DNA from: Pedobacter nanyangensis
GTDB taxonomy: Bacteria > Bacteroidota > Bacteroidia > Sphingobacteriales > Sphingobacteriaceae
Direction: 5' to 3'
DNA length: 64,000 nucleotides
Assembly (NCBI RefSeq): GCF_003313505.1
Contig: NZ_QMHO01000009.1
Span: 1 to 64,000, forward strand
In this document: piece after piece, positions 1-64,000 of the stretch
How the letters are laid out: the number at the start of each line of letters is the position of its first letter
Numbering within the stretch: the stretch's first letter is position 1
Position numbers and translations under genes: made by a program
Notes under the pieces: model-generated
Seen by the model: only the letters and a program-made list of their open reading frames with translations
What the model was told of the DNA's origin: nothing
The model's database searches: none

Positions 1-90
1 TACTGAACAGTTTGGAACGTACAGGGATGGATAGTATTTCCGAAATACACAGTATAAGCTGTCTCTTTTCATTTTGTCTAAACTGTTAGT

Positions 91-477
91 TTATTGATTT
101 CCTTTTTTCAATAATTCTATTTTCTCTCGCTCACTAGCAAGCAGTCTTTCGTACAGCTCAACAACTTTATCAAGCGGATTATAATGACATTGATAGTTAT
201 ACTGATAAGCAGAAGCATTATCGTGCATATTTTGAATATGGAAGATAAGCACTTCTTCACTGAAATTTTTAATTGCCTCTGCACTAACACCAAGCACACC
301 CGCAATTTTATCTAACATTGCGTCTTCCACATCTTCGCTTTGCTCAATCTTCGATATGGTCTGCTGGCTTACGCCTAGTTCGATGGCAAGATGATCCTGC
401 TTGATACCACGTATTTCCCTGATGCGGCTGATCTTTCTGCCGAGATGCACTTTGTTAGATTTTGTAGGCGTTTCCAT
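91..477 (-). CDS. XRE/Cro-CI family helix-turn-helix regulator
   Basis: This 128-residue protein has an XRE-type helix-turn-helix at about residues 10-65, with the typical LGVSQQTISKIEQ recognition helix. The C-terminal half is unassigned and ends in a short charged helix. The reading frame is open a further 42 codons upstream, but the ATG at 477 puts the HTH at the usual distance from the N terminus and leaves a 125-bp divergent intergenic region, so it is preferred. The gene faces away from the operon starting at 603. Two perfect inverted repeats between them are plausible operators, so it probably controls itself and that operon. The DNA-binding role is well supported; the targets are inferred. 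Confidence 0.85.
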   Translation of the reverse strand: METPTKSNKVHLGRKISRIREIRGIKQDHLAIELGVSQQTISKIEQSEDVEDAMLDKIAGVLGVSAEAIKNFSEEVLIFHIQNMHDNASAYQYNYQCHYNPLDKVVELYERLLASEREKIELLKKGNQ

Positions 478-506
478 AAAGCAAATATAATAAATTCTGA
501 AATAGT

Positions 507-524
507 ACAGAACTACGGTTCTGT
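507..524. promoter_or_regulatory. Inverted repeat, candidate operator 1
   Basis: A perfect 7-bp inverted repeat (ACAGAAC and GTTCTGT, 4-bp spacer) lies in the divergent promoter region between the XRE regulator and the four-gene operon. Its size and placement fit a Cro/CI-type dimer operator. Binding by the adjacent regulator is inferred. Confidence 0.55.
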
Positions 525-531
525 GGTAAGT

Positions 532-548
532 TACCAATATAATTGGTA
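532..548. promoter_or_regulatory. Inverted repeat, candidate operator 2
   Basis: A second perfect 7-bp inverted repeat (TACCAAT and ATTGGTA, 3-bp spacer) starts 8 bp after the first. Its sequence differs from operator 1, so the two may be read by different proteins or one may be part of a promoter. Function is inferred from location and symmetry only. Confidence 0.45.
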
Positions 549-602
549 GGATACGGTAAATGGCCTGCGGAACTTTAGGATTATAACCTAAACCTAAAGA
601 CA

Positions 603-1286
603 ATGGAAAATCAAGACGACATCCTACTCGGCGGAAAAGTGATCCGTACAGGCCACTACACGGCCGATTTGTCCCGACCTGACATTAACATCCTATACAG
701 TATGATGCTGCTCAGGATTTCAAAGGGATATCTCTCAGAGGAAACATCATTCCTTATGGGAATGGGCAGCGACATTATTGGGAGGTTAGAAAAGCTCGCC
801 CGAAAGAGGATGACAGCGGGCATACTCTTGGGGATGGTCGCTGGTCTGGGAGAACAATCCTTTGCAGGTCTTATAATTTTCAGTTCAGACCTCAAGGGAG
901 GCTACTTTCCCTGCCACATGGTTCGAACTAAGCACAAGAAGATTATAGAGCATGCGCTATACGTGATGGATAGTATTGGAACTGAAAGATTGGCCTTCAA
1001 GCTCTTTGAACAAAATCCAAGTTATATAGAGTTTCCAAATAGCGAAGAGCAAAAATTGGAAGCGGTAAGAGAAATCCTCGATGCCGAGCTGAACGATAAT
1101 TGGTCTAGCCCTAAGACACCGATCGAGATCTATCAGCATTGCTGTCTGTTGGCCGATCAGGACGTAATGCCCCGCCACGTCATGAAGGTTCTCGGGGAGA
1201 TGGCCTCAAGGCGCAGCTATCCAAAGCTGTTGCCCAATAAGGCTAACGAGGGAAGAAAAATCACATACGAAAAGATAGAAAAATAG
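603..1286 (+). CDS. Hypothetical protein, first gene of island 1 four-gene operon
   Basis: A 227-residue protein that I do not recognise. It has no signal peptide. The region at about residues 75-95 is moderately hydrophobic and rich in Gly and Leu, but not convincingly membrane-spanning. The C-terminal third is helical and charged. It is the first gene of a compact operon: 5 bp separate it from the HEPN-like gene, and the third and fourth genes follow with a 1-bp gap and an overlap. Expression is probably set by the divergent promoter with two inverted repeats just upstream. The operon suggests it works with the nucleotidyltransferase-HEPN-like protein, but no biochemical role can be assigned. 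Confidence 0.8.
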   Translation: MENQDDILLGGKVIRTGHYTADLSRPDINILYSMMLLRISKGYLSEETSFLMGMGSDIIGRLEKLARKRMTAGILLGMVAGLGEQSFAGLIIFSSDLKGGYFPCHMVRTKHKKIIEHALYVMDSIGTERLAFKLFEQNPSYIEFPNSEEQKLEAVREILDAELNDNWSSPKTPIEIYQHCCLLADQDVMPRHVMKVLGEMASRRSYPKLLPNKANEGRKITYEKIEK

Positions 1287-1291
1287 GAATT

Positions 1292-2956
1292 ATGGAAAAG
1301 GAACAAAAGATTATTATCGCAGGGCACATTGCTGATGCGATAGCTGTAGAGCGCATCTACGGAATGGAATTTCTATACGGTGGTAAAAATTGTTTCCACC
1401 TGATAATTGTGGCACTATCTCCAGACGGCATCAAAATAGGAGAACTCGAGCCTTTCGTTAGGATGGCGATAAAACAGAATGATAAATTGACCTTTGAGAT
1501 CTATGACAGGAGCGAAATCAGAAAACTGCAGAGGGAGGGCAGTATCTACCATCTGGTCTGTTGCGATGTTTCCAATCTTTTATATGAGGCTAGCGGAGCT
1601 GATGAAATGCCAACCTTTACAAAAGAAATGATCAAAAAATGGTCTGTCGAGGCCGAGGCAAATTTTAGGGCTGCAATGTCACGCATAGCTTCGTTCGATA
1701 ATGGAGCAAAGTTCTTTATGGAAAATGCCGATACCGCTGTAGCACTCTTTATGTTGCATCAGGTATGCGAATTGAGCTGTAGGGCTTTGGAGATCGGTAT
1801 GTGTGGACGGGAGAAACGAACGCACAACATTAGCCAGCATCTAAAGTTCCTGCGCTCCATGATGCCTGAGATCAGGATCATACCCAAAGATGGCCTATTC
1901 GACCGTGGATTGCTTGAACAGTTGGACAAGGCCTATTCGGCTGTAAGGTACGAGAGCGGATTTTCTGCCGAGGGAATAGATATAAAGGCGGTGTATCTAT
2001 TAGCGGAGGAATTCCGTAATGCTGTAGAAGCAGAGATGGAAATTCTACTTGCCAAGGCGGATAGCATTGCTACATATATACCAAGCGATACTAAAATACC
2101 TTTGCAATTATCGGAGTTTACAGAACAACAAACCTGTGGGGAGGAAATTACAGGCATATTGGAGATCATCACACATTATCTTGAGCCGCAGGCGGTCTAT
2201 CAGCTTGGGATGCGCACAGATAGCGATAAGCAAGATGGCATCTTTGATAGCAGCGCGAGTATTGCACGAAGCGGTGTGCACTATGACCTATTGGTCATCA
2301 GTGAAGTGGCCTATCCCTATGGACTGAACATTCAACAGCATATTACCCATAGATGTGGCGAGGGCGTATCGGTATTGTTGTTGATACATGGACAGAATGA
2401 ATTCTCTAAGGCTGTACAAAGGGGAAGTAGTTTTTTCCATGCGATAGCCAAATCTGGAAAATTGTTGCTGGGCAGCAAAACCCCTCCGAATATGATCGCA
2501 ACAGATGCACGGAGATACAGCGCAGAAAAGCTGGATCGCAGCACGCTGAACAGGAATACAAGGGCTGAGGAATTTTTAAGGTGCTCGGGCGAGATGATAG
2601 ACGAGGGACACATGGTGCTTTCAATTTCCCTGATGTCCCAAGCGGTGGAACAGGCCTGCCTCGGGCTTATCTTAAAGTATCTTGGGTATAAACCGAATTT
2701 GTGCCGTGTAGGTCATCTGCTGAATATCTGTGGGATGTTCTGGCCTCAGGCAAGGTTGTATTTTCCGAGGGGATTGAATAATGATAAAAGTATGTACCGC
2801 AGGCTCTCAGATGGGCAGTCTAACGCAAGATATGGCATAGATGAGATCGATGACTGGAGTGATGCGTGGGGGCTTTACAGAAAAACTGAAGCGTTTGTTG
2901 GAGATGCAAATCTGTTTTCAAAGAATAGTTTAGTTACCGCTGAAAATCCCGAATGA
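1292..2956 (+). CDS. Tandem nucleotidyltransferase-like/HEPN-like protein
   Basis: The 554 residues appear to hold two copies of one two-domain unit. Residues 5-105 and 285-400 look alike, as degenerate nucleotidyltransferase-type folds: each has a hydrophobic strand (HLIIVAL; YDLLVIS) followed later by a (K/V)L(T/L)xxI(Y/H) strand and a helix. Residues 115-255 and 422-540 resemble HEPN helical domains: a FMLHQVCE / LMSQAVEQ helix, then a His-containing turn, then an AVRY / NARY motif. The first HEPN keeps R173-x4-H178, the spacing of HEPN ribonucleases; the second has only RVGH. The nucleotidyltransferase copies lack a clear GS...DxD active site. MNT-HEPN pairs are known toxin-antitoxin modules, so an RNA-acting or regulatory role is possible. 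Domain calls are by eye. Confidence 0.7.
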   Translation: MEKEQKIIIAGHIADAIAVERIYGMEFLYGGKNCFHLIIVALSPDGIKIGELEPFVRMAIKQNDKLTFEIYDRSEIRKLQREGSIYHLVCCDVSNLLYEASGADEMPTFTKEMIKKWSVEAEANFRAAMSRIASFDNGAKFFMENADTAVALFMLHQVCELSCRALEIGMCGREKRTHNISQHLKFLRSMMPEIRIIPKDGLFDRGLLEQLDKAYSAVRYESGFSAEGIDIKAVYLLAEEFRNAVEAEMEILLAKADSIATYIPSDTKIPLQLSEFTEQQTCGEEITGILEIITHYLEPQAVYQLGMRTDSDKQDGIFDSSASIARSGVHYDLLVISEVAYPYGLNIQQHITHRCGEGVSVLLLIHGQNEFSKAVQRGSSFFHAIAKSGKLLLGSKTPPNMIATDARRYSAEKLDRSTLNRNTRAEEFLRCSGEMIDEGHMVLSISLMSQAVEQACLGLILKYLGYKPNLCRVGHLLNICGMFWPQARLYFPRGLNNDKSMYRRLSDGQSNARYGIDEIDDWSDAWGLYRKTEAFVGDANLFSKNSLVTAENPE

Positions 2957-2957
2957 T

Positions 2958-3755
2958 ATGAAAAAAGGAAAAGAAGTCCCTATTGAAATACCATTAGAGT
3001 TCAGGGTTGCCTGCACGCTGCTGAACCTAGAAATAAGTGGGGTACTACAGAGTTTTATTGACCATGTTTCAGTCTACTGTTTTTTAGGAGGAGGCCCGCT
3101 TGACGGCTACAGCGAGGCTACCAGTTTCATAACCGACCTGAACCTTGAACAGCTACCAACCGAAAACGGTAACGGCAAGTCGGCCGAAATGGGAGCTATC
3201 AATACGGCATTCAGCCTGCCCGCCCTAAAGGTATTGCGGCAGTTGGTAGCACTTGGAACAAGTAATGTTGGTAGTGAGCAGCAGAGGCATCAGCGTAGTA
3301 TAGCGCTTGTGGAAAAGCTCTATGGTTATAGGAAGGATTATCAGAGCAGCCCCGACCGGCTGTTTTTGGAAGATGGGGCTTGTCTGGTCTTCGGAAAGGA
3401 CTTTAGGATCATCTGCGAACTATATGCGGTGGATGGCCTCAGCTATCTACAGTATTTTATGTCGTGTATCTCCCTTGCGGAATTTAGGGCGCAGGTCGCA
3501 TTGAAGAGACAGTTCGAGAGTATGCCCCAACTTTTCGTCTTTGATTATATCAGCAGGAACAGGGATGAGCAATCGAAGATCATACCCTTGACCGAGGCAA
3601 TCGATTTGTACATTACCGAATTACAAAAGCTAAACGCAAGGCACTTTATTGTCCGAGACCTAAAGAAAAGAACCGAATGCTATCGGGAGTTCTTTTTATC
3701 GCATTACTACAATATACTAAAAGAGAAAGGAGATCATTATGGAAACACCAATTAA
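2958..3755 (+). CDS. Hypothetical protein, third gene of island 1 operon
   Basis: A 265-residue soluble protein without a recognised family. It starts 1 bp after the HEPN-like gene and overlaps the next gene by 17 bp, so it is translationally linked to both. Its N-terminal 35 residues (IPLEF...CTLLNLEI...LQSFIDHVSV) resemble the start of the next protein (LPEDF...CEIFEI...IQKILDEISL), which suggests a shared N-terminal helical module. The rest is predicted helical with a Tyr-rich patch around residues 115-120 and a basic helix near the C terminus. The role is unknown; the operon context suggests a complex with its neighbours. Confidence 0.75.
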   Translation: MKKGKEVPIEIPLEFRVACTLLNLEISGVLQSFIDHVSVYCFLGGGPLDGYSEATSFITDLNLEQLPTENGNGKSAEMGAINTAFSLPALKVLRQLVALGTSNVGSEQQRHQRSIALVEKLYGYRKDYQSSPDRLFLEDGACLVFGKDFRIICELYAVDGLSYLQYFMSCISLAEFRAQVALKRQFESMPQLFVFDYISRNRDEQSKIIPLTEAIDLYITELQKLNARHFIVRDLKKRTECYREFFLSHYYNILKEKGDHYGNTN

Positions 3756-4125
3756 GCTTGAACTGCCCGAAGACTTCATCATGATATGTGAAATATTCGA
3801 GATCAGACCGCAGGAATTCATACAAAAGATACTGGATGAGATATCACTTCCACGTTATTACAGTGGCCAGAACGGAAAGGAAACTTGGTCGACACTGATC
3901 ATGTTGGAGCATTTGGACACTATTGATTTTAGCGAGGAGAGACTTGCCTTACACGAACCCTATATGGAAAAATTGCACAATATCGTTTCTCAGAAGCCTT
4001 CTGCCAACGAAGAAGAGGTTGAGCTGACGGAAACAGAAGCGAGAAACCTCATGGCCGAATGGCACAAGGCAACACTGGCATACCGCTCCAAATATCTTTT
4101 GGATGGTCTGGCCGATGATGTCTAA
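3739..4125 (+). CDS. Small conserved island-end protein
   Basis: A 128-residue helical protein of unknown function and the last gene of the four-gene operon. A 5'-truncated homologue lies in the matching position at 24679-24972 in island 2, sharing motifs such as LHEPYMEKL, AEWHK and KYLLDGL. In both islands the gene is followed by the same 85-bp non-coding element and then the cargo slot and recombinase. Its conservation at the recombinase end suggests a role tied to the island itself rather than to cargo. The N terminus resembles that of the preceding protein. No known domain is apparent. Confidence 0.75.
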   Translation: METPIKLELPEDFIMICEIFEIRPQEFIQKILDEISLPRYYSGQNGKETWSTLIMLEHLDTIDFSEERLALHEPYMEKLHNIVSQKPSANEEEVELTETEARNLMAEWHKATLAYRSKYLLDGLADDV

Positions 4126-4138
4126 TTGATATCTCCCC

Positions 4139-4223
4139 ACGCTCATTTTCGGCCTGCGGAACGCCCACGCGCTTGCCCGCACCAGTTCCCGCTTTTGGCA
4201 TCTACGGTGGGAAATTCGCTTGG
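4139..4223. repeat. 85-bp conserved non-coding island element, copy 1
   Basis: This GC-rich stretch is nearly identical to 24985-25069 (same length, a few mismatches) and follows the same small gene in both islands. It contains GGCCTGCGGAAC, also found at about 573-584 in the divergent promoter region. It can form short stems (GCGGAAC with GTTCCCGC; TTCCC with GGGAA). No reading frame is conserved. It marks the left edge of the cargo slot and may be a recombination, processing or transfer signal. Confidence 0.7.
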
Positions 4224-4350
4224 AGGTTGTAATTGCAGTGGGAACACCAACGGTATTTTGCTGATATTTAATGATTTAATCGTATATTAGATTATCGTAA
4301 GAAATTTTTAATGGACTGAGTGGTGCAGGCTTTAATTTTTTGATTGTTTG

Positions 4351-4376
4351 ACGGGACTATTATATAATAGTCCCGT
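4351..4376. terminator. Palindromic bidirectional terminator
   Basis: A perfect 12-bp inverted repeat (ACGGGACTATTA and its complement) with almost no spacer is flanked by T-rich sequence. It lies between the convergent island 1 operon and the OLD nuclease gene, where a shared terminator is expected. Confidence 0.65.
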
Positions 4377-4421
4377 TTATTGTATAGGGATGTGGGGTCC
4401 ACTTAGAATAGCGAGTAGCAA

Positions 4422-6485
4422 TTAAATTTTATCGCTAATCTCTTGCCATTCATCTAAAGGTTGTATATAATCAGTCAATTGACAACCATCATCTGCTATT
4501 GCATACGATAATTCTAATGCGATAATGTCCTTACTTCCCTTCTTCGCTTTTGCAGCTTTAGTATAGTATTTTTCCAAATCTCCGTTCGACCAGATAAAAA
4601 TATTATGTGTATTGAGCTCTTTTTGAAATTTGTTAAAGCGGTTTTCTCCCACTTTGGTTAATAGTTCTTGTTTTAAATCACTTTTAATATATCTTTCTTG
4701 CATATACGTAATCAAAGATGCGAGCTCATCATCTGTTTTCTCGATAGTACCGTTCTGGAATTTCTCGAAGATGTTCAGTAACTGTTGAGCATCAAGATTT
4801 GATTGCACGCCCTTTAATCTTTCTTTTAAAGCTATGGGATCAATTTTATCGACATTAATCAATCCCTTTATCTTTTCCAGTTCTGAAGTTAGTTCTGGCA
4901 GATTTAGAAATGAGAGTATTTTTTGAAGAACATCTTTGTAGCAGTCCAGATCACCAATTAAAATCCATTTGATTTTAAAAGCGTTCAACATCTTTATATA
5001 GCTTAAAAAATTACCCTTTCCATTTACTCGAGCAACAGATATATTTTTATAATCTAGATATTGTTTAGTTTTCTTTAATTTATCAATCGCCGATGGTAGC
5101 AAATAGTTTTCTCCTCCTTCAACTAGTATTACCATGTCAGAGAAAAATATCTCTGTGTTATTGCTCCAAAGAAATCTTTTTATTTCCTGTGATATGCCTA
5201 AATCCTCACTTCTCTTTATTTGAGAAACTTGTGAGTAATTATTTTCGGAGGATTTAAAAACCCGTATAATATTCGATGGGTCAACACCTTTCAAAAACTC
5301 TATCGAATGAGTACTAATTATTAGCTGCCTTTGAGTTTTGTCATTTAAGTAGTTATTTAACTCTGCTGAAATTATTCGCCTTGCCTGTGGGTGTAAAAAA
5401 ACTTCAGGTTCTTCGGTGATTAAAAGAGAACTGGTGGCGTGGAACTTATTGCAATAAAGTGAAAATAATGCAATTATAACTGCACTTTGAATACCTGTGC
5501 CTTTTTCTGTAATAGCTCTATCAATACCATCATTTATAAAAATTTGAACATTTTTGTAGATATCTGATGGGTTATCATTGTATAATTTAAACGAAACTTT
5601 TTGATGAGCAATTGCTTGGCTTATGACTTTTCTAATTTCTTCTGTGTTATCAAAGAAAAGTTTGTCAACCTGCATCTTAATTTCTTCTGAATGACCTAAA
5701 ATCAATTCAATATAACTACCCTTATTAGTAACTAGTTCAGTATTTTTATTATCATTCCAAATTTTTGATATTAGTTTTCCAAACCATGTATAGTTAACAA
5801 CCCTCAAATCTTCTTTGGGGCTTCTAAGGGAATTTATAACCGTTGAGGTTATTAAGGCATCACGTAGCTTTTTCGGCACAAAATGAGACAACCAATACTC
5901 ATTATTGTTTTTAAGTATTAGACCATATCCCGATGCATCTTCTGTCCTTAACGATTTAGTGAAAAAAATCTTTATGACTGTGCTCTGCTCAATAAAGGAA
6001 ATCAATGCATCACCCTTCATCCATGTAGTTTTGTGATTGCGTTCATTGGCGACAATTGCGGGATTCTCAGCTATAACATCTAAATTCTGTAATAAATTAT
6101 AGTTCACTTTGATTTGGTAACCGTCATAAGAATAAATTGACGATATGTTGTCGACTTTTGAAAAAGCAATATTCTTTATGATAGTAGCTATTAGGTCTTT
6201 GTTTATATCTCTCTCTTCTATAGTTACTTCGATATAGAAATTGTCCTCGACAACATCCTGTATCTCACCGGTATCGGGATTTGGTTCTTCATGACAATAA
6301 AAATCATTTTCCGTAATATTCAAATAGGTCGGGAATTTCTCACCAATTAGCATATCTAATGCTTTCACTATATTGGACTTACCACAATTGTTTTTACCAA
6401 CAATGACGTTTTTTCCTTTTGAAAATTCAATTGTTGATTCTTTAAAACTTCTGAAATTTTTAAGAAAGAGCTTTGAGATGTACAT
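4422..6485 (-). CDS. OLD-family ATP-dependent endonuclease (AAA ATPase plus TOPRIM)
   Basis: A 687-residue overcoming-lysogenization-defect (OLD) family protein. The N-terminal SMC/RecF-type ATPase has Walker A GKNNCGKS at residues 30-37, Walker B LLITEEPE at about 353-362 with HPQARR after it, and an H-loop STHS. The C-terminal TOPRIM nuclease shows VILVEGG at about 450 (metal Glu) and the GDLD motif at about 512. Known relatives include phage P2 Old and GajA of the Gabija defence system. No UvrD-like helicase (GajB) or other partner is adjacent, so it looks like a class 1 stand-alone protein. It fills the variable slot between the 85-bp element and the recombinase, where island 2 has a different gene, which suggests cargo with a probable anti-phage role (inferred). 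Confidence 0.88.
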   Translation of the reverse strand: MYISKLFLKNFRSFKESTIEFSKGKNVIVGKNNCGKSNIVKALDMLIGEKFPTYLNITENDFYCHEEPNPDTGEIQDVVEDNFYIEVTIEERDINKDLIATIIKNIAFSKVDNISSIYSYDGYQIKVNYNLLQNLDVIAENPAIVANERNHKTTWMKGDALISFIEQSTVIKIFFTKSLRTEDASGYGLILKNNNEYWLSHFVPKKLRDALITSTVINSLRSPKEDLRVVNYTWFGKLISKIWNDNKNTELVTNKGSYIELILGHSEEIKMQVDKLFFDNTEEIRKVISQAIAHQKVSFKLYNDNPSDIYKNVQIFINDGIDRAITEKGTGIQSAVIIALFSLYCNKFHATSSLLITEEPEVFLHPQARRIISAELNNYLNDKTQRQLIISTHSIEFLKGVDPSNIIRVFKSSENNYSQVSQIKRSEDLGISQEIKRFLWSNNTEIFFSDMVILVEGGENYLLPSAIDKLKKTKQYLDYKNISVARVNGKGNFLSYIKMLNAFKIKWILIGDLDCYKDVLQKILSFLNLPELTSELEKIKGLINVDKIDPIALKERLKGVQSNLDAQQLLNIFEKFQNGTIEKTDDELASLITYMQERYIKSDLKQELLTKVGENRFNKFQKELNTHNIFIWSNGDLEKYYTKAAKAKKGSKDIIALELSYAIADDGCQLTDYIQPLDEWQEISDKI

Positions 6486-6570
6486 TCATCTAAATTATAT
6501 AATTTTTAAGATAGATTATTTACGAATCCCTTACGTTATTTAGAGTTGGTTTACTACGAATTAAGAAGAT

Positions 6571-6600
6571 AGCGGCAACAATCCAAAGTTTACTGCCGCT
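6571..6600. repeat. Conserved short hairpin at right edge of cargo slot, copy 1
   Basis: AGCGGCA and TGCCGCT flank a 16-nt loop just downstream of the recombinase stop. A close copy lies at 25975-25993 in island 2. It is probably the recombinase terminator or a boundary marker of the variable slot; homology between the islands resumes here. Confidence 0.5.
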
Positions 6601-6665
6601 ATCTAAATTGACTCTTAAAATTGAAATAAGAAAAACCTAATCTTATTCACAAGTATCCTTAATAC

Positions 6666-7886
6666 CTATACAAATTGTTCAGCTAACCTGACCTTGAGGT
6701 TTGCCATATCCTCGCTGAGTTTCATGTCCAATATCTTTGCGTAGTGCTGTGTAGTCCTGATATTCGTATGCCCGAGCATCTTTGATACGCTTTCAATGGG
6801 AACACCGTTCAATAATGTTACGGTAGTTGCAAAGGTATGGCGGGCGATGTGTGAGGTCAGTTTCTTTTCGATACCGCACAGCTCAGCTATCTCTTTTAGG
6901 TATTCGTTCATCTTTTGATTGCTCGGAACGGGAAACACGGTTCCAAGATTGCCACATATGGGATGGCCTTCGTATTTATTGATTAGCTCAACTGCGTTTG
7001 AAAGTAACGGGATGGATGCCCTCACATTGGTCTTCTGACGATTTTTGATGATCCAAAGCTCGCCATCGATACCCTTTTGTATATCAGTTATTTTTAGCTT
7101 CTGCACATCGGCATAGGCAAGACCAGTAAAGCAGCAGAAAAGGAAAACGTCCCTGATAGCATCCAATCTTGCAGAAACAAACCGCTTCTGTAGTATGATC
7201 TGGATTTCCTCCTGTGAAAGAAAGTTTCTGTCTACAGTTTTTGTGCGCCCTTTGTAGAAAGCAATCGGGTTACTTTCCGCAGTTCCGTTTTCGCAGCAGA
7301 TATTGATGATCTTGCCAAGGTTCTTGATCATCTTTACGGTGTAGTTGTTGGCGCATGATCTAGACCTCAGGTAATAATCGAAATTATTGAAGAAAGCAAC
7401 GTCTACCTTTCCAACTTCTATATCGTTAGTTTTATACTGTAAAAGAATAAAGGTTTCCAAGTGTTTTTTGAGCACTTTGTATCTGTTGAGCGTTCCCCTT
7501 ACGTAATCTTTTCCTACCAAGACTTCCATTCTTTCGTTATGCTCTGCTACCGCCTGTACGAGCGTGGCAGAAATCGTTTCTCTGCCCATCATCATATCCC
7601 TTATTGATTGAGCAGTTATCTCATTGCCAGACTGTACCACCTTGAGGTACGCATCATAGGCCTGATTTTGCAGTTGGTCTAGACAGGTATTGAACAACCT
7701 ATATTTTTCTTTTGTGCCGATTGCCCTTCCTGATTTGGAATGCCAACGGTCTGGCTCGCATGATCTTCCCGTGGCAATTTCCGCCCGTTTGCCATTTACC
7801 GTAATACGAAGGTAGATTGGTACTTCGCCCCCTGAATAGTTCTTTTGTCTTTTCACGAAGAAAAGTAGGCTAAAATTAGTTTTCAT
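6666..7886 (-). CDS. Tyrosine recombinase (integrase) of island 1
   Basis: A 406-residue site-specific recombinase of the Bacteroidota phage-integrase type. It has an N-terminal arm-binding domain (about 1-90), a SAM-like core-binding domain (about 105-200) and a C-terminal catalytic domain (about 215-395). Visible catalytic features include the CFTGLAYADV arginine-box variant, a conserved Lys in the beta hairpin (NRQKTN), HIARHTFAT, GHTNIRTTQHY and the terminal Tyr. It differs from the island 2 copy at about 16 residues. It lies at the att end of island 1, transcribed away from the att site, so it presumably catalyses integration at the tRNA-Lys 3' end. It appears complete. Confidence 0.93.
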   Translation of the reverse strand: MKTNFSLLFFVKRQKNYSGGEVPIYLRITVNGKRAEIATGRSCEPDRWHSKSGRAIGTKEKYRLFNTCLDQLQNQAYDAYLKVVQSGNEITAQSIRDMMMGRETISATLVQAVAEHNERMEVLVGKDYVRGTLNRYKVLKKHLETFILLQYKTNDIEVGKVDVAFFNNFDYYLRSRSCANNYTVKMIKNLGKIINICCENGTAESNPIAFYKGRTKTVDRNFLSQEEIQIILQKRFVSARLDAIRDVFLFCCFTGLAYADVQKLKITDIQKGIDGELWIIKNRQKTNVRASIPLLSNAVELINKYEGHPICGNLGTVFPVPSNQKMNEYLKEIAELCGIEKKLTSHIARHTFATTVTLLNGVPIESVSKMLGHTNIRTTQHYAKILDMKLSEDMANLKVRLAEQFV

Positions 7887-7907
7887 AATCTAACGATTAA
7901 AGGTTAA

Positions 7908-7938
7908 CAAATTTAGCATTGCGGACTAAAACGCACAA
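7908..7938 (-). promoter_or_regulatory. Recombinase promoter, copy 1
   Basis: Read on the minus strand, TAAATTTG (7908-7915) matches the Bacteroidota -7 box TAnnTTTG, with a weaker TTG-type -33 element about 20 bp upstream. It lies 22 bp from the recombinase ATG and is conserved at 27304-27311. Confidence 0.55.
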
Positions 7939-7982
7939 GATGTATAGATTGTAACAGCCTGTACAGTAAGTGGATATGACTT

Positions 7983-8023
7983 ATTCGGTGAGTCGTAAAG
8001 GCTTTTGTTGCGACTCACCGAAT
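7983..8023. repeat. Island-end stem-loop, copy 1
   Basis: ATTCGGTGAGTCG pairs with its complement across a 15-nt loop (13-bp stem). In island 2 (27379-27419) at least 12 bp of the stem are kept while the loop has changed. A conserved stem with a divergent loop near att suggests an arm-type recombinase site or a structured element. Confidence 0.6.
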
Positions 8024-8076
8024 GACGAACTTTTTTTATGAGAATTCGTGTAAGTTTTGGTAAAGTCCTAAAAGCA

Positions 8077-8109
8077 AAAACCCTGCTAATCGTGCGATTG
8101 CAGGGTTTT
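8077..8109. terminator. Terminator hairpin at island end, copy 1
   Basis: AAAACCCTGC pairs with GCAGGGTTTT, with an inner AATCG/CGATT extension, giving a strong hairpin with A and T tracts on the two sides. The identical element at 27473-27505 sits just downstream of tRNA-Lys; here it is an orphan copy beside the remnant att. Confidence 0.75.
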
Positions 8110-8132
8110 ATACGTTTTGTTAGTCATTTCTG

Positions 8133-8147
8133 TGATCCCGCTGGGAT
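8133..8147. other. att remnant (copy of tRNA-Lys 3' end) between islands
   Basis: TGATCCCGCTGGGAT matches the last 15 bases of tRNA-Lys at 27529-27543 with one mismatch (C instead of T at 8137). Sequence similarity to the island 2 end runs through the terminator and stops abruptly after this point. This is the expected junction between two islands integrated in tandem at one tRNA. Confidence 0.8.
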
Positions 8148-8349
8148 AATGACTTATTAATCCAATTGGCAATAAATGAGCAAGTTGTGAAATTTATATA
8201 ATCATCATTTCAATATGGGCACCATATTGGGCACCGGTTATTCTGATATGATTTGACTAGATTTGAAAGAACAATTTGATTTGCAATTGAAGATAGTGAT
8301 TATTTCTTTGTTAAAAAATTTTAATATAATATTAATAATTAAAGCTCAC

Positions 8350-8622
8350 TTAGGCTATTATGAAGGATTTTATAGAAAAGATTTTTTTCCTCTCTCTTGG
8401 AATACCAAATATGATTTCGGCCAGAAATCTATCTCTCAAATTGATATCCCTTTCTAATTCATCTTTTGGAAAATGAAGCTTGTAAATTTCGTTTATGAGT
8501 CGGAAAATTTCCTTGACGTTTAAATTCTCTGCTCATTGCATTTATCTTTCAATCATTTCCACGTTTATTTTGAGTAGTTGCTGTAAAATTTGATCATTTG
8601 ACGGGTTGTCTAGTTTCTTCAT
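8350..8622 (-). pseudogene. Degraded small gene with two in-frame stops
   Basis: One reading frame runs 91 codons from an ATG at 8622 to a TAA at 8350 but is interrupted by TAA at codon 27 and TGA at codon 30. The flanking segments read like real protein: an N-terminal helix (ILQQLLKINVEMIE) and a C-terminal segment with EIFRLINEIYKL and RDRFLAEIIFGIPRE. It lies in the left arm of island 2. The family is not recognised. It is called a pseudogene because both halves stay in the same frame with protein-like composition. Confidence 0.45.
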
Positions 8623-9180
8623 TTCTGTTACAGATTAGTACATTAGTATTTTTTAAGAACGGTTAGGAAGAGAATTTATTTCCTATCTTATGATAGTGGA
8701 GAATATTGCATTAAAAACAATCTACATTTAAGTAATTGACAACTATGTTAAATTGATTTCATATTAATTCACGTAGATATAAGTCAGCCATCCTAAAACA
8801 GGCATTAGATTTCTTAATATTGAAATTCTATATTAGACCCTACCAATAATTAGGAATTCCAAAATGCAGCGCCAAAGGTTCAATATTATCCAACCTAGTG
8901 CGCTAAAATCATAGGCGTAAGCAATGTTGCTTTCCATCCTTGTTCGCACACGGGGTCCAACCTCTACAAGTCAACAAAACTATAAGGATTTCGAATGATA
9001 ATGTTAGCACGAAGCAGGCTGACTACCTCTAAAGACTTATCTTCTCAGCTGCTTTTGATTAACAGGGTAGCCCAAGGATCTAGAGCAGAGTATTGACTTC
9101 TCTACTCCAACTCACCTTAAAGTAAGATATAGTGGCTGTTTCCTTTTGTTGGATTTCATTATCATTGACTCGTAGTGAAT
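8623..9180. other. Gene-poor left arm of island 2
   Basis: No convincing gene is seen on either strand. Short open stretches carry stops every 15-30 codons. The base composition of 8860-9060 is less AT-rich than its surroundings, so it may be a decayed gene, but no family can be read from it. Confidence 0.5.
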
Positions 9181-9636
9181 TTACTTGTCGTTGATATTCA
9201 ATCTTGTGATATTTACATCAAATGGTTCTAGTGCCATATTCAGGGGGATTTCCCAGTATTCATCAATATGGGCAACGATAGCTATTTTCCCTGCTGTAAT
9301 AATCCTGGATGCTTTTTTTAGCATTTTGGACGTTTTATTGTAACCAAGCAGGTTGCTTATCCCTTTGGTAGATGTGCCTGTGGTCAGACCGGCCAGGGCA
9401 TTCAAAGGATCACCCAATATACTGATGACATTACCGGCAAGGCTATTATTTATTTCAGAATGGAATATTTCTTGATTCTTGGCGTCTCTCACCGTAACGT
9501 TGCCCTGCTCATTTTTACTAAGTATGTACAATTCCGCAATGGCAATGTCCTTGTTTAGGGCTAATTGTTCGATCGCCCTTGATGCTTCTATGGCAGTCTC
9601 CTCAGAGTAAAAGATGATAATGATCAGTTTTTCCAT
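9181..9636 (-). CDS. DUF1269-like stress/membrane-associated protein
   Basis: A 151-residue protein beginning with a hydrophobic beta strand (MEKLIIIIFYSEETA). It shares layout with the 22587-23282 protein of the same island: an N-terminal ferredoxin-like half, a central Gly/Leu-rich region, and a closing strand with the VAHIDEYWEIPLN / VAHVFEDWTTPID motif. It lacks the long glycine zipper and the coiled-coil tail of that paralogue. It is the last gene of the minus-strand efflux operon, 12 bp after the cyclase gene. Function is unknown; the family often occurs with stress genes. Assignment to DUF1269 is from recalled family features. Confidence 0.65.
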   Translation of the reverse strand: MEKLIIIIFYSEETAIEASRAIEQLALNKDIAIAELYILSKNEQGNVTVRDAKNQEIFHSEINNSLAGNVISILGDPLNALAGLTTGTSTKGISNLLGYNKTSKMLKKASRIITAGKIAIVAHIDEYWEIPLNMALEPFDVNITRLNINDK

Positions 9637-9648
9637 CTTTTTAATTTT

Positions 9649-10755
9649 TTATTGTAATACCAAAGGGTTGCTGAAACCAGCAGGTTGTACTACATATGCT
9701 GTTTTAATATCGGGAATGCCCTTTAGTTCCAAACCGGTTAAGGCATAAAATGAATAGCTTTTGCTATATTGTACTTGCTCAAAAAAACTCTCAGATACGA
9801 TAATTTGGTTTTGGTCGCTATGCGATAATTTCTGAATCCGGGAGCAGATATTCAACACGCTTCCGTAATAGGCTATTTCTCTTTTAATATCCCCAACTAA
9901 GGCAATGGTTACTTTACCACTATTAACGGCAGCACGAAACTTGGGCAAAATGCCATACTTTTGGATATAATAATCCTTTCTCGATTCCAGTATCCGTAGA
10001 TAAGCATAATAAAAATCAAGGCTGTTGCTAAACCTGAAACCGTCTTTTGTTTTCCAGATTATTACCGCTTCATCGCCTACAAACTGGTATATTGTACCAT
10101 TGTATTCCAGTACTGCATCCGAAAGGTCTGCAAAGCAATCCTGCATTAAGTTACTGAACTCATAGGAGCCTAAATGTTGTACTAACGGCGTAGAATCTAT
10201 CATATCAAGAAACAGGAAAACCCGTTCTTCTTTACTTGGATCCAGGTAATTGCTTGTAAAAAAATCTGAGAAGAAGCCTACGCCCAGATTCCTTTTTAAC
10301 AGCAGAATGATGGTGATGAAACTTTCTGTCAATAGTGCGTATACACTTGCAGATATTATCAGGGAGAAATTAAAAGAGTGAATATTGCCATCAAAAATAA
10401 AAAAATAGTAAAAAAATAATGCAAACCCTATCAGCAGTAATAAATTCAACAATCTGATGGCTAATATAAAACCGAAACTTCTCCTTGTGATGGCGGGATA
10501 AGCAAACAGGTGCATAATGCCTATTGGGATGCTAATCAGCCAGGACATCAGAAACGCAATCACATAAATCCGAACACCGGACACCCAATGTTGCAATTGA
10601 TATACCTCTGTGAGTTGCGTTTCAGACAGCTCGTTTATCTTTATGAAGACATATAATAAAGCCGCTCCGATCCACAGGAACATAATCAGCAACAATTCTT
10701 TTAAATTGTAAATTTTCTTGTTGTAGCTCCAATTTTTAGCCCGTATCTTTTCCAT
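9649..10755 (-). CDS. Membrane-bound class III adenylate/guanylate cyclase
   Basis: A 368-residue protein (ATG at 10755; a TTG one codon earlier is less likely). Residues 18-160 hold about four to five membrane helices and residues 178-345 a class III nucleotide cyclase domain. Metal-binding aspartates are visible as D184 (FLFLDMIDST) and D228 (QFVGDEAVIIW). The transition-state pair is present in YYGSVLNICSRI (Asn and Arg). The purine-selecting Asp/Thr position reads Tyr, so substrate choice cannot be called. It lies in the efflux operon between the coiled-coil and DUF1269-like genes. A cyclic nucleotide signal linked to envelope stress is an inference. Confidence 0.85.
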   Translation of the reverse strand: MEKIRAKNWSYNKKIYNLKELLLIMFLWIGAALLYVFIKINELSETQLTEVYQLQHWVSGVRIYVIAFLMSWLISIPIGIMHLFAYPAITRRSFGFILAIRLLNLLLLIGFALFFYYFFIFDGNIHSFNFSLIISASVYALLTESFITIILLLKRNLGVGFFSDFFTSNYLDPSKEERVFLFLDMIDSTPLVQHLGSYEFSNLMQDCFADLSDAVLEYNGTIYQFVGDEAVIIWKTKDGFRFSNSLDFYYAYLRILESRKDYYIQKYGILPKFRAAVNSGKVTIALVGDIKREIAYYGSVLNICSRIQKLSHSDQNQIIVSESFFEQVQYSKSYSFYALTGLELKGIPDIKTAYVVQPAGFSNPLVLQ

Positions 10756-10848
10756 CAATCATATTTTTACCCCCGTATCTTAAAAGCAGTGCAAAAGCCA
10801 CTCATTGTTTCCAGAATAACTTTTGCACTGAATACAAACTATCTATTG

Positions 10849-11469
10849 CTACTTAAAGGCACTGACTGCTTTTTTCAGATGCTGATAAACCAGATCCAGT
10901 TCTTCTTTGAATATTTCTACCCTTACCTCAGCTTCTTCTTTCTGGTTATTCAATTTGTTAATGATGGCTTGAGTTGTTTTTTCCGCTTCGCTAATACTGT
11001 CCTTATAAGTATCGGTCAATTCTATCTTTTTATCCTGTGCTTTGTGTTCCAAAACATCCAATTGCAATCTCAGTTTTTCGTAATAGGCTGTGAATAGAAG
11101 TGACACTTTTACAGATGCCGGATTATCCGTTATTTTCTTTTTTACAATTTCTGCTGCCTTCAGGATATTTGCTTTACTTTTCTCAAAAACTTCTTCGGCA
11201 CTTTCCTCAAAGTTTTTTTCGAATTCATCTATTGTTGCGTTAATGTCCTTAACCCATTCTTTGCTATCTTCATATTCAGCCGAAAGCGTGATTTTTAAAT
11301 TCTGCAATTTTTTCTTAAACTCTAATTTCGCCTCATTAAATTTATCTTTTGCTTCGGCTTTACCAAGCGATAATTGTACTGCTAACGAATCCAGTTCCTG
11401 TTGGTCTTTAAGTAACTGATTGGCGATTTTTACCAAAACTGGTTTCTGGTTTTCTTTTGAATTTTCCAT
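10849..11469 (-). CDS. Coiled-coil protein of efflux operon
   Basis: A 206-residue protein that is highly charged and almost wholly helical, with heptad-like spacing throughout (residues 10-200). It has no signal peptide and no membrane segment, so it is probably cytoplasmic. It follows the DUF4833 gene by 11 bp and precedes the cyclase gene by 93 bp. Its composition (Lys/Glu/Ala-rich) resembles the C-terminal tail of the DUF1269-type protein at 22587-23282, though no clear sequence match was seen. The family is not recognised; a scaffold or stress role is a guess. Confidence 0.7.
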   Translation of the reverse strand: MENSKENQKPVLVKIANQLLKDQQELDSLAVQLSLGKAEAKDKFNEAKLEFKKKLQNLKITLSAEYEDSKEWVKDINATIDEFEKNFEESAEEVFEKSKANILKAAEIVKKKITDNPASVKVSLLFTAYYEKLRLQLDVLEHKAQDKKIELTDTYKDSISEAEKTTQAIINKLNNQKEEAEVRVEIFKEELDLVYQHLKKAVSAFK

Positions 11470-11480
11470 TGTTTTAAAAT

Positions 11481-12032
11481 TTATTTGTGATTATTACGAT
11501 GCGCTAATTGATTTGATAGATAATATCTCTCTTCAACAGCTTTTTTAGTAGCGTAGTCCCTGCCTGTTAAAATGACATAATCTGGTTTAACATTTAATCC
11601 TTTCCCTTCTTTAATATGAATGAATATTTTATCCAAATACATTTCCCGGTTGTTTACAGTCGTATAGACAACTGGCTTCTGCTGTTCTAATGCAAGAGAA
11701 AATTTAAGCTTCTTGAACGATACCAAATTCAATTCAAAAGAATTCATATCCTTTCTTTTAAAATCGATTCCGTATGCCAGTTTTTGCTGAATTTTAGTAA
11801 GCGGTAGTTTCTGTCCCTTTTCTTCGTACAAAATCCGGTACACCTCAACAGGATTCTTATCTGATATGTTTTTGTTTATTATATGAGCATCATATACATA
11901 AGTGTTATGGTTATCACTGTGCTGTATATAAAAAAGGCGACTGTCTGACCGCTCAGGAACTGGGTAATTTTCCTGAGCATAACCAATGTGGTAGACGATG
12001 GCCGAAAGTGTAAGTAGTATGATGAATTTCAT
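11481..12032 (-). CDS. DUF4833 domain protein, exported
   Basis: A 183-residue protein with a signal peptide (residues 1-19, ending GYAQ), so it acts in the periplasm or outer envelope. The body matches the DUF4833 pattern: LFYIQHSDNHNTYVYDA near the N terminus, a central LTKIQQKLAYGI, and a C-terminal strand-rich region ending in YVILTGRDY. The biochemical role of the family is not established. It sits between tolC and the coiled-coil gene in the RND operon (2-bp and 11-bp gaps). That placement suggests an envelope function coupled to efflux or lipid turnover, but this is inferred. Confidence 0.8.
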   Translation of the reverse strand: MKFIILLTLSAIVYHIGYAQENYPVPERSDSRLFYIQHSDNHNTYVYDAHIINKNISDKNPVEVYRILYEEKGQKLPLTKIQQKLAYGIDFKRKDMNSFELNLVSFKKLKFSLALEQQKPVVYTTVNNREMYLDKIFIHIKEGKGLNVKPDYVILTGRDYATKKAVEERYYLSNQLAHRNNHK

Positions 12033-12034
12033 TG

Positions 12035-13381
12035 CTATCTTCCTGTTACAAGTAAGTAATTCGTTATCGCTGTTTTGTACTGGCTTTTTGCTTCAATGAG
12101 TTTATCCTCGGTTTCTGCTCTCAGAGCCCGTGCTTCCAGCAAATCCGAAAGCTGGATTAAACCGTTTTTGTAGCTGTCCTGGTTTACTTTTAGGTTTTCA
12201 ATGGTTTGGGTCAAGGTTTCTTCAATCAAGTGTACTTTTTTATCGGCTTCCGTCAGGTCTGTCCACGCTTTTTCCATTTGTAGGTTTAGCAATCCCTTAT
12301 TGTCGTTCAGTGTGTTTTGAGCCATTTTTTCCTTAAACCTCAATTCGTTCAGCTTGTGCTTGCCGCCCCACCAGTCCGAAATAGGGATGGACAATGAAGC
12401 ATAAGCCATTCCATTAAAAATGCCCTTTTGGTTACTTTCAAGCTGGTTGAGGTAATAACCACTCGCACCTACGCCGAAGGTTGGCAAATAATCACCTCTT
12501 TTCATTTGTGTTTCCATCTTTGATGCCGTTACCGCTTTTTCCAAAAGCTGGTATTCGGCACGGTTGGGCAATACCTCGCTATTGGAAACAAAATAGGTCT
12601 GGGGAAAGGAAAGGTCATCGAGGTTATCATTAAGGATTATTTCCGGACTGTACTCCATTCCTATCGTTTGGCATAACTGCATCAGGGATAATTTCTTTCC
12701 GTTTTCCAACTGGGTTTTGTTGACCCGCAGTTCGCTTTGCTTAATACTTACTTTGAGCACATCATTTTTAATGATAACCCCGTTTTTGTAGGCCGTATTA
12801 GCCTGATTGTAGAGCGTGTCTAAAAATTTAATATAGTTATCCAGTGTTTTCTGTTTTTCCTGAATGGTTATGACCTGCCAGTATTGTTGCTCTGTTTTGA
12901 GCAGGACATCGTTCTCAGACAATTTTTGGAGTTTTTGCCTCACTTCAATATTCAGGTTGGTAAGTTTATTGGCAGTTTTGATTTTGCCGCCCGCATAAAC
13001 TGGCTGTAAAATATTGACATAACCCAATGCCATCTGGTTAAACAAACCGATGTTCACATCGGGCATATAGGCAAATTGCGTAGCGCTGCCAAGGTTGGCA
13101 GGGTTTCCGTCGTAAACGGGCAGATTGCCACCCTGCATTTTCATTTCCAGAAGCGGGTCAAGCGCCTGCATTCCCATTGCCGTGGCACTCACTTTCGGAA
13201 AGTAATTGGTGTATGCCTCTTTCTTCATTTCCTGAGCGGCACTTACTTCCAGTGCGCTGTTTTTTACCTTGCTGTTGTTCTGCAAAGCCAGCGATTTGCT
13301 TTGTTTTAGTGTGAGATATGTTTGGGCGTATCCGCTAACCGAAAAACCCAGTATAAATGCTGTTATGATTACCTTTTTCAT
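12035..13381 (-). CDS. TolC-family outer-membrane efflux channel
   Basis: A 448-residue outer-membrane channel of the TolC/OEP family. It has a signal peptide (1-19, GYAQ) and two OEP repeats of long alpha-hairpins with interspersed beta strands. The first repeat covers about 25-215 and the second about 240-440, with SYKNGLIQLSDLLEAR being typical of the second. Its length is normal for the family. It lies 2 bp after the patatin gene and completes the tripartite pump encoded by the RND permease and the adaptor upstream. Confidence 0.92.
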   Translation of the reverse strand: MKKVIITAFILGFSVSGYAQTYLTLKQSKSLALQNNSKVKNSALEVSAAQEMKKEAYTNYFPKVSATAMGMQALDPLLEMKMQGGNLPVYDGNPANLGSATQFAYMPDVNIGLFNQMALGYVNILQPVYAGGKIKTANKLTNLNIEVRQKLQKLSENDVLLKTEQQYWQVITIQEKQKTLDNYIKFLDTLYNQANTAYKNGVIIKNDVLKVSIKQSELRVNKTQLENGKKLSLMQLCQTIGMEYSPEIILNDNLDDLSFPQTYFVSNSEVLPNRAEYQLLEKAVTASKMETQMKRGDYLPTFGVGASGYYLNQLESNQKGIFNGMAYASLSIPISDWWGGKHKLNELRFKEKMAQNTLNDNKGLLNLQMEKAWTDLTEADKKVHLIEETLTQTIENLKVNQDSYKNGLIQLSDLLEARALRAETEDKLIEAKSQYKTAITNYLLVTGR

Positions 13382-13383
13382 TC

Positions 13384-14157
13384 TTACTTAATTTCTTTAA
13401 GTTTTAAAAACTCTTTTTCAAATCTTTGGGCATGGGCGTATCCCAATTGATATAATTCATCAATCTTTCTTCCATCAAACGTGCTGTAGCCATTTACTTC
13501 ATCGGGTTGTATGTACACATCGCAATCAGCTCTTCCATCTGCTGTAATACCGGATGTGGCAATGCGGATAATCCTGGTCACTATCCCTGTGTAACTGAAT
13601 TTTCCCTGATGTTTATTGAGCGGATTAACATTGATGCCGATGGTTTTATTACAGGTAGCCCTTATTTGCTGCACAGGGAAATTATTGAGCAAACCACCGT
13701 CGCACAGATAAGTATCTTCGCCATACAGCACCGGCTGAAATACCAAGGGGAAGCAGCAGGAAGCTTTAACCGCAAAAGACAAACTACCCTGACTAAAAAT
13801 CAGGGATTGCGCATTCGTGAGGTCGGTAACTGATACATAAAGTGGTATTTTCAAACCTTGAAAGCTATCGTGCGGAATATAGGTGCGGATAATTTTTTCA
13901 AAACTGTCCGTACTCAATCCTCCTCCTTTTAATATGCCCGAATAGTTGAAAAACTGTTCCTTTTTGGCAAAATAAAAAATTTCTTCCGGCGAATAACCTG
14001 CTGCTATAAACGCCCCGATTAATGCCCCGGCACTTGCCCCGGAAACGGCATCAGGTTCTATACCCAGCTCCCGCATATATTGTAATATGCCAAGATGGGC
14101 CACGCCCCTGAAACCGCCACCTGAAAGTGTGACGCCTATCTTATCGTTCAAAATCAT
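13384..14157 (-). CDS. Patatin-like phospholipase
   Basis: A 257-residue patatin domain acyl hydrolase. It shows the oxyanion-hole motif SGGGFRG (12-18), the nucleophile elbow GASAG with Ser42, and the catalytic DGG with Asp153 (YLCDGGLLNNFPV), so the Ser-Asp dyad is intact. There is no signal peptide, so it is probably cytoplasmic or membrane-associated. Its ATG overlaps the stop of the RND permease gene (ATGA), which implies translational coupling. Having a phospholipase inside an RND-TolC operon is unusual and suggests membrane lipid remodelling alongside efflux (inferred). Confidence 0.9.
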   Translation of the reverse strand: MILNDKIGVTLSGGGFRGVAHLGILQYMRELGIEPDAVSGASAGALIGAFIAAGYSPEEIFYFAKKEQFFNYSGILKGGGLSTDSFEKIIRTYIPHDSFQGLKIPLYVSVTDLTNAQSLIFSQGSLSFAVKASCCFPLVFQPVLYGEDTYLCDGGLLNNFPVQQIRATCNKTIGINVNPLNKHQGKFSYTGIVTRIIRIATSGITADGRADCDVYIQPDEVNGYSTFDGRKIDELYQLGYAHAQRFEKEFLKLKEIK

Positions 14158-17100
14158 ACTGCTGCAATTTTATTGTCTTCATTTTTATATGCCATCCAAT
14201 AAATCAATGGAAGCATCGTAAGGATAAAAACCATAGATATGAGCGTTCCGAAACAGATGACCGTTCCCATCGGTGCCCAGAGCGGGCTTTTACTGATAAT
14301 CATCGGAATAACGCCCATCGAAGCTGCCAGAGAAGTAAGCAATATCGGACGCATTCTACGCTTCCCTGCTTCTATACAGGCTTCCAAAACCGGCATATTG
14401 TGCTTGTGCCGCAGTTCTTCGATATAGTCGTACATAATAATACCATTTCTTACAATGATGCCAATCAAACTGACTACGCCCAATACAGAAGTCATACTAA
14501 ATTCCATATCCATAATCTTCAATCCGACTGCAGCACCCAAAAAACTAAATGTAGTTGATGCAAATACCAACGAGGCCAAACCCACTTTTTTGAAATGGAA
14601 TACCAAAATGAAAAAGATAATGGCGATGGAAATCATCAGCCCGCCTACGATTTTTGGCAACATTTCCGCTGTGTTTTCTTTTAATCCACCATAAGAAACC
14701 GTAATATTTTTGGCTTTTATTTGCTCTGAGAATTTATCAACGATAGTTTCAACTTTGGTCTGAACAGATTCAGGGCGATTACCTCGTTTCATATCAATGT
14801 ATACCGATAAGGTACGTACGCCGTTTCGGCGGACAATTTGCCCTTCCTGCCATCCTGTGGTTACTTTGGCAATCTGTCTGAGCGGAACGGCAGGCGTAAA
14901 CAAGCCCGAAATGTATTCGTTTTCCACGTCGCCTGCTTCAGCATCCTTATGTTCCCATTTCGATTTGAGCACTACAGGTATCTGGTAATCGTTTTCCCAT
15001 ATCGTAGTAATGGGTAAGCCTCCAAAACGTGAAGCTAGACCTATGCCTAAAACACCTTCACTGATGCCCAATCTATTGGCTTCTACGGGATTTAATGCCA
15101 CCTGAATATCGGGCAGGATTTCTTCATAATTGGTATAAACCCGTATCGGCTCGTCTAGTTTTTTCACTTCCGATTGGATTTTTTCGGCCGATTCCTTCAA
15201 ATCGGCGATATTATCGCCACTCAGGCGAACTTCTATATCCGAATCGACCCCTGCCTGGTAATCCAACTGTTTGAATTTCACAAAAGCATTGGGATAATGA
15301 TGTGCATATTTCGTTGCATATTCATCGAGGATTTCCACTGTTGCTTTGCTCGATTCGGTATTGACAATAAACTGGGCAAAATTTGAACCACCGATTTTCG
15401 GAGCATAAGTAGTCTGAAAACGGGGTGAACCTGTTCCCATAAAAGTGGTAATGGATTTGACACGCGGGTCTTTGTCAAGGATTTGCCCCATATCATTTGC
15501 CACTCTTTCGGTTTGTTCCAAAGCGCTTGCCTGTGGCAGGAAGATTTCTACTGCAAACTGGTTACGTTCGGCGACAGGCATTAATTTTAATGGCGTTTGC
15601 AGGAATAGAGCAATCCCTATAACTACTGATAATATACCAATGGCAAATGTGGTTTTGGGAAACTGAAACACCTTTCCCAAAATTTTATCGTATGACGACT
15701 GCACATAGTCAAGGAAAGATTTGTTCTTTTTTACATTTTCCGAATGCAGACCTTTGGTAATAATGATGTATTGCAGGTAAGGTACAAACAGAACGGCAAC
15801 GGCCAGCGAAACACCCAGCGTGATAAGTGTTGTCCAGGGGAAAGAACGTAAGAAGTCATAAAACATGCCCGTAAAAGTGACCAGAAACGGAAAGAAGGTA
15901 ATGCCGATAGCCAGCGTGGCCGAAAATATGGCTTTGAAATATTCCTGTGCGCTTTCTATGGCGGCATCCTTGCGTGGGATTCCCTCGTCTAATTTTTCAA
16001 GGTAACTGTCCACAATTACAATAGAATTATCCACGATCATACCCAGAACTACCACCAATGCTGCCAACGTAACTGTGTTCAGTTCTAGTCCGAAAGCGTA
16101 CATCAATCCCAACGATATAAAAATTGAAATGGGAATGGTGGAAGCGGCAACGCCGGCCACACGTATGGGTAGTAAAAGCATTACCACCAAAACTACCGCG
16201 GCAATGGCGATCGCCAACTCTTCCAAAAAGGTGTTGATTGAGGCATCTACTACCTGTGGCTGATCGGCAATGCGGAATATTTTCACATCGTCTGGTAAGT
16301 TCTTTTCAAAATCCTTCATTATCGCTTCCACCTCCTTTCCGTATTGTACAATATTATAGCCCTCCCGCATTTCGGTGGAAAGGATAAGACATTTTTTCCC
16401 GTTGCTGACAGTATAGTTCGTAGCTTCCGGATACTCACGGGCTACCTTTGCTACATCTTTCAGGCGGATATGGTTGCCCTGCGGGTCAGAATAAACGATT
16501 TGTTCTTCCAAATCGCGTTCGGAGGCAAAAGGACGGGTAATGTGAATGGGCACGACCATTTCGTTATTATCAATCTTGCCCGATGGTCCAATCATTCCTT
16601 TAGTTAGCAGCGTTTGATATAGGCTGTAAATGTTGATACCGTAGCTTGCTATTTTTTCCTTATCGATATAAATGCTTAACTGCTCGTTTTGTACACCGTA
16701 ACGGCGCAGATTTGATACTGATTCAACTGTGCGGAGTTTGTTTTCCAACACTTCTACATAGTCTTTCAGCTGGCGGTAGGTTTTGGTATCAGATTCCAAT
16801 GCAATCAAAAGTGCCGAAGTGTCTCCGAAATCGTCATTGGCTATCAAAGCCAGTACTCCCGATGGCAATTGCGCCTTAAAGGTTGACAATCCGTGTTTGA
16901 TTTTCGACCAGACTTCATCCTTGTTTTGCACTTCGTCGTTCAATTCTACAAACACATACACAATACCGTCACGCGACTGTGAATAGGTTTTGGATTTCTT
17001 TACTTCTTTGTAAGTAAACAGGAATTTTTCAAGCGGTTTGGTCAATTGCTCTTCCACCTCTGCCGAAGTAGCTCCCGGATAGACACCCACTACCACGCCC

Positions 17101-17252
17101 TGACGGATGGTAAATAAAGGGAACTCCTGTTTGGGCATCTTAAATAATGCAAAAACCCCGAAAATTACCAGTGTGGTAATCAGTAACAGCACAATTTTAT
17201 TATACTTCATAGCAAGTGCTATGAGTCCGGTATGTTCTTTCTTGTTTTCCAT
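14154..17252 (-). CDS. RND efflux permease (AcrB/HAE1-like)
   Basis: A 1032-residue inner-membrane proton-driven exporter of the RND superfamily. It has the usual plan: TM1 near residue 15-35, a large periplasmic loop, TM2-6 at about 335-500, TM7 near 540, a second periplasmic loop, and TM8-12 at about 850-1020. The TM4 proton-relay motif reads GMIVDNSIVIVDS, with one Asp followed by Asn rather than the Asp-Asp of AcrB. That variant is common in Bacteroidota pumps. It is 9 bp downstream of the adaptor gene and coupled to the patatin gene. Substrates cannot be told from sequence. Confidence 0.93.
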   Translation of the reverse strand: MENKKEHTGLIALAMKYNKIVLLLITTLVIFGVFALFKMPKQEFPLFTIRQGVVVGVYPGATSAEVEEQLTKPLEKFLFTYKEVKKSKTYSQSRDGIVYVFVELNDEVQNKDEVWSKIKHGLSTFKAQLPSGVLALIANDDFGDTSALLIALESDTKTYRQLKDYVEVLENKLRTVESVSNLRRYGVQNEQLSIYIDKEKIASYGINIYSLYQTLLTKGMIGPSGKIDNNEMVVPIHITRPFASERDLEEQIVYSDPQGNHIRLKDVAKVAREYPEATNYTVSNGKKCLILSTEMREGYNIVQYGKEVEAIMKDFEKNLPDDVKIFRIADQPQVVDASINTFLEELAIAIAAVVLVVMLLLPIRVAGVAASTIPISIFISLGLMYAFGLELNTVTLAALVVVLGMIVDNSIVIVDSYLEKLDEGIPRKDAAIESAQEYFKAIFSATLAIGITFFPFLVTFTGMFYDFLRSFPWTTLITLGVSLAVAVLFVPYLQYIIITKGLHSENVKKNKSFLDYVQSSYDKILGKVFQFPKTTFAIGILSVVIGIALFLQTPLKLMPVAERNQFAVEIFLPQASALEQTERVANDMGQILDKDPRVKSITTFMGTGSPRFQTTYAPKIGGSNFAQFIVNTESSKATVEILDEYATKYAHHYPNAFVKFKQLDYQAGVDSDIEVRLSGDNIADLKESAEKIQSEVKKLDEPIRVYTNYEEILPDIQVALNPVEANRLGISEGVLGIGLASRFGGLPITTIWENDYQIPVVLKSKWEHKDAEAGDVENEYISGLFTPAVPLRQIAKVTTGWQEGQIVRRNGVRTLSVYIDMKRGNRPESVQTKVETIVDKFSEQIKAKNITVSYGGLKENTAEMLPKIVGGLMISIAIIFFILVFHFKKVGLASLVFASTTFSFLGAAVGLKIMDMEFSMTSVLGVVSLIGIIVRNGIIMYDYIEELRHKHNMPVLEACIEAGKRRMRPILLTSLAASMGVIPMIISKSPLWAPMGTVICFGTLISMVFILTMLPLIYWMAYKNEDNKIAAV

Positions 17253-17261
17253 TTGTCGGGA

Positions 17262-18311
17262 TTATTTTTTTACAGTTACCAATGTTCCGTTGCTGATATT
17301 CTGATACCCAGCGGTGATCAGTTCGTCGCCTTCCTGCAAACCGCTTGTGATTTGTACACCGTTTTCTGCAAGACTTCCCAGCGTTACTTCTTTGTATACC
17401 GCCTTGTTCTGTCTGTCTTTCAGCCATACGAAGCGTTTGCCGGAATAGTCTACCATTACTGCTTTTATCGGAACAATGATATTCGCTTTATCGGAACTGC
17501 CTGAATTACCCAAATAGGTACGGCATACCATGCCGGGCAGAATTTTCCCTGTGGTATTGTTGATTTTTATCTTAATATCGTAGGTATGTGAAACTGGATT
17601 TGCGGCAACGCTTTTTTCAATAACCTGCCCTTCAAAACTTTCATCATTTAGCGCAGAGATTTTAACCTGGCATTTGGTTCCGGTATGGATAGCGGATATC
17701 TCGCCTTCGGGTATGGCGGCTTTAACTTTTACGCTTTTAACATCCATAATATTATAAACTGGTGTTCCGGGCATCACATTGGCTCCGGGTTCCAGATAAC
17801 GTCTGCCTACTACGCCCGATTGTGGCGAGTAGAGGTTACCGTCCTGCAAATTTTTACGGGCAATGGCTTCGTTTGCCTTTGCCTGTTCCACCTGTGTTTT
17901 TATCTCAATAAACTTGATTTCCGGTAAGCTCTTGCTTTCGTACATTGCCGACATTCTTTTGTAGGCATCTTCTGCTTGTTTCAGTGTGGCCAATGTCGAT
18001 TCGTGCGCATTTTTCAATGATGCTGTGTTTAACCGCCCTAAAAGCTGTCCTTTAGAAACTTTCTGCCCTTCGTTTGCATAAAGCTGTTCGATCATTCCAA
18101 CTCCCAAAAAGCTCACGTCTACCGCATTTTCACTTTCAACGGTTCCGATGTATTCCTGTTGGTATGCATTGTTGTCAGACTGAATTTGTTGTACACCTAC
18201 CAGGACGGTTTTGGCTTCGGTTTTTTCTTCTTTGGAAGAGCAGGAAAAAAGGATGAGCATGCAGGATAAAATGCCGACGTGCTTTGCCAGGGGAAACGCT
18301 GTTTTGTTCAT
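17262..18311 (-). CDS. RND periplasmic adaptor lipoprotein (HlyD/MFP family)
   Basis: A 349-residue membrane-fusion protein. The N terminus is a lipoprotein signal with lipobox LFSC (Cys24), so it is anchored to a membrane. A biotinyl-lipoyl-like half (GVGMIEQLYANEGQKVSKGQLLGRL, about 75-100) is followed by a helical hairpin (about 100-150), a second lipoyl half (LYSPQSGVVGRR) and the beta-barrel region. It is the first gene of the minus-strand efflux operon and is divergent from the AraC regulator at 18446. A TAACTTTG -7 box lies 30 bp upstream. Confidence 0.92.
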   Translation of the reverse strand: MNKTAFPLAKHVGILSCMLILFSCSSKEEKTEAKTVLVGVQQIQSDNNAYQQEYIGTVESENAVDVSFLGVGMIEQLYANEGQKVSKGQLLGRLNTASLKNAHESTLATLKQAEDAYKRMSAMYESKSLPEIKFIEIKTQVEQAKANEAIARKNLQDGNLYSPQSGVVGRRYLEPGANVMPGTPVYNIMDVKSVKVKAAIPEGEISAIHTGTKCQVKISALNDESFEGQVIEKSVAANPVSHTYDIKIKINNTTGKILPGMVCRTYLGNSGSSDKANIIVPIKAVMVDYSGKRFVWLKDRQNKAVYKEVTLGSLAENGVQITSGLQEGDELITAGYQNISNGTLVTVKK

Positions 18312-18340
18312 ATCTCTTTGTTATTTAATGTTTACTGCGT

Positions 18341-18348
18341 CAAAGTTA
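18341..18348 (-). promoter_or_regulatory. -7 box of efflux operon promoter
   Basis: On the minus strand, TAACTTTG matches the Bacteroidota -7 consensus TAnnTTTG, 30 bp from the adaptor ATG. The expected -33 position is only weakly matched. The overlap with the divergent AraC promoter region fits regulation by that protein. Confidence 0.55.
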
Positions 18349-18412
18349 TGGACGAGGAGTGCCCCGCGTAAAACCGATTATTCTTCGATAATGTTCAAAA
18401 GGTCGCTTTTTG

Positions 18413-18420
18413 TATATTTG
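18413..18420 (+). promoter_or_regulatory. -7 box of AraC regulator promoter
   Basis: TATATTTG exactly matches the Bacteroidota -7 consensus and lies 26 bp before the ATG at 18446. No strong -33 TTTG is seen at the optimal distance, which fits a promoter needing or lacking an activator. Confidence 0.5.
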
Positions 18421-18445
18421 TATTGATTATTAAGAGAAATTGAAA

Positions 18446-19339
18446 ATGAAAAAAGAAGATTTTGTCAAAATTTCCATAGCACACTTTGCCAGACAGCTAC
18501 ACGTAAATGTTATTGCGGAAACTAACGATTTTATCGTTTCCAAAAGCCCGAACACCTTTCGGGAGCATTCGTTTGATTTAGACCATCCGCATATTCTGGA
18601 CGGAATTGCTTTTGTGTTTTGTGTAAAAGGAAAGGCAAAGGTTAAAATAAACCTTACGGAACACGATGTGTATCAAAATACGATGCTTATTGCTGTCCCG
18701 AACAGTATTGTACAAATATTGGAACAGAGTGACGACCTGAAAATAGAGTTCCTGTTTTTTACGTTCGATTTTATTTCTAATATCAAGCTGTCTACCCAAT
18801 TGGGCTATATAGCTAAGGCGGTTGAAAAACAAACCTGCCTGTACCTGACCGATGAAACCTTCGGGGATTTGCTGGCCGTGCACAAACTTATTGTAAAGCA
18901 GTATCAAAAGCATATTGCTTACAGGGAAGATGTGATCAAAAATTTTCTGTATGCGTTAATCTACCAAATATTGCAATTGTACGCTACCAGTATAACCAGT
19001 AGCACCGCTAAAGGCCAGAATAGAAAAGAGGATATTCACATGAAGTTTATGGCCTTGCTTTTTGAACATTACAAAATCGAGCGCAGTGTTAAGTTCTATG
19101 CTGATAAGTTGTACCTGACACCGAAATATTTCGCCAAAGTTGTCAAAGATATAAGCGGCAAGCCCGTCCTTGAGTGGATAGACGAAATGGTTATTATGGC
19201 GGCAAAGGCATTGCTCAAAAGCTCGGATATGACTGTGGCGCAAATTTCATTTGAACTGGAATTTGCTAATTCTTCTTTCTTTGGGACCTATTTCAAGAGA
19301 AGAGTTGGAATCACGCCGTTGCAGTACAGAGAAAAGTAA
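18446..19339 (+). CDS. AraC-family transcriptional regulator
   Basis: A 297-residue regulator. The N-terminal part (about 1-180) is a cupin-like effector domain, with strands such as DGIAFVFCVKGKAKVKINLTEHDVY. The C-terminal part (about 195-295) is the two-HTH AraC DNA-binding domain ending in the signature FANSSFFGTYFKRRVGITPLQYR. The ATG at 18446 is preferred to a TTG two codons earlier. It is divergent from the efflux operon and upstream of the alcohol dehydrogenase gene, so it probably controls one or both. The ligand is unknown. Confidence 0.9.
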   Translation: MKKEDFVKISIAHFARQLHVNVIAETNDFIVSKSPNTFREHSFDLDHPHILDGIAFVFCVKGKAKVKINLTEHDVYQNTMLIAVPNSIVQILEQSDDLKIEFLFFTFDFISNIKLSTQLGYIAKAVEKQTCLYLTDETFGDLLAVHKLIVKQYQKHIAYREDVIKNFLYALIYQILQLYATSITSSTAKGQNRKEDIHMKFMALLFEHYKIERSVKFYADKLYLTPKYFAKVVKDISGKPVLEWIDEMVIMAAKALLKSSDMTVAQISFELEFANSSFFGTYFKRRVGITPLQYREK

Positions 19340-19594
19340 GTTATAACCGTATGATCGCCTACAACAGAATGAAAGCGAATTATTGAACGTTTATGGAGCT
19401 GTTTGGAACATTTAGAACACGCTGGATTTGGTACTTTTGAAGTAGCATCATCGAATGATAGACAACAGGGTTACGTTACCTTGAAAGTACAGGAATCGTT
19501 TTGATAATTTCGATAAATTAAGCAACACAAACAAATATACCGTCATTAATAAGTAATTACCCTGTAAACAATAATTACTATAATCAGGATAAAA

Positions 19595-20692
19595 ATGAAA
19601 GCATCAGTAGTAAAAAGCGTAGGCGGTGTCTTCCAAACAGAAGATGTTCAGATAGACCAACCGAAAGGTTATGAAGTATTGGTTAATATTAAAGCATCGG
19701 GACTATGTCATTCAGATCTGCATATCCGTGATGCCAATTACGGATTTCCGTTTCCTGCAGTATTGGGACACGAGCCGGCTGGAATTGTAGAAGCCGTGGG
19801 CGAACTTGTATCCGAATTTGAAGTGGGCGACCACGTGGTTGGCTGCCTGATACAATATTGTGGGGCCTGTGAAGAATGCTTGTCTGGTCAGACTTATTTT
19901 TGTAAACATCCTGAATTTACACTAAGGAAAGCAGGAGAATCGTCTCGACTAAAAAACAAAGAGAATAATCTTCTAAATCAAGGGTTTGGATTGGGTGGGT
20001 TTGCTGAAAAAATACTTACTCATCAAAACCAGTTGGCAAAAGTACCAAAGGAAATGCCTTTTGACAAGGCTTGTCTTCTAGGTTGTGGAACCGTTACTGG
20101 TGCAGGAGCCATCATTAATACCGCTAAAACTAAAGCTGGCGATAGTGTTGCAATAATAGGAGTTGGCGGCGTTGGATTAAACGCCATATCCGGAGCTAAA
20201 ATTGCGGGAGCGACTATTATTATTGCCATCGATATTGATGATGAAAAATTAGAATTTTCTAAAAAGTTCGGAGCCACGCATATCATTAATTCAAAGAACG
20301 AAGATGTTGTTGCCCGTGTAAAACAAATAAGCGAAGGAGGAGTTAATTCTGCTTTTGAAGTGATCGGATTACAATCTACATCAGAACAAGCTGTGCAAAT
20401 GATAAAACGTGGCGGTGGAGCTTACTTGATTGGGATGTCTAAGCCAAATACTTTAATTTCTGTTAAGTCTTTTGAGGAAATGGTTGCTGATGGAAAGAAA
20501 TTGATTGGGGTGATGATGGGTTCCAGCAACTTAAAAAGAGATATCCCGATGTATGCCAAACTATACCTTGAAGGAAGAATGAACCTGGACGATTTAGTCT
20601 ATAAAACCATTAATATAGATCAGGTTGAAGAAGCCTATCAGGAGCTGGCTTCCGGCAAAATTGTTGGGCGTACGGTCATCACTTCTTTTTAA
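19595..20692 (+). CDS. Zinc-dependent alcohol dehydrogenase (MDR family)
   Basis: A 365-residue medium-chain NAD(P)-dependent alcohol dehydrogenase. Catalytic zinc ligands are visible in GLCHSD (Cys38) and GHE (His59, Glu60). The structural zinc site has the four-cysteine set Cys89, Cys92, Cys95 and Cys103. The Rossmann motif is GVGGVG (about 187-192). Class III-like features include the LLGCGTVTGAGA segment. It is followed by two short-chain dehydrogenase genes in the same direction, which suggests an alcohol/carbonyl oxidation cassette. A TACTTTTG sequence at 19432-19439 could be the -7 box, which would leave a leader of about 150 nt. The substrate is not evident. Confidence 0.9.
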   Translation: MKASVVKSVGGVFQTEDVQIDQPKGYEVLVNIKASGLCHSDLHIRDANYGFPFPAVLGHEPAGIVEAVGELVSEFEVGDHVVGCLIQYCGACEECLSGQTYFCKHPEFTLRKAGESSRLKNKENNLLNQGFGLGGFAEKILTHQNQLAKVPKEMPFDKACLLGCGTVTGAGAIINTAKTKAGDSVAIIGVGGVGLNAISGAKIAGATIIIAIDIDDEKLEFSKKFGATHIINSKNEDVVARVKQISEGGVNSAFEVIGLQSTSEQAVQMIKRGGGAYLIGMSKPNTLISVKSFEEMVADGKKLIGVMMGSSNLKRDIPMYAKLYLEGRMNLDDLVYKTINIDQVEEAYQELASGKIVGRTVITSF

Positions 20693-20838
20693 TAAGTAGT
20701 AGCTGTTAGCAATTAACTTTTATCAATTAACCTTAAAATCAATGTGTTGAAGTTTGGAAATGTATGATTAAATAGTTTCAAGTACTTTGACTATACAAAC
20801 ACATCAGAATTATTTTTTAAAATCATTAAATATAAATT

Positions 20839-21590
20839 ATGAACAGATTAGAGGGAAAAGTCGCCATCATTACCGGTGGTGCAAGTGGAATGGGAGAAGC
20901 ACACGTACGCCTTTTTATTGAAGAGGGTGCGAAGGTTGTTATCACAGATATTGTGGAGGAAGCAGGAATGAATTGGCCAAGGAAGTTGGCGAAAACGCTA
21001 TTTTTTTGAAACACGATGTAGCTGACCCTAAAAGTTGGGCAGAAGTTGTAAAAAGTGTGATTAATGAATTTGGAACCATAAATATTTTAGTTAATAACGC
21101 TGGTTATGCCGGTCCAATAGTCCTTTTGGCAGATATGAAGGATGAGGATTATCTTGGCGTTGTATCTGTTGACCAGCACGGTACATTTTATGGTATGAAA
21201 GCGGTTATCCCGGAAATGATGAGAAATGGCGGTGGTTCAATCATTAACATCGGCTCGGTTGCCGGTTTGAGGTTTGAGGATGGCACACCTAATGCTGCAT
21301 ATAGTACAGCGAAATTTGCGATAAGAGGCCTTACGCAAGCAGCAGCTTATCAATATGGGGACAAAAACATTCGGGTAAACGCAGTTCATCCGGGAGGTGT
21401 AACTACACCATTGTTGTTAGGTCATTTTAGTAAGGCAGAGCTTGACGAACTGGCATCAGGACAACCACTGCAAAATCGTCTTGGTAAACCGCGGGAAATT
21501 TCGCAGGTCGTCTTGTTTTTAGCTTCGGATGACTCTTCTTTTGTGACAGGTGCCGATTACGTTGTCGATGGTGGAAAATCAATTCACTAA
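20839..21590 (+). pseudogene. Short-chain dehydrogenase, frameshifted
   Basis: From the ATG at 20839 the frame encodes a classical SDR N terminus ([15 protein letters not shown], glycine motif). It then runs out of frame near 20967 and stops at about 21009. The rest continues in another frame from about 20967 to 21590, with NNAG, the catalytic YSTAKFA (Tyr and Lys) and the closing VVDGG. Restoring one A in GGAATG at about 20965-20970 would rejoin the frames and give the usual NELAKEVGE sequence. The full-length product would be about 250 residues. It is either a recent pseudogene or a sequencing error; everything else looks intact. Confidence 0.85.
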
Positions 21591-21653
21591 GACCTGTATA
21601 AGTTAATACATTTCAATCTATAAATATTCATTAACAAATTTAACAAATAAAAA

Positions 21654-22451
21654 ATGTTAGAAATTATGAAAGACAAAGCAATCATTATTACAGGAGCTGC
21701 AATGGGATTAGGATATGCAACAGCCAAAGAATTAGCATCAAGAGGAGCAAATTTAACTTTGGTAGATTTCAACAGTGACGTATTATTGGATACTGTTAAA
21801 AAAGAACTATCAGCACTTTATCCATCTTCAACATTCATAAGCGTAAAGGCAGATGTTTCCAAGGAATTAGAGGTGAAGAATTATGTAGACCAAACCGTAA
21901 AAACCTTTGGAAAAATAGATGGTCTTTACAACAATGCCGGTATTGCGGGCGGACCATCCGAAATGACAGAATATGATATGGATTTATTCAAGAAGGTAAT
22001 AGAAATAAATTTGATGGGCGTTTACTATGGGATGCGGTACACTATCCCCGAAATGAAGAAAAGAAACTTTGGCCGTATTGTAAATGTTGCATCTACTGCA
22101 GGTATTCGTGGGGTCTTCAATATGGCACCTTACGTTTCAAGCAAGCACGCTGTTTCCGGGATAACGAAAAGTGCCGGAATTGAATACGGGCAATTTAATA
22201 TACTTACCAATGCAATTGCCCCGGGAGCGATATTAACACCTATGCTTGCGGATGTGCTCAAGAAAATAAATCCCGTTGACCCTAAGGCGGCGGAGAAAGC
22301 ACAGTCCGCAAACAATCCAACAAAAAGATTAGGGTTGCCGGAGGAGGTAGCAAAATTTGTTGCGTTTTTAATAGCTGAAGAAAACTCATATATCAATGGG
22401 CAAACGATTGCCATCGATGGGGGCGAATCACAAATATTCGGCACGTTTTAA
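21654..22451 (+). CDS. Short-chain dehydrogenase/reductase
   Basis: A 265-residue classical SDR (the start may instead be the ATG at 21666, giving 261 residues). It has the cofactor motif TGAAMGLG near the N terminus, NNAG (about 98-101), the catalytic Ser in VASTAG and YVSSKHA carrying Tyr and Lys, and a C-terminal IAIDGG. The Asp after beta-2 (LVDFN) suggests NAD rather than NADP. It lies 63 bp after the frameshifted SDR. A partial copy of an SDR C-terminal tail directly follows its stop, a sign of past duplication and deletion. The substrate is unknown. Confidence 0.88.
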   Translation: MLEIMKDKAIIITGAAMGLGYATAKELASRGANLTLVDFNSDVLLDTVKKELSALYPSSTFISVKADVSKELEVKNYVDQTVKTFGKIDGLYNNAGIAGGPSEMTEYDMDLFKKVIEINLMGVYYGMRYTIPEMKKRNFGRIVNVASTAGIRGVFNMAPYVSSKHAVSGITKSAGIEYGQFNILTNAIAPGAILTPMLADVLKKINPVDPKAAEKAQSANNPTKRLGLPEEVAKFVAFLIAEENSYINGQTIAIDGGESQIFGTF

Positions 22452-22452
22452 T

Positions 22453-22500
22453 ATTGATGGTCAAACAATTGGCATTGACGGCGGGATGAGTATTCAATAG
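22453..22500 (+). pseudogene. SDR C-terminal tail remnant
   Basis: Sixteen codons just after the preceding SDR stop read IDGQTIGIDGGMSIQ and a TAG, the typical end of an SDR gene. The frame differs from the preceding gene and nothing upstream belongs to it. It is the tail of a deleted or recombined SDR copy. Confidence 0.7.
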
Positions 22501-22586
22501 AAAAATTTTTTTTAAGTATAATTTACTTTCCAAACACACGCAAGGTTTTTAACAATAAGAATTAAAATTTAAAGATAAAATAAACA

Positions 22587-23282
22587 ATGGAAAAAGTAAT
22601 CCAATTTTTGGTAAGTGATCAAGTAAACGCTTATAAAGTAGTTGAAAAATTAAAGGATTTAGACACTAAATCAGATATTTCTACAGATAAAATATTTGTA
22701 TTGGTAAAAGATGAAAATGGAAAGGTAAGCTTAAAAGACAGCAATGGGGATATTGCAGACAATACATTGTTTGGTCTTTTTGCCGGTGGGTTAATTGGAT
22801 TTTTTGGCGGTCCGGTTGGTTTTCTTTTAGGCAGTTCATTTGGTGCCTTGTTCGGTTCCCTGGCAGATTTGGGTATGGCCGAAAGACAAAATGAATATTT
22901 AGATAAAGTTGCTGAAAAAATTCCTGCTGGTAAATCTTTGGTAGTGGCACACGTTTTTGAAGATTGGACAACACCAATTGATTCTTCTTTAACTGAAATC
23001 GCCGAAATTACCCGGATCGATGTTTCTGAAGAAGTAAACAAAGCTATTGAAACGGAAATTGATAGCTTTAAAGCAGACATTGATAAAATTGAAAGTGATA
23101 TTAAAAATACAATTAAGGAGCAAAGGGAAACCTTACAAGCAAAACTTACCGAGTTGAAAACAAAAAGACAAAGCAAGGAAGCTGAGCTGAAAGCACGTGT
23201 GGAATTGCAAAAAAACGCCTACAAAAATTGGTTAGCAAAAGCCAAGGACAAAATAAAATCGCTTTCAAAAAAAGAGGACTAG
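22587..23282 (+). CDS. DUF1269-type protein with glycine zipper and coiled-coil tail
   Basis: A 231-residue protein. Residues 1-60 form a ferredoxin-like half. Residues 63-96 are a Gly-rich hydrophobic hairpin (LFAGGLIGFFGGPVGFLLG) that could insert in a membrane. Residues 110-140 carry the VAHVFEDWTTPID strand shared with the 9181-9636 protein. Residues 155-231 are a strongly charged coiled coil. The gene is flanked by SDR tail remnants on both sides, and its last codons overlap the frame of the downstream remnant, so it probably entered the locus by recombination inside SDR genes. The role is unknown; stress association is inferred from the neighbouring universal stress gene. Confidence 0.75.
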   Translation: MEKVIQFLVSDQVNAYKVVEKLKDLDTKSDISTDKIFVLVKDENGKVSLKDSNGDIADNTLFGLFAGGLIGFFGGPVGFLLGSSFGALFGSLADLGMAERQNEYLDKVAEKIPAGKSLVVAHVFEDWTTPIDSSLTEIAEITRIDVSEEVNKAIETEIDSFKADIDKIESDIKNTIKEQRETLQAKLTELKTKRQSKEAELKARVELQKNAYKNWLAKAKDKIKSLSKKED

Positions 23283-23509
23283 TCCAGAAAAATATCCGTG
23301 CTAATTTCGTGCATCCGGGATTCATCAAAACGCCTATGACGGCAGCCGCAAAAAATGAAGGTTGCGGAAGCGCAACTCAGAATATTCCTTTAGGTGGATT
23401 AGCAGAAACATTCGAAGTAAACAATTTGGTCATATTTCTTGCTTCAGACGAATCATCTTATATGACAGGTACCGAACAGTTGATTGATGGCGGGATGAAT
23501 ATCCAATAA
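23276..23509 (+). pseudogene. SDR C-terminal fragment
   Basis: About 77 codons encode the last third of an SDR: NIRANFVHPGFIKTPM, then LVIFLASDESSYMTG and LIDGGMNIQ before the stop. The cofactor-binding and catalytic parts are missing. The fragment begins inside the last codons of the DUF1269-type gene in a different frame, which marks a recombination joint. It is not expected to make an active enzyme. Confidence 0.8.
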
Positions 23510-23700
23510 ATGAAAAATATAGCTTGTAAAGCACGTAAAATAAATACAGATAATAAGTTTTTTAAATTTAAACTGATGCCTTATACTGCTCTTTAACTCT
23601 GAAGAGCAGGTCATAAACGCTAACGCTGCAGTTCAACAATTACCTAAAAAAACCGGGGCATGCTGTGCCTTTCCCCATCGTTCACTTAAACAATATTTAA

Positions 23701-24522
23701 ATGAGATCAATTATCGTTGCCACGAATTTTTCGCCGTTGGCAGAAAATGCTGTTAATTATGCAGCTGCCATTGCAGAAGAACGTCAATTGGAGCTTGTGC
23801 TTTTCAACTCCTTTACCCTTCCGTTGCATGCTTCCAATTCGCTTCTCCCAGCTTCGTCCATCGAGGAGATTATTGACCAAAATCTGAAAAGGTTACAGAA
23901 GAGGGCTCACGATCTTTCCGAAAAACATGGGATAACTGTTTTTGCCGAACAAATATTTTACGGTATGCAAGACGAGCTGCCCAGACTTATCGCAAAATAT
24001 AATACAGCTCTTTTGGTATTTGGGATGTCAGAAAAATCGGTAGAACAATCATATATGGGAAATACGACTACCGCTGCAATAAAGAACCTTGATTTTCCGA
24101 TCATGGCGGTTCCTGCAGGGTTAAGCTATTTTGGGATAAAGAAGGTTTTGTTCGCATGTGACGACCTGTCATTGGTTCCAAAGACTGTTTTTGACAGAAT
24201 CAATGAAGTCGCCCAGGGCATGGGGGCCCAAGTGGAAGTTTTTCATGTCGAAAAGCATCTTGAAAAGATGAAGGAGATGGACGAGAAATCTTTTTCAGAA
24301 ATTACGCGTAAAGGCGAGCATCCCGGTATTGTTTACCTATATAAAGGTGTGCTGTCGAATAATGTCATCTCTGAAATTGCGAAGGAAGTAGCCGTCTTTG
24401 GTGCAGATATTTTAATTATGTCCCCAAAAAAATACGGGTTCTGGGAGTCTATTGTTCATAGGAGTAAGACACGACTGATGGCTGCAGGGCTTCAGGTACC
24501 GCTACTTTCGATACCTATTTAA
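23701..24522 (+). CDS. Universal stress protein, tandem UspA domains
   Basis: A 273-residue protein with two UspA-like domains (about 1-140 and 146-273). The first starts with MRSIIVATNFSPLAENAVNYA, and the second with IKKVLFACDDLSLVP. The ATP-binding GxxGxxxxxx(S/T) motif is degenerate in both halves (GMSEKSVEQSYMGNTT in the first), so nucleotide binding is uncertain. Tandem Usp proteins are common in Bacteroidota and respond to stress or starvation. It is the last complete cargo gene before the conserved island end. A small hairpin (23586-23609) lies upstream. Confidence 0.88.
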   Translation: MRSIIVATNFSPLAENAVNYAAAIAEERQLELVLFNSFTLPLHASNSLLPASSIEEIIDQNLKRLQKRAHDLSEKHGITVFAEQIFYGMQDELPRLIAKYNTALLVFGMSEKSVEQSYMGNTTTAAIKNLDFPIMAVPAGLSYFGIKKVLFACDDLSLVPKTVFDRINEVAQGMGAQVEVFHVEKHLEKMKEMDEKSFSEITRKGEHPGIVYLYKGVLSNNVISEIAKEVAVFGADILIMSPKKYGFWESIVHRSKTRLMAAGLQVPLLSIPI

Positions 24523-24678
24523 TTTACCAGGTTCATTTTAGATATATTTAGGAATAAGCATCCCTTTCTCTGTTAACTAATCAAGCCGATGATTGGAAGG
24601 TTTTATGGAGTTATCTAAACTCAAACGAATAGCTATTTAATTTTCAAATAATTATTTGTTATTTATTTAATCATATGG

Positions 24679-24972
24679 TTGAGTGACATCTCATTACCAT
24701 ATTATTACAGCCACCTCAACGAAAAGGGACGCTGGGCAACCCTACTATTTCTCGACTACCTTGACACCTTAGATATTGCCGATACTGAAATGATCCTACA
24801 TGAACCTTATATGGAAAAACTGAGCAGTACTATTGCAGCTATTCTAAACAGGAATGCCGATGACAAGCAATTGGCGGAAGAAAGTGCTAGAAAGGTAGTT
24901 GCTGAATGGCATAAAGTTGTTATAGCCAATCGTGCAAAATATCTACTGGATGGACTAGGTGGCGATGGTTAA
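24679..24972 (+). pseudogene. 5'-truncated copy of small island-end gene
   Basis: The 97 codons match the C-terminal three quarters of the 128-residue protein at 3739-4125 (LHEPYMEKL, AEWHK, KYLLDGL). Similarity begins at DISLP; the first 30 or so residues are missing, and the only in-frame start is a TTG at 24679. The ATG at 24675 leads to a stop after three codons. It is probably a remnant left when cargo DNA was joined to the conserved recombinase end, though expression from TTG cannot be excluded. Confidence 0.7.
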
Positions 24973-24984
24973 TGGAATTTCCCT

Positions 24985-25069
24985 ACGCTCATTTTCGGCC
25001 TGCGGAACGCCAACGCTCTTGCCCGCACCAGTTCCCGCTTTTTGCATCTACGGTGGGAAATTCGCTTGG
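24985..25069. repeat. 85-bp conserved non-coding island element, copy 2
   Basis: This is a near-identical copy of 4139-4223, at the same place after the small gene and before the cargo slot. Conservation is as high as in the recombinase genes even though no frame is kept, which suggests function as DNA or RNA. Confidence 0.7.
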
Positions 25070-25212
25070 GGACTTGGGGCTTTTGCAATTTTGGGAGTAA
25101 CATTGTTTCGATAACAACTTAAAAATTTACAGCTACTGAACATGAAGGAAGTTTTCTAGGAGGTTTTTGATTAATCTCCAATTATTTATATTTACCAATA
25201 AAAGCTTTCAAA

Positions 25213-25887
25213 ATGAATAAGGAATTAACGTTAGATAGAGGGACAATGATTACCGTTGCTTTCCAGAGAGAAAGAATATTATTGTTTTGTGATGGCCGTA
25301 TAACAGATTTTGAAACACACGCAATAAAATTTGATAATGTTACCAAACTGTATGAGATTACTTCAATGGTAGCTATTGCATGCTCAGGTTTCAAACTACA
25401 TGATTTAGAAAAGAGAATTCAACAGCTCGCCAGACAACATAATCATTGGTACATAGAAGATGTAATCTTAGATGCTAGACAGGCAGTTGTAGAACTATGG
25501 AATTTTAAAGTTATGGTACATGGAGCTGCCAACTTAAAAGAAGCGGCAATATTTATTATCGTTGCAGGTGTTAATAAAGAAGGAGATTGTGGTATTTTTT
25601 CGATACACAAACAAGAAGACCACAGTTTTAGAGTAGATCAGGTATCGATGTTGTCTGAACTGTCACTTCATACTGTCTGTTATGTAGATAAGGCAAGGGA
25701 AATAGTGGATAGAAACTATCGTGAACTACAGAATGTAAACACGGGAGAGCCAACTGATCAGCAGCTATACGAAATTTTTAGGATGTCAATGGAGGAAGTA
25801 AACCGCATTGACGACACTATCGGTGGAGAAATTTTCAGTTTAAAGATTGACAAACAGGGTGTATCGGCATTATATCATCCTAAATAA
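25213..25887 (+). CDS. Proteasome/HslV-like Ntn hydrolase
   Basis: A 224-residue protein that resembles a 20S beta or HslV-type N-terminal nucleophile hydrolase. A short leader ends in Gly10-Thr11. If Thr11 becomes residue 1 after processing, Asp27 falls at position 17 and Lys45 near the catalytic Lys33 position (TKLYEI, two residues shifted), matching the Thr1/Asp17/Lys33 triad. CDGRIT resembles HslV GDGQAT. The later ACSG turn and the closing IDKQGV strand also fit. No ATPase partner (HslU, Mpa) is near. It occupies the slot used by the OLD nuclease in island 1, so it may be defence or stress cargo. The family call is by motif reading. Confidence 0.7.
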   Translation: MNKELTLDRGTMITVAFQRERILLFCDGRITDFETHAIKFDNVTKLYEITSMVAIACSGFKLHDLEKRIQQLARQHNHWYIEDVILDARQAVVELWNFKVMVHGAANLKEAAIFIIVAGVNKEGDCGIFSIHKQEDHSFRVDQVSMLSELSLHTVCYVDKAREIVDRNYRELQNVNTGEPTDQQLYEIFRMSMEEVNRIDDTIGGEIFSLKIDKQGVSALYHPK

Positions 25888-25974
25888 CATCTAATATCAA
25901 AGCATTCAAATGAGATGTGACTTGGATAGATCTTTTAAGCTTCAGGAAGCGTTAATAATAAGAAAGCGGCAACA

Positions 25975-25993
25975 ATCCGAAGATTACTGCCGC
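25975..25993. repeat. Conserved short hairpin at right edge of cargo slot, copy 2
   Basis: GCGGCA pairs with TGCCGC downstream of the recombinase stop. It matches 6571-6600 in island 1 and marks where homology between the two islands resumes after the cargo slot. Confidence 0.5.
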
Positions 25994-26061
25994 CCATCTA
26001 AATTAACGCTCTCAAGTTAAAGGTACGATATAAGTTATCGAATTCCAAAAGTTTGAAAGAT

Positions 26062-27282
26062 TTATGCAAATTGGTCGGCTAACCTGACCTTGAGGTTTGC
26101 CATATCCTCGCTGAGTTTCATATCCAATATCTTTGCATAGTGCTGTGTAGTCCTGATATTGGTATGCCCGAGCATTTTTGATACACTTTCAATCGGAACA
26201 CCATTCAATAGTGTTACAGTAGTTGCAAAGGTATGGCGGGCGATATGTGAGGTCAGTTTCTTTTCGATACCGCACAGCTCGGCTATTTCTTTTAAATATT
26301 CGTTCATCTTTTGGTTGCTTGGTACGGGAAACACAGTTCCAATATTGCCACATATGGGATGACCTTCGTATTTATTGATCAGATCCACTGCGTTTTGAAG
26401 TAAGGGGATGGATGCCCTCACGTTGGTCTTCTGACGGTTCTTGATGATCCAAAGCTCTCCATCGATACCCTTTTGTATGTCGGTTATCTTTAGCTTCTGC
26501 ACATCGGCATAGGCTAGCCCAGTGAAGCAGCAGAAAAGGAAAACATCCCTGATAACCTCCAACCTCGCAGAGATGAACCGCTTCTGTAGTATGATCTGGA
26601 TTTCCTCCTGCGAAAGAAAATTTCTGTCTACAGTTTTTGTGCGCCCCTTGTAGAAAGTTATCGGATTGCTTTCCGCAGTTCCGTTTTCGCAGCAGATATT
26701 GATGATCTTGCCAAGGTTCTTGATCATTTTTACGGTATAGTTGTTTGCGCATGATCTAGACCTTAGGTAATAATCGAAATTATTGAAAAAAGCGACATCG
26801 ACCTTTCCAACTTCTATATCGCTAGTGTTATACTGTAGGAGAATAAAGGTTTCCAAGTGTTTTTTGAGCACTTTGTATCTGTTGAGCGTTCCCCTTACGT
26901 AATCCTTTCCGACCAAGACTTCCATTCTTTCATTATGCTCGGCTACAGCCTGTAGGAGCGTTGCAGAAATCGTTTCCCTGCCCATCATCATATCCCTTAT
27001 GGATTGCGCAGTTATCTCATTGCCTGACTGTACCACCTTTAGGTACGCATCATAGACTTTATTGTGCAACTGGTCTAGGCAGGTGTTGAACAACCTATAT
27101 TTTTCTTTTGTGCCGATTGCTCTCCCTGATTTGGAATGCCAACGATCTGGCTCACATGATCTTCCCGTGGCGATTTCCGCCCGTTTGCCGTTTACCGTAA
27201 TGCGAAGGTAAATTGGGACTTCGCCCCCTGAATAGTTCTTTTGCCTTTTCATGAAGAAAAGTAGGCTAAAATTAGTTTTCAT
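26062..27282 (-). CDS. Tyrosine recombinase (integrase) of island 2
   Basis: A 406-residue recombinase, about 96 percent identical by eye to the island 1 copy (roughly 16 substitutions, spread evenly). All catalytic landmarks are present: the arginine-box region CFTGLAYADV, the hairpin Lys, HIARHTFAT, GHTNIRTTQHY and the nucleophile Tyr. The gene lies 247 bp from tRNA-Lys and is transcribed away from it. It should catalyse integration at, and with accessory factors excision from, the tRNA 3' end. No excisionase gene is recognisable nearby. Confidence 0.93.
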   Translation of the reverse strand: MKTNFSLLFFMKRQKNYSGGEVPIYLRITVNGKRAEIATGRSCEPDRWHSKSGRAIGTKEKYRLFNTCLDQLHNKVYDAYLKVVQSGNEITAQSIRDMMMGRETISATLLQAVAEHNERMEVLVGKDYVRGTLNRYKVLKKHLETFILLQYNTSDIEVGKVDVAFFNNFDYYLRSRSCANNYTVKMIKNLGKIINICCENGTAESNPITFYKGRTKTVDRNFLSQEEIQIILQKRFISARLEVIRDVFLFCCFTGLAYADVQKLKITDIQKGIDGELWIIKNRQKTNVRASIPLLQNAVDLINKYEGHPICGNIGTVFPVPSNQKMNEYLKEIAELCGIEKKLTSHIARHTFATTVTLLNGVPIESVSKMLGHTNIRTTQHYAKILDMKLSEDMANLKVRLADQFA

Positions 27283-27303
27283 AATCTAACGATTAAAGGT
27301 TAA

Positions 27304-27311
27304 CAAATTTA
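27304..27311 (-). promoter_or_regulatory. Recombinase promoter -7 box, copy 2
   Basis: TAAATTTG on the minus strand matches the TAnnTTTG consensus and is 22 bp from the ATG, as in the island 1 copy at 7908-7915. Confidence 0.55.
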
Positions 27312-27378
27312 GCATTGGCAACTAAAGGACACAAGATGTTCAGTCTGTAACAACCTGTACACTAAATGGATACAGCTT

Positions 27379-27419
27379 ATTCGGTGAGTCGTACAGACTT
27401 TCAGGATGACTCACCGAAT
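27379..27419. repeat. Island-end stem-loop, copy 2
   Basis: ATTCGGTGAGTC pairs with its complement across a 17-nt loop. The stem sequence equals that at 7983-8023 while the loop differs, which supports a structural or binding role. Confidence 0.6.
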
Positions 27420-27472
27420 GACGAACTTTTTTTATGGGAATTCGTGTAAGTTTTGGTAAAGCCCTAAAAGCA

Positions 27473-27505
27473 AAAACCCTGCTAATCGTGCGATTGCAGG
27501 GTTTT
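27473..27505 (-). terminator. Terminator of tRNA-Lys (island-borne hairpin)
   Basis: A strong hairpin (AAAACCCTGC with its complement plus an inner stem) starts 24 bp beyond the tRNA 3' end and is followed by a T run in the tRNA reading direction. The same hairpin occurs at 8077-8109, so it travels with the island end. The tRNA transcript therefore appears to end in island DNA. Confidence 0.8.
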
Positions 27506-27528
27506 ATACGTTTTGTTAGTCATTTCTG

Positions 27529-27543
27529 TGATTCCGCTGGGAT
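27529..27543. other. att site within tRNA-Lys 3' end
   Basis: These are the 15 terminal bases of the tRNA gene, repeated with one mismatch at 8133-8147. Similarity between the two island ends stops exactly at 27543/8147. This is the likely recombination core or part of it. Confidence 0.78.
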
Positions 27544-27601
27544 TCGAACCCAGGACCACTACATTAAAAGTGTAATGCTCTACCAGCTGAGCTACGGAAT
27601 C
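27529..27601 (-). tRNA. tRNA-Lys (anticodon TTT)
   Basis: The 73-nt sequence folds as a cloverleaf: 7-bp acceptor stem (GATTCCG/CGGAATC), D arm with AGCTGGTA, anticodon loop CTTTTAA giving TTT, variable loop TGGTC, and T arm CTGGG-TTCGAAT-CCCAG. The discriminator base is A and CCA is not encoded. It is the intact copy restored by island integration. A well-matched promoter lies upstream. Confidence 0.97.
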
Positions 27602-27622
27602 TTCCTTTGTTCTAAGGAGGTG

Positions 27623-27653
27623 CAAATATAGAAATATTAATCAATGCTTCAAA
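27623..27653 (-). promoter_or_regulatory. Promoter of tRNA-Lys
   Basis: On the minus strand, TTTG (27650-27653), a 19-bp spacer and TATATTTG (27623-27630) match the Bacteroidota -33/-7 consensus very closely. The -7 box lies 21 bp before the tRNA 5' end. Confidence 0.85.
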
Positions 27654-27954
27654 CTATTTATTAAAAAAGTATAAAATATTTTTACGAACCAAAAACGGTC
27701 GAAAAACCAAAACGGGTATACAGTTTAAAACAGCCATTTTTCCATCTAAAAACCGCAAAAAATAAGGAAATAAAAAAAGGGCCAAGAAACTAGTTCCTGA
27801 CCCTACATCTACCTATGAAAAACATACCCCCGAAAGGGTAAGCCCAAATGTAAAAACATTTTTTTGAATTCTATAATATTTCTCAAAAAAAATTAAATAA
27901 TATTTCAATTGACACATGTTTGTTACAAAAACCGTGTTTATCGCCTGTTTGATT
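27654..27954. other. Intergenic region between tRNA-Lys and hexuronate operon
   Basis: AT-rich, with no open reading frame of interest. It contains the tRNA promoter edge and the terminator of the operon at 27778-27804. Nothing else is seen. Confidence 0.6.
27778..27804 (-). terminator. Terminator of hexuronate operon
   Basis: In the minus-strand direction, AGGGTCAGGAA and TTCTTGGCCCT form an 11-bp stem with two G-T pairs, followed by a run of seven T. It lies 150 bp beyond the aldehyde dehydrogenase stop, the last gene of the operon. Confidence 0.75.
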
Positions 27955-29574
27955 CTAAAACAGATACTTTGTGCTGAGGAAGTTGGAGCTATGACCGTCG
28001 ATGATTTCGTTCAACAACTGCTTATTATTATCATTTAATTTGGTAGCTACCAGCGACCGGATCGAGAAAGCTCTCAAGGCATCTACTACCGAAAGTGTTC
28101 CCTCGGCACTATCCTTTCTGCCCGTAAACGGAAACACATCGGGTCCTCGCTGACATTGGCAATTGATGTTCACCCTGCTCACTTGGTTCACAATCGGATC
28201 AATTAACGCCGCGACCTCTTCGTTGGCATTACTGAAGATACTCACCTGCTGTCCATGGGTAGATTCGATCAGGTAATTGATGGGCTCTTCGATATCATCA
28301 AAAGTAACCACTGGAATTACGGGACCAAACTGTTCCTCGGTGTACAGTTTCATTTCTTTGGTTACCGGATAAACCACCGCTGGGTAAACAAAGGACTCTT
28401 TGGCCTGTCCCCCATTTTCGTTCACCACCTGTGCGCCTTTGGCTATGGCATCGTCAATCAGTTCCTGCAAATAGGCTGGCTTTTGAGGCTCAGGCAATGG
28501 TGTTAGCGACACGCCCGCTTGCCAAGGCATGCCAAATTTGAGTTTGGCAATTTCGGCAGAAAGTTCCTTCACAAACTGATCGACATGTTTTTTATGTACA
28601 AAAATGATTTTTAATGCGGTACAACGCTGGCCGTTAAACGACAATGAACCCAGTACGGTTTCTTGTACAGCTAGTTTCAGATCGGCATTGGCCGTAATAA
28701 TGGCCGCATTCTTCGCATCCAAGCCTAAAATAGCACGCAAACGGTTTACTTTCGGGTGCATTTTTTTGAGTTCGTTAGCGACCTTGCTGGAGCCAATGAG
28801 GGTAAGCACATTAATTTTACCCGACTCCATTAAACCTGGAATAATTTTATTGCCACGCCCGTAAATGGTGTTCACCACGCCTTTCGGGAAATTATCCCTA
28901 AACGCTTTCAACAAAGGGTAAAACAATAAGGTACCGTGTTTAGGCGGTTTAAATAAGATAGTATTCCCCATAATCAAAGCAGGGATCAACGTAGTAAAAG
29001 TTTCATTCAACGGATAGTTAAACGGCCCCATGCAAAGCACCACGCCTAATGGAGAACGACGGATTTGCGCCACAATGCCCTGCTCAATGGTAAAACCAGC
29101 AGATTTACGGTCAATGTCCTTCAGCGCATCTATGGTAGCATTAATATACTCGATGGTTCTGTCGAACTCCTTAACCGAGTCGCCATAGGTTTTGCCTATT
29201 TCCCACATGATCAGCTTCACAACCTCCTGCTTTTTCTCCATAATGTCGCGGGTGAACTTTTCTACGCATTCAATACGCTGGGCTACGCTCATGGTAGGCC
29301 ACTCGCCTCTTCCGTTATTATAAGCATGAACGGCAGCATCTAAGGCAATCTGCGCCTCTTTTTCGCCACAAAGTGGATAAGTACCGATAAGCTTTCGTTC
29401 CAAGCCTTTTGCGGTTTTGATACAAATTGGAGATAGTACGGTGTGCACATCTCCCGACCAGGTTAACATATCTCCGTTGGAGAGATAGCTACGCTGGTCT
29501 AAAGGTCCTTCGAGTGCATACTCGGCAGGAACATCTGCTTCGGTGGGAAACAGATTTTCTAAGTTTAGGGACAT
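27955..29574 (-). CDS. gapN: Non-phosphorylating NADP-dependent glyceraldehyde-3-phosphate dehydrogenase-like ALDH
   Basis: A 539-residue aldehyde dehydrogenase closest in appearance to GapN, which oxidises glyceraldehyde-3-phosphate directly to 3-phosphoglycerate with NADP. The catalytic cysteine is Cys318 in FNGQRCTALK, similar to the GapN motif. The oxyanion Asn is in GPFNYPLN. The segment that normally reads ELGG reads ILGL followed by DAKN, so the usual general-base Glu is not visible. It is the last gene of the hexuronate operon, where KDPG aldolase yields the substrate, so it fits a branched Entner-Doudoroff end step. The symbol is by resemblance and context. Confidence 0.75.
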   Translation of the reverse strand: MSLNLENLFPTEADVPAEYALEGPLDQRSYLSNGDMLTWSGDVHTVLSPICIKTAKGLERKLIGTYPLCGEKEAQIALDAAVHAYNNGRGEWPTMSVAQRIECVEKFTRDIMEKKQEVVKLIMWEIGKTYGDSVKEFDRTIEYINATIDALKDIDRKSAGFTIEQGIVAQIRRSPLGVVLCMGPFNYPLNETFTTLIPALIMGNTILFKPPKHGTLLFYPLLKAFRDNFPKGVVNTIYGRGNKIIPGLMESGKINVLTLIGSSKVANELKKMHPKVNRLRAILGLDAKNAAIITANADLKLAVQETVLGSLSFNGQRCTALKIIFVHKKHVDQFVKELSAEIAKLKFGMPWQAGVSLTPLPEPQKPAYLQELIDDAIAKGAQVVNENGGQAKESFVYPAVVYPVTKEMKLYTEEQFGPVIPVVTFDDIEEPINYLIESTHGQQVSIFSNANEEVAALIDPIVNQVSRVNINCQCQRGPDVFPFTGRKDSAEGTLSVVDALRAFSIRSLVATKLNDNNKQLLNEIIDGHSSNFLSTKYLF

Positions 29575-29628
29575 GGTTGTTTTTATTTATTACTTAGTTT
29601 ATAGATTTACTAGATTTTAGTTTCAATA

Positions 29629-29661
29629 ATATATCCCCTCGTGGTTAGGGAGAGGATATAT
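29629..29661. other. Intra-operon hairpin
   Basis: ATATATCC and GGATATAT bracket a loop with further partial pairing, between the exuT-like and gapN-like genes. There is no T run in the operon direction, so it is more likely an mRNA processing or stability element than a terminator. Confidence 0.35.
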
Positions 29662-29666
29662 CTTTT

Positions 29667-31244
29667 TTAAAGCTTAACAACTTTCATTTTAGGCACTAGG
29701 GATTTCATGATAGCCCAAGCCAAAAGATACGCTACTGCACAAAAACCGAACATGATGGTATAGCCCGTGGTTAAATTAGCTTGTACCAAAGGCTTTTGGA
29801 TATCTAAAAGTTGTTGATATAAAGCGGGGTCGATATTTTGCAACTTTGAAGCTGCTTCTGCTGGAAGTTTGCTTAAAGCCATTACATTTAAATCAACCTT
29901 ATCGCCGTATTTACTGAATAACTTTAAAGCACTGATTTGGTTAATGAAATCGGTATTGCCCAACTCCTTAAATTTGGCAAATGACTGTTCGATACCTTTG
30001 TGGGTATAGCTATCGAAAATCCAGCCGCCAATTTTGGTAATGAGTACGCCACCAATCCCTCCAGCCATTCCGCCGATACCCACTACAGAACCTACTGCTT
30101 TTTTCGGAAACATGTCTGACACCGTGGTAAAAATATTGGCCGACCAAGCTTGATGCGCAGAAGCTCCTATTCCAATTAAAACTACTGGAATCCAGAAAGA
30201 ATAATGGCCCAATGGCTGTGCTAATAACACCACTAAAGGAAACAATGCGATGGCAAACATAGCCTTCATTCTTCCATCATAAATGGCATAACCTTTATTG
30301 ATAAAATATTTAGGGAACCAACCACCGCCAATGCTACCAATCATGGTCATACTGTACAACACCGCTAGAGGAAGCATAATTTGATCGCTACTCATGGCGT
30401 ATTGATCTTTGAGGAAGCCTGGCAACCAGAACAAAAAGAACCACCACACACCATCGGTTAAAAATTTACCCACAGTAAATGACCAAGTTTGTTTGAAACC
30501 TAATAATTTAAACCAAGACACTTTCTCGGCCTTGGTTTCTGTAGCCACCACAACTTCTTCTTCATCACTATTGATATAGTCTAATTCTGCTTGTTTTATT
30601 CTCTTTTGCTTTTCTGGCGATTCATAAAAAATCAACCAAAAAATTAGCCATAAAAATCCAGCAGCACCTACCAACTCAAAAGCTTTTTCCCAGCCCCAGT
30701 TCTTGGCAATCCAAGGCACTGTAATGGGTGCCAAAATAGCCCCTACGTTGGCTCCGGAGTTAAAAATTCCCGTTGCCAAAGATCTTTCTTTTTTAGGATG
30801 ATATTCGGCGGTGGCTTTAATCGCGGCTGGAAAGTTTCCTGATTCTCCAATAGCCAGTACGGCCCTCGAAAACATGAAGCCCAAAATAGAAACCGGCAAT
30901 GCTGTTAATCCGAATGTAGTTAATATAGTGGCCATACTTTCACCAATGGTAATGGCGTAGGCATGTATAATGGCACCAATAGACCAAACAATAATCGCGA
31001 TAGCATATCCCCATTTTGTTCCCAGTTTATCGACAAAACGTCCTGCAAACAACATAGAAATCGCATAGGTAAATTGAAATACTGCTGCAATATCAGCATA
31101 ATCGCTATTAGACCATCCAAAGAGTTCCTCTAAGGTTGGCTTAAGCAAGCTTAACACCTGCCGATCTAAATAGTTAACAGTTGTTGCGAAAAATAGCAAG
31201 GCACAAATGGTCCATCTGTAATTGCCGATTTTGGTTTGGTTCAT
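29667..31244 (-). CDS. exuT: Hexuronate transporter, MFS (ExuT-like)
   Basis: A 525-residue major facilitator superfamily protein with 12 predicted membrane helices. The start (RWTICALLFFATTVNYLDRQVLSLL) is characteristic of the anion:cation symporter family to which ExuT belongs. It is longer than E. coli ExuT because of an insertion of about 70 mostly hydrophilic residues at roughly 425-495, just before the last helix. It imports galacturonate and glucuronate by proton symport in known family members. Context between eda and gapN-like genes supports that substrate. Confidence 0.88.
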   Translation of the reverse strand: MNQTKIGNYRWTICALLFFATTVNYLDRQVLSLLKPTLEELFGWSNSDYADIAAVFQFTYAISMLFAGRFVDKLGTKWGYAIAIIVWSIGAIIHAYAITIGESMATILTTFGLTALPVSILGFMFSRAVLAIGESGNFPAAIKATAEYHPKKERSLATGIFNSGANVGAILAPITVPWIAKNWGWEKAFELVGAAGFLWLIFWLIFYESPEKQKRIKQAELDYINSDEEEVVVATETKAEKVSWFKLLGFKQTWSFTVGKFLTDGVWWFFLFWLPGFLKDQYAMSSDQIMLPLAVLYSMTMIGSIGGGWFPKYFINKGYAIYDGRMKAMFAIALFPLVVLLAQPLGHYSFWIPVVLIGIGASAHQAWSANIFTTVSDMFPKKAVGSVVGIGGMAGGIGGVLITKIGGWIFDSYTHKGIEQSFAKFKELGNTDFINQISALKLFSKYGDKVDLNVMALSKLPAEAASKLQNIDPALYQQLLDIQKPLVQANLTTGYTIMFGFCAVAYLLAWAIMKSLVPKMKVVKL

Positions 31245-31305
31245 TTTGGTTTTTGGTTAATGTATAATTTGGTTAACTGCAAAGTGAAAACTGTTCACTG
31301 AAAAT

Positions 31306-31971
31306 TTAGGCTCTCACTTTATTAATAATTTCAAAGGTTTTGATGGTTAATGATTGTAAGGTTTCGTAATCACGTTTTTCGATGATGGTTTTGCTCACCA
31401 ATTTACTGCCCATGCCTACGGCACAAACGCCTGCTTTAAACCAGCTGGCAATATTGTTCTCCTCAATCTCAACTCCGCCTGTTGGCACAAATAACTGACC
31501 TTGGAAAAGTTCCCTGATGGAAGAAAGGAAATCTGGCCCCAATACATTAGCTGGAAACAACTTGATAATTCCTGCTTGGTGCTGTTGTGCCAAATGGATT
31601 TCTGTTGGGGTCATACAACCGGGGATCCAAAGCAAACCTGCTTCATGCGCTACTTTGGCAACTTCAGGGTTTACAATTGGACAAACGATAAAATCAGCAC
31701 CTGCTTGGATAAAATCTTGTGCCTGCGCCGCTGTTTTAATGGTACCAATGCCCAAAAACAAATCCTGCATTTCAGTTTTTAAAGCTTCTTTAATGAATTT
31801 GAAATTGCTTAAAGCAGCTTCTCCCCTGTTGGTATATTCAAAAACACGAACACCTCCCTTATAAAGAGCCCTGATGATTTCTAAACTGATTTGGGCATCT
31901 TCATAATAAAACAATGGCAATAAACCTTGTTGTTTAATGGCTTGTATAGCGGTTTCTTTATTCTTAGTCAT
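31306..31971 (-). CDS. eda: KDPG/KHG aldolase
   Basis: A 221-residue class I aldolase that cleaves 2-keto-3-deoxy-6-phosphogluconate to pyruvate and glyceraldehyde-3-phosphate. The Schiff-base Lys137 is in IIKLFPAN, and the conserved Glu is in RVFEYTNRG. The frame is open upstream, but the ATG at 31971 gives normal family length. Its start overlaps the end of the kinase gene by 8 bp, indicating translational coupling. A longer start at 32061 would overlap the kinase by nearly 100 bp and is unlikely. Confidence 0.92.
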   Translation of the reverse strand: MTKNKETAIQAIKQQGLLPLFYYEDAQISLEIIRALYKGGVRVFEYTNRGEAALSNFKFIKEALKTEMQDLFLGIGTIKTAAQAQDFIQAGADFIVCPIVNPEVAKVAHEAGLLWIPGCMTPTEIHLAQQHQAGIIKLFPANVLGPDFLSSIRELFQGQLFVPTGGVEIEENNIASWFKAGVCAVGMGSKLVSKTIIEKRDYETLQSLTIKTFEIINKVRA

Positions 31972-32977
31972 GTTGGGCAATGGTTTGGTGAATGTCTGGA
32001 ACGGTTGCAGTAGTACAGTCGCTAGGGATGTACAGTTTGTTGTAAGCGGCGGCAGTAGCAAATTCTAAAATCTGCTGTGGTTCATGTTGGTTGTAAAATC
32101 CATAAATTAAACCACCCATATAGCAATCGCCACTACCCACGCGGTCTAAAATCTTTTCTGAAAGATATTCTTTAGATACATACAATTGGTCGTTGGTAAA
32201 CAGTGTGGTGTAATATCTGATGCCTTGCATATAATCAAACCTAAAGGTGTTGGCCACGTGCTTACATTTTGGAAATTTGTTGATGATTTCCCTGGAAGTA
32301 ATTTCTGCCTGTTTAAGGTAGTTCTCTTTGGTATCAATGGCTACAATATCAGTTGGCAAAGTAATGCCTAGCATTCTTTCGGCCGCCCAAATATTGCCCA
32401 TGATCAAATCGGCATATTGAGCCAATTCAGGAACGATATCAATAGGCTCTTTGCCAAATTTCCAAAGTTTAGCTCGATAGTTCAAGTCGATGGAAATGGT
32501 GATGCCTCGCTCATCAGCAGCTTTAACTGCCTCTAAGCAAATATCTGCTGCATCTTGATTTAAGGCTGGGCAAATGGTGCTGAAATGGAACCAAGACACG
32601 TCCTTAAAAATTTCGTCCCAGTTTAGCGTATTGGGTTTGATACTAGCGAAAGAAGAATTTGCTCTGTCGTAAATGACACCTGCATTTTTGAGGTCCTTCC
32701 CTTTTGGCAAATAATACAGTCCCAAGCGGTCGCCACTCAATTGCATTCTCGACGAATCGATGTTGCACTTGTTCACGTAGTTGAGGATTTGCTCGGACAT
32801 GAAATTGTCTGGCAGTGCCGAAAAATAGGCAGATGGGACTTCCCAAAGTGCCAATGCGGTGGCCACGTTCAATTCTGCGCCACCAACATAAAAAGGTAGT
32901 TCATTATCTGCCAACCATTGTCCATCCACATCAGGACAAATGCGCAACAGTAATTCCCCAAAACTTAAAACTTTCAT
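31964..32977 (-). CDS. kdgK: 2-dehydro-3-deoxygluconate kinase (PfkB family)
   Basis: A 337-residue PfkB/ribokinase-family sugar kinase. The N-terminal sugar-binding glycines appear in YVGGAELNVATALA (in place of GGxxxN), and the catalytic base is Asp284 in VGSGDCYMGGLIYG. It phosphorylates KDG with ATP to KDPG, the substrate of the coupled aldolase gene. Length and motifs are normal. It is 84 bp downstream of uxaC, and that gap contains a short imperfect hairpin (33013-33052). Confidence 0.9.
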   Translation of the reverse strand: MKVLSFGELLLRICPDVDGQWLADNELPFYVGGAELNVATALALWEVPSAYFSALPDNFMSEQILNYVNKCNIDSSRMQLSGDRLGLYYLPKGKDLKNAGVIYDRANSSFASIKPNTLNWDEIFKDVSWFHFSTICPALNQDAADICLEAVKAADERGITISIDLNYRAKLWKFGKEPIDIVPELAQYADLIMGNIWAAERMLGITLPTDIVAIDTKENYLKQAEITSREIINKFPKCKHVANTFRFDYMQGIRYYTTLFTNDQLYVSKEYLSEKILDRVGSGDCYMGGLIYGFYNQHEPQQILEFATAAAYNKLYIPSDCTTATVPDIHQTIAQHD

Positions 32978-33061
32978 TTAGCTAGTAATTTGTTTTTTAA
33001 CGGTGTAAAATGTCATGGTCGCGGTGAGTTCTCGGACGAATTTTGACCATGATTTCTTCAA

Positions 33062-34462
33062 TTAAAAGCTAAAATAGGCTTTTGCATTGTGATAACAAAT
33101 ATTTTCCACTAATTGGCTAACCAATTTCATATCATTCGGAATTTCACCGTTTTCTATATCAGTACCGAACAGATCACATAGGATACGACGGAAATATTCG
33201 TGACGTGGAAAGGACAAGAAACTCCTTGAATCGGTTAGCATGCCTACAAATTGGCTTAATAGTCCCATATTTGATAAAGCATTGATTTGTTTGATCATGC
33301 CATCTTTTTGGTCCAAAAACCACCAACCCGAACCCCATTGCACTTTGCCAGCTACGGTACCATCCTGATAATTACCAATCATGGTGGCCATTAACTCGTT
33401 ATCTGCCGGGTTTAAGTTATACAAAATGGTTTTAGCCAATTGGTTATTGGCATCGAGCTTATTTAAAAATTTAGCCAATTGTTTGCCTTGGGAGAAGTCA
33501 CCGATGGAATCAAAACCTGTATCTGGGCCTAAACTAGACAGTAAACGATCATTGTTATTTCGGATAGCGCCCAAGTGGTATTGTTGTACCCATCCCCTTT
33601 CGTGATCCCAAAGCGCAAAGGTGAACAGCATGGCCGATTTGAACTTCAGGTTTTCTTCTGCAGTGATGCTTGCGCCGTTTCTTATCTTCAGGAAAATTTG
33701 AGCAACTTCTTCTTCGGTGTAGTCTTCGGCATAAATTTGCTCTAAACCGTGGTCAGACACTGAAGCACCGTTTTCTACAAAGAAATCGTGACGAGATTTT
33801 AAGGCCGCCAAATATTCCTGATAGTTGGTTATTGGCTCTTCAACGATGGTTGCCAGCTTATCGATGTACTGGTTCAGTGCCACGGTATCATCAGCATTCA
33901 TGGCCTTATCAGGCCTGAAAGCTGGCAATACCACTAAATCAATTCCGCTGGCTTTAATTTGCTGATGAAATTGCAGGTTATCCAAAGGATCATCAGTAGT
34001 ACACAACGTTTTTACGTTCATCTTGTTCAACAAACCTAATACGCTATACTCTTTGGTTTGCAGCTTGGCATTACATTCGTCCCAAATTTTCTTGGCCGTT
34101 GCCGGCGAAAGCAAATCGTAAACGTCAAAATAACGTTGCAGCTCCAAGTGTGTCCAGTGGTATAATGGATTTCTTAAAGTATAAGGAACGGTTTCAGCCC
34201 ACTTTTCGAATTTTTCCCAGTCGGAAGCGCCACCAGTGATGTAGTACTCGTCAATCCCGAAGGTACGCATGGCACGCCATTTATAGTGGTCGCCATATAA
34301 CCAAACCTGGGTAATATTCTCGAACTGTTTATCTACCGCAATTTGCTCCGGAATTAAGTGATTGTGGTAATCAATAATGGGCATATGCTTTGCATGCTGA
34401 TGATACAAAGTTTTTGCGGTTTCCGTCTGCAATAAAAAATTCTCGTCTAAAAACTGTTTCAT
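33062..34462 (-). CDS. uxaC: Glucuronate/galacturonate isomerase
   Basis: A 466-residue uronate isomerase of the amidohydrolase-like superfamily, typical length. The metal-binding HxH is in MPIIDYHNHL near residue 30. The C-terminal part includes GMLTDSRSFLSFPRHEYFRRILCDL, a family signature. It converts D-galacturonate to D-tagaturonate and D-glucuronate to D-fructuronate, the first intracellular step of this operon. Neighbours encode the reductases for both products. Confidence 0.95.
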   Translation of the reverse strand: MKQFLDENFLLQTETAKTLYHQHAKHMPIIDYHNHLIPEQIAVDKQFENITQVWLYGDHYKWRAMRTFGIDEYYITGGASDWEKFEKWAETVPYTLRNPLYHWTHLELQRYFDVYDLLSPATAKKIWDECNAKLQTKEYSVLGLLNKMNVKTLCTTDDPLDNLQFHQQIKASGIDLVVLPAFRPDKAMNADDTVALNQYIDKLATIVEEPITNYQEYLAALKSRHDFFVENGASVSDHGLEQIYAEDYTEEEVAQIFLKIRNGASITAEENLKFKSAMLFTFALWDHERGWVQQYHLGAIRNNNDRLLSSLGPDTGFDSIGDFSQGKQLAKFLNKLDANNQLAKTILYNLNPADNELMATMIGNYQDGTVAGKVQWGSGWWFLDQKDGMIKQINALSNMGLLSQFVGMLTDSRSFLSFPRHEYFRRILCDLFGTDIENGEIPNDMKLVSQLVENICYHNAKAYFSF

Positions 34463-34549
34463 TTATACTTTTTAGTTGGTTTGTTGTTCGGTTGGTTTGT
34501 TATTTAGCCTATGTGCAACCTACAACCTATTACTTAAAACTTACAACTT

Positions 34550-35377
34550 CTATACTCCTCCGAAAATAGAGAAGCCTCCGTCTACGCAAATCATGGCGCC
34601 GGTTACAAATTGTGATGCATCGCTTAGCAACCAAACCAAAGCTCCTTTTAATTCATCAGGGTTACCAAAACGTTTAAACGGTGTTTGATTGATTACGGCA
34701 CCGCCTCGTGGGGTATAACCGCCATCAGGCGTGGTTAATAAATTGCGATTTTGCTCGGTTAAAAAGAAGCCTGGCGCCAGGGCATTCATTCTGATTTTAT
34801 CGCCATAACGGTTGGCCAATTCAACCGCAAACCACTGGGTATAACAATCTACCGCTGCTTTGCCCATGTTGTAACCTAATACTTTGGTAATGGCTCTTTT
34901 TGAGTTCATGGAAGAAATGTTCACAATGCTTCCTCTGCCAGTTTCGGCAATGGCCTTTCCAAAAACCTGCGTAGGAATTAACGTTCCCCAAAGGTTCAGG
35001 TCCAACACGGTTTTCATACCGTCCATTTTCATTTCGAAAATGTTTTCATCTGGCTGCAATACGCCATCAGGCATGTTACCACCTGCGGCATTCACCAAAC
35101 CATCAATTTTACCGTAAGCGGCCAATACCTTTTCGCGAGCAGCAATCAGCTGTTCTTCGTTCATGGCATCAGCAATTAAAGCAATGGCTTTACCGCCGTT
35201 CTTATTGATTTCGTCGGCACGTTCGTTGGCTACTTTTTCGTTCCTGCCTAAAATACCTACGGTACCTCCTGCCTCAACAGTGGCGTTGATGAAAGAAAGT
35301 CCTAATATTCCTGTACCGCCTGTTACAACGATAACTTTATCTTTTAATGAAAATGATTGTTCCATTTTATATTTCAT
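34550..35377 (-). CDS. Fructuronate reductase-type SDR (UxuB/YjmF-like)
   Basis: A 275-residue classical SDR (an ATG four codons later is also possible). It has TGGTGILG for cofactor, NAAGG, the catalytic Ser in ISSMNS and YNMGKAA with Tyr and Lys. The C-terminal VTGAMICVDGGFSIFGGV resembles Bacillus YjmF, a D-mannonate oxidoreductase of the SDR type, more than KduD. Reducing fructuronate to mannonate would give the glucuronate branch, but no mannonate dehydratase (uxuA) is in the window. KduD activity (2,5-diketo-3-deoxygluconate reduction) is the alternative, suggested by the adjacent kduI. Confidence 0.8.
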   Translation of the reverse strand: MKYKMEQSFSLKDKVIVVTGGTGILGLSFINATVEAGGTVGILGRNEKVANERADEINKNGGKAIALIADAMNEEQLIAAREKVLAAYGKIDGLVNAAGGNMPDGVLQPDENIFEMKMDGMKTVLDLNLWGTLIPTQVFGKAIAETGRGSIVNISSMNSKRAITKVLGYNMGKAAVDCYTQWFAVELANRYGDKIRMNALAPGFFLTEQNRNLLTTPDGGYTPRGGAVINQTPFKRFGNPDELKGALVWLLSDASQFVTGAMICVDGGFSIFGGV

Positions 35378-35382
35378 GTTAC

Positions 35383-35415
35383 AGACTTACGAAGTTTTCT
35401 AAACTTCGTAAGTCT
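35383..35415. repeat. Perfect 15-bp palindromic hairpin
   Basis: AGACTTACGAAGTTT and its exact complement are separated by 3 bp, between the kduI and SDR genes. No T tract follows. It resembles the intergenic palindromes found elsewhere in the window and is probably an RNA stability element or REP-like unit. Confidence 0.65.
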
Positions 35416-35469
35416 CTTAGTGCACTTTGTACCTTGATGGTTAATTATTTAATTATCCTATTCGCTTTA

Positions 35470-35497
35470 AGATTGCTTTGCAAAGCTCGCAATGACG
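35470..35497. repeat. REP-like intergenic repeat
   Basis: It contains an AGATTGCTT...CGCAATGACG unit. The same unit in reverse complement (CGTCATTGCGAG...AAGCAATCT) occurs at 54265-54290, and a degenerate one near 50793-50821. All are intergenic. Confidence 0.5.
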
Positions 35498-35514
35498 AAT
35501 TAGGCAAGTTCCTT

Positions 35515-36345
35515 CTATCTTAGTTCTCCTACTGCAAAGGTGTCCATATCCGCATAGTCCAAATTTTCACCTGCCATGCCCCAAATGAAGCTGTAGTTTT
35601 TGGTTCCCGCACCAGAGTGGATGCTCCATGACGGTGATAATACTGCTTCGTGGTTAGCCATTACAATGTGACGGGTTTGTTGCGGCTGGCCCATAAAATG
35701 GATGACCCTCTGATCTGGCTCTACATCGAAATAAAAGTAAACTTCCATTCTTCTGTCGTGTGTATGCGGAGGGATGGTATTCCAGATAGAGCCTGTTGAT
35801 AACGAAGTTAAGCCCATGACCAATTGACAGCTTTGGATTCCATCTTTATGGATATAACGAGAAATGCGACGCTCGTTAGCGGTTTCTACAGCACCTAAAT
35901 CAGCCGAGAAAACATCTGCATGGCTTGCAAAAGTGGTAGGATAGCTCGTATGGGCAGGCGCCGAAAGGGCATAAAAAACAGCAGGATTGCTGCCATCTTT
36001 ACTGCTAAACTTCACTTCTTTAACGCCTTTACCTAGATATAAACAATCTTTCTTCCCTAAATCATAGCTTGTTCCATCGGCAATAATAGTTCCTTCGCCA
36101 CCTACGTTAATTACGCCCAATTCTCTTCTTTCCAAAAAATACTCGGCACGTAAAATATCATAGTTACCTAAATCGACCACGCTGTTTACTGGTGTAATTA
36201 GTCCAGTAATCATTCGGTCGTAGTGTGAATAGACAAAATTCGCTTTGTCTGTCGCTTTCAAGTCGTCCAACAAAAATCTTTCTCTGATTTTTTCGGTGTC
36301 GTAACTCTTGAAATCTTCTGAGTGTACTGCTTGTATTTGTTTCAT
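35515..36345 (-). CDS. kduI: 5-dehydro-4-deoxy-D-glucuronate isomerase
   Basis: A 276-residue cupin-fold isomerase, full length. Metal-ligand histidines and Glu are seen in PPHTHDRRMEVYFYF, and the conserved C-terminal WGMAGENLDYADMD is present. It interconverts 4-deoxy-L-threo-5-hexosulose uronate and 3-deoxy-D-glycero-2,5-hexodiulosonate, a step in breakdown of unsaturated uronates released by polysaccharide lyases. Its inclusion shows the operon handles products of pectin or glycosaminoglycan lyases as well as free uronates. Confidence 0.94.
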   Translation of the reverse strand: MKQIQAVHSEDFKSYDTEKIRERFLLDDLKATDKANFVYSHYDRMITGLITPVNSVVDLGNYDILRAEYFLERRELGVINVGGEGTIIADGTSYDLGKKDCLYLGKGVKEVKFSSKDGSNPAVFYALSAPAHTSYPTTFASHADVFSADLGAVETANERRISRYIHKDGIQSCQLVMGLTSLSTGSIWNTIPPHTHDRRMEVYFYFDVEPDQRVIHFMGQPQQTRHIVMANHEAVLSPSWSIHSGAGTKNYSFIWGMAGENLDYADMDTFAVGELR

Positions 36346-36426
36346 TTTCTATATTTTGTTCCATCATTAGAGGTTTTGGTTTGGTCCTCATTTTAATGAC
36401 AGATGGTTTTTGGCTTTTTTTAGTTT

Positions 36427-36475
36427 GGCGTATGGCGATAAGCGCCTCTCCTATCACCGCTAAACGGCATACGCC
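36427..36475. repeat. Intra-operon hairpin between uxaA and kduI
   Basis: GGCGTATG and CATACGCC bracket a 33-nt region with inner GCG/CGC pairing. It is another stem-loop in an operon gap, possibly affecting mRNA stability. Confidence 0.4.
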
Positions 36476-36481
36476 TTTCGC

Positions 36482-38125
36482 TTATAAAGATACCCCTCTT
36501 TTCCATGGAATAAAATCATCTTGGTTAAGCAATACTGCTTTGGGAATTACTTCGCCACTGGCAGCTTTAATACAATATTCCAAAATGTCTTCGCCCATTT
36601 CTTCAATGGTTTTTTCGCCTTCAATCACCGGCCCTGTATTGATGTCAATAATATCGCCCATGCGTTGGGTTAAGGCATTGTTGGAGGCTACTTTGATTAC
36701 TGGACAAATGGGGTTACCTGTAGGTGTTCCCAAGCCTGTGGTAAACAAAATTAGGGTAGCACCGCTTGCGGCCTTTCCCGTAGTAGCTTCTACATCGTTA
36801 CCTGGGGTACAAACCAAGTTTAAACCTGGTTTGGTAACGGGTTCTGTATAATCAAGTACATCCACAATGGGCGATGTTCCGCCTTTTTTGGCTGCACCAT
36901 TGCTTTTAATGGCATCAGTAATTAAACCGTCTTTAATGTTGCCTGGAGACGGATTCATGTGAAAACCAGAGCCTGCATTTTCAGCGGCTTGGCTATAAGC
37001 GCTCATCAGCTTCATGAACTTTCTGGCCGAGGCTTCTTCCATGGTCCTGTCAATTATATTTTGCTCGGCACCGCACAGTTCTGGAAATTCAGCCAGCAGT
37101 ACCGTACCGCCCAAGGCCACTAGCAAATCGGCACAGTAGCCTACCGCTGGATTGGCGGAAATACCACTGAAGCCATCGCTACCGCCACATTTTACCCCTA
37201 AATTCATTTTGTTTAAAGGAGCTGGCTTTCTTTCTATTTTATTGGCTTCCACTAAGCCTTCAAACGTTTTTTTGATGGCCAGGGCAATCATGTTTTCTTC
37301 GCTTTGCGATTGCTGTTGTTCGAAAATAAAAAGTGGCTTATCAAAATTTGGATTGCGCTCTTTTAAATCGGCGGTAAAATCACTAAGCTGCAAATTTTGG
37401 CATCCCAGGCTCAATACGGTTATCCCTGCCACGTTCGGATGATCGGCGTAAGCCGCCAAAAGCTTACTTAGCACCTCGGCGTCCTGTCTGATACCTCCAC
37501 ATCCACCTTGATGGTTCAGGAACTTAATGCCATCAATATTTTTGAAAAGCCGGTTATGTTGGGCTTCTCCAAAAGAAAGTGGCGCATCTAGCGATGAAAT
37601 AGCGGTGCCATTTTGATAGGCTTCCACTAAATGACGGGTGTAGTTTTTATACTTTGCCGTGATGGCATAGCCTAACTCGTTGTGCAAAGCTTCTTTGATA
37701 ACATCCAAGTTTCTGTTTTCGCAAAAAACGGTTGGAATAAACAACCAATAGTTGGCCGTTCCCACTTTGCCATCTGAACGGTGATAACCATTAAAGGTTC
37801 TGCCCTCAAATTTTGAAACATCTGGTGCCTGCCACTGGTAGTGATAAGGCCTATACTCGTAGGGTGCAGCAGCGTGCTTAAGGTTATCGGTCGTCATTCG
37901 GGTACCCAGTTTTACTGGAAATTGAATTTTACCTACCAAAGTACCGTACATGTACACTTCATCGCCAGCTTGCATATCCTGGATGTAGAATTTATGCTTG
38001 GCATCCACATCATCAACCAATTGGTAATTGGCACCCCTATAACCAACAATTTGGCCAGCCTTTAGGTTAGTAAGGGCTACCAAAACGTTGTCTTTTGGAT
38101 GTACTTTTAATACTTGTTGTTTCAT
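36482..38125 (-). CDS. uxaA: Altronate dehydratase
   Basis: A 547-residue UxaA-family dehydratase. An N-terminal SAF-like domain (about 1-95, starting VLKVHPKDNVLVALTNLKAGQIV) precedes the GD/AH catalytic domain. Visible motifs include NHQGGCGGIRQD, LSLGCQNLQ, GVKCGGSDGFSGISANPAVG and NPSPGNIKDGLI. It dehydrates D-altronate to 2-keto-3-deoxygluconate using an iron centre in known members. It follows uxaB with no gap and shares its minus-strand transcript. Confidence 0.94.
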   Translation of the reverse strand: MKQQVLKVHPKDNVLVALTNLKAGQIVGYRGANYQLVDDVDAKHKFYIQDMQAGDEVYMYGTLVGKIQFPVKLGTRMTTDNLKHAAAPYEYRPYHYQWQAPDVSKFEGRTFNGYHRSDGKVGTANYWLFIPTVFCENRNLDVIKEALHNELGYAITAKYKNYTRHLVEAYQNGTAISSLDAPLSFGEAQHNRLFKNIDGIKFLNHQGGCGGIRQDAEVLSKLLAAYADHPNVAGITVLSLGCQNLQLSDFTADLKERNPNFDKPLFIFEQQQSQSEENMIALAIKKTFEGLVEANKIERKPAPLNKMNLGVKCGGSDGFSGISANPAVGYCADLLVALGGTVLLAEFPELCGAEQNIIDRTMEEASARKFMKLMSAYSQAAENAGSGFHMNPSPGNIKDGLITDAIKSNGAAKKGGTSPIVDVLDYTEPVTKPGLNLVCTPGNDVEATTGKAASGATLILFTTGLGTPTGNPICPVIKVASNNALTQRMGDIIDINTGPVIEGEKTIEEMGEDILEYCIKAASGEVIPKAVLLNQDDFIPWKRGVSL

Positions 38126-39640
38126 TTATATTGCTTTAAGCTGCGCCGACATTTGCTTGGTCAACACGGCTTCTATCCCCTCTTCTAATATCGCTTGGTA
38201 TTGTGCTTTCACGGTTGAAATAAAACCAGATAATTGGCTTAGGTTTGCTCCCCAAAAAGCTTGGTCTGTTAAAACTTCTTCTACAAAGTTTTTTGGATTT
38301 TGGCTGTATTTTTCAAATAAATAAGGTGCAGAGTCATCGTTTAACCGATAACTCGCACCATTATCCAAACCAAAATATAGATCGTTCTCTTTTCTCTGTG
38401 CACGAGAAAAGGCCAAGTAAGCCGCAAAGCCTAGGGCAATATGCGTTGGAACCTGGTTAAATATTTTATAGTAATTCAGTAACAATGGTAGTATCCTGAT
38501 TTTCATCTTCATGCTGTACTGAAATGCAATGCTTGTCCACAAATGCTCAATGGAAGGGTTTGCAAAACGATCTTTAACACTGCTGGCAAAGGCATCGGTT
38601 TGCTTTTTATCCACTTTATAAGGAATTGCCGGGGCTATTTCACTGGCCATTAAGGTTTCGATATAAGCCGTCATCAGCTCGTTACCCATCGCATTTTTAA
38701 CGGTATCAATCCCCAACAAAAAGGCAATGCCCGAGCTTAGGGTATGCGTGCCATTGAGTAAGCGTACTTTTAGCTCTCTGTATATTTCAATGTCTTCGGC
38801 AATAACCACTCCTTGATCTACCGTAGCAAAAGAAAGTATTTCCGCTACGTGCTTGCCACCTTCAATGGCCCACAAACAGTAAGGTTCCGTCATAGAAAGC
38901 AAAGTATCTTCGTAACCTAGTTCTTCTTGCAAAACCGCATAGGTTTCAGCATCTGGTTTACCGGGTACAATCCTATCCACCAAAGAATTACAGAAGTGGT
39001 TAGCCTGAACCAACCAAGCCATAAAACTTGCTTCCAATTGGTTGTAATGAGCCAATTTCAGCACAATTTCGCCCAGTTTTTTTCCATTATCCGGAATAAG
39101 CTCCGTTGCCACAATTACCAAACCTTTATCAGGCTGGCCATTAAAGGTTTGATAGCGCTCGTAAAGTACCGCTAATAATTTTGCCGGGAATGAACCGGGT
39201 GGATTCAACTGAATGTTTTCCTCTATATATTGGATTCCCACTTCGGTAGTATTGGAAATAACGATTTGTAAATCTTTGGATCTGGCAATCTCTAAAATCA
39301 ACTGCCAATCTTTTTCGGCCGCAATGACCCTACTGATGGCGGATGAAATGATATTTTCTGAAACAGGGCTTCCGTTTTCGATGCCACGCACACAAAGGGT
39401 ATATAAGGCATCCTGACGATCAAACTCGGCAGTATTTGCACCGGTTGATTTAACCACCGCAATACGACCGTTAAAAATGCCCTCTCGGTTTGCTTTATCG
39501 ATAAAGTAATCTGGTAAGCCCCGCAACAATACGCCGGTTCCAAACTGCAAAACCTTCTCTGGTAAGTCAAAGATCTGCGGGCTTGGCACTACCACATTTT
39601 CAGCGGCTATCATTTTCAGATTATCTTTGGATAAAATCAT
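38126..39640 (-). CDS. uxaB: Tagaturonate reductase
   Basis: A 504-residue member of the mannitol dehydrogenase family that reduces D-tagaturonate to D-altronate with NADH. The N-terminal Rossmann motif is LQFGTGVLLRGL, and NSLVDRIVPG and the KVRLLNGTHTLSSGIAFLLG catalytic region (Lys, Asn, His) are present. It is the first gene of the hexuronate operon. Upstream, 39760-39791 has two adjacent palindromes that probably control transcription. Start at 39640; a later Met at 39610 would remove part of the family N terminus. Confidence 0.93.
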   Translation of the reverse strand: MILSKDNLKMIAAENVVVPSPQIFDLPEKVLQFGTGVLLRGLPDYFIDKANREGIFNGRIAVVKSTGANTAEFDRQDALYTLCVRGIENGSPVSENIISSAISRVIAAEKDWQLILEIARSKDLQIVISNTTEVGIQYIEENIQLNPPGSFPAKLLAVLYERYQTFNGQPDKGLVIVATELIPDNGKKLGEIVLKLAHYNQLEASFMAWLVQANHFCNSLVDRIVPGKPDAETYAVLQEELGYEDTLLSMTEPYCLWAIEGGKHVAEILSFATVDQGVVIAEDIEIYRELKVRLLNGTHTLSSGIAFLLGIDTVKNAMGNELMTAYIETLMASEIAPAIPYKVDKKQTDAFASSVKDRFANPSIEHLWTSIAFQYSMKMKIRILPLLLNYYKIFNQVPTHIALGFAAYLAFSRAQRKENDLYFGLDNGASYRLNDDSAPYLFEKYSQNPKNFVEEVLTDQAFWGANLSQLSGFISTVKAQYQAILEEGIEAVLTKQMSAQLKAI

Positions 39641-39759
39641 CTCTCTATATACTGCTTTTCAACTTGTTTTTTGAGCTAGCAAAGAGACATAATGTACCGT
39701 TACTAGCATTTGGTCGAAACAATTCTACATAATTTATGCTAGTAAAATCCTTATTTGAA

Positions 39760-39773
39760 CGCAAATATTTGCG
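39760..39773. promoter_or_regulatory. Palindromic operator upstream of uxaB (distal)
   Basis: CGCAAATATTTGCG is a perfect 14-bp palindrome, 120 bp upstream of uxaB. Its centre is 18 bp from that of the next palindrome, so proteins bound to both would lie on similar faces of the helix. The binding protein is not encoded in the window. Confidence 0.55.
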
Positions 39774-39777
39774 CAAT

Positions 39778-39791
39778 CGTTCCCGAGAACG
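39778..39791. promoter_or_regulatory. Palindromic operator upstream of uxaB (LacI-type appearance)
   Basis: CGTTCCCGAGAACG is a 14-bp near-perfect palindrome (5-bp arms exact, central CG). The central CG with flanking symmetry is typical of LacI-family operators, the usual regulators of Bacteroidota sugar operons. Regulation of the hexuronate operon is inferred. Confidence 0.6.
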
Positions 39792-39860
39792 TAAGGCATT
39801 TAGTTCCCCAGATTTTATCGTTGTATAATGTTATTTTTTTATTGCAATAGGCTGTCGAGG

Positions 39861-42800
39861 TTAATTGATGCTGATATTTTTTAAATCTTCACGTCCAAAA
39901 AATACCGGAAAATACATCATTTCGGCCTTGGCCGGATTTAAAGTATATTGTCCATTATAGCGAGGCATTAAGGTAATTTCGAAAGTATATTTACCTTGTT
40001 TCAGTTTAGTACAGAAGATGGATGTCTTTTCCTTAAAATATTCGCGATGGGTTTCTAACCTCCAATATCCCTGAGATTTGTTGTCATAAGAACATCCGGC
40101 GGGAATAGGCACTTCTATCATCACATAATCAGCATCTGCCTTAACCTCCACTTCAATTTTCAATGTTGCTACTTCTCCCGCTTTTAATATTTGACTGGTT
40201 TTTCCTTTTTGAGCAATAGAAGTACGCACCACAAACTCTTTATCCACTTTTGTTGGATTCACATTTTGGAACTGCTGATAGGCGGTGAAGTAAATAGGCA
40301 TTTCTCCTTTCTTTTGTAGCGATAGCTGATCGTTTTTATCCAACTCCTGCTGATAAGGGAATTGCTTAACTACGTTACCGTTTAACACCAATTCTGCTGG
40401 TTTTTGAACTGCATTTCTTTTCAACAACTCTGGCAAGATCGTTTCCAATATCAACGAAGACTCGTAAGTGTTCCGCCATTTACCATCTCTTCTTTGTTCC
40501 AAGAAATAGTTAATGATTTTTTGTTGTTCTTGCTGATAGCTACCTGATGCTTTCAATATTTTGTAAGCCAATAGTGTGTTTTGGATGTGGTTATCCCAAA
40601 AGCCTGCCTTGTTTTCGCCCCAATAACTGTTGCCAAACATGGTGTTCTTTTTGATCTTCAATAAGCTATCGATGTTTACCTTCACTCCTGCTTCTTGTTT
40701 CAAGCGCATTAAGCTCAATTTGTCATACAATGTGGGTACGTAGTATAAAGTTTTGCTCTTTTCGATGGCTTGTAACCAATCTTTAGTGACCTCTTTACTA
40801 TTGAGTAATTTCAGCAGCTCCACTACTTTCAACTTGCTGTAGTCTTGCTGACTTACCACCTGTTTACGCAGGTAATTATAAATTTTATCTTTATTAAGCT
40901 TTACCTGATAGCCTTCTTTTTCAGATAATAGTAGTGCCTCTACCACATGTAAGCTGATCCAAATTTCTTCATCACCATCTTGCCACCAGCCCCAAGTTCC
41001 CTGGCTTTTCTGGGTAGCACTTAGCTTTCTAATCAGGTTTTTAATTTCCTTCTCATACTTAAAGTCTTGCTTTAAATAACTTTTCAGTTGTTTTTGAAGG
41101 AGAAGTCCTTTTAACTTTGAAGCCATTTGTTCATTGCATAAATACTCGTATCGATGTAGCTGCTCCATTTCATCTAACAGCACAGGGAACAATGAGGCTT
41201 CGGCCCTTACTGTCACCTTGCCCAAACGCTTGTCGAAGTTATAATTGATGGTGGTATCGTTATGCAGGGCATCAAAGTAGCCCTTGGTTTCTTTCACCCC
41301 TTTTTCGAATACTGGCACTTTTCTAATTTCGCCATCAAAATAACCATTGTCCTGCGTAAGCGTATACTCAAAATACAAGCTGTCTTTTTCAGCCGTAGCT
41401 TTTACCGGAATAGTATCGATCAATGAGTTTTTGATGGTAACTGTGCTGTTCAAGCGCAGCTGTTGGTTGTAGCTCATTTTCCTGAGTACTTTTTCCTCCA
41501 TTGGCGAATAGTTCATCAGTTTTCCAATAACGTTGATGCTATCGCCTTTAATCGCAAATTGAGGAACGGTTAAATTGGCACTTAATGATTTAAAAGATTT
41601 AATTTTTGAGGTAGTGGTTCCCGATTGTTTTTTTCCGTTCATGGCAATTACATTGGCATTCCAACTGGTAATATCATCTGGAAATTTTACGGTAAATGTG
41701 GCGTCACCATCTTGATTGGTATTTAGTTTAGGTTTCCAAAAACCTACATCAGAGAAATTGGTACGCATGGTTTGTTGTTGTGCCACCAGCTGCCCTGATG
41801 CATTGATGGTAGTGTTTCCTTTTTTGGTTTTAATAATAATCACCCCATTGGCTGCCCTAGCCCCATAAATGGCTGTTGCACTAGCATCTTTAAGAATGGT
41901 AATGTCTGCCAGATCATCTTTACTAAGGTTTGCCACATCGCCAGCAAAAGGTACACTATCGATAATTACCAAAGGCTGTTCGTTGGCATTAATGGATGCA
42001 GCTCCCCTAATCATAATTTTATCACCTCCACTAATCGACACCCCAGCGACTCTTCCCGCCAATGCATTCTCCAAACTAACAGTAGAAACGGAACTTGTTA
42101 ACGCACTTTTCAGCATGGTGCCATAACCTGTTACGACTACTTCCTGAAGGTGGTTCGTAGTTTCTTCCAGATAAATATCTCCCAAATTTCCCTGATCAAT
42201 GTCTTTCTCAACGGTATTATAGCCGACACTCATGATACTTAGTTTTCCTCGTTTAGGTGCATCTATCTTAAAATACCCGTTTTGGTTAGTGCTTACGATT
42301 TGTTTTGTTCCTATTACTTTAATGGCCACACCAGGCAATGGCGTTTTATCACTTTTTGCCAAAACTCTTCCGGTAACGAGATTATTAAAAAGAATATCGT
42401 CGATTTCTTTATCATTGATGACTTCTAGCATTTTAGCATCAATTTTATTGCCACCATGTTTTAACGATTTAATATATTTATCAAGCTCTAAGCTTTTTTG
42501 ATCTGCTTTTTTGGTCTTAAGCGAGGTCCATTCGTAATAATTTACGCCGTTAGGTTTAACTTTTACGTTTTCAACCAAGTAATAAGAATTGTCTTTAAGC
42601 AACAACATGATTTTATAAGGGCCTTCTTCCAAAGAAATTTCCCATTGCGTGTTACCTGGGTAAATATGCATGAAACTTGGTCGCTCAGGCTGATAGATCA
42701 CGATGTTTTTTAAATAAGGAGCTTTGATTAAACTATCGGCCAATTTAAAACGTAGCTTTCCTATACGCCCGCCTTTTGGCTGTTCATTTTGAAAGAGTGC

Positions 42801-45632
42801 CGTGGTGTAGCTCCTTAAATCCAAATAATCATTCCAAATGCTATCAATTTCTATTTTGTTGATTACATGTTGTAAATAGCTGTCGTTGCCCATTCTAGGC
42901 GTTGAAGAAAGTCCTTGATCAAAGGCAAAGGGACCACGAAATGATTTCTGTTTGATCAAACCTGGGAAAAAGGTATAGGTGTAGCCCGATTCGCGAATGA
43001 ACTGATGCGAAAAATCTTCCGTTTTATAGGTTAATAAATTATCCTTAAAAGGCCCTACTAAAAACTCGGCACCAACATTTTTTTGCGGGGCATTTAAAAG
43101 TACCGTGGTGCTATCATAGCCCATCAACAACTTTTCATAAGGTTGATTAAAGTTCGTGATCCTAATCATGTACTTGTCCAATCGCTGTGCTTCCAGACTA
43201 CTAAGTACATTTTTTTCGGCGGCAACCATAATATTAGCGTTATTTGACTGCGAAGAAACACTAAAGATGGTCTTTTTACCCGCAACCATCTCTACTTCTT
43301 TTAAAACGACTTTTTTACTGGCCGTTCTAAGTCCTATTTTATGTTTACCTGGCGTAATTTCAAATGAATAGGAAGTAAGTTGGTCTGCCTTATCAAAAAA
43401 AACAGGTATATCATCAACATAAACTACATTTACAGGTTCTATCTCTCCGTCGTTAATTACGAAAGGAGCAAACTGGGTAATGTTGTTTTTAGCTTTTTCG
43501 GTAGTAATGTACAAGTCATTGTGGTTGGTAAATTTGTAGTATTCTACGGTATCCAATCGGAGCGATTGTGCCCATTTAGCCCACAACAGCTTAAAATTGC
43601 CCGAAGCTGTTAATTCATTTGCTTCTACGGTTTCCTTTAGTTTACGACTGTAGTAGTTTTTCGAAAATCTCGGCAAGTTAGGCTGTCTAACTTCGCCAAA
43701 TTTAGCTGTGTGTGCATAAGCTGTAACGTCTACATCTGCTACGGGTTTCGAATCGACATCGGTCACCTTTACCAACATATTTACTTTTTGGCCTGGATAG
43801 ACCATATCTGGCGCAATGAGTTTTACATTTAGTTCATTTGGATTATAAAAGGTGCTGGCCTGATGGGTCCTTTCTTCGTTATCCCAAAAATAACTGATGC
43901 TAATGTGTACTGCTTTTGTGTTACTATGTTTTATCAGGGTATCTAATTTTGTAGCATATCCCTTAAATTTTATGGCATTCCCCGAAAACACAATGTACCA
44001 AAAAGGAATTTTGTGCTCATTATTGATTTGAATCCTTACCGAATCTTTGGTGTGTTGGGCAGCAATGGAAAGCTGTGGCTTATTGTCAGTAAGGTAATAG
44101 TCCTGCTGTTTACCTGCATAATGTAGCTCATAATACTCGGCCCTATAATCAGCTTTTATTTTGGGACTATTGACGGTTACAGAATCTAAAAGTTCATCAC
44201 TAAATGAAAATGATTTGAGTAGAAAAGTTTTGTTAAACGCCTTGCCTTCGCCATTATAAAAAGCCAAGCTATCTTTCTCCAATTTAACGGTAATCAAATC
44301 GGCTTCCGCATCTTCTCTGGTCAAACTCACATTGGCATTTCTACTTTCGTTATTGGAATTTAAAAAATGTGCATTCACCCTAAAATTGATTTCGGCATCG
44401 GGAAATACATGTGCTGGAATAACCAATTTTGTTTCTCCAACAGGCTCCAATTTCATTTCCTTGGTCCAAAGTGTATCAGGTACAAAAACAACTTGATTGG
44501 TATATTTTTTAACATTGGAAGTCATTACGGATAGTTTCACTCTGCCATCGGGAACCGCCAATTCGTTTTCATCGGTGGCTTTCATAAACAACGTAACAGA
44601 ATCGTTTTTAGCAAAAGTGGATTTGCTGGCCCTCAACTTAAAGTCGATGCTTTTCAGTTCATATTCTTCGTAGATAAAACCATCACTTAGCACTACACCT
44701 TCGTTCGCCTGCTTACCTTTTTCCACCAACCAAACCTGGTATCTACGATCTAAAGTCATGTTAAGTGAGTCGGCCAATACAAAACTGTATTCATAAGCGC
44801 CATTACGGTAAGGTTTAAGCGTGGTCAAGGTCTTTCTACTTTGGTAATCTTTAAACAAAACCACCTCTAAATCTTGAGGCTTAATTTCTTTACCGCTTTT
44901 ATCCACCACATAGGCTTTAAACTGAACGGTATCCAGAGGTTTGTATTTAGGTTTGCTAAAAACCATATACCCTCTATATTGTCTCTGTTTCTTATGCGAA
45001 TACTTTATTTTTCGGTAAAGGTTTTTGAAAGGCATCCAAGTGTAGCGAATGGGAGAACTGTAGACGATGCGTTTGGCCAAGCTCCAATCCTGTTTGTAGT
45101 CATATCGTTCGTTGATTTCGAAAGAGAAAAAGTTACTTATATTTTGATACTTTACTTTAATGACTTCATCTTTCTTTTGATAACTGCTCTTATACAAACC
45201 CGTTGCCTCATCGTAAGTTGCCTTTTTGCCTCTTCCTATGTATACTTCGGCATCTTTAATCAAATTTCCCTTTAAATCTTTCACGTAGAACTGAAAATGC
45301 CTTTGATCATTTACAAAAGCGATTTCTACATTTTTATGATCTTTTAGGGTGTGCTCCCATCTGTTTTTGATAGGCGTTGCATATAGATAATTTCCATAGG
45401 GAAGCTTGCGTGTATATTTAGTAGCAATTTTAAAGCTGTCTACTTTGGTATGAAGATAACTGTCATTAATGGCGTATTTGCCTTCCAGCGCAATATCCAA
45501 CATCTCCTTGTCGGTAAGCTGATAGATGTAAGTATAATCTCCAGAAGTTCTGCTGTTAGATAATTTCTGCTGTGCAACTGCATTAAGACAAGCGAATAAG
45601 GCTAAAGTGAAAAGCGTAAAATGTATCTTCAT
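39861..45632 (-). CDS. Alpha-2-macroglobulin-family protein with embedded carboxypeptidase-like and TonB-plug domains
   Basis: A 1923-residue exported protein (signal peptide 1-20, ending NAVAQ). Macroglobulin-like beta domains fill the N-terminal half. At about 1085-1145 a CarboxypepD_reg-like domain occurs (VTGRVLAKSDKTPLPGVAIKV). At about 1160-1270 a SusC-style plug follows (EVVVTGYG, then ITILKDASATAIYGARAANGVIII) without any beta-barrel. The A2M domain follows, and C1499-N-E-Q1502 matches the CxEQ thioester core, although the residue before Cys is Leu rather than Gly. The complement-like C-terminal helical domain ends near 1750. Bacterial A2M proteins trap proteases; here the plug may serve display or docking (inferred). 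The gene stands alone. Confidence 0.85.
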   Translation of the reverse strand: MKIHFTLFTLALFACLNAVAQQKLSNSRTSGDYTYIYQLTDKEMLDIALEGKYAINDSYLHTKVDSFKIATKYTRKLPYGNYLYATPIKNRWEHTLKDHKNVEIAFVNDQRHFQFYVKDLKGNLIKDAEVYIGRGKKATYDEATGLYKSSYQKKDEVIKVKYQNISNFFSFEINERYDYKQDWSLAKRIVYSSPIRYTWMPFKNLYRKIKYSHKKQRQYRGYMVFSKPKYKPLDTVQFKAYVVDKSGKEIKPQDLEVVLFKDYQSRKTLTTLKPYRNGAYEYSFVLADSLNMTLDRRYQVWLVEKGKQANEGVVLSDGFIYEEYELKSIDFKLRASKSTFAKNDSVTLFMKATDENELAVPDGRVKLSVMTSNVKKYTNQVVFVPDTLWTKEMKLEPVGETKLVIPAHVFPDAEINFRVNAHFLNSNNESRNANVSLTREDAEADLITVKLEKDSLAFYNGEGKAFNKTFLLKSFSFSDELLDSVTVNSPKIKADYRAEYYELHYAGKQQDYYLTDNKPQLSIAAQHTKDSVRIQINNEHKIPFWYIVFSGNAIKFKGYATKLDTLIKHSNTKAVHISISYFWDNEERTHQASTFYNPNELNVKLIAPDMVYPGQKVNMLVKVTDVDSKPVADVDVTAYAHTAKFGEVRQPNLPRFSKNYYSRKLKETVEANELTASGNFKLLWAKWAQSLRLDTVEYYKFTNHNDLYITTEKAKNNITQFAPFVINDGEIEPVNVVYVDDIPVFFDKADQLTSYSFEITPGKHKIGLRTASKKVVLKEVEMVAGKKTIFSVSSQSNNANIMVAAEKNVLSSLEAQRLDKYMIRITNFNQPYEKLLMGYDSTTVLLNAPQKNVGAEFLVGPFKDNLLTYKTEDFSHQFIRESGYTYTFFPGLIKQKSFRGPFAFDQGLSSTPRMGNDSYLQHVINKIEIDSIWNDYLDLRSYTTALFQNEQPKGGRIGKLRFKLADSLIKAPYLKNIVIYQPERPSFMHIYPGNTQWEISLEEGPYKIMLLLKDNSYYLVENVKVKPNGVNYYEWTSLKTKKADQKSLELDKYIKSLKHGGNKIDAKMLEVINDKEIDDILFNNLVTGRVLAKSDKTPLPGVAIKVIGTKQIVSTNQNGYFKIDAPKRGKLSIMSVGYNTVEKDIDQGNLGDIYLEETTNHLQEVVVTGYGTMLKSALTSSVSTVSLENALAGRVAGVSISGGDKIMIRGAASINANEQPLVIIDSVPFAGDVANLSKDDLADITILKDASATAIYGARAANGVIIIKTKKGNTTINASGQLVAQQQTMRTNFSDVGFWKPKLNTNQDGDATFTVKFPDDITSWNANVIAMNGKKQSGTTTSKIKSFKSLSANLTVPQFAIKGDSINVIGKLMNYSPMEEKVLRKMSYNQQLRLNSTVTIKNSLIDTIPVKATAEKDSLYFEYTLTQDNGYFDGEIRKVPVFEKGVKETKGYFDALHNDTTINYNFDKRLGKVTVRAEASLFPVLLDEMEQLHRYEYLCNEQMASKLKGLLLQKQLKSYLKQDFKYEKEIKNLIRKLSATQKSQGTWGWWQDGDEEIWISLHVVEALLLSEKEGYQVKLNKDKIYNYLRKQVVSQQDYSKLKVVELLKLLNSKEVTKDWLQAIEKSKTLYYVPTLYDKLSLMRLKQEAGVKVNIDSLLKIKKNTMFGNSYWGENKAGFWDNHIQNTLLAYKILKASGSYQQEQQKIINYFLEQRRDGKWRNTYESSLILETILPELLKRNAVQKPAELVLNGNVVKQFPYQQELDKNDQLSLQKKGEMPIYFTAYQQFQNVNPTKVDKEFVVRTSIAQKGKTSQILKAGEVATLKIEVEVKADADYVMIEVPIPAGCSYDNKSQGYWRLETHREYFKEKTSIFCTKLKQGKYTFEITLMPRYNGQYTLNPAKAEMMYFPVFFGREDLKNISIN

Positions 45633-45766
45633 AAAAATGGTTTATTTAAAGATACATTCTATACTGATATTCCATAAAGTGATAGCCTTTTATATTAGTA
45701 AATACCTGCAGGCGATTAATGCACAATTTCTATATTTGGGCTATGACCTTTAACATTAACGAAAAT

Positions 45767-46414
45767 ATGGACAACGAAATAAAAATACCTGTACTTACTG
45801 CCGAACAAATTAGGGTTTTGGGCGCCTTGATGGAAAAAGCCAAAACCACGCCTGATTATTACCCGATGACGATGAATGGTTTGGTTTCGGCGTGTAACCA
45901 AAAAACATCCAGAAAACCTGTGGTTAATTACGACGAAGAAACTATTGGCGCAGCTTTAAATTCATTAAAAATCGCGGGTTTAATTTCTACCGCTACTGGA
46001 GGTTCTATCCGAAACATTAAATACAAACATAATTTTGCTATCGTATACCCATTATTGCCTTCGGAAGTGGCGGTAATGTGTTTGTTGTTTTTACGTGGAC
46101 CACAAACACCTGGAGAAATCAATACCAACTCTGGCCGTTTATACGAGTTTGAAACCTTGGAAGAAGTTCAACAAACCTTAGAAAAGCTTGCCAACGAAGG
46201 TTATGTGAAACAATTGCCTAAGCGTCCTGGACAAAAAGAGCAACGCTATATGCACCTTTTTGCTGGTGACGTTGAGTTTAACGAGGAAGATTACAGTAAT
46301 GAGGAGCCAGCAACAAAATCAAATTCACAATTAGAGGAAAGGGTAACTAAGTTAGAAGCAGAACTCGCTGAGCTTAAGGAAAACTTTGATAAGTTAATGA
46401 AGGAGCTTTATTAG
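45767..46414 (+). CDS. YceH family protein (DUF480)
   Basis: A 215-residue protein with two winged-helix domains (about 5-85 and 95-175) and a C-terminal coiled coil (about 190-215). Family signatures include RVLGALMEKAKTTPDYYPMTMNG near the start and LRGPQTPGEIN in the middle. The ATG at 45767 is chosen because the conserved region starts immediately after it; the frame is open 16 codons further upstream. Function in bacteria is not established. The gene is convergent with the NlpC/P60 gene. Confidence 0.88.
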   Translation: MDNEIKIPVLTAEQIRVLGALMEKAKTTPDYYPMTMNGLVSACNQKTSRKPVVNYDEETIGAALNSLKIAGLISTATGGSIRNIKYKHNFAIVYPLLPSEVAVMCLLFLRGPQTPGEINTNSGRLYEFETLEEVQQTLEKLANEGYVKQLPKRPGQKEQRYMHLFAGDVEFNEEDYSNEEPATKSNSQLEERVTKLEAELAELKENFDKLMKELY

Positions 46415-46934
46415 GGGGTAAGAATTAGGGGTTAGGAACCAGGAGTTAGGAATTAGTGGTTAGTGGCTAGTGCCTAGGCATAGTCCCGAATCTTCGGGAT
46501 TGGTGACCTAGTGATTAGGGGATAGCTAGCTCATTCCTTTCCTACATCGTCATCTCGACTAGAGTGCAACGGAATGGAGAGATCTAACAACTTGATTGCT
46601 ATAATAGGAGCAATTAGCTATGATTTAAAGTATCTCAATTATTCTTTATTAACCCAGTTCAAGGGTTTAATTTCGTTGATTTTCAATTTACTTCGTAGCT
46701 GCTTCGCAGTCTCCATCCCGAAAGTTCGGGATCGAGATGACGGAAAAGGAAGCCGTATTTGTCATCAGAGCGCAGCGATGAATCCCCTTAGTCAATCCAA
46801 AGATCTCTCCACAAGGTCGAGATGACGGAGTAGGAATGGACAATACAAGATAATAGTAGCGGAATCACTAACTCCTAATGAACCAGTGAACTAATGAGCA
46901 AAAAGACTAATCCCTAGCTCCTAGCTACTAATTC
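46415..46934. repeat. Nested inverted-repeat region, no gene
   Basis: Outer arms are degenerate TTAGGAATTAG-like arrays at about 46420-46475 and in inverted form at about 46865-46945. Inner arms are CGTCATCTCGAC...GGAGAGATCT at about 46550-46590, inverted at about 46803-46828. Two hairpins, TCCCGAA/TTCGGGA (46484-46499) and ATCCCGAA/TTCGGGAT (46715-46732), lie inside. The layout resembles a MITE or a palindromic repeat cluster between convergent genes. No coding potential is seen. Confidence 0.6.
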
Positions 46935-47717
46935 CTAAATACTAAATCTCTTAATCACTCTTAATTTATGGCTGTACCTATCTAATTCCAAATTATAAAT
47001 CCCTTGGTTATCAATAGGGTCAATCCGCACTTTTCCAGCCGAGTGGATAATTTTATCGTTGCTCAGCATCAGCCCTACGTGAATAATTTTTCCTTCTTCG
47101 TTGTCAAAAAAAGCTAAATCTCCCATTTTGGCCGAAGCTAGGAAGTCTACCAATTCACCTTCTTCTACCTGTTGCGAAGCATCTCTGCGTAAGCTAATTC
47201 CCAGCAATTTATAAACGGCTTGTACAAATCCCGAGCAGTCTATCCCGAAAAAACTACGCCCGCCCCACAAATAAGGTGAGTTCAAAAAGAACTTGGCAGT
47301 AGCCTCAACCTTGGTCGCAAATTCAGCAACATTTGGAATAAAAGGTTCGGTTTTTACCTCAAACCGATTTTCGCCCAAATAACAATAACCATCCTGATAA
47401 AAAGGCAAGGTGCTTCCCGGACTTAGGTAATAAACCGTTCCAGCATCATCTACCAAACGGTTATCAAAATTTACGGCCGTTACATATTGGTAGCTCTGCT
47501 CATCGTGATATTGCAAAGCCGTAAGCTGCTGTAATTGTTTATGGTCCATCCAACCCTCATATTGGTCGTGATGCGTTTTCACTAAACACCATTTTTCGGT
47601 TTTTTCCAAAAGCACTACCCTATCGCCAAATAATAACTGCGAAACAATCTCGCTTCGGTCTGATGGCTCTTTCCTAAGTGGGGCAACTGCTACACGACAA
47701 ACGTGGTACATTTCCAT
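46935..47717 (-). CDS. NlpC/P60 family cell-wall hydrolase with SH3 domains
   Basis: A 260-residue C40 peptidase. The N-terminal half (about 1-125) holds two bacterial SH3-like regions (VAVAPLRKEPSDRSEIVSQLLFGD), and the C-terminal half is the NlpC/P60 catalytic domain with Cys in FGIDCSGFVQAVY and His in KIIHVGLML. It resembles the dipeptidyl-peptidase VI type that cleaves gamma-D-glutamyl bonds in peptidoglycan fragments. No signal peptide is visible, so it may act in the cytoplasm on recycled muropeptides. Confidence 0.9.
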   Translation of the reverse strand: MEMYHVCRVAVAPLRKEPSDRSEIVSQLLFGDRVVLLEKTEKWCLVKTHHDQYEGWMDHKQLQQLTALQYHDEQSYQYVTAVNFDNRLVDDAGTVYYLSPGSTLPFYQDGYCYLGENRFEVKTEPFIPNVAEFATKVEATAKFFLNSPYLWGGRSFFGIDCSGFVQAVYKLLGISLRRDASQQVEEGELVDFLASAKMGDLAFFDNEEGKIIHVGLMLSNDKIIHSAGKVRIDPIDNQGIYNLELDRYSHKLRVIKRFSI

Positions 47718-47845
47718 ATCATATAAAAACTGAGTGCGCTAAAAATAAGGGAAATAAGTGACATATATCAGTCATTTTTGTGCCCAATTGTGGGAAACTT
47801 TATGCTTTACTTTTTGTTACTTAGTAGAAACAAAAACTTAAGGCC

Positions 47846-48295
47846 ATGAATTACAAAAAAATTTTAATTGCGGTAGATAACAGCACCTGTGCTGAAAAAG
47901 CTGCAAAAACTGGTTATGAAATGGCGGCTCTTTGCGATGCCGAAGTAGCACTGTTGAACATTGTCGAACCCGCACCACCCATTGCCAATCCCGATTTTGG
48001 GTTTACTCCTGCCATTATCGATATTTATGATAACAGCATAGAGAATAGCCATGTGTTATTGAAGGAGATTGAAGATAAATTCAGCAATGGGCGAGCCACC
48101 ACCTACCTTTCAGCCCTTGATACGGCTACCAACGGCATCTTACAACAATCGGAGGAATGGCATGCCGATTTGATTGTGATTGGCACCCATGGGCGTACAG
48201 GGCTCAACCATTTTTTAATGGGCAGTGTAGCCGAGCATGTGGCCAGAAAATCTGCTTGCCCAGTGTTGATTGTACCTAATAAAGCCGAAGTTTAA
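47846..48295 (+). CDS. Universal stress protein, single UspA domain
   Basis: A 149-residue UspA protein. It starts KKILIAVDNSTCAEKA and carries the complete ATP-binding motif GTHGRTGLNHFLMGSVAEHV, so it likely binds ATP, unlike the tandem Usp at 23701. It stands alone, divergent from the NlpC/P60 gene with about 130 bp between. Role in stress adaptation is inferred from the family. Confidence 0.93.
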   Translation: MNYKKILIAVDNSTCAEKAAKTGYEMAALCDAEVALLNIVEPAPPIANPDFGFTPAIIDIYDNSIENSHVLLKEIEDKFSNGRATTYLSALDTATNGILQQSEEWHADLIVIGTHGRTGLNHFLMGSVAEHVARKSACPVLIVPNKAEV

Positions 48296-48636
48296 AACAA
48301 GCCAATTTTTTGAAGCGCAAATTTCTGCAAGTTACTCCCGATAGTCCCGCCATTCATTACAAATCCGCACTCGCTTTGCTCGCTTGCGGGTTTTCCATTC
48401 CTGTCGGGGCTAATTTACCAAAGCCTGTGCAGTAGCCCTTCCTACGCCGTTTCTACCGCCTGCAAAAATCTAACAATATACCGTTTTAATACTTACAAAC
48501 TGGGTAAAGTGCATATTTAAACCTCGCAGGTTTTAAAAACCTGTGAGGTTGGTTTGCCACCAAAAAGAAAAATCTGCCTGTTCAGCACCCTATGGCACCA
48601 AACAAGGCAGAAGTTTAGTTAGTGTTAGTTAAGGTT
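48296..48636. other. Intergenic region between convergent genes
   Basis: No gene is seen. The region holds partial palindromes (GCACTCGCTTTGCTCGCTTGC region around 48370) and the strong hairpin at 48520-48550. It has the look of REP-like repeat debris. Confidence 0.55.
48520..48550. repeat. Palindromic repeat, probable bidirectional terminator
   Basis: AACCTCGCAGGTTTT pairs with AAAACCTGTGAGGTT (one mismatch) with 1 bp between, forming a long stem. It lies between the convergent usp and sterol-desaturase genes and may end both transcripts. Confidence 0.6.
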
Positions 48637-49857
48637 TTAAATTTCTTCGTATTGCAATACGTAATTTTTATAAAGACTACTCAAAGCAAAAGTTCTTTCC
48701 AAAATAATGAGCACAATAGTGGGCAGGAAAATCAGCTCCACCCAATCCAATTGGTAAAACACAAAGCCAAACAACCATATCAATCTTACGCACTCCAAGT
48801 AATAAATCCACTTGCGCTGCTCCAGCAAGGCACCACAATTAATAAGCGTAATCAGCACAAATATCAAAATGGCTAACGCATCAACAACATTGATATAAGT
48901 CCAAAAAGCAGTGGTTAACGTTAATATCACCACACTTAAGCCCAATTGCAAATTGATATATCCCTTTAGCTTAAATTTAGCGGTAGTGGTTGATTTATGC
49001 TGTAAAAAACGACGCTCTAGCTGTGGCCTAATCTCTTGGTCGAGCAATGCAGGACTACCAAAAACGATTTTAACTTTATTCCAGATCCCGTTGGTTTTCC
49101 TACAAGCCTCTATCACTTCCAAATAATAGTGAAAATGCTGCCATAAAAAGCTGTTGCTCTTAATGGGATGCGTTAACCCGTAGGTTGGCGGTTCCTCTTC
49201 CTTTTGAAAAGTACCAAACATTTTATCCCAAAACACAAATACATCGCCGTAGTTTTTATCCAGATATTTTTGGTCGCTGGCGTGATGTACGCCATGTAAG
49301 GAAGGCGTAATCAGCACATACTCCAACCATCCCAATTTGCCAATCAACTGTGTATGGGTGAAAAAAGAATACGCTCCATGTACGGTTAAAATCACCACCA
49401 CCATGAGCGGGTGAAAGCCCAGTAATGGTAAGGCACACCAAAAAACACCTCTTATTAAAGCTTGTAGTGTAGTAATACGTGCCGATACCGTTAAATTAAA
49501 CTCCTCGCTTTGATGATGCACAATATGGGCCGCCCATAAAAAATTCACCTCATGCCCTAGCCTATGGTACCAATACCAAACAAAATCGGTAGCCAAAATC
49601 AACAAAATCCATACCCACCAAGTATTTGGAATATCAAATAGGGCATAATGTTGGTAAACGTAGTTAAAAAGCTCATAAAAACCGGCTGCAATAAACAAGT
49701 TCAGCAAGCGCTCCGCAATGCCAATGCTGATATTGGCCACCGAACTTTCATATTTAAACAAATGCGCCTTATTCTTTTTTACGGCCAACATATATTCCAA
49801 ATACACAAAAAGGAAAAATGCCGGAATAGCAAAAGCCAAATAATTGATTTTTTCCAT
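48637..49857 (-). CDS. Sterol desaturase/fatty acid hydroxylase family membrane protein
   Basis: A 406-residue integral membrane di-iron oxygenase-like protein. The histidine clusters are WYWYHRLGHE (HxxxH), AAHIVHHQSEEFN (HxxHH) and HGVHHASDQKYLDKNYG (HxxHH). About four helices precede and three follow the catalytic block. The ATG at 49857 is taken because it starts 1 bp after the hydrolase stop codon; an ATG four codons earlier would overlap it. Family members hydroxylate or desaturate lipids; the substrate here is unknown. Confidence 0.9.
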   Translation of the reverse strand: MEKINYLAFAIPAFFLFVYLEYMLAVKKNKAHLFKYESSVANISIGIAERLLNLFIAAGFYELFNYVYQHYALFDIPNTWWVWILLILATDFVWYWYHRLGHEVNFLWAAHIVHHQSEEFNLTVSARITTLQALIRGVFWCALPLLGFHPLMVVVILTVHGAYSFFTHTQLIGKLGWLEYVLITPSLHGVHHASDQKYLDKNYGDVFVFWDKMFGTFQKEEEPPTYGLTHPIKSNSFLWQHFHYYLEVIEACRKTNGIWNKVKIVFGSPALLDQEIRPQLERRFLQHKSTTTAKFKLKGYINLQLGLSVVILTLTTAFWTYINVVDALAILIFVLITLINCGALLEQRKWIYYLECVRLIWLFGFVFYQLDWVELIFLPTIVLIILERTFALSSLYKNYVLQYEEI

Positions 49858-49858
49858 G

Positions 49859-50614
49859 TTATGAAGCAAGGAATTGACTTACATATTCATTAAACAATTC
49901 AGGTTGCTCCATCATCGGGGCATGTCCGCATTCGTCGATAAAGCGCAATGTGGCATTGGGCAAATGCTCATAAAACTCTTCGGCCACGGCAGGGGGCGTT
50001 ACCATATCCTGCAAACCCCAAATTAACAGTACGGGTACTTGAATAAAGTGGAGCATTTCTTTTAGGTTCTGTTTTTGTGCATCTCTGGCCAGCATAATTA
50101 CAGAAAGCGCCTTGGTTTTCTGCTGTACAATGTCAAATACATAGTTGACCATTGCTTCATCTACCACTTCTTTTCTATCAAATACATCCTCTACTTTTTG
50201 TTTAATGTACTGGTAATCCTTCACCCTGGGAAAAGAACCCCCAAAAGCGTTTTCATATAAACCTGAGCTGCCCGTAAGCACCAGGCTTGTTACCTTTTGC
50301 GGGTACCTTAATACGTATAGCAAGGCTATATGACCTCCTAGGGAATTACCAATTAAAATTGGGTTATTGATTTGATGAGCATTGAGATAATCTTCCAAAA
50401 AGTCGACTAGTTTGTTAAGCCCACCTCCTAAAAAATGATTGAAAAGAGGAAGTTCTGGTGTCCAAACGTTGTACTGAGCAGATAGTTCCTTATGCAACAA
50501 TCGCCAATTGCTAAGATTGCCAAACAGGCCGTGCAAAAGCACTACATCTTTCACAACCGGTGTTGGATAATGCGTTGGATTAGTGGCTAAAGCTTGATTG
50601 ATTTGTAATTGCAT
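49859..50614 (-). CDS. Alpha/beta hydrolase
   Basis: A 251-residue alpha/beta-fold hydrolase. It shows the oxyanion HG motif (LHGLFGNLSNW), the nucleophile elbow GNSLGG (Ser about residue 93), an acidic residue in LLIWGLQDMVTPP and the catalytic His in DECGHAPMMEQPE. No signal peptide is visible. It is upstream of, and nearly contiguous with, the sterol desaturase-like gene, so both may act on the same lipid. The substrate cannot be assigned. Confidence 0.9.
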   Translation of the reverse strand: MQLQINQALATNPTHYPTPVVKDVVLLHGLFGNLSNWRLLHKELSAQYNVWTPELPLFNHFLGGGLNKLVDFLEDYLNAHQINNPILIGNSLGGHIALLYVLRYPQKVTSLVLTGSSGLYENAFGGSFPRVKDYQYIKQKVEDVFDRKEVVDEAMVNYVFDIVQQKTKALSVIMLARDAQKQNLKEMLHFIQVPVLLIWGLQDMVTPPAVAEEFYEHLPNATLRFIDECGHAPMMEQPELFNEYVSQFLAS

Positions 50615-50827
50615 ATGTTAAAGCTTTCGGTTAAAAACCGTCAATGCTTCAAAATTAGCAATATTTTTCAAAAAGACTACTATTCCTATAGATTAAATAT
50701 TTATTAACTCAATATGAACGTGTTAAAATGAGGTAAGAATGCAATAATTGACACTACTTGCTCATTTATTTTCAATCACATAGGCGCATAGACAAAACAA
50801 TGCTGTGCTTCACAATGACGCGTAAGG

Positions 50828-52318
50828 TTAAGCTTTATCTATAGCGGCTTGATTAAGTTCATTATTTACAGTACGCCAAATACCCAAAGGATTTTCGTTT
50901 TTCAGTTCATCAGGCAAAAGCTCGTTAGTCCAGTTTTGATAACTTACTGGCCTGGCGAAACGCTTAATACCATCTGCTCCTACGGCCGTAAACCTACTAT
51001 CTGTACAGGCAGGAAATGGTCCGCCATGTTGCATGGCCAAAGCCACCTCTACCCCTGTAGGTACACTATTCATGATAAATCGGCCGCATTTTTCCCTCAA
51101 CACGTTCACCAGCGCTGGATTATGGTTGATATCCGCAGCTGTAGCCATCAACGTTGCGGTCAGTTGTCCTTCCAAACGTTGCGCAATTTTTAACATTTCA
51201 GCCTCATCGCTACATTCCACCAATAATGAATAGGGGCCAAATACTTCTTGATGTAATTGAATGTTGTTTAAAAAATATTTTCCTGGAACTTTGGCAATGG
51301 TAACCATACCATCTTCCTCCCCCAATTTATTATTGCTTTGATAAAGTACATCTACATGCCTTTGCGTAATGGCCGTTTGCATGTTGTTGATGTAATTTCT
51401 GGCAATTCCTTTATGAAGCATCTTGCTGGGCATTACTTCATGCAGGTTAATCAAAAGTTGCTTAACATATTTATCCAACGCATCGCCTTTAATGGCAATC
51501 ATCAATCCAGGATTGGTACAAAACTGTCCCATATCTTGGGTAATAGAATAAGCCAATTTTTCCGCAGCCCATTGATAGTTTTGCTGTAACTTATCAGGCA
51601 ATAAAAACACGGGATTAACACTTCCCATTTCGGCAAAAACTGGGATAGGTGCTTTACGCTGGGCTGCCAAATCAAACAGGGCACGTCCACCACCATACGA
51701 CCCAGTGAAGCCTACTGCTTTTACCTCATCATGTTTCACCAAATATTCTCCCACTTTAAAATCTGCCCCGTAGATGTGCGTAAAAATCCCCTCAGGCATG
51801 TTGCATTTTTCGGCAGCTTTTGAAATGGCTTGCGCTACCAATGTTGAAGTCTCTACATGAGCGGGATGTGCTTTTACAATTACTGGGCAACCTGCGGCAA
51901 ATGCACAAGCGGTATCTCCACCAGCGGTTGAATAGGCAAAAGGGAAATTACTGGCCCCAAAAACCACTACAGGCCCTAGGGGAACAAGCATTTTACGTAA
52001 ATCAGGTTTAGCTGGTGTTTTATCCTCGTCACCAAGGTCAATTCTGGCCTCCAACCAATTTCCCTGCTCGGCAGCATCGGCATAGCTATTCCATTGAAAA
52101 ATAGTCCGCTTACGCTCGGCGTACAAGCGTTTTTCCGATAAATGCGTTTCCTTATGGGCAGTGGCAATCAACTCTTCTCCGAGCGCTTCTATTTCAGAAG
52201 CGATAACACGCATGAAATGGGCCCTTTCCTTTAAAGAGAAGTTTTTATATTGAAAAAATGCTGCTGCTGATTTTGCTAATAGGGTATCTATTTCAGTGGT
52301 CGAATGGTCGGTATACAT
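50828..52318 (-). CDS. NADP-dependent aldehyde dehydrogenase, 2,5-dioxovalerate dehydrogenase type
   Basis: A 496-residue aldehyde dehydrogenase. The catalytic Cys267 is in MGQFCTNPG, the general-base Glu in VFAEMGSVNPVF, and the Asn in GASNFPFAYS. These motifs are those of alpha-ketoglutaric semialdehyde (2,5-dioxovalerate) dehydrogenases, which finish oxidative pentose and uronate pathways or hydroxyproline breakdown. The gene is monocistronic here, with no pathway partners adjacent. Length is normal. Confidence 0.85.
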   Translation of the reverse strand: MYTDHSTTEIDTLLAKSAAAFFQYKNFSLKERAHFMRVIASEIEALGEELIATAHKETHLSEKRLYAERKRTIFQWNSYADAAEQGNWLEARIDLGDEDKTPAKPDLRKMLVPLGPVVVFGASNFPFAYSTAGGDTACAFAAGCPVIVKAHPAHVETSTLVAQAISKAAEKCNMPEGIFTHIYGADFKVGEYLVKHDEVKAVGFTGSYGGGRALFDLAAQRKAPIPVFAEMGSVNPVFLLPDKLQQNYQWAAEKLAYSITQDMGQFCTNPGLMIAIKGDALDKYVKQLLINLHEVMPSKMLHKGIARNYINNMQTAITQRHVDVLYQSNNKLGEEDGMVTIAKVPGKYFLNNIQLHQEVFGPYSLLVECSDEAEMLKIAQRLEGQLTATLMATAADINHNPALVNVLREKCGRFIMNSVPTGVEVALAMQHGGPFPACTDSRFTAVGADGIKRFARPVSYQNWTNELLPDELKNENPLGIWRTVNNELNQAAIDKA

Positions 52319-52482
52319 GTTGGCATAGTTAATTTTAATAAAGTTAGGGATAGCGAACCAAAGATGTACAGTTTTTTATTCATTTATTGCCATTTGACAT
52401 TGGTTGTACTACTTTTTAGATGGTTTCTTCTATTAATTGCTAAATAATCCATTACTTTGAAAACTAAATATTATTTGCAAAA

Positions 52483-54258
52483 ATGACACATCCAGAAAAA
52501 CTAACCGCTATCCGTGAGTTGATGAAAAAAGATGGTGTTGCAGCCTATATCATCCCATCTGCCGACCCACATATTAGCGAATACCTCCCTGATTTTTATA
52601 AAAGTATTCCTTTCGTTACCGGCTTTACAGGCTCAGTAAGTACGGTAGTAATTACTCAAGACTTTGCCGGTTTATGGGCAGATTCCAGGTATTTTGTTCA
52701 GGCAGAGGAACAATTAAAAAACAGTGGATTTGAACTGGTAAAATTAAAAGCACAGGGCGCTGCCGAATACATTGATTGGCTGGGCGAGCAATTGCCTGCG
52801 GGAAGTAAAATTGCTTTCGATGAAAAAACTGTCTCTGTACTTCTTGGCCTACAACTCGAAAAACAACTGGCCTTTAATAATATTAACTTCGAACACCAAG
52901 ATTATGTAGGCCAGATATGGAAAGACAGGCCTGCTCTACCTGCCGAACCTGCCTTTTTACTTGCGGATGAAGTGGTTGGACAATCGGTACCGAGCAAACT
53001 CGAAGCCGTTAGAGCATCCCTAAAAAAGCACCGTGTAAGCTACCACTTGGTTTCTTCTTTGGATGATATGGCTTGGATTTTTAATTTGCGGGGACAAGAT
53101 GTTGGCTTTAATCCCGTGGTATTAAGCTTTGCTTTAATTAGTGAGGGTCAAGTCAAAATCTATCTTGATAAAGATAAACTAACGGCAAGTGATTTAAATA
53201 CGCTAGCTTCACAAAATGTTGAAGTAGTTAGTTATGACGCTTTAGCTTCCGACCTACAACAAATCCCATCGGACAGTTCTATTTTGATTGACCCTAAACG
53301 AAACTGTCTTTTCATGTACAAACAGGTTCCTACAGGAGTACAAAAAGTTCTGGAAACCAATCCTTCTACCTACTTAAAAGCCATCAAAAACGAAGTGGAG
53401 ATTGCAAACACCCGTAAAACGATGATTAAAGACGGTGCAGCAATGACCAAGTTCTTTAAATGGGTAAAGGAAAACGTGGATAAAGTAGAAATCACTGAAA
53501 TATCTGCTGCCGAAAAACTGAGAGGTTTTAGAGCAGAACAAGAGGGTTTTGTAGGCGAAAGTTTCAATACCATTGCGGGTTACAAAGCCCATGGGGCCTT
53601 GCCGCATTATGCTGCTACTCCAGAAAGCGATGTTCAAGTTAAAGCAGACGGTTTATTTTTGGTGGATTCTGGCGGTCAATATCAATATGGAACTACCGAC
53701 ATTACACGCGTTATTCCAATGGGCAACAACACCGACGAGGAAAGCACAGACTATACTTTGGTACTTAAAGCAATGATTGAAGGTTGCAAAACCCGTTTTC
53801 CGAAAGGCACCTGTGGTTATCAGATTGATGCCATTACCCGTAGCCCTATGTGGGATTATGCCTTAAACTACGGACACGGAACGGGCCATGGCGTAGGCTA
53901 CTATTTAAATGTACACGAAGGCCCACATATTTTTAATGCATCAGCAACGCAAATTGCCATTGAATTAGGTAATATTACTTCTATCGAACCCGGTATCTAT
54001 CGCATTGGAAAGCACGGTATCCGTATTGAGAATTTGGTATTAACCGTTAAAGATACGGCCAATGAGTTCAACGAGTTTTATGCTTTTGAAAGCTTAACCC
54101 TTGCTCCTATTGATACTACTTTGGTAAAGAAAGAGTTATTAGAAACTTCGCATATCAATTGGTTGAACAGCTACCATCAGGAAGTTTACGAAAAGGTAAG
54201 TCCTTTATTGAATGATGACGAGAAGGCATTTTTAAAGGAAATGACGAAAGCGATATAA
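52483..54258 (+). CDS. pepP: Xaa-Pro aminopeptidase (M24B)
   Basis: A 591-residue three-domain aminopeptidase P of the long (eukaryotic APP1-like) type: creatinase N-terminal domain (1-130), a second creatinase-like domain (about 150-300) and the pita-bread M24 catalytic domain (about 310-530), then a C-terminal tail. Metal ligands are seen in LVDSGGQYQYGTTDITR (two Asp), GHGTGHGVGYYLNVHEGP (His), SIEPGIY (Glu) and GIRIEN (Glu). It removes N-terminal residues before proline. It ends at a bidirectional terminator shared with the next gene. Confidence 0.92.
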   Translation: MTHPEKLTAIRELMKKDGVAAYIIPSADPHISEYLPDFYKSIPFVTGFTGSVSTVVITQDFAGLWADSRYFVQAEEQLKNSGFELVKLKAQGAAEYIDWLGEQLPAGSKIAFDEKTVSVLLGLQLEKQLAFNNINFEHQDYVGQIWKDRPALPAEPAFLLADEVVGQSVPSKLEAVRASLKKHRVSYHLVSSLDDMAWIFNLRGQDVGFNPVVLSFALISEGQVKIYLDKDKLTASDLNTLASQNVEVVSYDALASDLQQIPSDSSILIDPKRNCLFMYKQVPTGVQKVLETNPSTYLKAIKNEVEIANTRKTMIKDGAAMTKFFKWVKENVDKVEITEISAAEKLRGFRAEQEGFVGESFNTIAGYKAHGALPHYAATPESDVQVKADGLFLVDSGGQYQYGTTDITRVIPMGNNTDEESTDYTLVLKAMIEGCKTRFPKGTCGYQIDAITRSPMWDYALNYGHGTGHGVGYYLNVHEGPHIFNASATQIAIELGNITSIEPGIYRIGKHGIRIENLVLTVKDTANEFNEFYAFESLTLAPIDTTLVKKELLETSHINWLNSYHQEVYEKVSPLLNDDEKAFLKEMTKAI

Positions 54259-54264
54259 TTCACA

Positions 54265-54352
54265 CGTCATTGCGAGGTACGAAGCAATCTTAAAGAGTTT
54301 TATACCTCTCTATAGTTAGTTGTGGGGTTGCCTCGCTTCAGTCGAAATGACG
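54265..54352. repeat. REP-like repeat with inverted arms
   Basis: CGTCATTGCGAGG...GAAGCAATCT at the left and GTTGCCTCGC...AATGACG at the right form a bulged inverted repeat. The left arm is related to 35470-35497. This is a dispersed intergenic repeat family. Confidence 0.6.
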
Positions 54353-54364
54353 AGAAATATCAAT

Positions 54365-54396
54365 AAAAAAGGTCGGGAAAATTCCCGACCTTTTTT
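54365..54396. terminator. Bidirectional intrinsic terminator
   Basis: A GGTCGGGAA/TTCCCGACC stem with a 2-nt core is flanked by six A on one side and six T on the other. It lies between the convergent pepP and cytochrome c peroxidase genes and overlaps the stop of the latter. Confidence 0.92.
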
Positions 54397-55570
54397 ATTG
54401 ATCCCTAGGCAATTGCTCGGGTCTGTGCATTTTATATTGCGTGGCCGTAATTGATTCGAGAAAAGCAATTACCGCTTGTATTTCGTCTTTGGTAAGGTTC
54501 AGCTTTTTCATCAAAGGATCTGTGACCGGATGCATGGGGTCGGCGGCTTTTTGGGCCGCTGTTGCGGTATTCATTTGCATCCCACTGTTGTAAAGGTTCA
54601 ACAAGCCTGTAATATTGTCAAACAATCCGTTGTGCATCCAAGGATTGGTGTTCATCACGTCTCTTAAAGATGGCGTACGGAACTTCCCTACATCGTTAGG
54701 GTCCTTGGTAACATTGTAGCGACCCAAATCTTCATATTTGCGCTTATAGTACGTTAAGCCAATATTATGAAAACTTTCGTCGGTAAAATACTGCCCGTTG
54801 TGGCAATTGATACATCTGGCTTTGGTACGGAACAAATGCAAGCCTTCCAATTCTTGATCATTCAGCTGCTTGTACTCGCCATCCAAAAATCTGTCGAAAC
54901 GACTTCTTCTACTGGTTAGGGTACGTTGGAAACTGGCCAAGGCTTTAGCTACATGATCAAAAGTTATGTTATCTGTTCCGTAAGCTTTCTTCACCAATTC
55001 CTTATAGGCTTTAATGCTATTCAACTTTTTGGGCAATTCCTTCAAGTTCATCGCCATTTCGTTATGGGCCTCAATAGGGCTTTTCACTTGGTCTTCCAAC
55101 GTAGTTGCCCTACCATCCCAAAAGAAAGATTTACGTTCTTTTACGTTCAACAAAGATGGGGTATTTCTATTGCCCGATGCGTGGTCATGCCCAATGGAAA
55201 CAGATAATTTATCGGCCCAAGAGGTTTGTGGATTATGGCAGCTGCTGCATGAAATCTGATTGGAACCTGATAAAATCGGATCAAAGAAAAGGTTTTTGCC
55301 CAACACCACTTCTGGTTGTTCCATCTTCGCAAAATAGTTCTTATCTACATCGGGCAAGGCCTTAAACTCTTGCCATTTCACACCGCTATCCACATTGGGC
55401 TTAGGCCACTGTGCAACCGGCCGCTCGTACAAATTGCGCAAGCTGTCTATCTTAATCCCACTTGAGGTATAGCCTATCTCTCTAAACGAAAAATGCAGCA
55501 AACTAAAGGCTACCAATAGCCCAGCTGCCACAAAAAGTTTCATCTTCTTCATCCCTGCTAAAATAGTCAT
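54395..55570 (-). CDS. Di-heme cytochrome c peroxidase (CcpA/MauG family)
   Basis: A 391-residue exported protein with an N-terminal signal or anchor (about 8-30). Two c-type heme sites are present: C108-S-S-C111-H112 and C253-I-N-C256-H257. Family motifs LGKNLFFDPILSGS, RNTPSLLNV, FFWDGRATTLEDQV and KFRTPSLRDV are clear. Such enzymes reduce hydrogen peroxide or oxidise partner proteins in the periplasm. It is the last gene of the TonB-receptor operon, which suggests a redox step tied to uptake, such as iron handling (inferred). Confidence 0.92.
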   Translation of the reverse strand: MTILAGMKKMKLFVAAGLLVAFSLLHFSFREIGYTSSGIKIDSLRNLYERPVAQWPKPNVDSGVKWQEFKALPDVDKNYFAKMEQPEVVLGKNLFFDPILSGSNQISCSSCHNPQTSWADKLSVSIGHDHASGNRNTPSLLNVKERKSFFWDGRATTLEDQVKSPIEAHNEMAMNLKELPKKLNSIKAYKELVKKAYGTDNITFDHVAKALASFQRTLTSRRSRFDRFLDGEYKQLNDQELEGLHLFRTKARCINCHNGQYFTDESFHNIGLTYYKRKYEDLGRYNVTKDPNDVGKFRTPSLRDVMNTNPWMHNGLFDNITGLLNLYNSGMQMNTATAAQKAADPMHPVTDPLMKKLNLTKDEIQAVIAFLESITATQYKMHRPEQLPRDQ

Positions 55571-55600
55571 ATATTTTTGTTTAAATTGCTGATTTAGGCC

Positions 55601-57205
55601 CTAGAAATTACAGCCTATACTTAATCCCCCCACACCAAAACTGCTTCCTAAAGCCTGGGTATCAAAAGCTTTGGTAAAGCTGTAGTTCAATTTCACGTAA
55701 GGAGCAATATGCTGTTTTAATTTTTTGGTGTACTGCAAACTTGCCTCAGCCATTGCCCTGGGCTTAGTAAAATATTCAAACTCTTGGTTCAAATACATAT
55801 CCATGTTGATTGGCGCAGTGCCGCCAGATGGCGGAATGTAAAAACCATCGTCCTTAGCTAAACCACTACCCGCACCATAACCTACGCCTAAGGCCAAGCT
55901 ATACAGCTGGTCAGTTTTAACAATATTTCGTTTTACGCTGGTTTTTACCTGATAACTATTGATGGTTTGATCACGATAAAAAGGATACAACTTAGTAGTT
56001 TGTTGGCGCCGGAAATAACCCATATCTACGCCAAAAACCCATGCCGGGTTCAAGTTCTTGATATCTTTAAAAAAAATATAAGATATTTCAGCCTGGAGCC
56101 TCTGTTGATCCAGCACTTCCTTGCTCAAACGTGACACGGAGGAAGCCCCGCCAGGGTTGGTTTCACGCTTACTGCTGTTATCATTGTTCAATAGGGAGTT
56201 ATAACTTGCAGTAAAGGCAATTTGGTGCTCATTTTGATCTCCCAAAACAGAAATCACCCCTTTGTAGCGATATTTTTCGCCCTCATGTTCGGCAAGCAAG
56301 AAACTTATCGTTCCCTTTTCACCAAAATAGCCTTTTGGCCTACCATAGGTAAATTCATTGAGTAGGCTCATCTTTTTACTTAAATAAAGATTTAGTTGAA
56401 ATGAAAAGCCCTGGCTGGTGTTAACAAGCGGATTTGTTTGCGAATCGCGAGTGTAACCATCGCTACCAAATGTTTCCAGCATTCCATAAAATGATCCAAA
56501 ACTAATTAGTGATGATATGGGTTTATCAACATTACCATAAGTTTTAAATAAAATACTCTCTATCCTTCTATCATAGTTATAATTTGCGCCAATTTCTACC
56601 ACTTTGCTGGCCCGATACACAGCCCCCATCGATACTTCCATATCCAATAGTTTATTGATATGCCGTAGATCTTTTGTTTTTGCAAAGTTAGCCGCCTGGT
56701 AGTTGATACGGCCACCAACTGCAAATTTGGAGCTTAGCTGAGCACTAAGGGCGCCATTTAAGCTAAAGGTTTCCTTTACTTTTGTGCCCTTGTTTGCGTC
56801 GTCGCGTTCCACAATATCAAAAGGGTTTTTATACGGATCGATAAAAGCCGAGCCGCCCATGTTTTTCCCTTTAAAATTATGATAGGATATTGATCCTTCA
56901 AATACCATTTTCGGGTTTAATCGATACAACGAATACGCATTTAAACCGTATTCATAGCTGTTATCAGACTGATGAAAGTTTTTAAACTGTCCGTCTGACT
57001 TGTCGAAAAAAAAATCGGCACTGGATGCCTTTGACCATTTAAAGTATTTTAAACCAGCCGCATTTTTAGAGGAAATCCACGCATTTTGTTTACGGACATA
57101 GTTGATATCCAAAAATGAGCTATCAATTTGCTGTGCAGCCAAATTGGCGGAGCATAAAACTCCGCCAATAAGTAAAATAACCTGATATATTCTATTAAAA
57201 CTCAT
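55601..57205 (-). CDS. Outer-membrane beta-barrel protein (DUF6850-like)
   Basis: A 534-residue exported protein with a signal peptide (1-24, ANLAAQ) and a long series of alternating amphipathic strands ending in the aromatic C-terminal strand GVGGLSIGCNF. The size fits a barrel of about 16 or more strands. The name DUF6850 is recalled from the TonB-receptor neighbourhood and is less certain than the barrel prediction. It lies between the lipoprotein and the peroxidase genes, 9 and 30 bp apart. Confidence 0.7.
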   Translation of the reverse strand: MSFNRIYQVILLIGGVLCSANLAAQQIDSSFLDINYVRKQNAWISSKNAAGLKYFKWSKASSADFFFDKSDGQFKNFHQSDNSYEYGLNAYSLYRLNPKMVFEGSISYHNFKGKNMGGSAFIDPYKNPFDIVERDDANKGTKVKETFSLNGALSAQLSSKFAVGGRINYQAANFAKTKDLRHINKLLDMEVSMGAVYRASKVVEIGANYNYDRRIESILFKTYGNVDKPISSLISFGSFYGMLETFGSDGYTRDSQTNPLVNTSQGFSFQLNLYLSKKMSLLNEFTYGRPKGYFGEKGTISFLLAEHEGEKYRYKGVISVLGDQNEHQIAFTASYNSLLNNDNSSKRETNPGGASSVSRLSKEVLDQQRLQAEISYIFFKDIKNLNPAWVFGVDMGYFRRQQTTKLYPFYRDQTINSYQVKTSVKRNIVKTDQLYSLALGVGYGAGSGLAKDDGFYIPPSGGTAPINMDMYLNQEFEYFTKPRAMAEASLQYTKKLKQHIAPYVKLNYSFTKAFDTQALGSSFGVGGLSIGCNF

Positions 57206-57214
57206 TCATGAGAT

Positions 57215-58543
57215 TTAGTTAGTTCTTAAAGAAGCCTTGCTACGCATGTGAAAATCATTGGTAGAGTTATTGGTGTCTTTGTAGATAATGCGTGCACCGT
57301 TCGCAATCGAAGCTTCCGCATCGATACCGCTAGGATCTGTAGAACCACCACTTACGTTTGTTGTGCCAAGTTGATAGCTGTAAATCAGTTTTGCTGTATT
57401 TCCGGCGATAGCCTTGGTTGCTTCCTCGTCAACATTACGATAAATTGAATAGCCCAATTCGCCAGTGTAGTTAACATAACCGGCATCAACTGCCGCAGTA
57501 AATCTTTTTTGGTTTGTTTTTCCAATTTCATAAGCCTCAACAGCATCAACAACCCAGGAAACAGGGATTTTCTTATCTACCAACACCGTTGAACCACCGT
57601 ACAGGCTATTATAGCTCACATCGGCACCAAGCGCTGCCGGAGTCATGTCTTTCAACTCAAACAAGAAAAAACCGGGAGACACATTACTTAGCGTCCAAGC
57701 GTTGCCAGATCCATATCTTATCGCTTTCAGGTAGTGCGAAGTAGGGATAGATTCGGCCGGTGTTTTATAGGTTGCTGCGTTTGGATAGCTGGTGGTAGCA
57801 ACATCAAAAGTACAGTAGTAACTTGCATTATTGAAGTTGATTGATTTACTATGTGTTAACGAATTATTAACTGCATTATTCAAGGCAATAACAATTTGCT
57901 CACCTGGTTTAAGTACTACATCTTGTTGGAAGTACCAAAAGCCCTGTCCTGCGGGCATCCATCTTTCTTTTAGGTAAATTAAACTGCCATCTGCACCATA
58001 ATAATTGTTGCTACCTGTAGAATTGTACGGCATAGATGTAGCCAAACAGATGTTGCCCAAACTAGCATTGGTGTTTGAATTGTTATAAAGGATCACATAC
58101 CTGTCGTGCTTAAACGCTGCCGAACCATTATCAGTAGGAGTTCCACCTGTAAAGAGCTCTTTAACAATAACCTGAGATATTGCAGATGCCTCTAGCTCTA
58201 GTTTTACAACTTGTTCGCTATTCCAGCCTTCTGAAATACCTACATTGCTTTTTATCGCATTATAGTTAAACGTAGACAAACCAGTTGTTCTCTTATCTGT
58301 TACAGAAATTTCATAAAAATCGGCTGGTAAATTAAATACGGCTTTTCCTTCTTTATTTGTAACTGCTTCAAAAGAGGTATTACGGCCGGTTGCCTTAACT
58401 TTAACGCCATCTACAGCTGATAATGCACTGCCAACAGGATATTCTAATTGTACCGTTACCGCATATACTTTATAGTTCTTCTCTTTCTTACAAGAAAAGA
58501 GGACGATCATGGTACAAAGCATTAAGTATGCTATTTTTTTCAT
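57215..58543 (-). CDS. Surface lipoprotein with lamin-tail-like region (DUF4876-like)
   Basis: A 442-residue lipoprotein (lipobox LFSC, Cys18). Residues 20-105 look like a carboxypeptidase-regulatory or transthyretin-like beta domain. From about 120, VIVKELFTGG...KHDRYVILYNNS... resembles a lamin-tail-type beta domain, as in proteins named DUF4876. It directly follows the TonB receptor gene (32 bp), like SusD-type partners, so it may be a substrate-capture lipoprotein on the outer membrane. The family name is from recall. Confidence 0.72.
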   Translation of the reverse strand: MKKIAYLMLCTMIVLFSCKKEKNYKVYAVTVQLEYPVGSALSAVDGVKVKATGRNTSFEAVTNKEGKAVFNLPADFYEISVTDKRTTGLSTFNYNAIKSNVGISEGWNSEQVVKLELEASAISQVIVKELFTGGTPTDNGSAAFKHDRYVILYNNSNTNASLGNICLATSMPYNSTGSNNYYGADGSLIYLKERWMPAGQGFWYFQQDVVLKPGEQIVIALNNAVNNSLTHSKSINFNNASYYCTFDVATTSYPNAATYKTPAESIPTSHYLKAIRYGSGNAWTLSNVSPGFFLFELKDMTPAALGADVSYNSLYGGSTVLVDKKIPVSWVVDAVEAYEIGKTNQKRFTAAVDAGYVNYTGELGYSIYRNVDEEATKAIAGNTAKLIYSYQLGTTNVSGGSTDPSGIDAEASIANGARIIYKDTNNSTNDFHMRSKASLRTN

Positions 58544-58575
58544 AATACTTGATTTTTATATGGTGAGTAAATATT

Positions 58576-61572
58576 TTACAATTTCAGTTTTAAGGTAGCT
58601 CCGTAATTAAAACTTGGGATATATGAACTGTTAAACAACGAGCTTTCGGTACCTGCCCAAGTTGATCGTACCTTTGCCATATTATTAAAGAAGTTGTTTG
58701 CGAAGAAAGAAATGGTTGCGAACCTTCCAATTTCCTTAGTTACTGCAAAATTTGCCGAATAGTAGTTTGAAAGTGTAGCCCGGTTAAAATAGTAGTTGGT
58801 GTTACTTTTTACCACCAGTTTAGCCAATTCGTTGTACAAGGCAGGATCGTTGGTTTTGGCCCAAAGGAATTTTTCTGCAAATGGGATTCTTGCAGATAAA
58901 TCATCGAGGCTGGTATAATAATCTGGATACAATCCCACAAAACGGTTTCCACCATAAATATCTGATGATTTTGCCGAGGGATCATAGGCATCTTTGCTAT
59001 CTAGTACAATTCCCCTGCTTCCATTTTTCCGCTCACTCAAGTTTTGAGAATATTTATATAAAGAAGCCTCTAGTTTAGCCGAAAAAATAAGCCTGAGTTT
59101 AGGAATATGGGTGCTGATGGTTAAGTTCATGTCCATCGATTTAGATATCTCGCCATTGGCTGATCTTGCGCCTCCGATAAAAAAACCAATGTACTTGTAA
59201 GGCTGGCCATTTGCCATCGCTACGTTAGAACTTGGTGTATAAGCAGATACCGTTTCTTCTAGTCCTTTATAATAATAATAGTTTCCATCAACCCTTAAGG
59301 TGGTTTTTAGCGCCTTGATCTGTTTAAAATCTACAGTCCATGTGATCCTATTTCTGGTAACTGGAGAACCATTGGTGGTAATTCCGTTAGACATGAAAGC
59401 GTAGGTTGAATTGTAAGAAAGTGTTTGTGCTGGCTGTGCACCGGTTTTATCCGTTACGGTAATCATTCCGGTTTGCTGATCCACAGAATATATTCTATTT
59501 GCCGAGGGAATGGTAGAAGCCTCTAAATGGGTTTGGGTGGTAAAATTATAATAAAAAGGCTCGTATCTGGTAACGGCAACATAAGGATTAGTTGTTTTAT
59601 CCTGCGCAGCAGTGATGTACAATCGGTTGCCGGCAATGGTTATTCCCAAGGCTATTTCATATTGCGTGTTACTTTGCCATTTCAAATCGGGGTTAAATAT
59701 TCTGGTTCTAGGCAGCGTATAATAGGCATAAAATGTATCGCCATTGGCTGTGGTTGCAGGTGGAAACGTCAAAATATCTCTATATGATGGTGTAGCATAT
59801 AAGACATCAAACCCCGGCAATTTCACTGTTTTACCCCAAGCTACTTTAATACTAAGATCTTCTACCAGCAGTTTTTGTCGTTCCCAAAAAGTATATTTTA
59901 CATTTGCCCTGGGAGACCAGTTCATAATATTGCCGTATTCAGAACCATTGATGGCTGTAATTTCTGACCTTACGCCGGCCACTAACTGTAAACTAGATTT
60001 GTTAATAGGGATGTTGAGGGCATCTTCCACGTAAGCGGCGTAGTTGTAGGTAAAAGACTCTTGGTCATAACGATATTCACGCCAGGTTGGCGCATAACGC
60101 AAATCATCGTAATAATTGCCCCTTCCATTATTGCCGCTTCCGGTAAAATCGGCACCCAGTAACAAATTATTTCCTAGTATTCCCATTTGCTTAAACCAAT
60201 TTGCTTTTAAGCGGGCATTATAATTAACCAATTTGTTATCGATATATTCCTTTTCATACCAAAATCCCCTTGGAATAAGAATAATTGGTGCATTTGGATC
60301 AACGTCATAAAGCTGGCCTACATGGTAACCCTCTTGTTTAGTTCTAATAGATACCTCAGAGGCCGTGGTTGACTTAAGAACATTGTTCTCTCTGAGCTTA
60401 TCATTGTAACCTACATTTCCGGAAGCCTCTAAACTGGTAATCCATGGTTTATTCAGCAGCCATTTAGCTGAAAAGTTTGCCCTAACAACATTGTCTTTAA
60501 CTTTTGTGTAAGTATTGCCAAACAGATCTGGGTCATTTTCTGAATTATATCCGCCTATGTTGCCCGTAACACCAAAATTTAGGGTAATAGGCTGGCCATT
60601 CTTCTTATTAAATGTGTTGGTATAATTAAGCGACAAGCCATTACGCTGATAAGTAGTGTAGGGAGAAGCCAAACTAGCTACGGACTTTGTATGTTCCACA
60701 TTAAAATTAAGTACACCAACATTATCGCCCAAGTTAATACCCTTACTTAAGGCAACCTGTTTGGTATTAGGCCTGGTTTGAAATTCTAACAAATAGGGTG
60801 ACAAGCCCTTACGGGTATTTATTTTCACCATACCGTTAGTCATATCCCCATGCTCTACAGAGGGAATACCCGTAATAATTTCTATAGATTCGACATTACT
60901 CGTAGAAATATTCTTGGTATCGGGGCCATCGTAATCAAGGTTTGCGCCCCTTAGTGCATTATTGGTAATACGTACACCATCAACTTCCAAACCCACTCCA
61001 AAAGTAGGGTTTCCTCGTTCACCAGCATTTCCATTAATCTGAAAATACTGTCGAACCGTAGTGGCCAAATGAAGTTGACCAGCTGTTTTACCTCCCGGAA
61101 GCAGCGCCGTTACGTCGGTTACATTCTGCATCTGTAAATGATCAAGTGCTTTACGGTCCATCACAAAAGAGGTTGCCAAATCAGTACCTTTTTTTGCGGT
61201 AATTTCAACTTCCGAAAGGGTAAGGTTGTCCTCGTCCATCAAGAAAATCAGTTCGGTAAGGCTTTTGCTCATTACATATTCCGTTTCTTTTTTTACAAAG
61301 CCCAGGTACTGAATGCTGATTTTAACTTTTCCGGAGGGGATATTTTTAAGGGTAAAATTGCCTTTGGCATTGGCAGTAGCCCATTGGCCACTGGCAGGAA
61401 CAGAAACAATGGCAAATTCTACTGGCTCCTGGTTACGTCGGTTAAGTACTTTACCCGATATGGTGTATTGCGCATGCGAAGTTTCTGCAAAACCCAAAAA
61501 AACCGCAAAAAAAAGCAAAATAATTTTTAAGCTTCCTCTAAACTGCAACAAATACACTGAAAATATACCCAT
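58576..61572 (-). CDS. TonB-dependent receptor with carboxypeptidase-like N-terminal domain
   Basis: A 998-residue outer-membrane receptor. It has a signal peptide (to about residue 35), a CarboxypepD_reg-like domain (about 36-115, ISGKVLNRRNQEPVEFAIV), a plug (about 120-240, with IEIITGIPSVEHGDMTNGMVKINTRKG) and a 22-strand-type barrel ending FNYGATLKLKL. The ATG at 61572 is chosen because it precedes the signal peptide and lies downstream of the predicted promoter; a TTG at 61626 is too close to the start of transcription. It heads an operon with a lipoprotein, a barrel protein and a peroxidase. The substrate is probably a metal complex, judged from the operator. Confidence 0.9.
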   Translation of the reverse strand: MGIFSVYLLQFRGSLKIILLFFAVFLGFAETSHAQYTISGKVLNRRNQEPVEFAIVSVPASGQWATANAKGNFTLKNIPSGKVKISIQYLGFVKKETEYVMSKSLTELIFLMDEDNLTLSEVEITAKKGTDLATSFVMDRKALDHLQMQNVTDVTALLPGGKTAGQLHLATTVRQYFQINGNAGERGNPTFGVGLEVDGVRITNNALRGANLDYDGPDTKNISTSNVESIEIITGIPSVEHGDMTNGMVKINTRKGLSPYLLEFQTRPNTKQVALSKGINLGDNVGVLNFNVEHTKSVASLASPYTTYQRNGLSLNYTNTFNKKNGQPITLNFGVTGNIGGYNSENDPDLFGNTYTKVKDNVVRANFSAKWLLNKPWITSLEASGNVGYNDKLRENNVLKSTTASEVSIRTKQEGYHVGQLYDVDPNAPIILIPRGFWYEKEYIDNKLVNYNARLKANWFKQMGILGNNLLLGADFTGSGNNGRGNYYDDLRYAPTWREYRYDQESFTYNYAAYVEDALNIPINKSSLQLVAGVRSEITAINGSEYGNIMNWSPRANVKYTFWERQKLLVEDLSIKVAWGKTVKLPGFDVLYATPSYRDILTFPPATTANGDTFYAYYTLPRTRIFNPDLKWQSNTQYEIALGITIAGNRLYITAAQDKTTNPYVAVTRYEPFYYNFTTQTHLEASTIPSANRIYSVDQQTGMITVTDKTGAQPAQTLSYNSTYAFMSNGITTNGSPVTRNRITWTVDFKQIKALKTTLRVDGNYYYYKGLEETVSAYTPSSNVAMANGQPYKYIGFFIGGARSANGEISKSMDMNLTISTHIPKLRLIFSAKLEASLYKYSQNLSERKNGSRGIVLDSKDAYDPSAKSSDIYGGNRFVGLYPDYYTSLDDLSARIPFAEKFLWAKTNDPALYNELAKLVVKSNTNYYFNRATLSNYYSANFAVTKEIGRFATISFFANNFFNNMAKVRSTWAGTESSLFNSSYIPSFNYGATLKLKL

Positions 61573-61633
61573 TAGACTAAATTGCACCTTATATTGCCGA
61601 CAGAAGAGCGAACAGCCATCTAGCAAATTGCCG

Positions 61634-61663
61634 CAAATATAACGTTATTTAGACTAAGTCAAA
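61634..61663 (-). promoter_or_regulatory. Promoter of TonB receptor operon
   Basis: On the minus strand, TTTG (61660-61663), an 18-bp spacer and TATATTTG (61634-61641) match the Bacteroidota consensus. Transcription should begin near 61627, giving a leader of about 55 nt before the ATG at 61572. Confidence 0.8.
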
Positions 61664-61666
61664 ATA
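61646..61666. promoter_or_regulatory. Operator palindrome overlapping promoter (metalloregulator-like)
   Basis: Two 10-bp half-sites, TATTTAGACT and (complementary strand) TATTTTGACT, flank one central base, matching at 9 of 10 positions. The site covers the -33 box and the spacer, so a bound protein would block RNA polymerase. Size and AT-rich TTAGACT core are like Fur- or DtxR-type boxes. The identity of the regulator is inferred. Confidence 0.65.
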
Positions 61667-61861
61667 AAAACACAACTATAAGTTGTAAAAAATATGTAGT
61701 GTACAGGAACAAGCCAAAAGTGAACAGCCTCATTTTTCTCTTTGGACTAAACAAAGTCCTATGGCGAAAGCGCTCAGTTGACCAACCAATTTTTGTTTAC
61801 GGCCTCGTTAACACCTATACCTAAAGAGGTATAAGAAAGCGGCACGAATGTTTGGAGTAAT

Positions 61862-62653
61862 TTAAGAGCTGGCATGCAAAGGATATTTGATTTCTACGTG
61901 GAAACCATTGCCAACACTAGACTGAATCTGATATTCAGCATTGATCATTTGTAAGCGACTTTGGATATTCTGCATGCCGATACCACTTCGCTGTTTAAGT
62001 ACTTCCATGTCAAAACCTTTTCCATTATCTTGATAAGCAATAAACAAGTTGGTTCCTTGGATACCAAAAAGCATTTTGATTTCAGTTGCTTGCGCATGTT
62101 TAAGGGTATTATCAACCAATTGCGTAAGTACCCTAAATAGCGCCAGCGAAGTCTTTTCGGGCAGTTCAACCTCTTCCAAATCATTCTCATGCACCAAAGT
62201 AATTTTGATCTGATCGGTGTTATTGATCAGGTTCACAAAAGCTTCGATGGTTGTAAAAAGACCAAAAACTGCCAAACCAGGTGGCGAAAGATCATGTGAA
62301 ATATGTCTCACATCTACGATCATCTTATCGATCAATTCCTTGGCATCGGCAAGTACCTCTTCTTGCGCTGCATCAAGTTTATTCCTTAAAGAATTGAGCA
62401 TTAGCTTAATGGCCGATAAGGTCCCTCCTATCTCGTCGTGCAAATCTTGGCCAATCCTTTTACGTTCAATTTCCTGCGAATCGATTACCGCATTTAAAAG
62501 CTCCTTTTGCTGCGTTATTTGAGTTTCCTGCAGCTCCCTTCGCTGTTTCCAAACCATGTTCTGATTACGGATGTAGAACAGCAGGAACGCTGCAACAATG
62601 ATAAACAAAAGCAACACCCCATAAAAAACCAGCAAATAAACGTTATCTATCAT
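61862..62653 (-). CDS. Sensor histidine kinase (HisKA_3/NarX-type)
   Basis: A 263-residue kinase with a single N-terminal membrane helix (about 6-28), a short coiled coil, and a HisKA_3 dimerisation domain with the phospho-acceptor His72 in GQDLHDEIGGTLSAIK. The HATPase domain follows (about 150-260) with DNTLKHAQA (N box), DNGKGFD and SGIGMQNIQSRL (G boxes). There is no sensory domain beyond the membrane segment. No response regulator is adjacent in the window. It overlaps the upstream membrane-protein gene by 11 bp, so the two are likely co-translated, and that protein may be the sensor. Confidence 0.92.
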   Translation of the reverse strand: MIDNVYLLVFYGVLLLFIIVAAFLLFYIRNQNMVWKQRRELQETQITQQKELLNAVIDSQEIERKRIGQDLHDEIGGTLSAIKLMLNSLRNKLDAAQEEVLADAKELIDKMIVDVRHISHDLSPPGLAVFGLFTTIEAFVNLINNTDQIKITLVHENDLEEVELPEKTSLALFRVLTQLVDNTLKHAQATEIKMLFGIQGTNLFIAYQDNGKGFDMEVLKQRSGIGMQNIQSRLQMINAEYQIQSSVGNGFHVEIKYPLHASS

Positions 62654-63287
62654 CTTCCTTTTTTATTAGCGAGAAGCCCTTGGCAAAGGCTAGATACATT
62701 CCCAAAACCAAAATGGAATGTATATCCCAGATAATATTGTTTAATGTACGATTAGAACTCACAAATACAAAATAATTAGAAAGAATAAAAATGATTGTAG
62801 CCGTTGGAAAATAAATTAATATACCAATATTGATCCAACTTTTGGGCTGTTTCAAAAAATCTTCCACAAAACCACTATTATACAAAAATATTAGGCAAAC
62901 AGCGGTAATCAGTATGGCCTCCACCGGTCTGGCGTAAGTATTAAACTCATAAATACTCTGAAAAAAAAGAAAATTGAGAATAAAAGCAACTGGCAGTAAA
63001 ATAATGGCGCAAAACAGCACTTTCCTTATCGCTCTATTTTCGAAAATAAGTAAAAAATAAGTGAGTAAAAATATCGTTTCGCCTATGGTATAAAGATGCA
63101 GCAAAGGCAAATTCCTAATACCTCTATTACTTAAATAAATACCTGCTGCATTTACCAATCCGGCAAATATCAAGTAGTAAAACAGCGTTTTGCTTTCCTT
63201 TCCAGCTATTTTGTACTTAAATAAAAATATTCCAATTGGAATAAGAATGCTTAAAGGCACCAAAACTGCTGTTAATATATCTTTCAT
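62643..63287 (-). CDS. Integral membrane protein, possible sensor partner of histidine kinase
   Basis: A 214-residue protein with about seven hydrophobic helices spread over the whole length. It is not a recognised transporter. Its stop overlaps the histidine kinase start by 11 bp, and the kinase has only one membrane helix, so it may supply a sensing or membrane module (inferred). A frameshifted small membrane protein gene lies 18 bp upstream. Confidence 0.75.
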   Translation of the reverse strand: MKDILTAVLVPLSILIPIGIFLFKYKIAGKESKTLFYYLIFAGLVNAAGIYLSNRGIRNLPLLHLYTIGETIFLLTYFLLIFENRAIRKVLFCAIILLPVAFILNFLFFQSIYEFNTYARPVEAILITAVCLIFLYNSGFVEDFLKQPKSWINIGILIYFPTATIIFILSNYFVFVSSNRTLNNIIWDIHSILVLGMYLAFAKGFSLIKKEDDR

Positions 63288-63305
63288 TTATGTTTTTATA
63301 TTCGA

Positions 63306-63480
63306 TCATTTTGTTTGCTTCTGCATAGGGCCAAAAATCAGCAGTGTTAACACGAAAAAAATGGCATGCATTACCAAATAAGACGTGTCGCTTCTGTATT
63401 ACGACCGGCAAAAGTGAAATAATTAGAGAGGTTAAAATGATTAAGGCTATTGCAAAGTAGCTTACAATGCCATCGTTCAA
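63306..63480 (-). pseudogene. Small two-helix membrane protein, frameshifted
   Basis: The ATG at 63480 starts a hydrophobic helix (YFAIALIILTSLIISLLPVV). Near codon 30 the frame leaves the hydrophobic pattern, while a second frame supplies SYLVMHAIFFVLTLLIFGP and ends at 63306 just before the next gene. Removing one base near 63391 would give a protein of about 57 residues with two helices. It is either a pseudogene or a sequencing error; read straight through, the first frame would run into the following gene. Confidence 0.5.
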
Positions 63481-63614
63481 GCTTTTGGCTAAACTGGGCC
63501 AGTTGTTAACAATGTCACTTCGATAAAGATAATGTTGGGGTATAAAAGCGAGCGTACTTGTTATACTTACAACAATATGGTGTAGATATTAAGATAATGG
63601 TCCTTAATAAATTT

Positions 63615-63648
63615 TTATTTTCGGGCTATCTGGATAGCCCGAAAATAA
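63615..63648. terminator. Strong palindromic terminator
   Basis: TTATTTTCGGGCTATC and its exact complement form a 16-bp stem with a 2-nt core, with A/T tracts on both ends. It lies 95 bp beyond the stop of the acidic protein gene at 63744 and probably terminates it. Confidence 0.75.
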
Positions 63649-63743
63649 CTTGCGAAAAAATTATATCGATCGCAGTTTGCAAAGGTAAAATCGCAAAAAA
63701 GCTCTCTACCTCATTTTTCCGCCATCGCACCTAGTGCATAGCA

Positions 63744-64000
63744 TTAAACAAATAATGGGCTCTTAGGGTCGCACTTATCAGGACAAGGTTGGGTAAAATC
63801 GTAAATTTCTGTGTCATCATCGTCGTCATCACCTTCAACTGTACCGCCTAGCTGATTTTTATAGATAATATCGGCACCGTCCTTGTCAACAGGTACAATT
63901 ACTGCAGTAACATCATCATCAAGATCCATATCCGATTCTTTCACCGCAAAATAGGCCCTTACGCCTTGTAGCTCGTTAATGGTGGTTCCGTCAGCACGTA
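63744..64000 (-). CDS. Acidic hypothetical protein, 5' end beyond window
   Basis: The minus-strand frame is open from the window edge to the stop at 63744, at least 85 codons, so the gene continues outside. Visible sequence is rich in Asp (a run of six) and ends with two cysteines in QPCPDKCDPKSPLFV. A GTG at 63944 could serve as a start, but the codons before it also read as protein (GTTINELQGVRAYFAV), so the true start is probably upstream. The family is not recognised. Confidence 0.6.
   Translation of the reverse strand, partial: RADGTTINELQGVRAYFAVKESDMDLDDDVTAVIVPVDKDGADIIYKNQLGGTVEGDDDDDDTEIYDFTQPCPDKCDPKSPLFV

Follow-up and report, generated by a model that had tools for sequence, protein, structure and literature searches.

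A very divergent proteasome-like protein in the cargo slot of a tRNA-Lys integrative element of Pedobacter nanyangensis

To our knowledge, most relatives of the proteasome outside the 20S particle, HslV and connectase have no known function. One small gene of Pedobacter nanyangensis was predicted from its DNA to encode a lone protein of the proteasome/HslV-like Ntn hydrolase type, carried in an exchangeable slot of a genomic island and perhaps serving in defence or proteolysis. The gene lies in a window of 64,000 nucleotides, by which we mean the whole stretch of DNA analyzed here. Is its product, P0001, a member of that family, is it likely to be an active enzyme, and what might it do where it is found?

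25213-25887, plus strand: gene of P0001, 224 aa, proteasome-like (open reading frame, profile statistics, codon score)
25166-25193, plus strand: promoter-like site of Bacteroidota type (TTTG..TATATTT) upstream of the P0001 gene (consensus match only)

The reading frame and its translation are as predicted, and 25213-25887 is a real coding gene, since a stop-free run of 225 codons has a chance probability of about 7e-7 at the composition found here, the codon score is 0.18 (compared with 0.13 for the adjacent integrase gene and -0.04 to -0.26 for the other frames of P0001), and the antisense frame contains many stops. The gene stands alone, flanked on the left by a conserved, mostly non-coding segment and on the right by a convergent tyrosine integrase gene. 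Within this immediate neighborhood, no gene for an AAA+ unfoldase partner adjoins it, again as predicted.

Homology to the proteasome-like family

Single-sequence searches of Pfam, NCBIfam, PHROGs, PADLOC and the PDB gave no significant match to P0001, and the sole hint among curated models was the NCBIfam archaeal beta model, which aligned in register at E = 0.13. Close homologues were not found in 99 relatives, 395 genomes of the phylum and 400 of the family (about 800-900 same-phylum genomes), nor in GTDB contigs, IMG/VR, phages and plasmids. Better marginal matches from same-phylum genomes turned out to be spurious once read. We also searched for a DNA pattern coding for Thr-x15-Asp-Gly-Arg-x-Thr-x13-Lys-x13-Gly, for which the matches in GTDB were chance frames only. 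A phage protein without a Pfam match (L023:10457-10912), found by the DNA pattern alone, has a proteasome-like Thr-Asp-Lys-Gly N-terminus.

The family members used for comparison came from several sources: Bacteroidota (HslV and Anbu-like proteins), the phylum of a Methanomicrobiales MAG (alpha and beta subunits) and Bacillota (the divergent protein L116). A mixed profile of archaeal alpha and beta subunits, HslV, Anbu and the group-II homologues of Bacillota and phages, from which P0001 was left out, matched P0001 nearly over its full length and in register, with 26.0 bits and E = 3.2e-10 (rank 1 of 5,001). As controls, the best of 5,000 shuffles reached 9.8 bits (2.9e-5), and the best unrelated ORF among 637 reached E = 2.5e-4. 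Smith-Waterman comparison with L116 (BLOSUM50) gave a full-length alignment with z of about 5.7-6.0, a score reached by 0 of 2,000 shuffles, and for archaeal alpha subunits z was up to 6.5. L116 had been chosen after inspection, so the mixed profile of all classes was tested too. Pfam places L116 and the related proteins L131 and L135 in PF00227, above the cut-off. When a profile of alignment A7 (P0001 and six relatives) was compared with the PDB, its 60 best matches were all proteasome chains, the best at E = 1.2e-6.

Could the resemblance in motifs be due to chance, P0001 not being an Ntn hydrolase at all? The lack of a significant single-sequence match in Pfam, NCBIfam or the PDB speaks for this, but it is already disfavored by the independent family profile, which P0001 matches at E = 3e-10 in nearly full-length register and with calibrated controls, and we give it hardly any credence. 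Judged by sequence, homology of P0001 to the proteasome-like Ntn family is established, and P0001 is a very divergent member. The original assignment is supported by the profile statistics together with the catalytic residues in register and the predicted topology, both described below.

The proposed kinship with HslV in particular found no support. The HslV and Anbu profiles ranked P0001 at 806 and 999 of 5,001, respectively, neither above shuffles, and hhalign, run with P0001 alone, gave no significant match to HslV or Anbu. The archaeal alpha profile placed it first of 5,001. The FC profile alone ranked it 1 of 2,001, 2 of about 10,000 and 2 of 5,001 in three runs, and is thus by itself suggestive only. 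Nearest to P0001 in sequence are the group-II homologues, known from scattered Bacillota, phages and some Bacteroidota, together with the archaeal alpha and beta subunits.

Proteins of the group-II “Firmicute cluster” (FC1-type: L116/L126, L127, L128, L131, L135 and L205) align with P0001 over the full length and share with it Thr/Ser-Asp-Lys-Gly in register, a VAG strand motif and TxGG[EP]I near the C-terminus, at only about 17-22% identity; like P0001 they are encoded by lone genes, sometimes on phages. P0001 differs from them in a ten-residue N-terminal extension ending in Gly, in an S2-S3 loop that is two residues longer, and in its location on a Bacteroidota integrative element. The FC1 membership of the L116-kind relatives is our own reading and not taken from published alignments. 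The published criterion for the FC1 cluster is a P of 1e-10 (Fuchs, Alva and Lupas 2021; PMC8665760), and the pairwise match between P0001 and L116, the latter standing in for published FC1 sequences, is far weaker than this. On present sequence comparisons, P0001 is best called an outlier near group II.

Archaeal 20S alpha and beta subunits have the predicted core topology, RGT(T), Asp17, Lys33, SG47 and VAG in common with P0001, and the alpha subunits have significant pairwise similarity to it; P0001, in contrast, has neither a partner subunit nor an adjacent unfoldase and does not keep Ser129 and Ser169. HslV is likewise a small single subunit of the fold type predicted for P0001, with a Thr nucleophile, but has DGQxT, works with HslU, shows no specific similarity to P0001 and is absent from the host by PF00227. 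Anbu belongs to the same proteasome-like family, but starts directly at Thr, has a longer C-terminal helix and also lacks specific similarity.

Proteasomes had been held to be rare in Bacteroidota, whereas 109 of the 148 sampled Bacteroidota genomes contain a PF00227 protein, judged mostly to be HslV. HslV-type proteins are common in the sampled Bacteroidota and missing from the sampled members of the host’s genus, and one genome of the host’s family (G193) has an Anbu-type protein instead of HslV. The host has no match to PF00227 over threshold and, besides that of P0001, no PF00227 gene.

Catalytic residues, putative propeptide and predicted fold

The positions on which an assessment of activity depends are as follows.

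25213-25242, plus strand: putative propeptide MNKELTLDRG, codons 1-10 (relatives in the alignment begin at the nucleophile; cleavage predicted)
25243-25245, plus strand: codon of Thr11, predicted N-terminal nucleophile, equivalent to Thr1 (Thr or Ser in all relatives that reach the site)
25291-25293, plus strand: codon of Asp27, equivalent to Asp17 (invariant in alignments)
25345-25347, plus strand: codon of Lys45, equivalent to Lys33 after a two-residue insertion (invariant in alignments)
25387-25389, plus strand: codon of Gly59, equivalent to the oxyanion Gly47 (alignments, mixed profile)
25816-25833, plus strand: T-I-G-G-E-I motif, codons 202-207, common to group-II homologues (TVGGEI/TVGGPI)

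The residues named in the original prediction are in place. Gly10 and Thr11 form the expected pair, and Asp27 lies exactly at Thr+16, as an Asp equal to 17 should. Three further features, Gly59, the T-I-G-G-E-I motif and Arg29, which corresponds to Arg19, were not part of that prediction. The Lys expected near 33 is Lys45, at Thr+34, two residues late because the preceding S2-S3 loop is two residues longer; in L116 the equivalent Lys is exactly at 33. Conservation of Thr11 among homologues had been set beforehand as a check, and the group-II relatives have Thr or Ser at this site, straight after Met. In P0001 no in-frame start codon directly precedes Thr11, so that Thr11 could become N-terminal only via a cut after Gly10. 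Propeptides are reported for most beta and HslV subunits and for no other homologue (PMC8665760). Equivalents of Ser129-Gly130 and Ser169 are missing from P0001, with Ile203 replacing Ser169. The RGT motif is also present, uncleaved, in inactive archaeal alpha subunits, and because these have RGT-D-K in register with P0001, the triad residues are no proof of activity. Proteolysis by P0001 is something we infer.

These observations bear on the main rival to an active enzyme, according to which P0001 is a catalytically dead, alpha-like scaffold or regulator that keeps the fold, leaves its N-terminus unprocessed and binds a partner or other subunits. In pairwise comparison P0001 is most similar to the alpha subunits of archaea (z up to 6.5), a similarity that includes the uncleaved RGT, and the missing Ser129 and Ser169 equivalents would also fit. 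However, the alpha H0 extension (YDRxIT-FSPDG-QVEYA) is absent from P0001, which has only ten residues before Thr11; the group-II relatives begin at Thr or Ser right after Met; and Asp27, Lys45 and Gly59 are all intact. We consider a dead scaffold unlikely.

The reading that we prefer is that of an active threonine hydrolase. P0001 would be made with a ten-residue propeptide, fold into a four-layer sandwich and undergo self-cleavage at the Gly10-Thr11 bond, perhaps when it oligomerises. Thr11, with Asp27 and Lys45, would then cut peptides, an unfolded protein or one particular protein, with no dedicated AAA+ unfoldase.

Structure prediction had been proposed as a check on the Ntn fold. A single-sequence AF2 model (pLDDT 44) has the element order EE..HH-EEE-HH-EE, which is that of the beta subunit except for strands S3-S4; Foldseek and VIA comparisons of this model were uninformative. 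A second model, from four sequences (P0001 and three distant relatives; pLDDT 34), has the order S1-S4, H1, H2, S5-S7, H3, H4, S9-S10, as in the beta subunit. All 50 Foldseek matches listed for it are proteasome subunits (prob 0.94-1.0, best E = 3e-4), and VIA gave Z of at most 4.0, with residue 10/11 paired with residue 1/2 of several beta chains; the structural match of the second model is partly circular, because the relatives are inside its alignment. The element order is thus the one expected, at low confidence (pLDDT 34-44), and the predicted structure is consistent with, but not decisive for, a proteasome-like S1-S11 sandwich with H1-H4.

The predicted topology also bears on whether P0001 could be a connectase-like ligase or transamidase, a monomer in which the Thr11 acyl-enzyme joins peptides instead of hydrolyzing them. 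Connectase is a monomeric family member without an unfoldase, and the P0001 gene stands alone as well; but connectase lacks H1/H2 and carries a two-helix insertion at S3/S4 (PMC8665760), whereas P0001 is predicted to have both H1 and H2 and no S3/S4 insertion. We rate the chances of a ligase as very low.

The cargo slot, related loci and a possible role in conflict

The window contains two tandem integrative elements in tRNA-Lys, referred to as islands A and B, with closely similar integrases and different slot cargo.

8148-27543: island B, 19-kb, carrier of P0001, with att copies at its ends
8131-8147: second att copy, TGTGATCCCGCTGGGAT, at the left end of island B
27527-27543: att core, TGTGATTCCGCTGGGAT, at the 3' end of tRNA-Lys
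27528-27601, minus strand: tRNA-Lys, the insertion site
24937-25069: conserved segment, left edge of the cargo slot, 87% identical to 4090-4223
25956-27543, minus strand: right edge of the slot and integrase unit, 90% identical to 6562-8147
26062-27282, minus strand: tyrosine integrase of island B (PHROG integrase, 5e-39)
6666-7886, minus strand: integrase of tandem island A, protein 96% identical to that of island B
4422-6485, minus strand: OLD/GajA-type AAA+TOPRIM nuclease, slot cargo of island A (PADLOC Old, 3.7e-48; AAA_15, OLD-like_TOPRIM)

Comparison of the two islands confirms that the gene occupies an exchangeable slot. Between the conserved pieces, island A carries the OLD/GajA-type (OLD/Gabija-type) nuclease and island B carries P0001, and a copy of the 3' end of the tRNA closes each of the segments 6562-8147 and 25956-27543. 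The slot is empty in some related integrase-linked elements, where it is a gap of 143-220 bp in seven and of 309 bp in an eighth, with no ORF. In others the cargo is an AbiEii-type toxin and its DUF6922 partner, an ORF6N protein, a group that includes a weak RES-domain match and an ATP-grasp protein, or, on our own reading, an apparent HAD phosphatase with an acetyltransferase. Given these mixed cargoes, this is an accessory slot with some, but not only, conflict genes.

The distribution of L116-like group-II relatives is sporadic, covering Bacillota genomes and viral contigs, and besides the host only one of the 148 sampled Bacteroidota genomes has one (L205). Two homologues, L135 (3992-4645) and L130, lie beside apparent phage tail genes, and a relative on a viral contig, L133, lies beside phage head genes. 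In L131 (3001-4771) the homologue, which lies in a viral contig's early region, adjoins a DUF4917 gene, and this neighbor is the PADLOC candidate defence gene PDC-S21. Elsewhere, homologues are found in housekeeping or phage-tail contexts. Our survey of neighbors in other genomes yielded no constant partner gene of group-II relatives across the loci covered, in agreement with the published survey of new groups, in which there was no informative genomic context (PMC8665760). A 263-aa proteasome-like frame in another genome (L072, G214:C19:28700-30600) has an apparent signal peptide before GTT and is possibly a secreted member; 296 genomes contained no convincing relative of it.

The viral neighborhoods raise the alternative that P0001 is a decaying passenger of phage origin, the remnant of a prophage moron without present function. 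Relatives on viral contigs by tail or head genes (L133, L135) or by a candidate defence gene (L131), and the lack of close homologues of P0001, speak for it. The intact frame with coding-type codon usage and a promoter-like site, the intact motif residues, and the position in the cargo slot of an integrative element without other phage genes all argue against decay, which we regard as quite unlikely.

P0001 has full-length homology to the family and catalytic residues in register, and is encoded by a lone gene in the accessory slot of a tRNA-Lys element. We think it probable that P0001 acts as a threonine hydrolase that processes itself and needs no unfoldase, its gene being accessory cargo. 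As cargo of a single gene it would be of benefit to the element or the host, and its most likely use, judging from context, would be in conflict, be it with phages or with other mobile elements. The equivalent slot of island A holds a nuclease of phage-defence type, and a defence role for P0001 is plausible. P0001 matches no known defence model in PADLOC, and the literature searched held no Ntn or proteasome homologue in phage defence; the slot-based case for conflict has few cargoes behind it, and some of these (ORF6N; HAD with acetyltransferase) are unrelated to defence. A specific form of defence, in which P0001 is a stand-alone zymogen, kept inactive with its ten-residue propeptide, whose Gly10-Thr11 cut is triggered by assembly or infection and which then destroys a specific phage or host protein, as a threonine-protease single-gene defence, seems to us unlikely.

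The proteasome-like family is known to be diverse, with 22 new subfamilies described (PMC8665760). P0001 is an outlier near group II, and what appears to be new is that it joins a putative propeptide to a genomic slot that is informative. Because this group-II-like protein has such a propeptide and its slot holds cargo of known type in sister islands, the questions of protease, scaffold, ligase and defence become testable with one small gene. Were a catalytic defence role to be shown, interest in it would be high.

Some minor features adjoin the slots. The conserved segment (24966-25066 and the matching part of 4090-4223) adjoins the integrase in many elements of the genus; it has TTTCCC...GGGAAA ends, is also present in L173, L174, L176, L178, L180, L182, L184, L185, L188, L189, L191 and L193, and is possibly a transfer origin or regulatory element. 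A 97-aa ORF at 24679-24972 shares only its last codons (R[AS]KYLLDGL) with island A and likely marks a recombination boundary. Between the nuclease gene of slot A and the conserved segment, there is a perfect 26-bp palindrome at 4351-4376.
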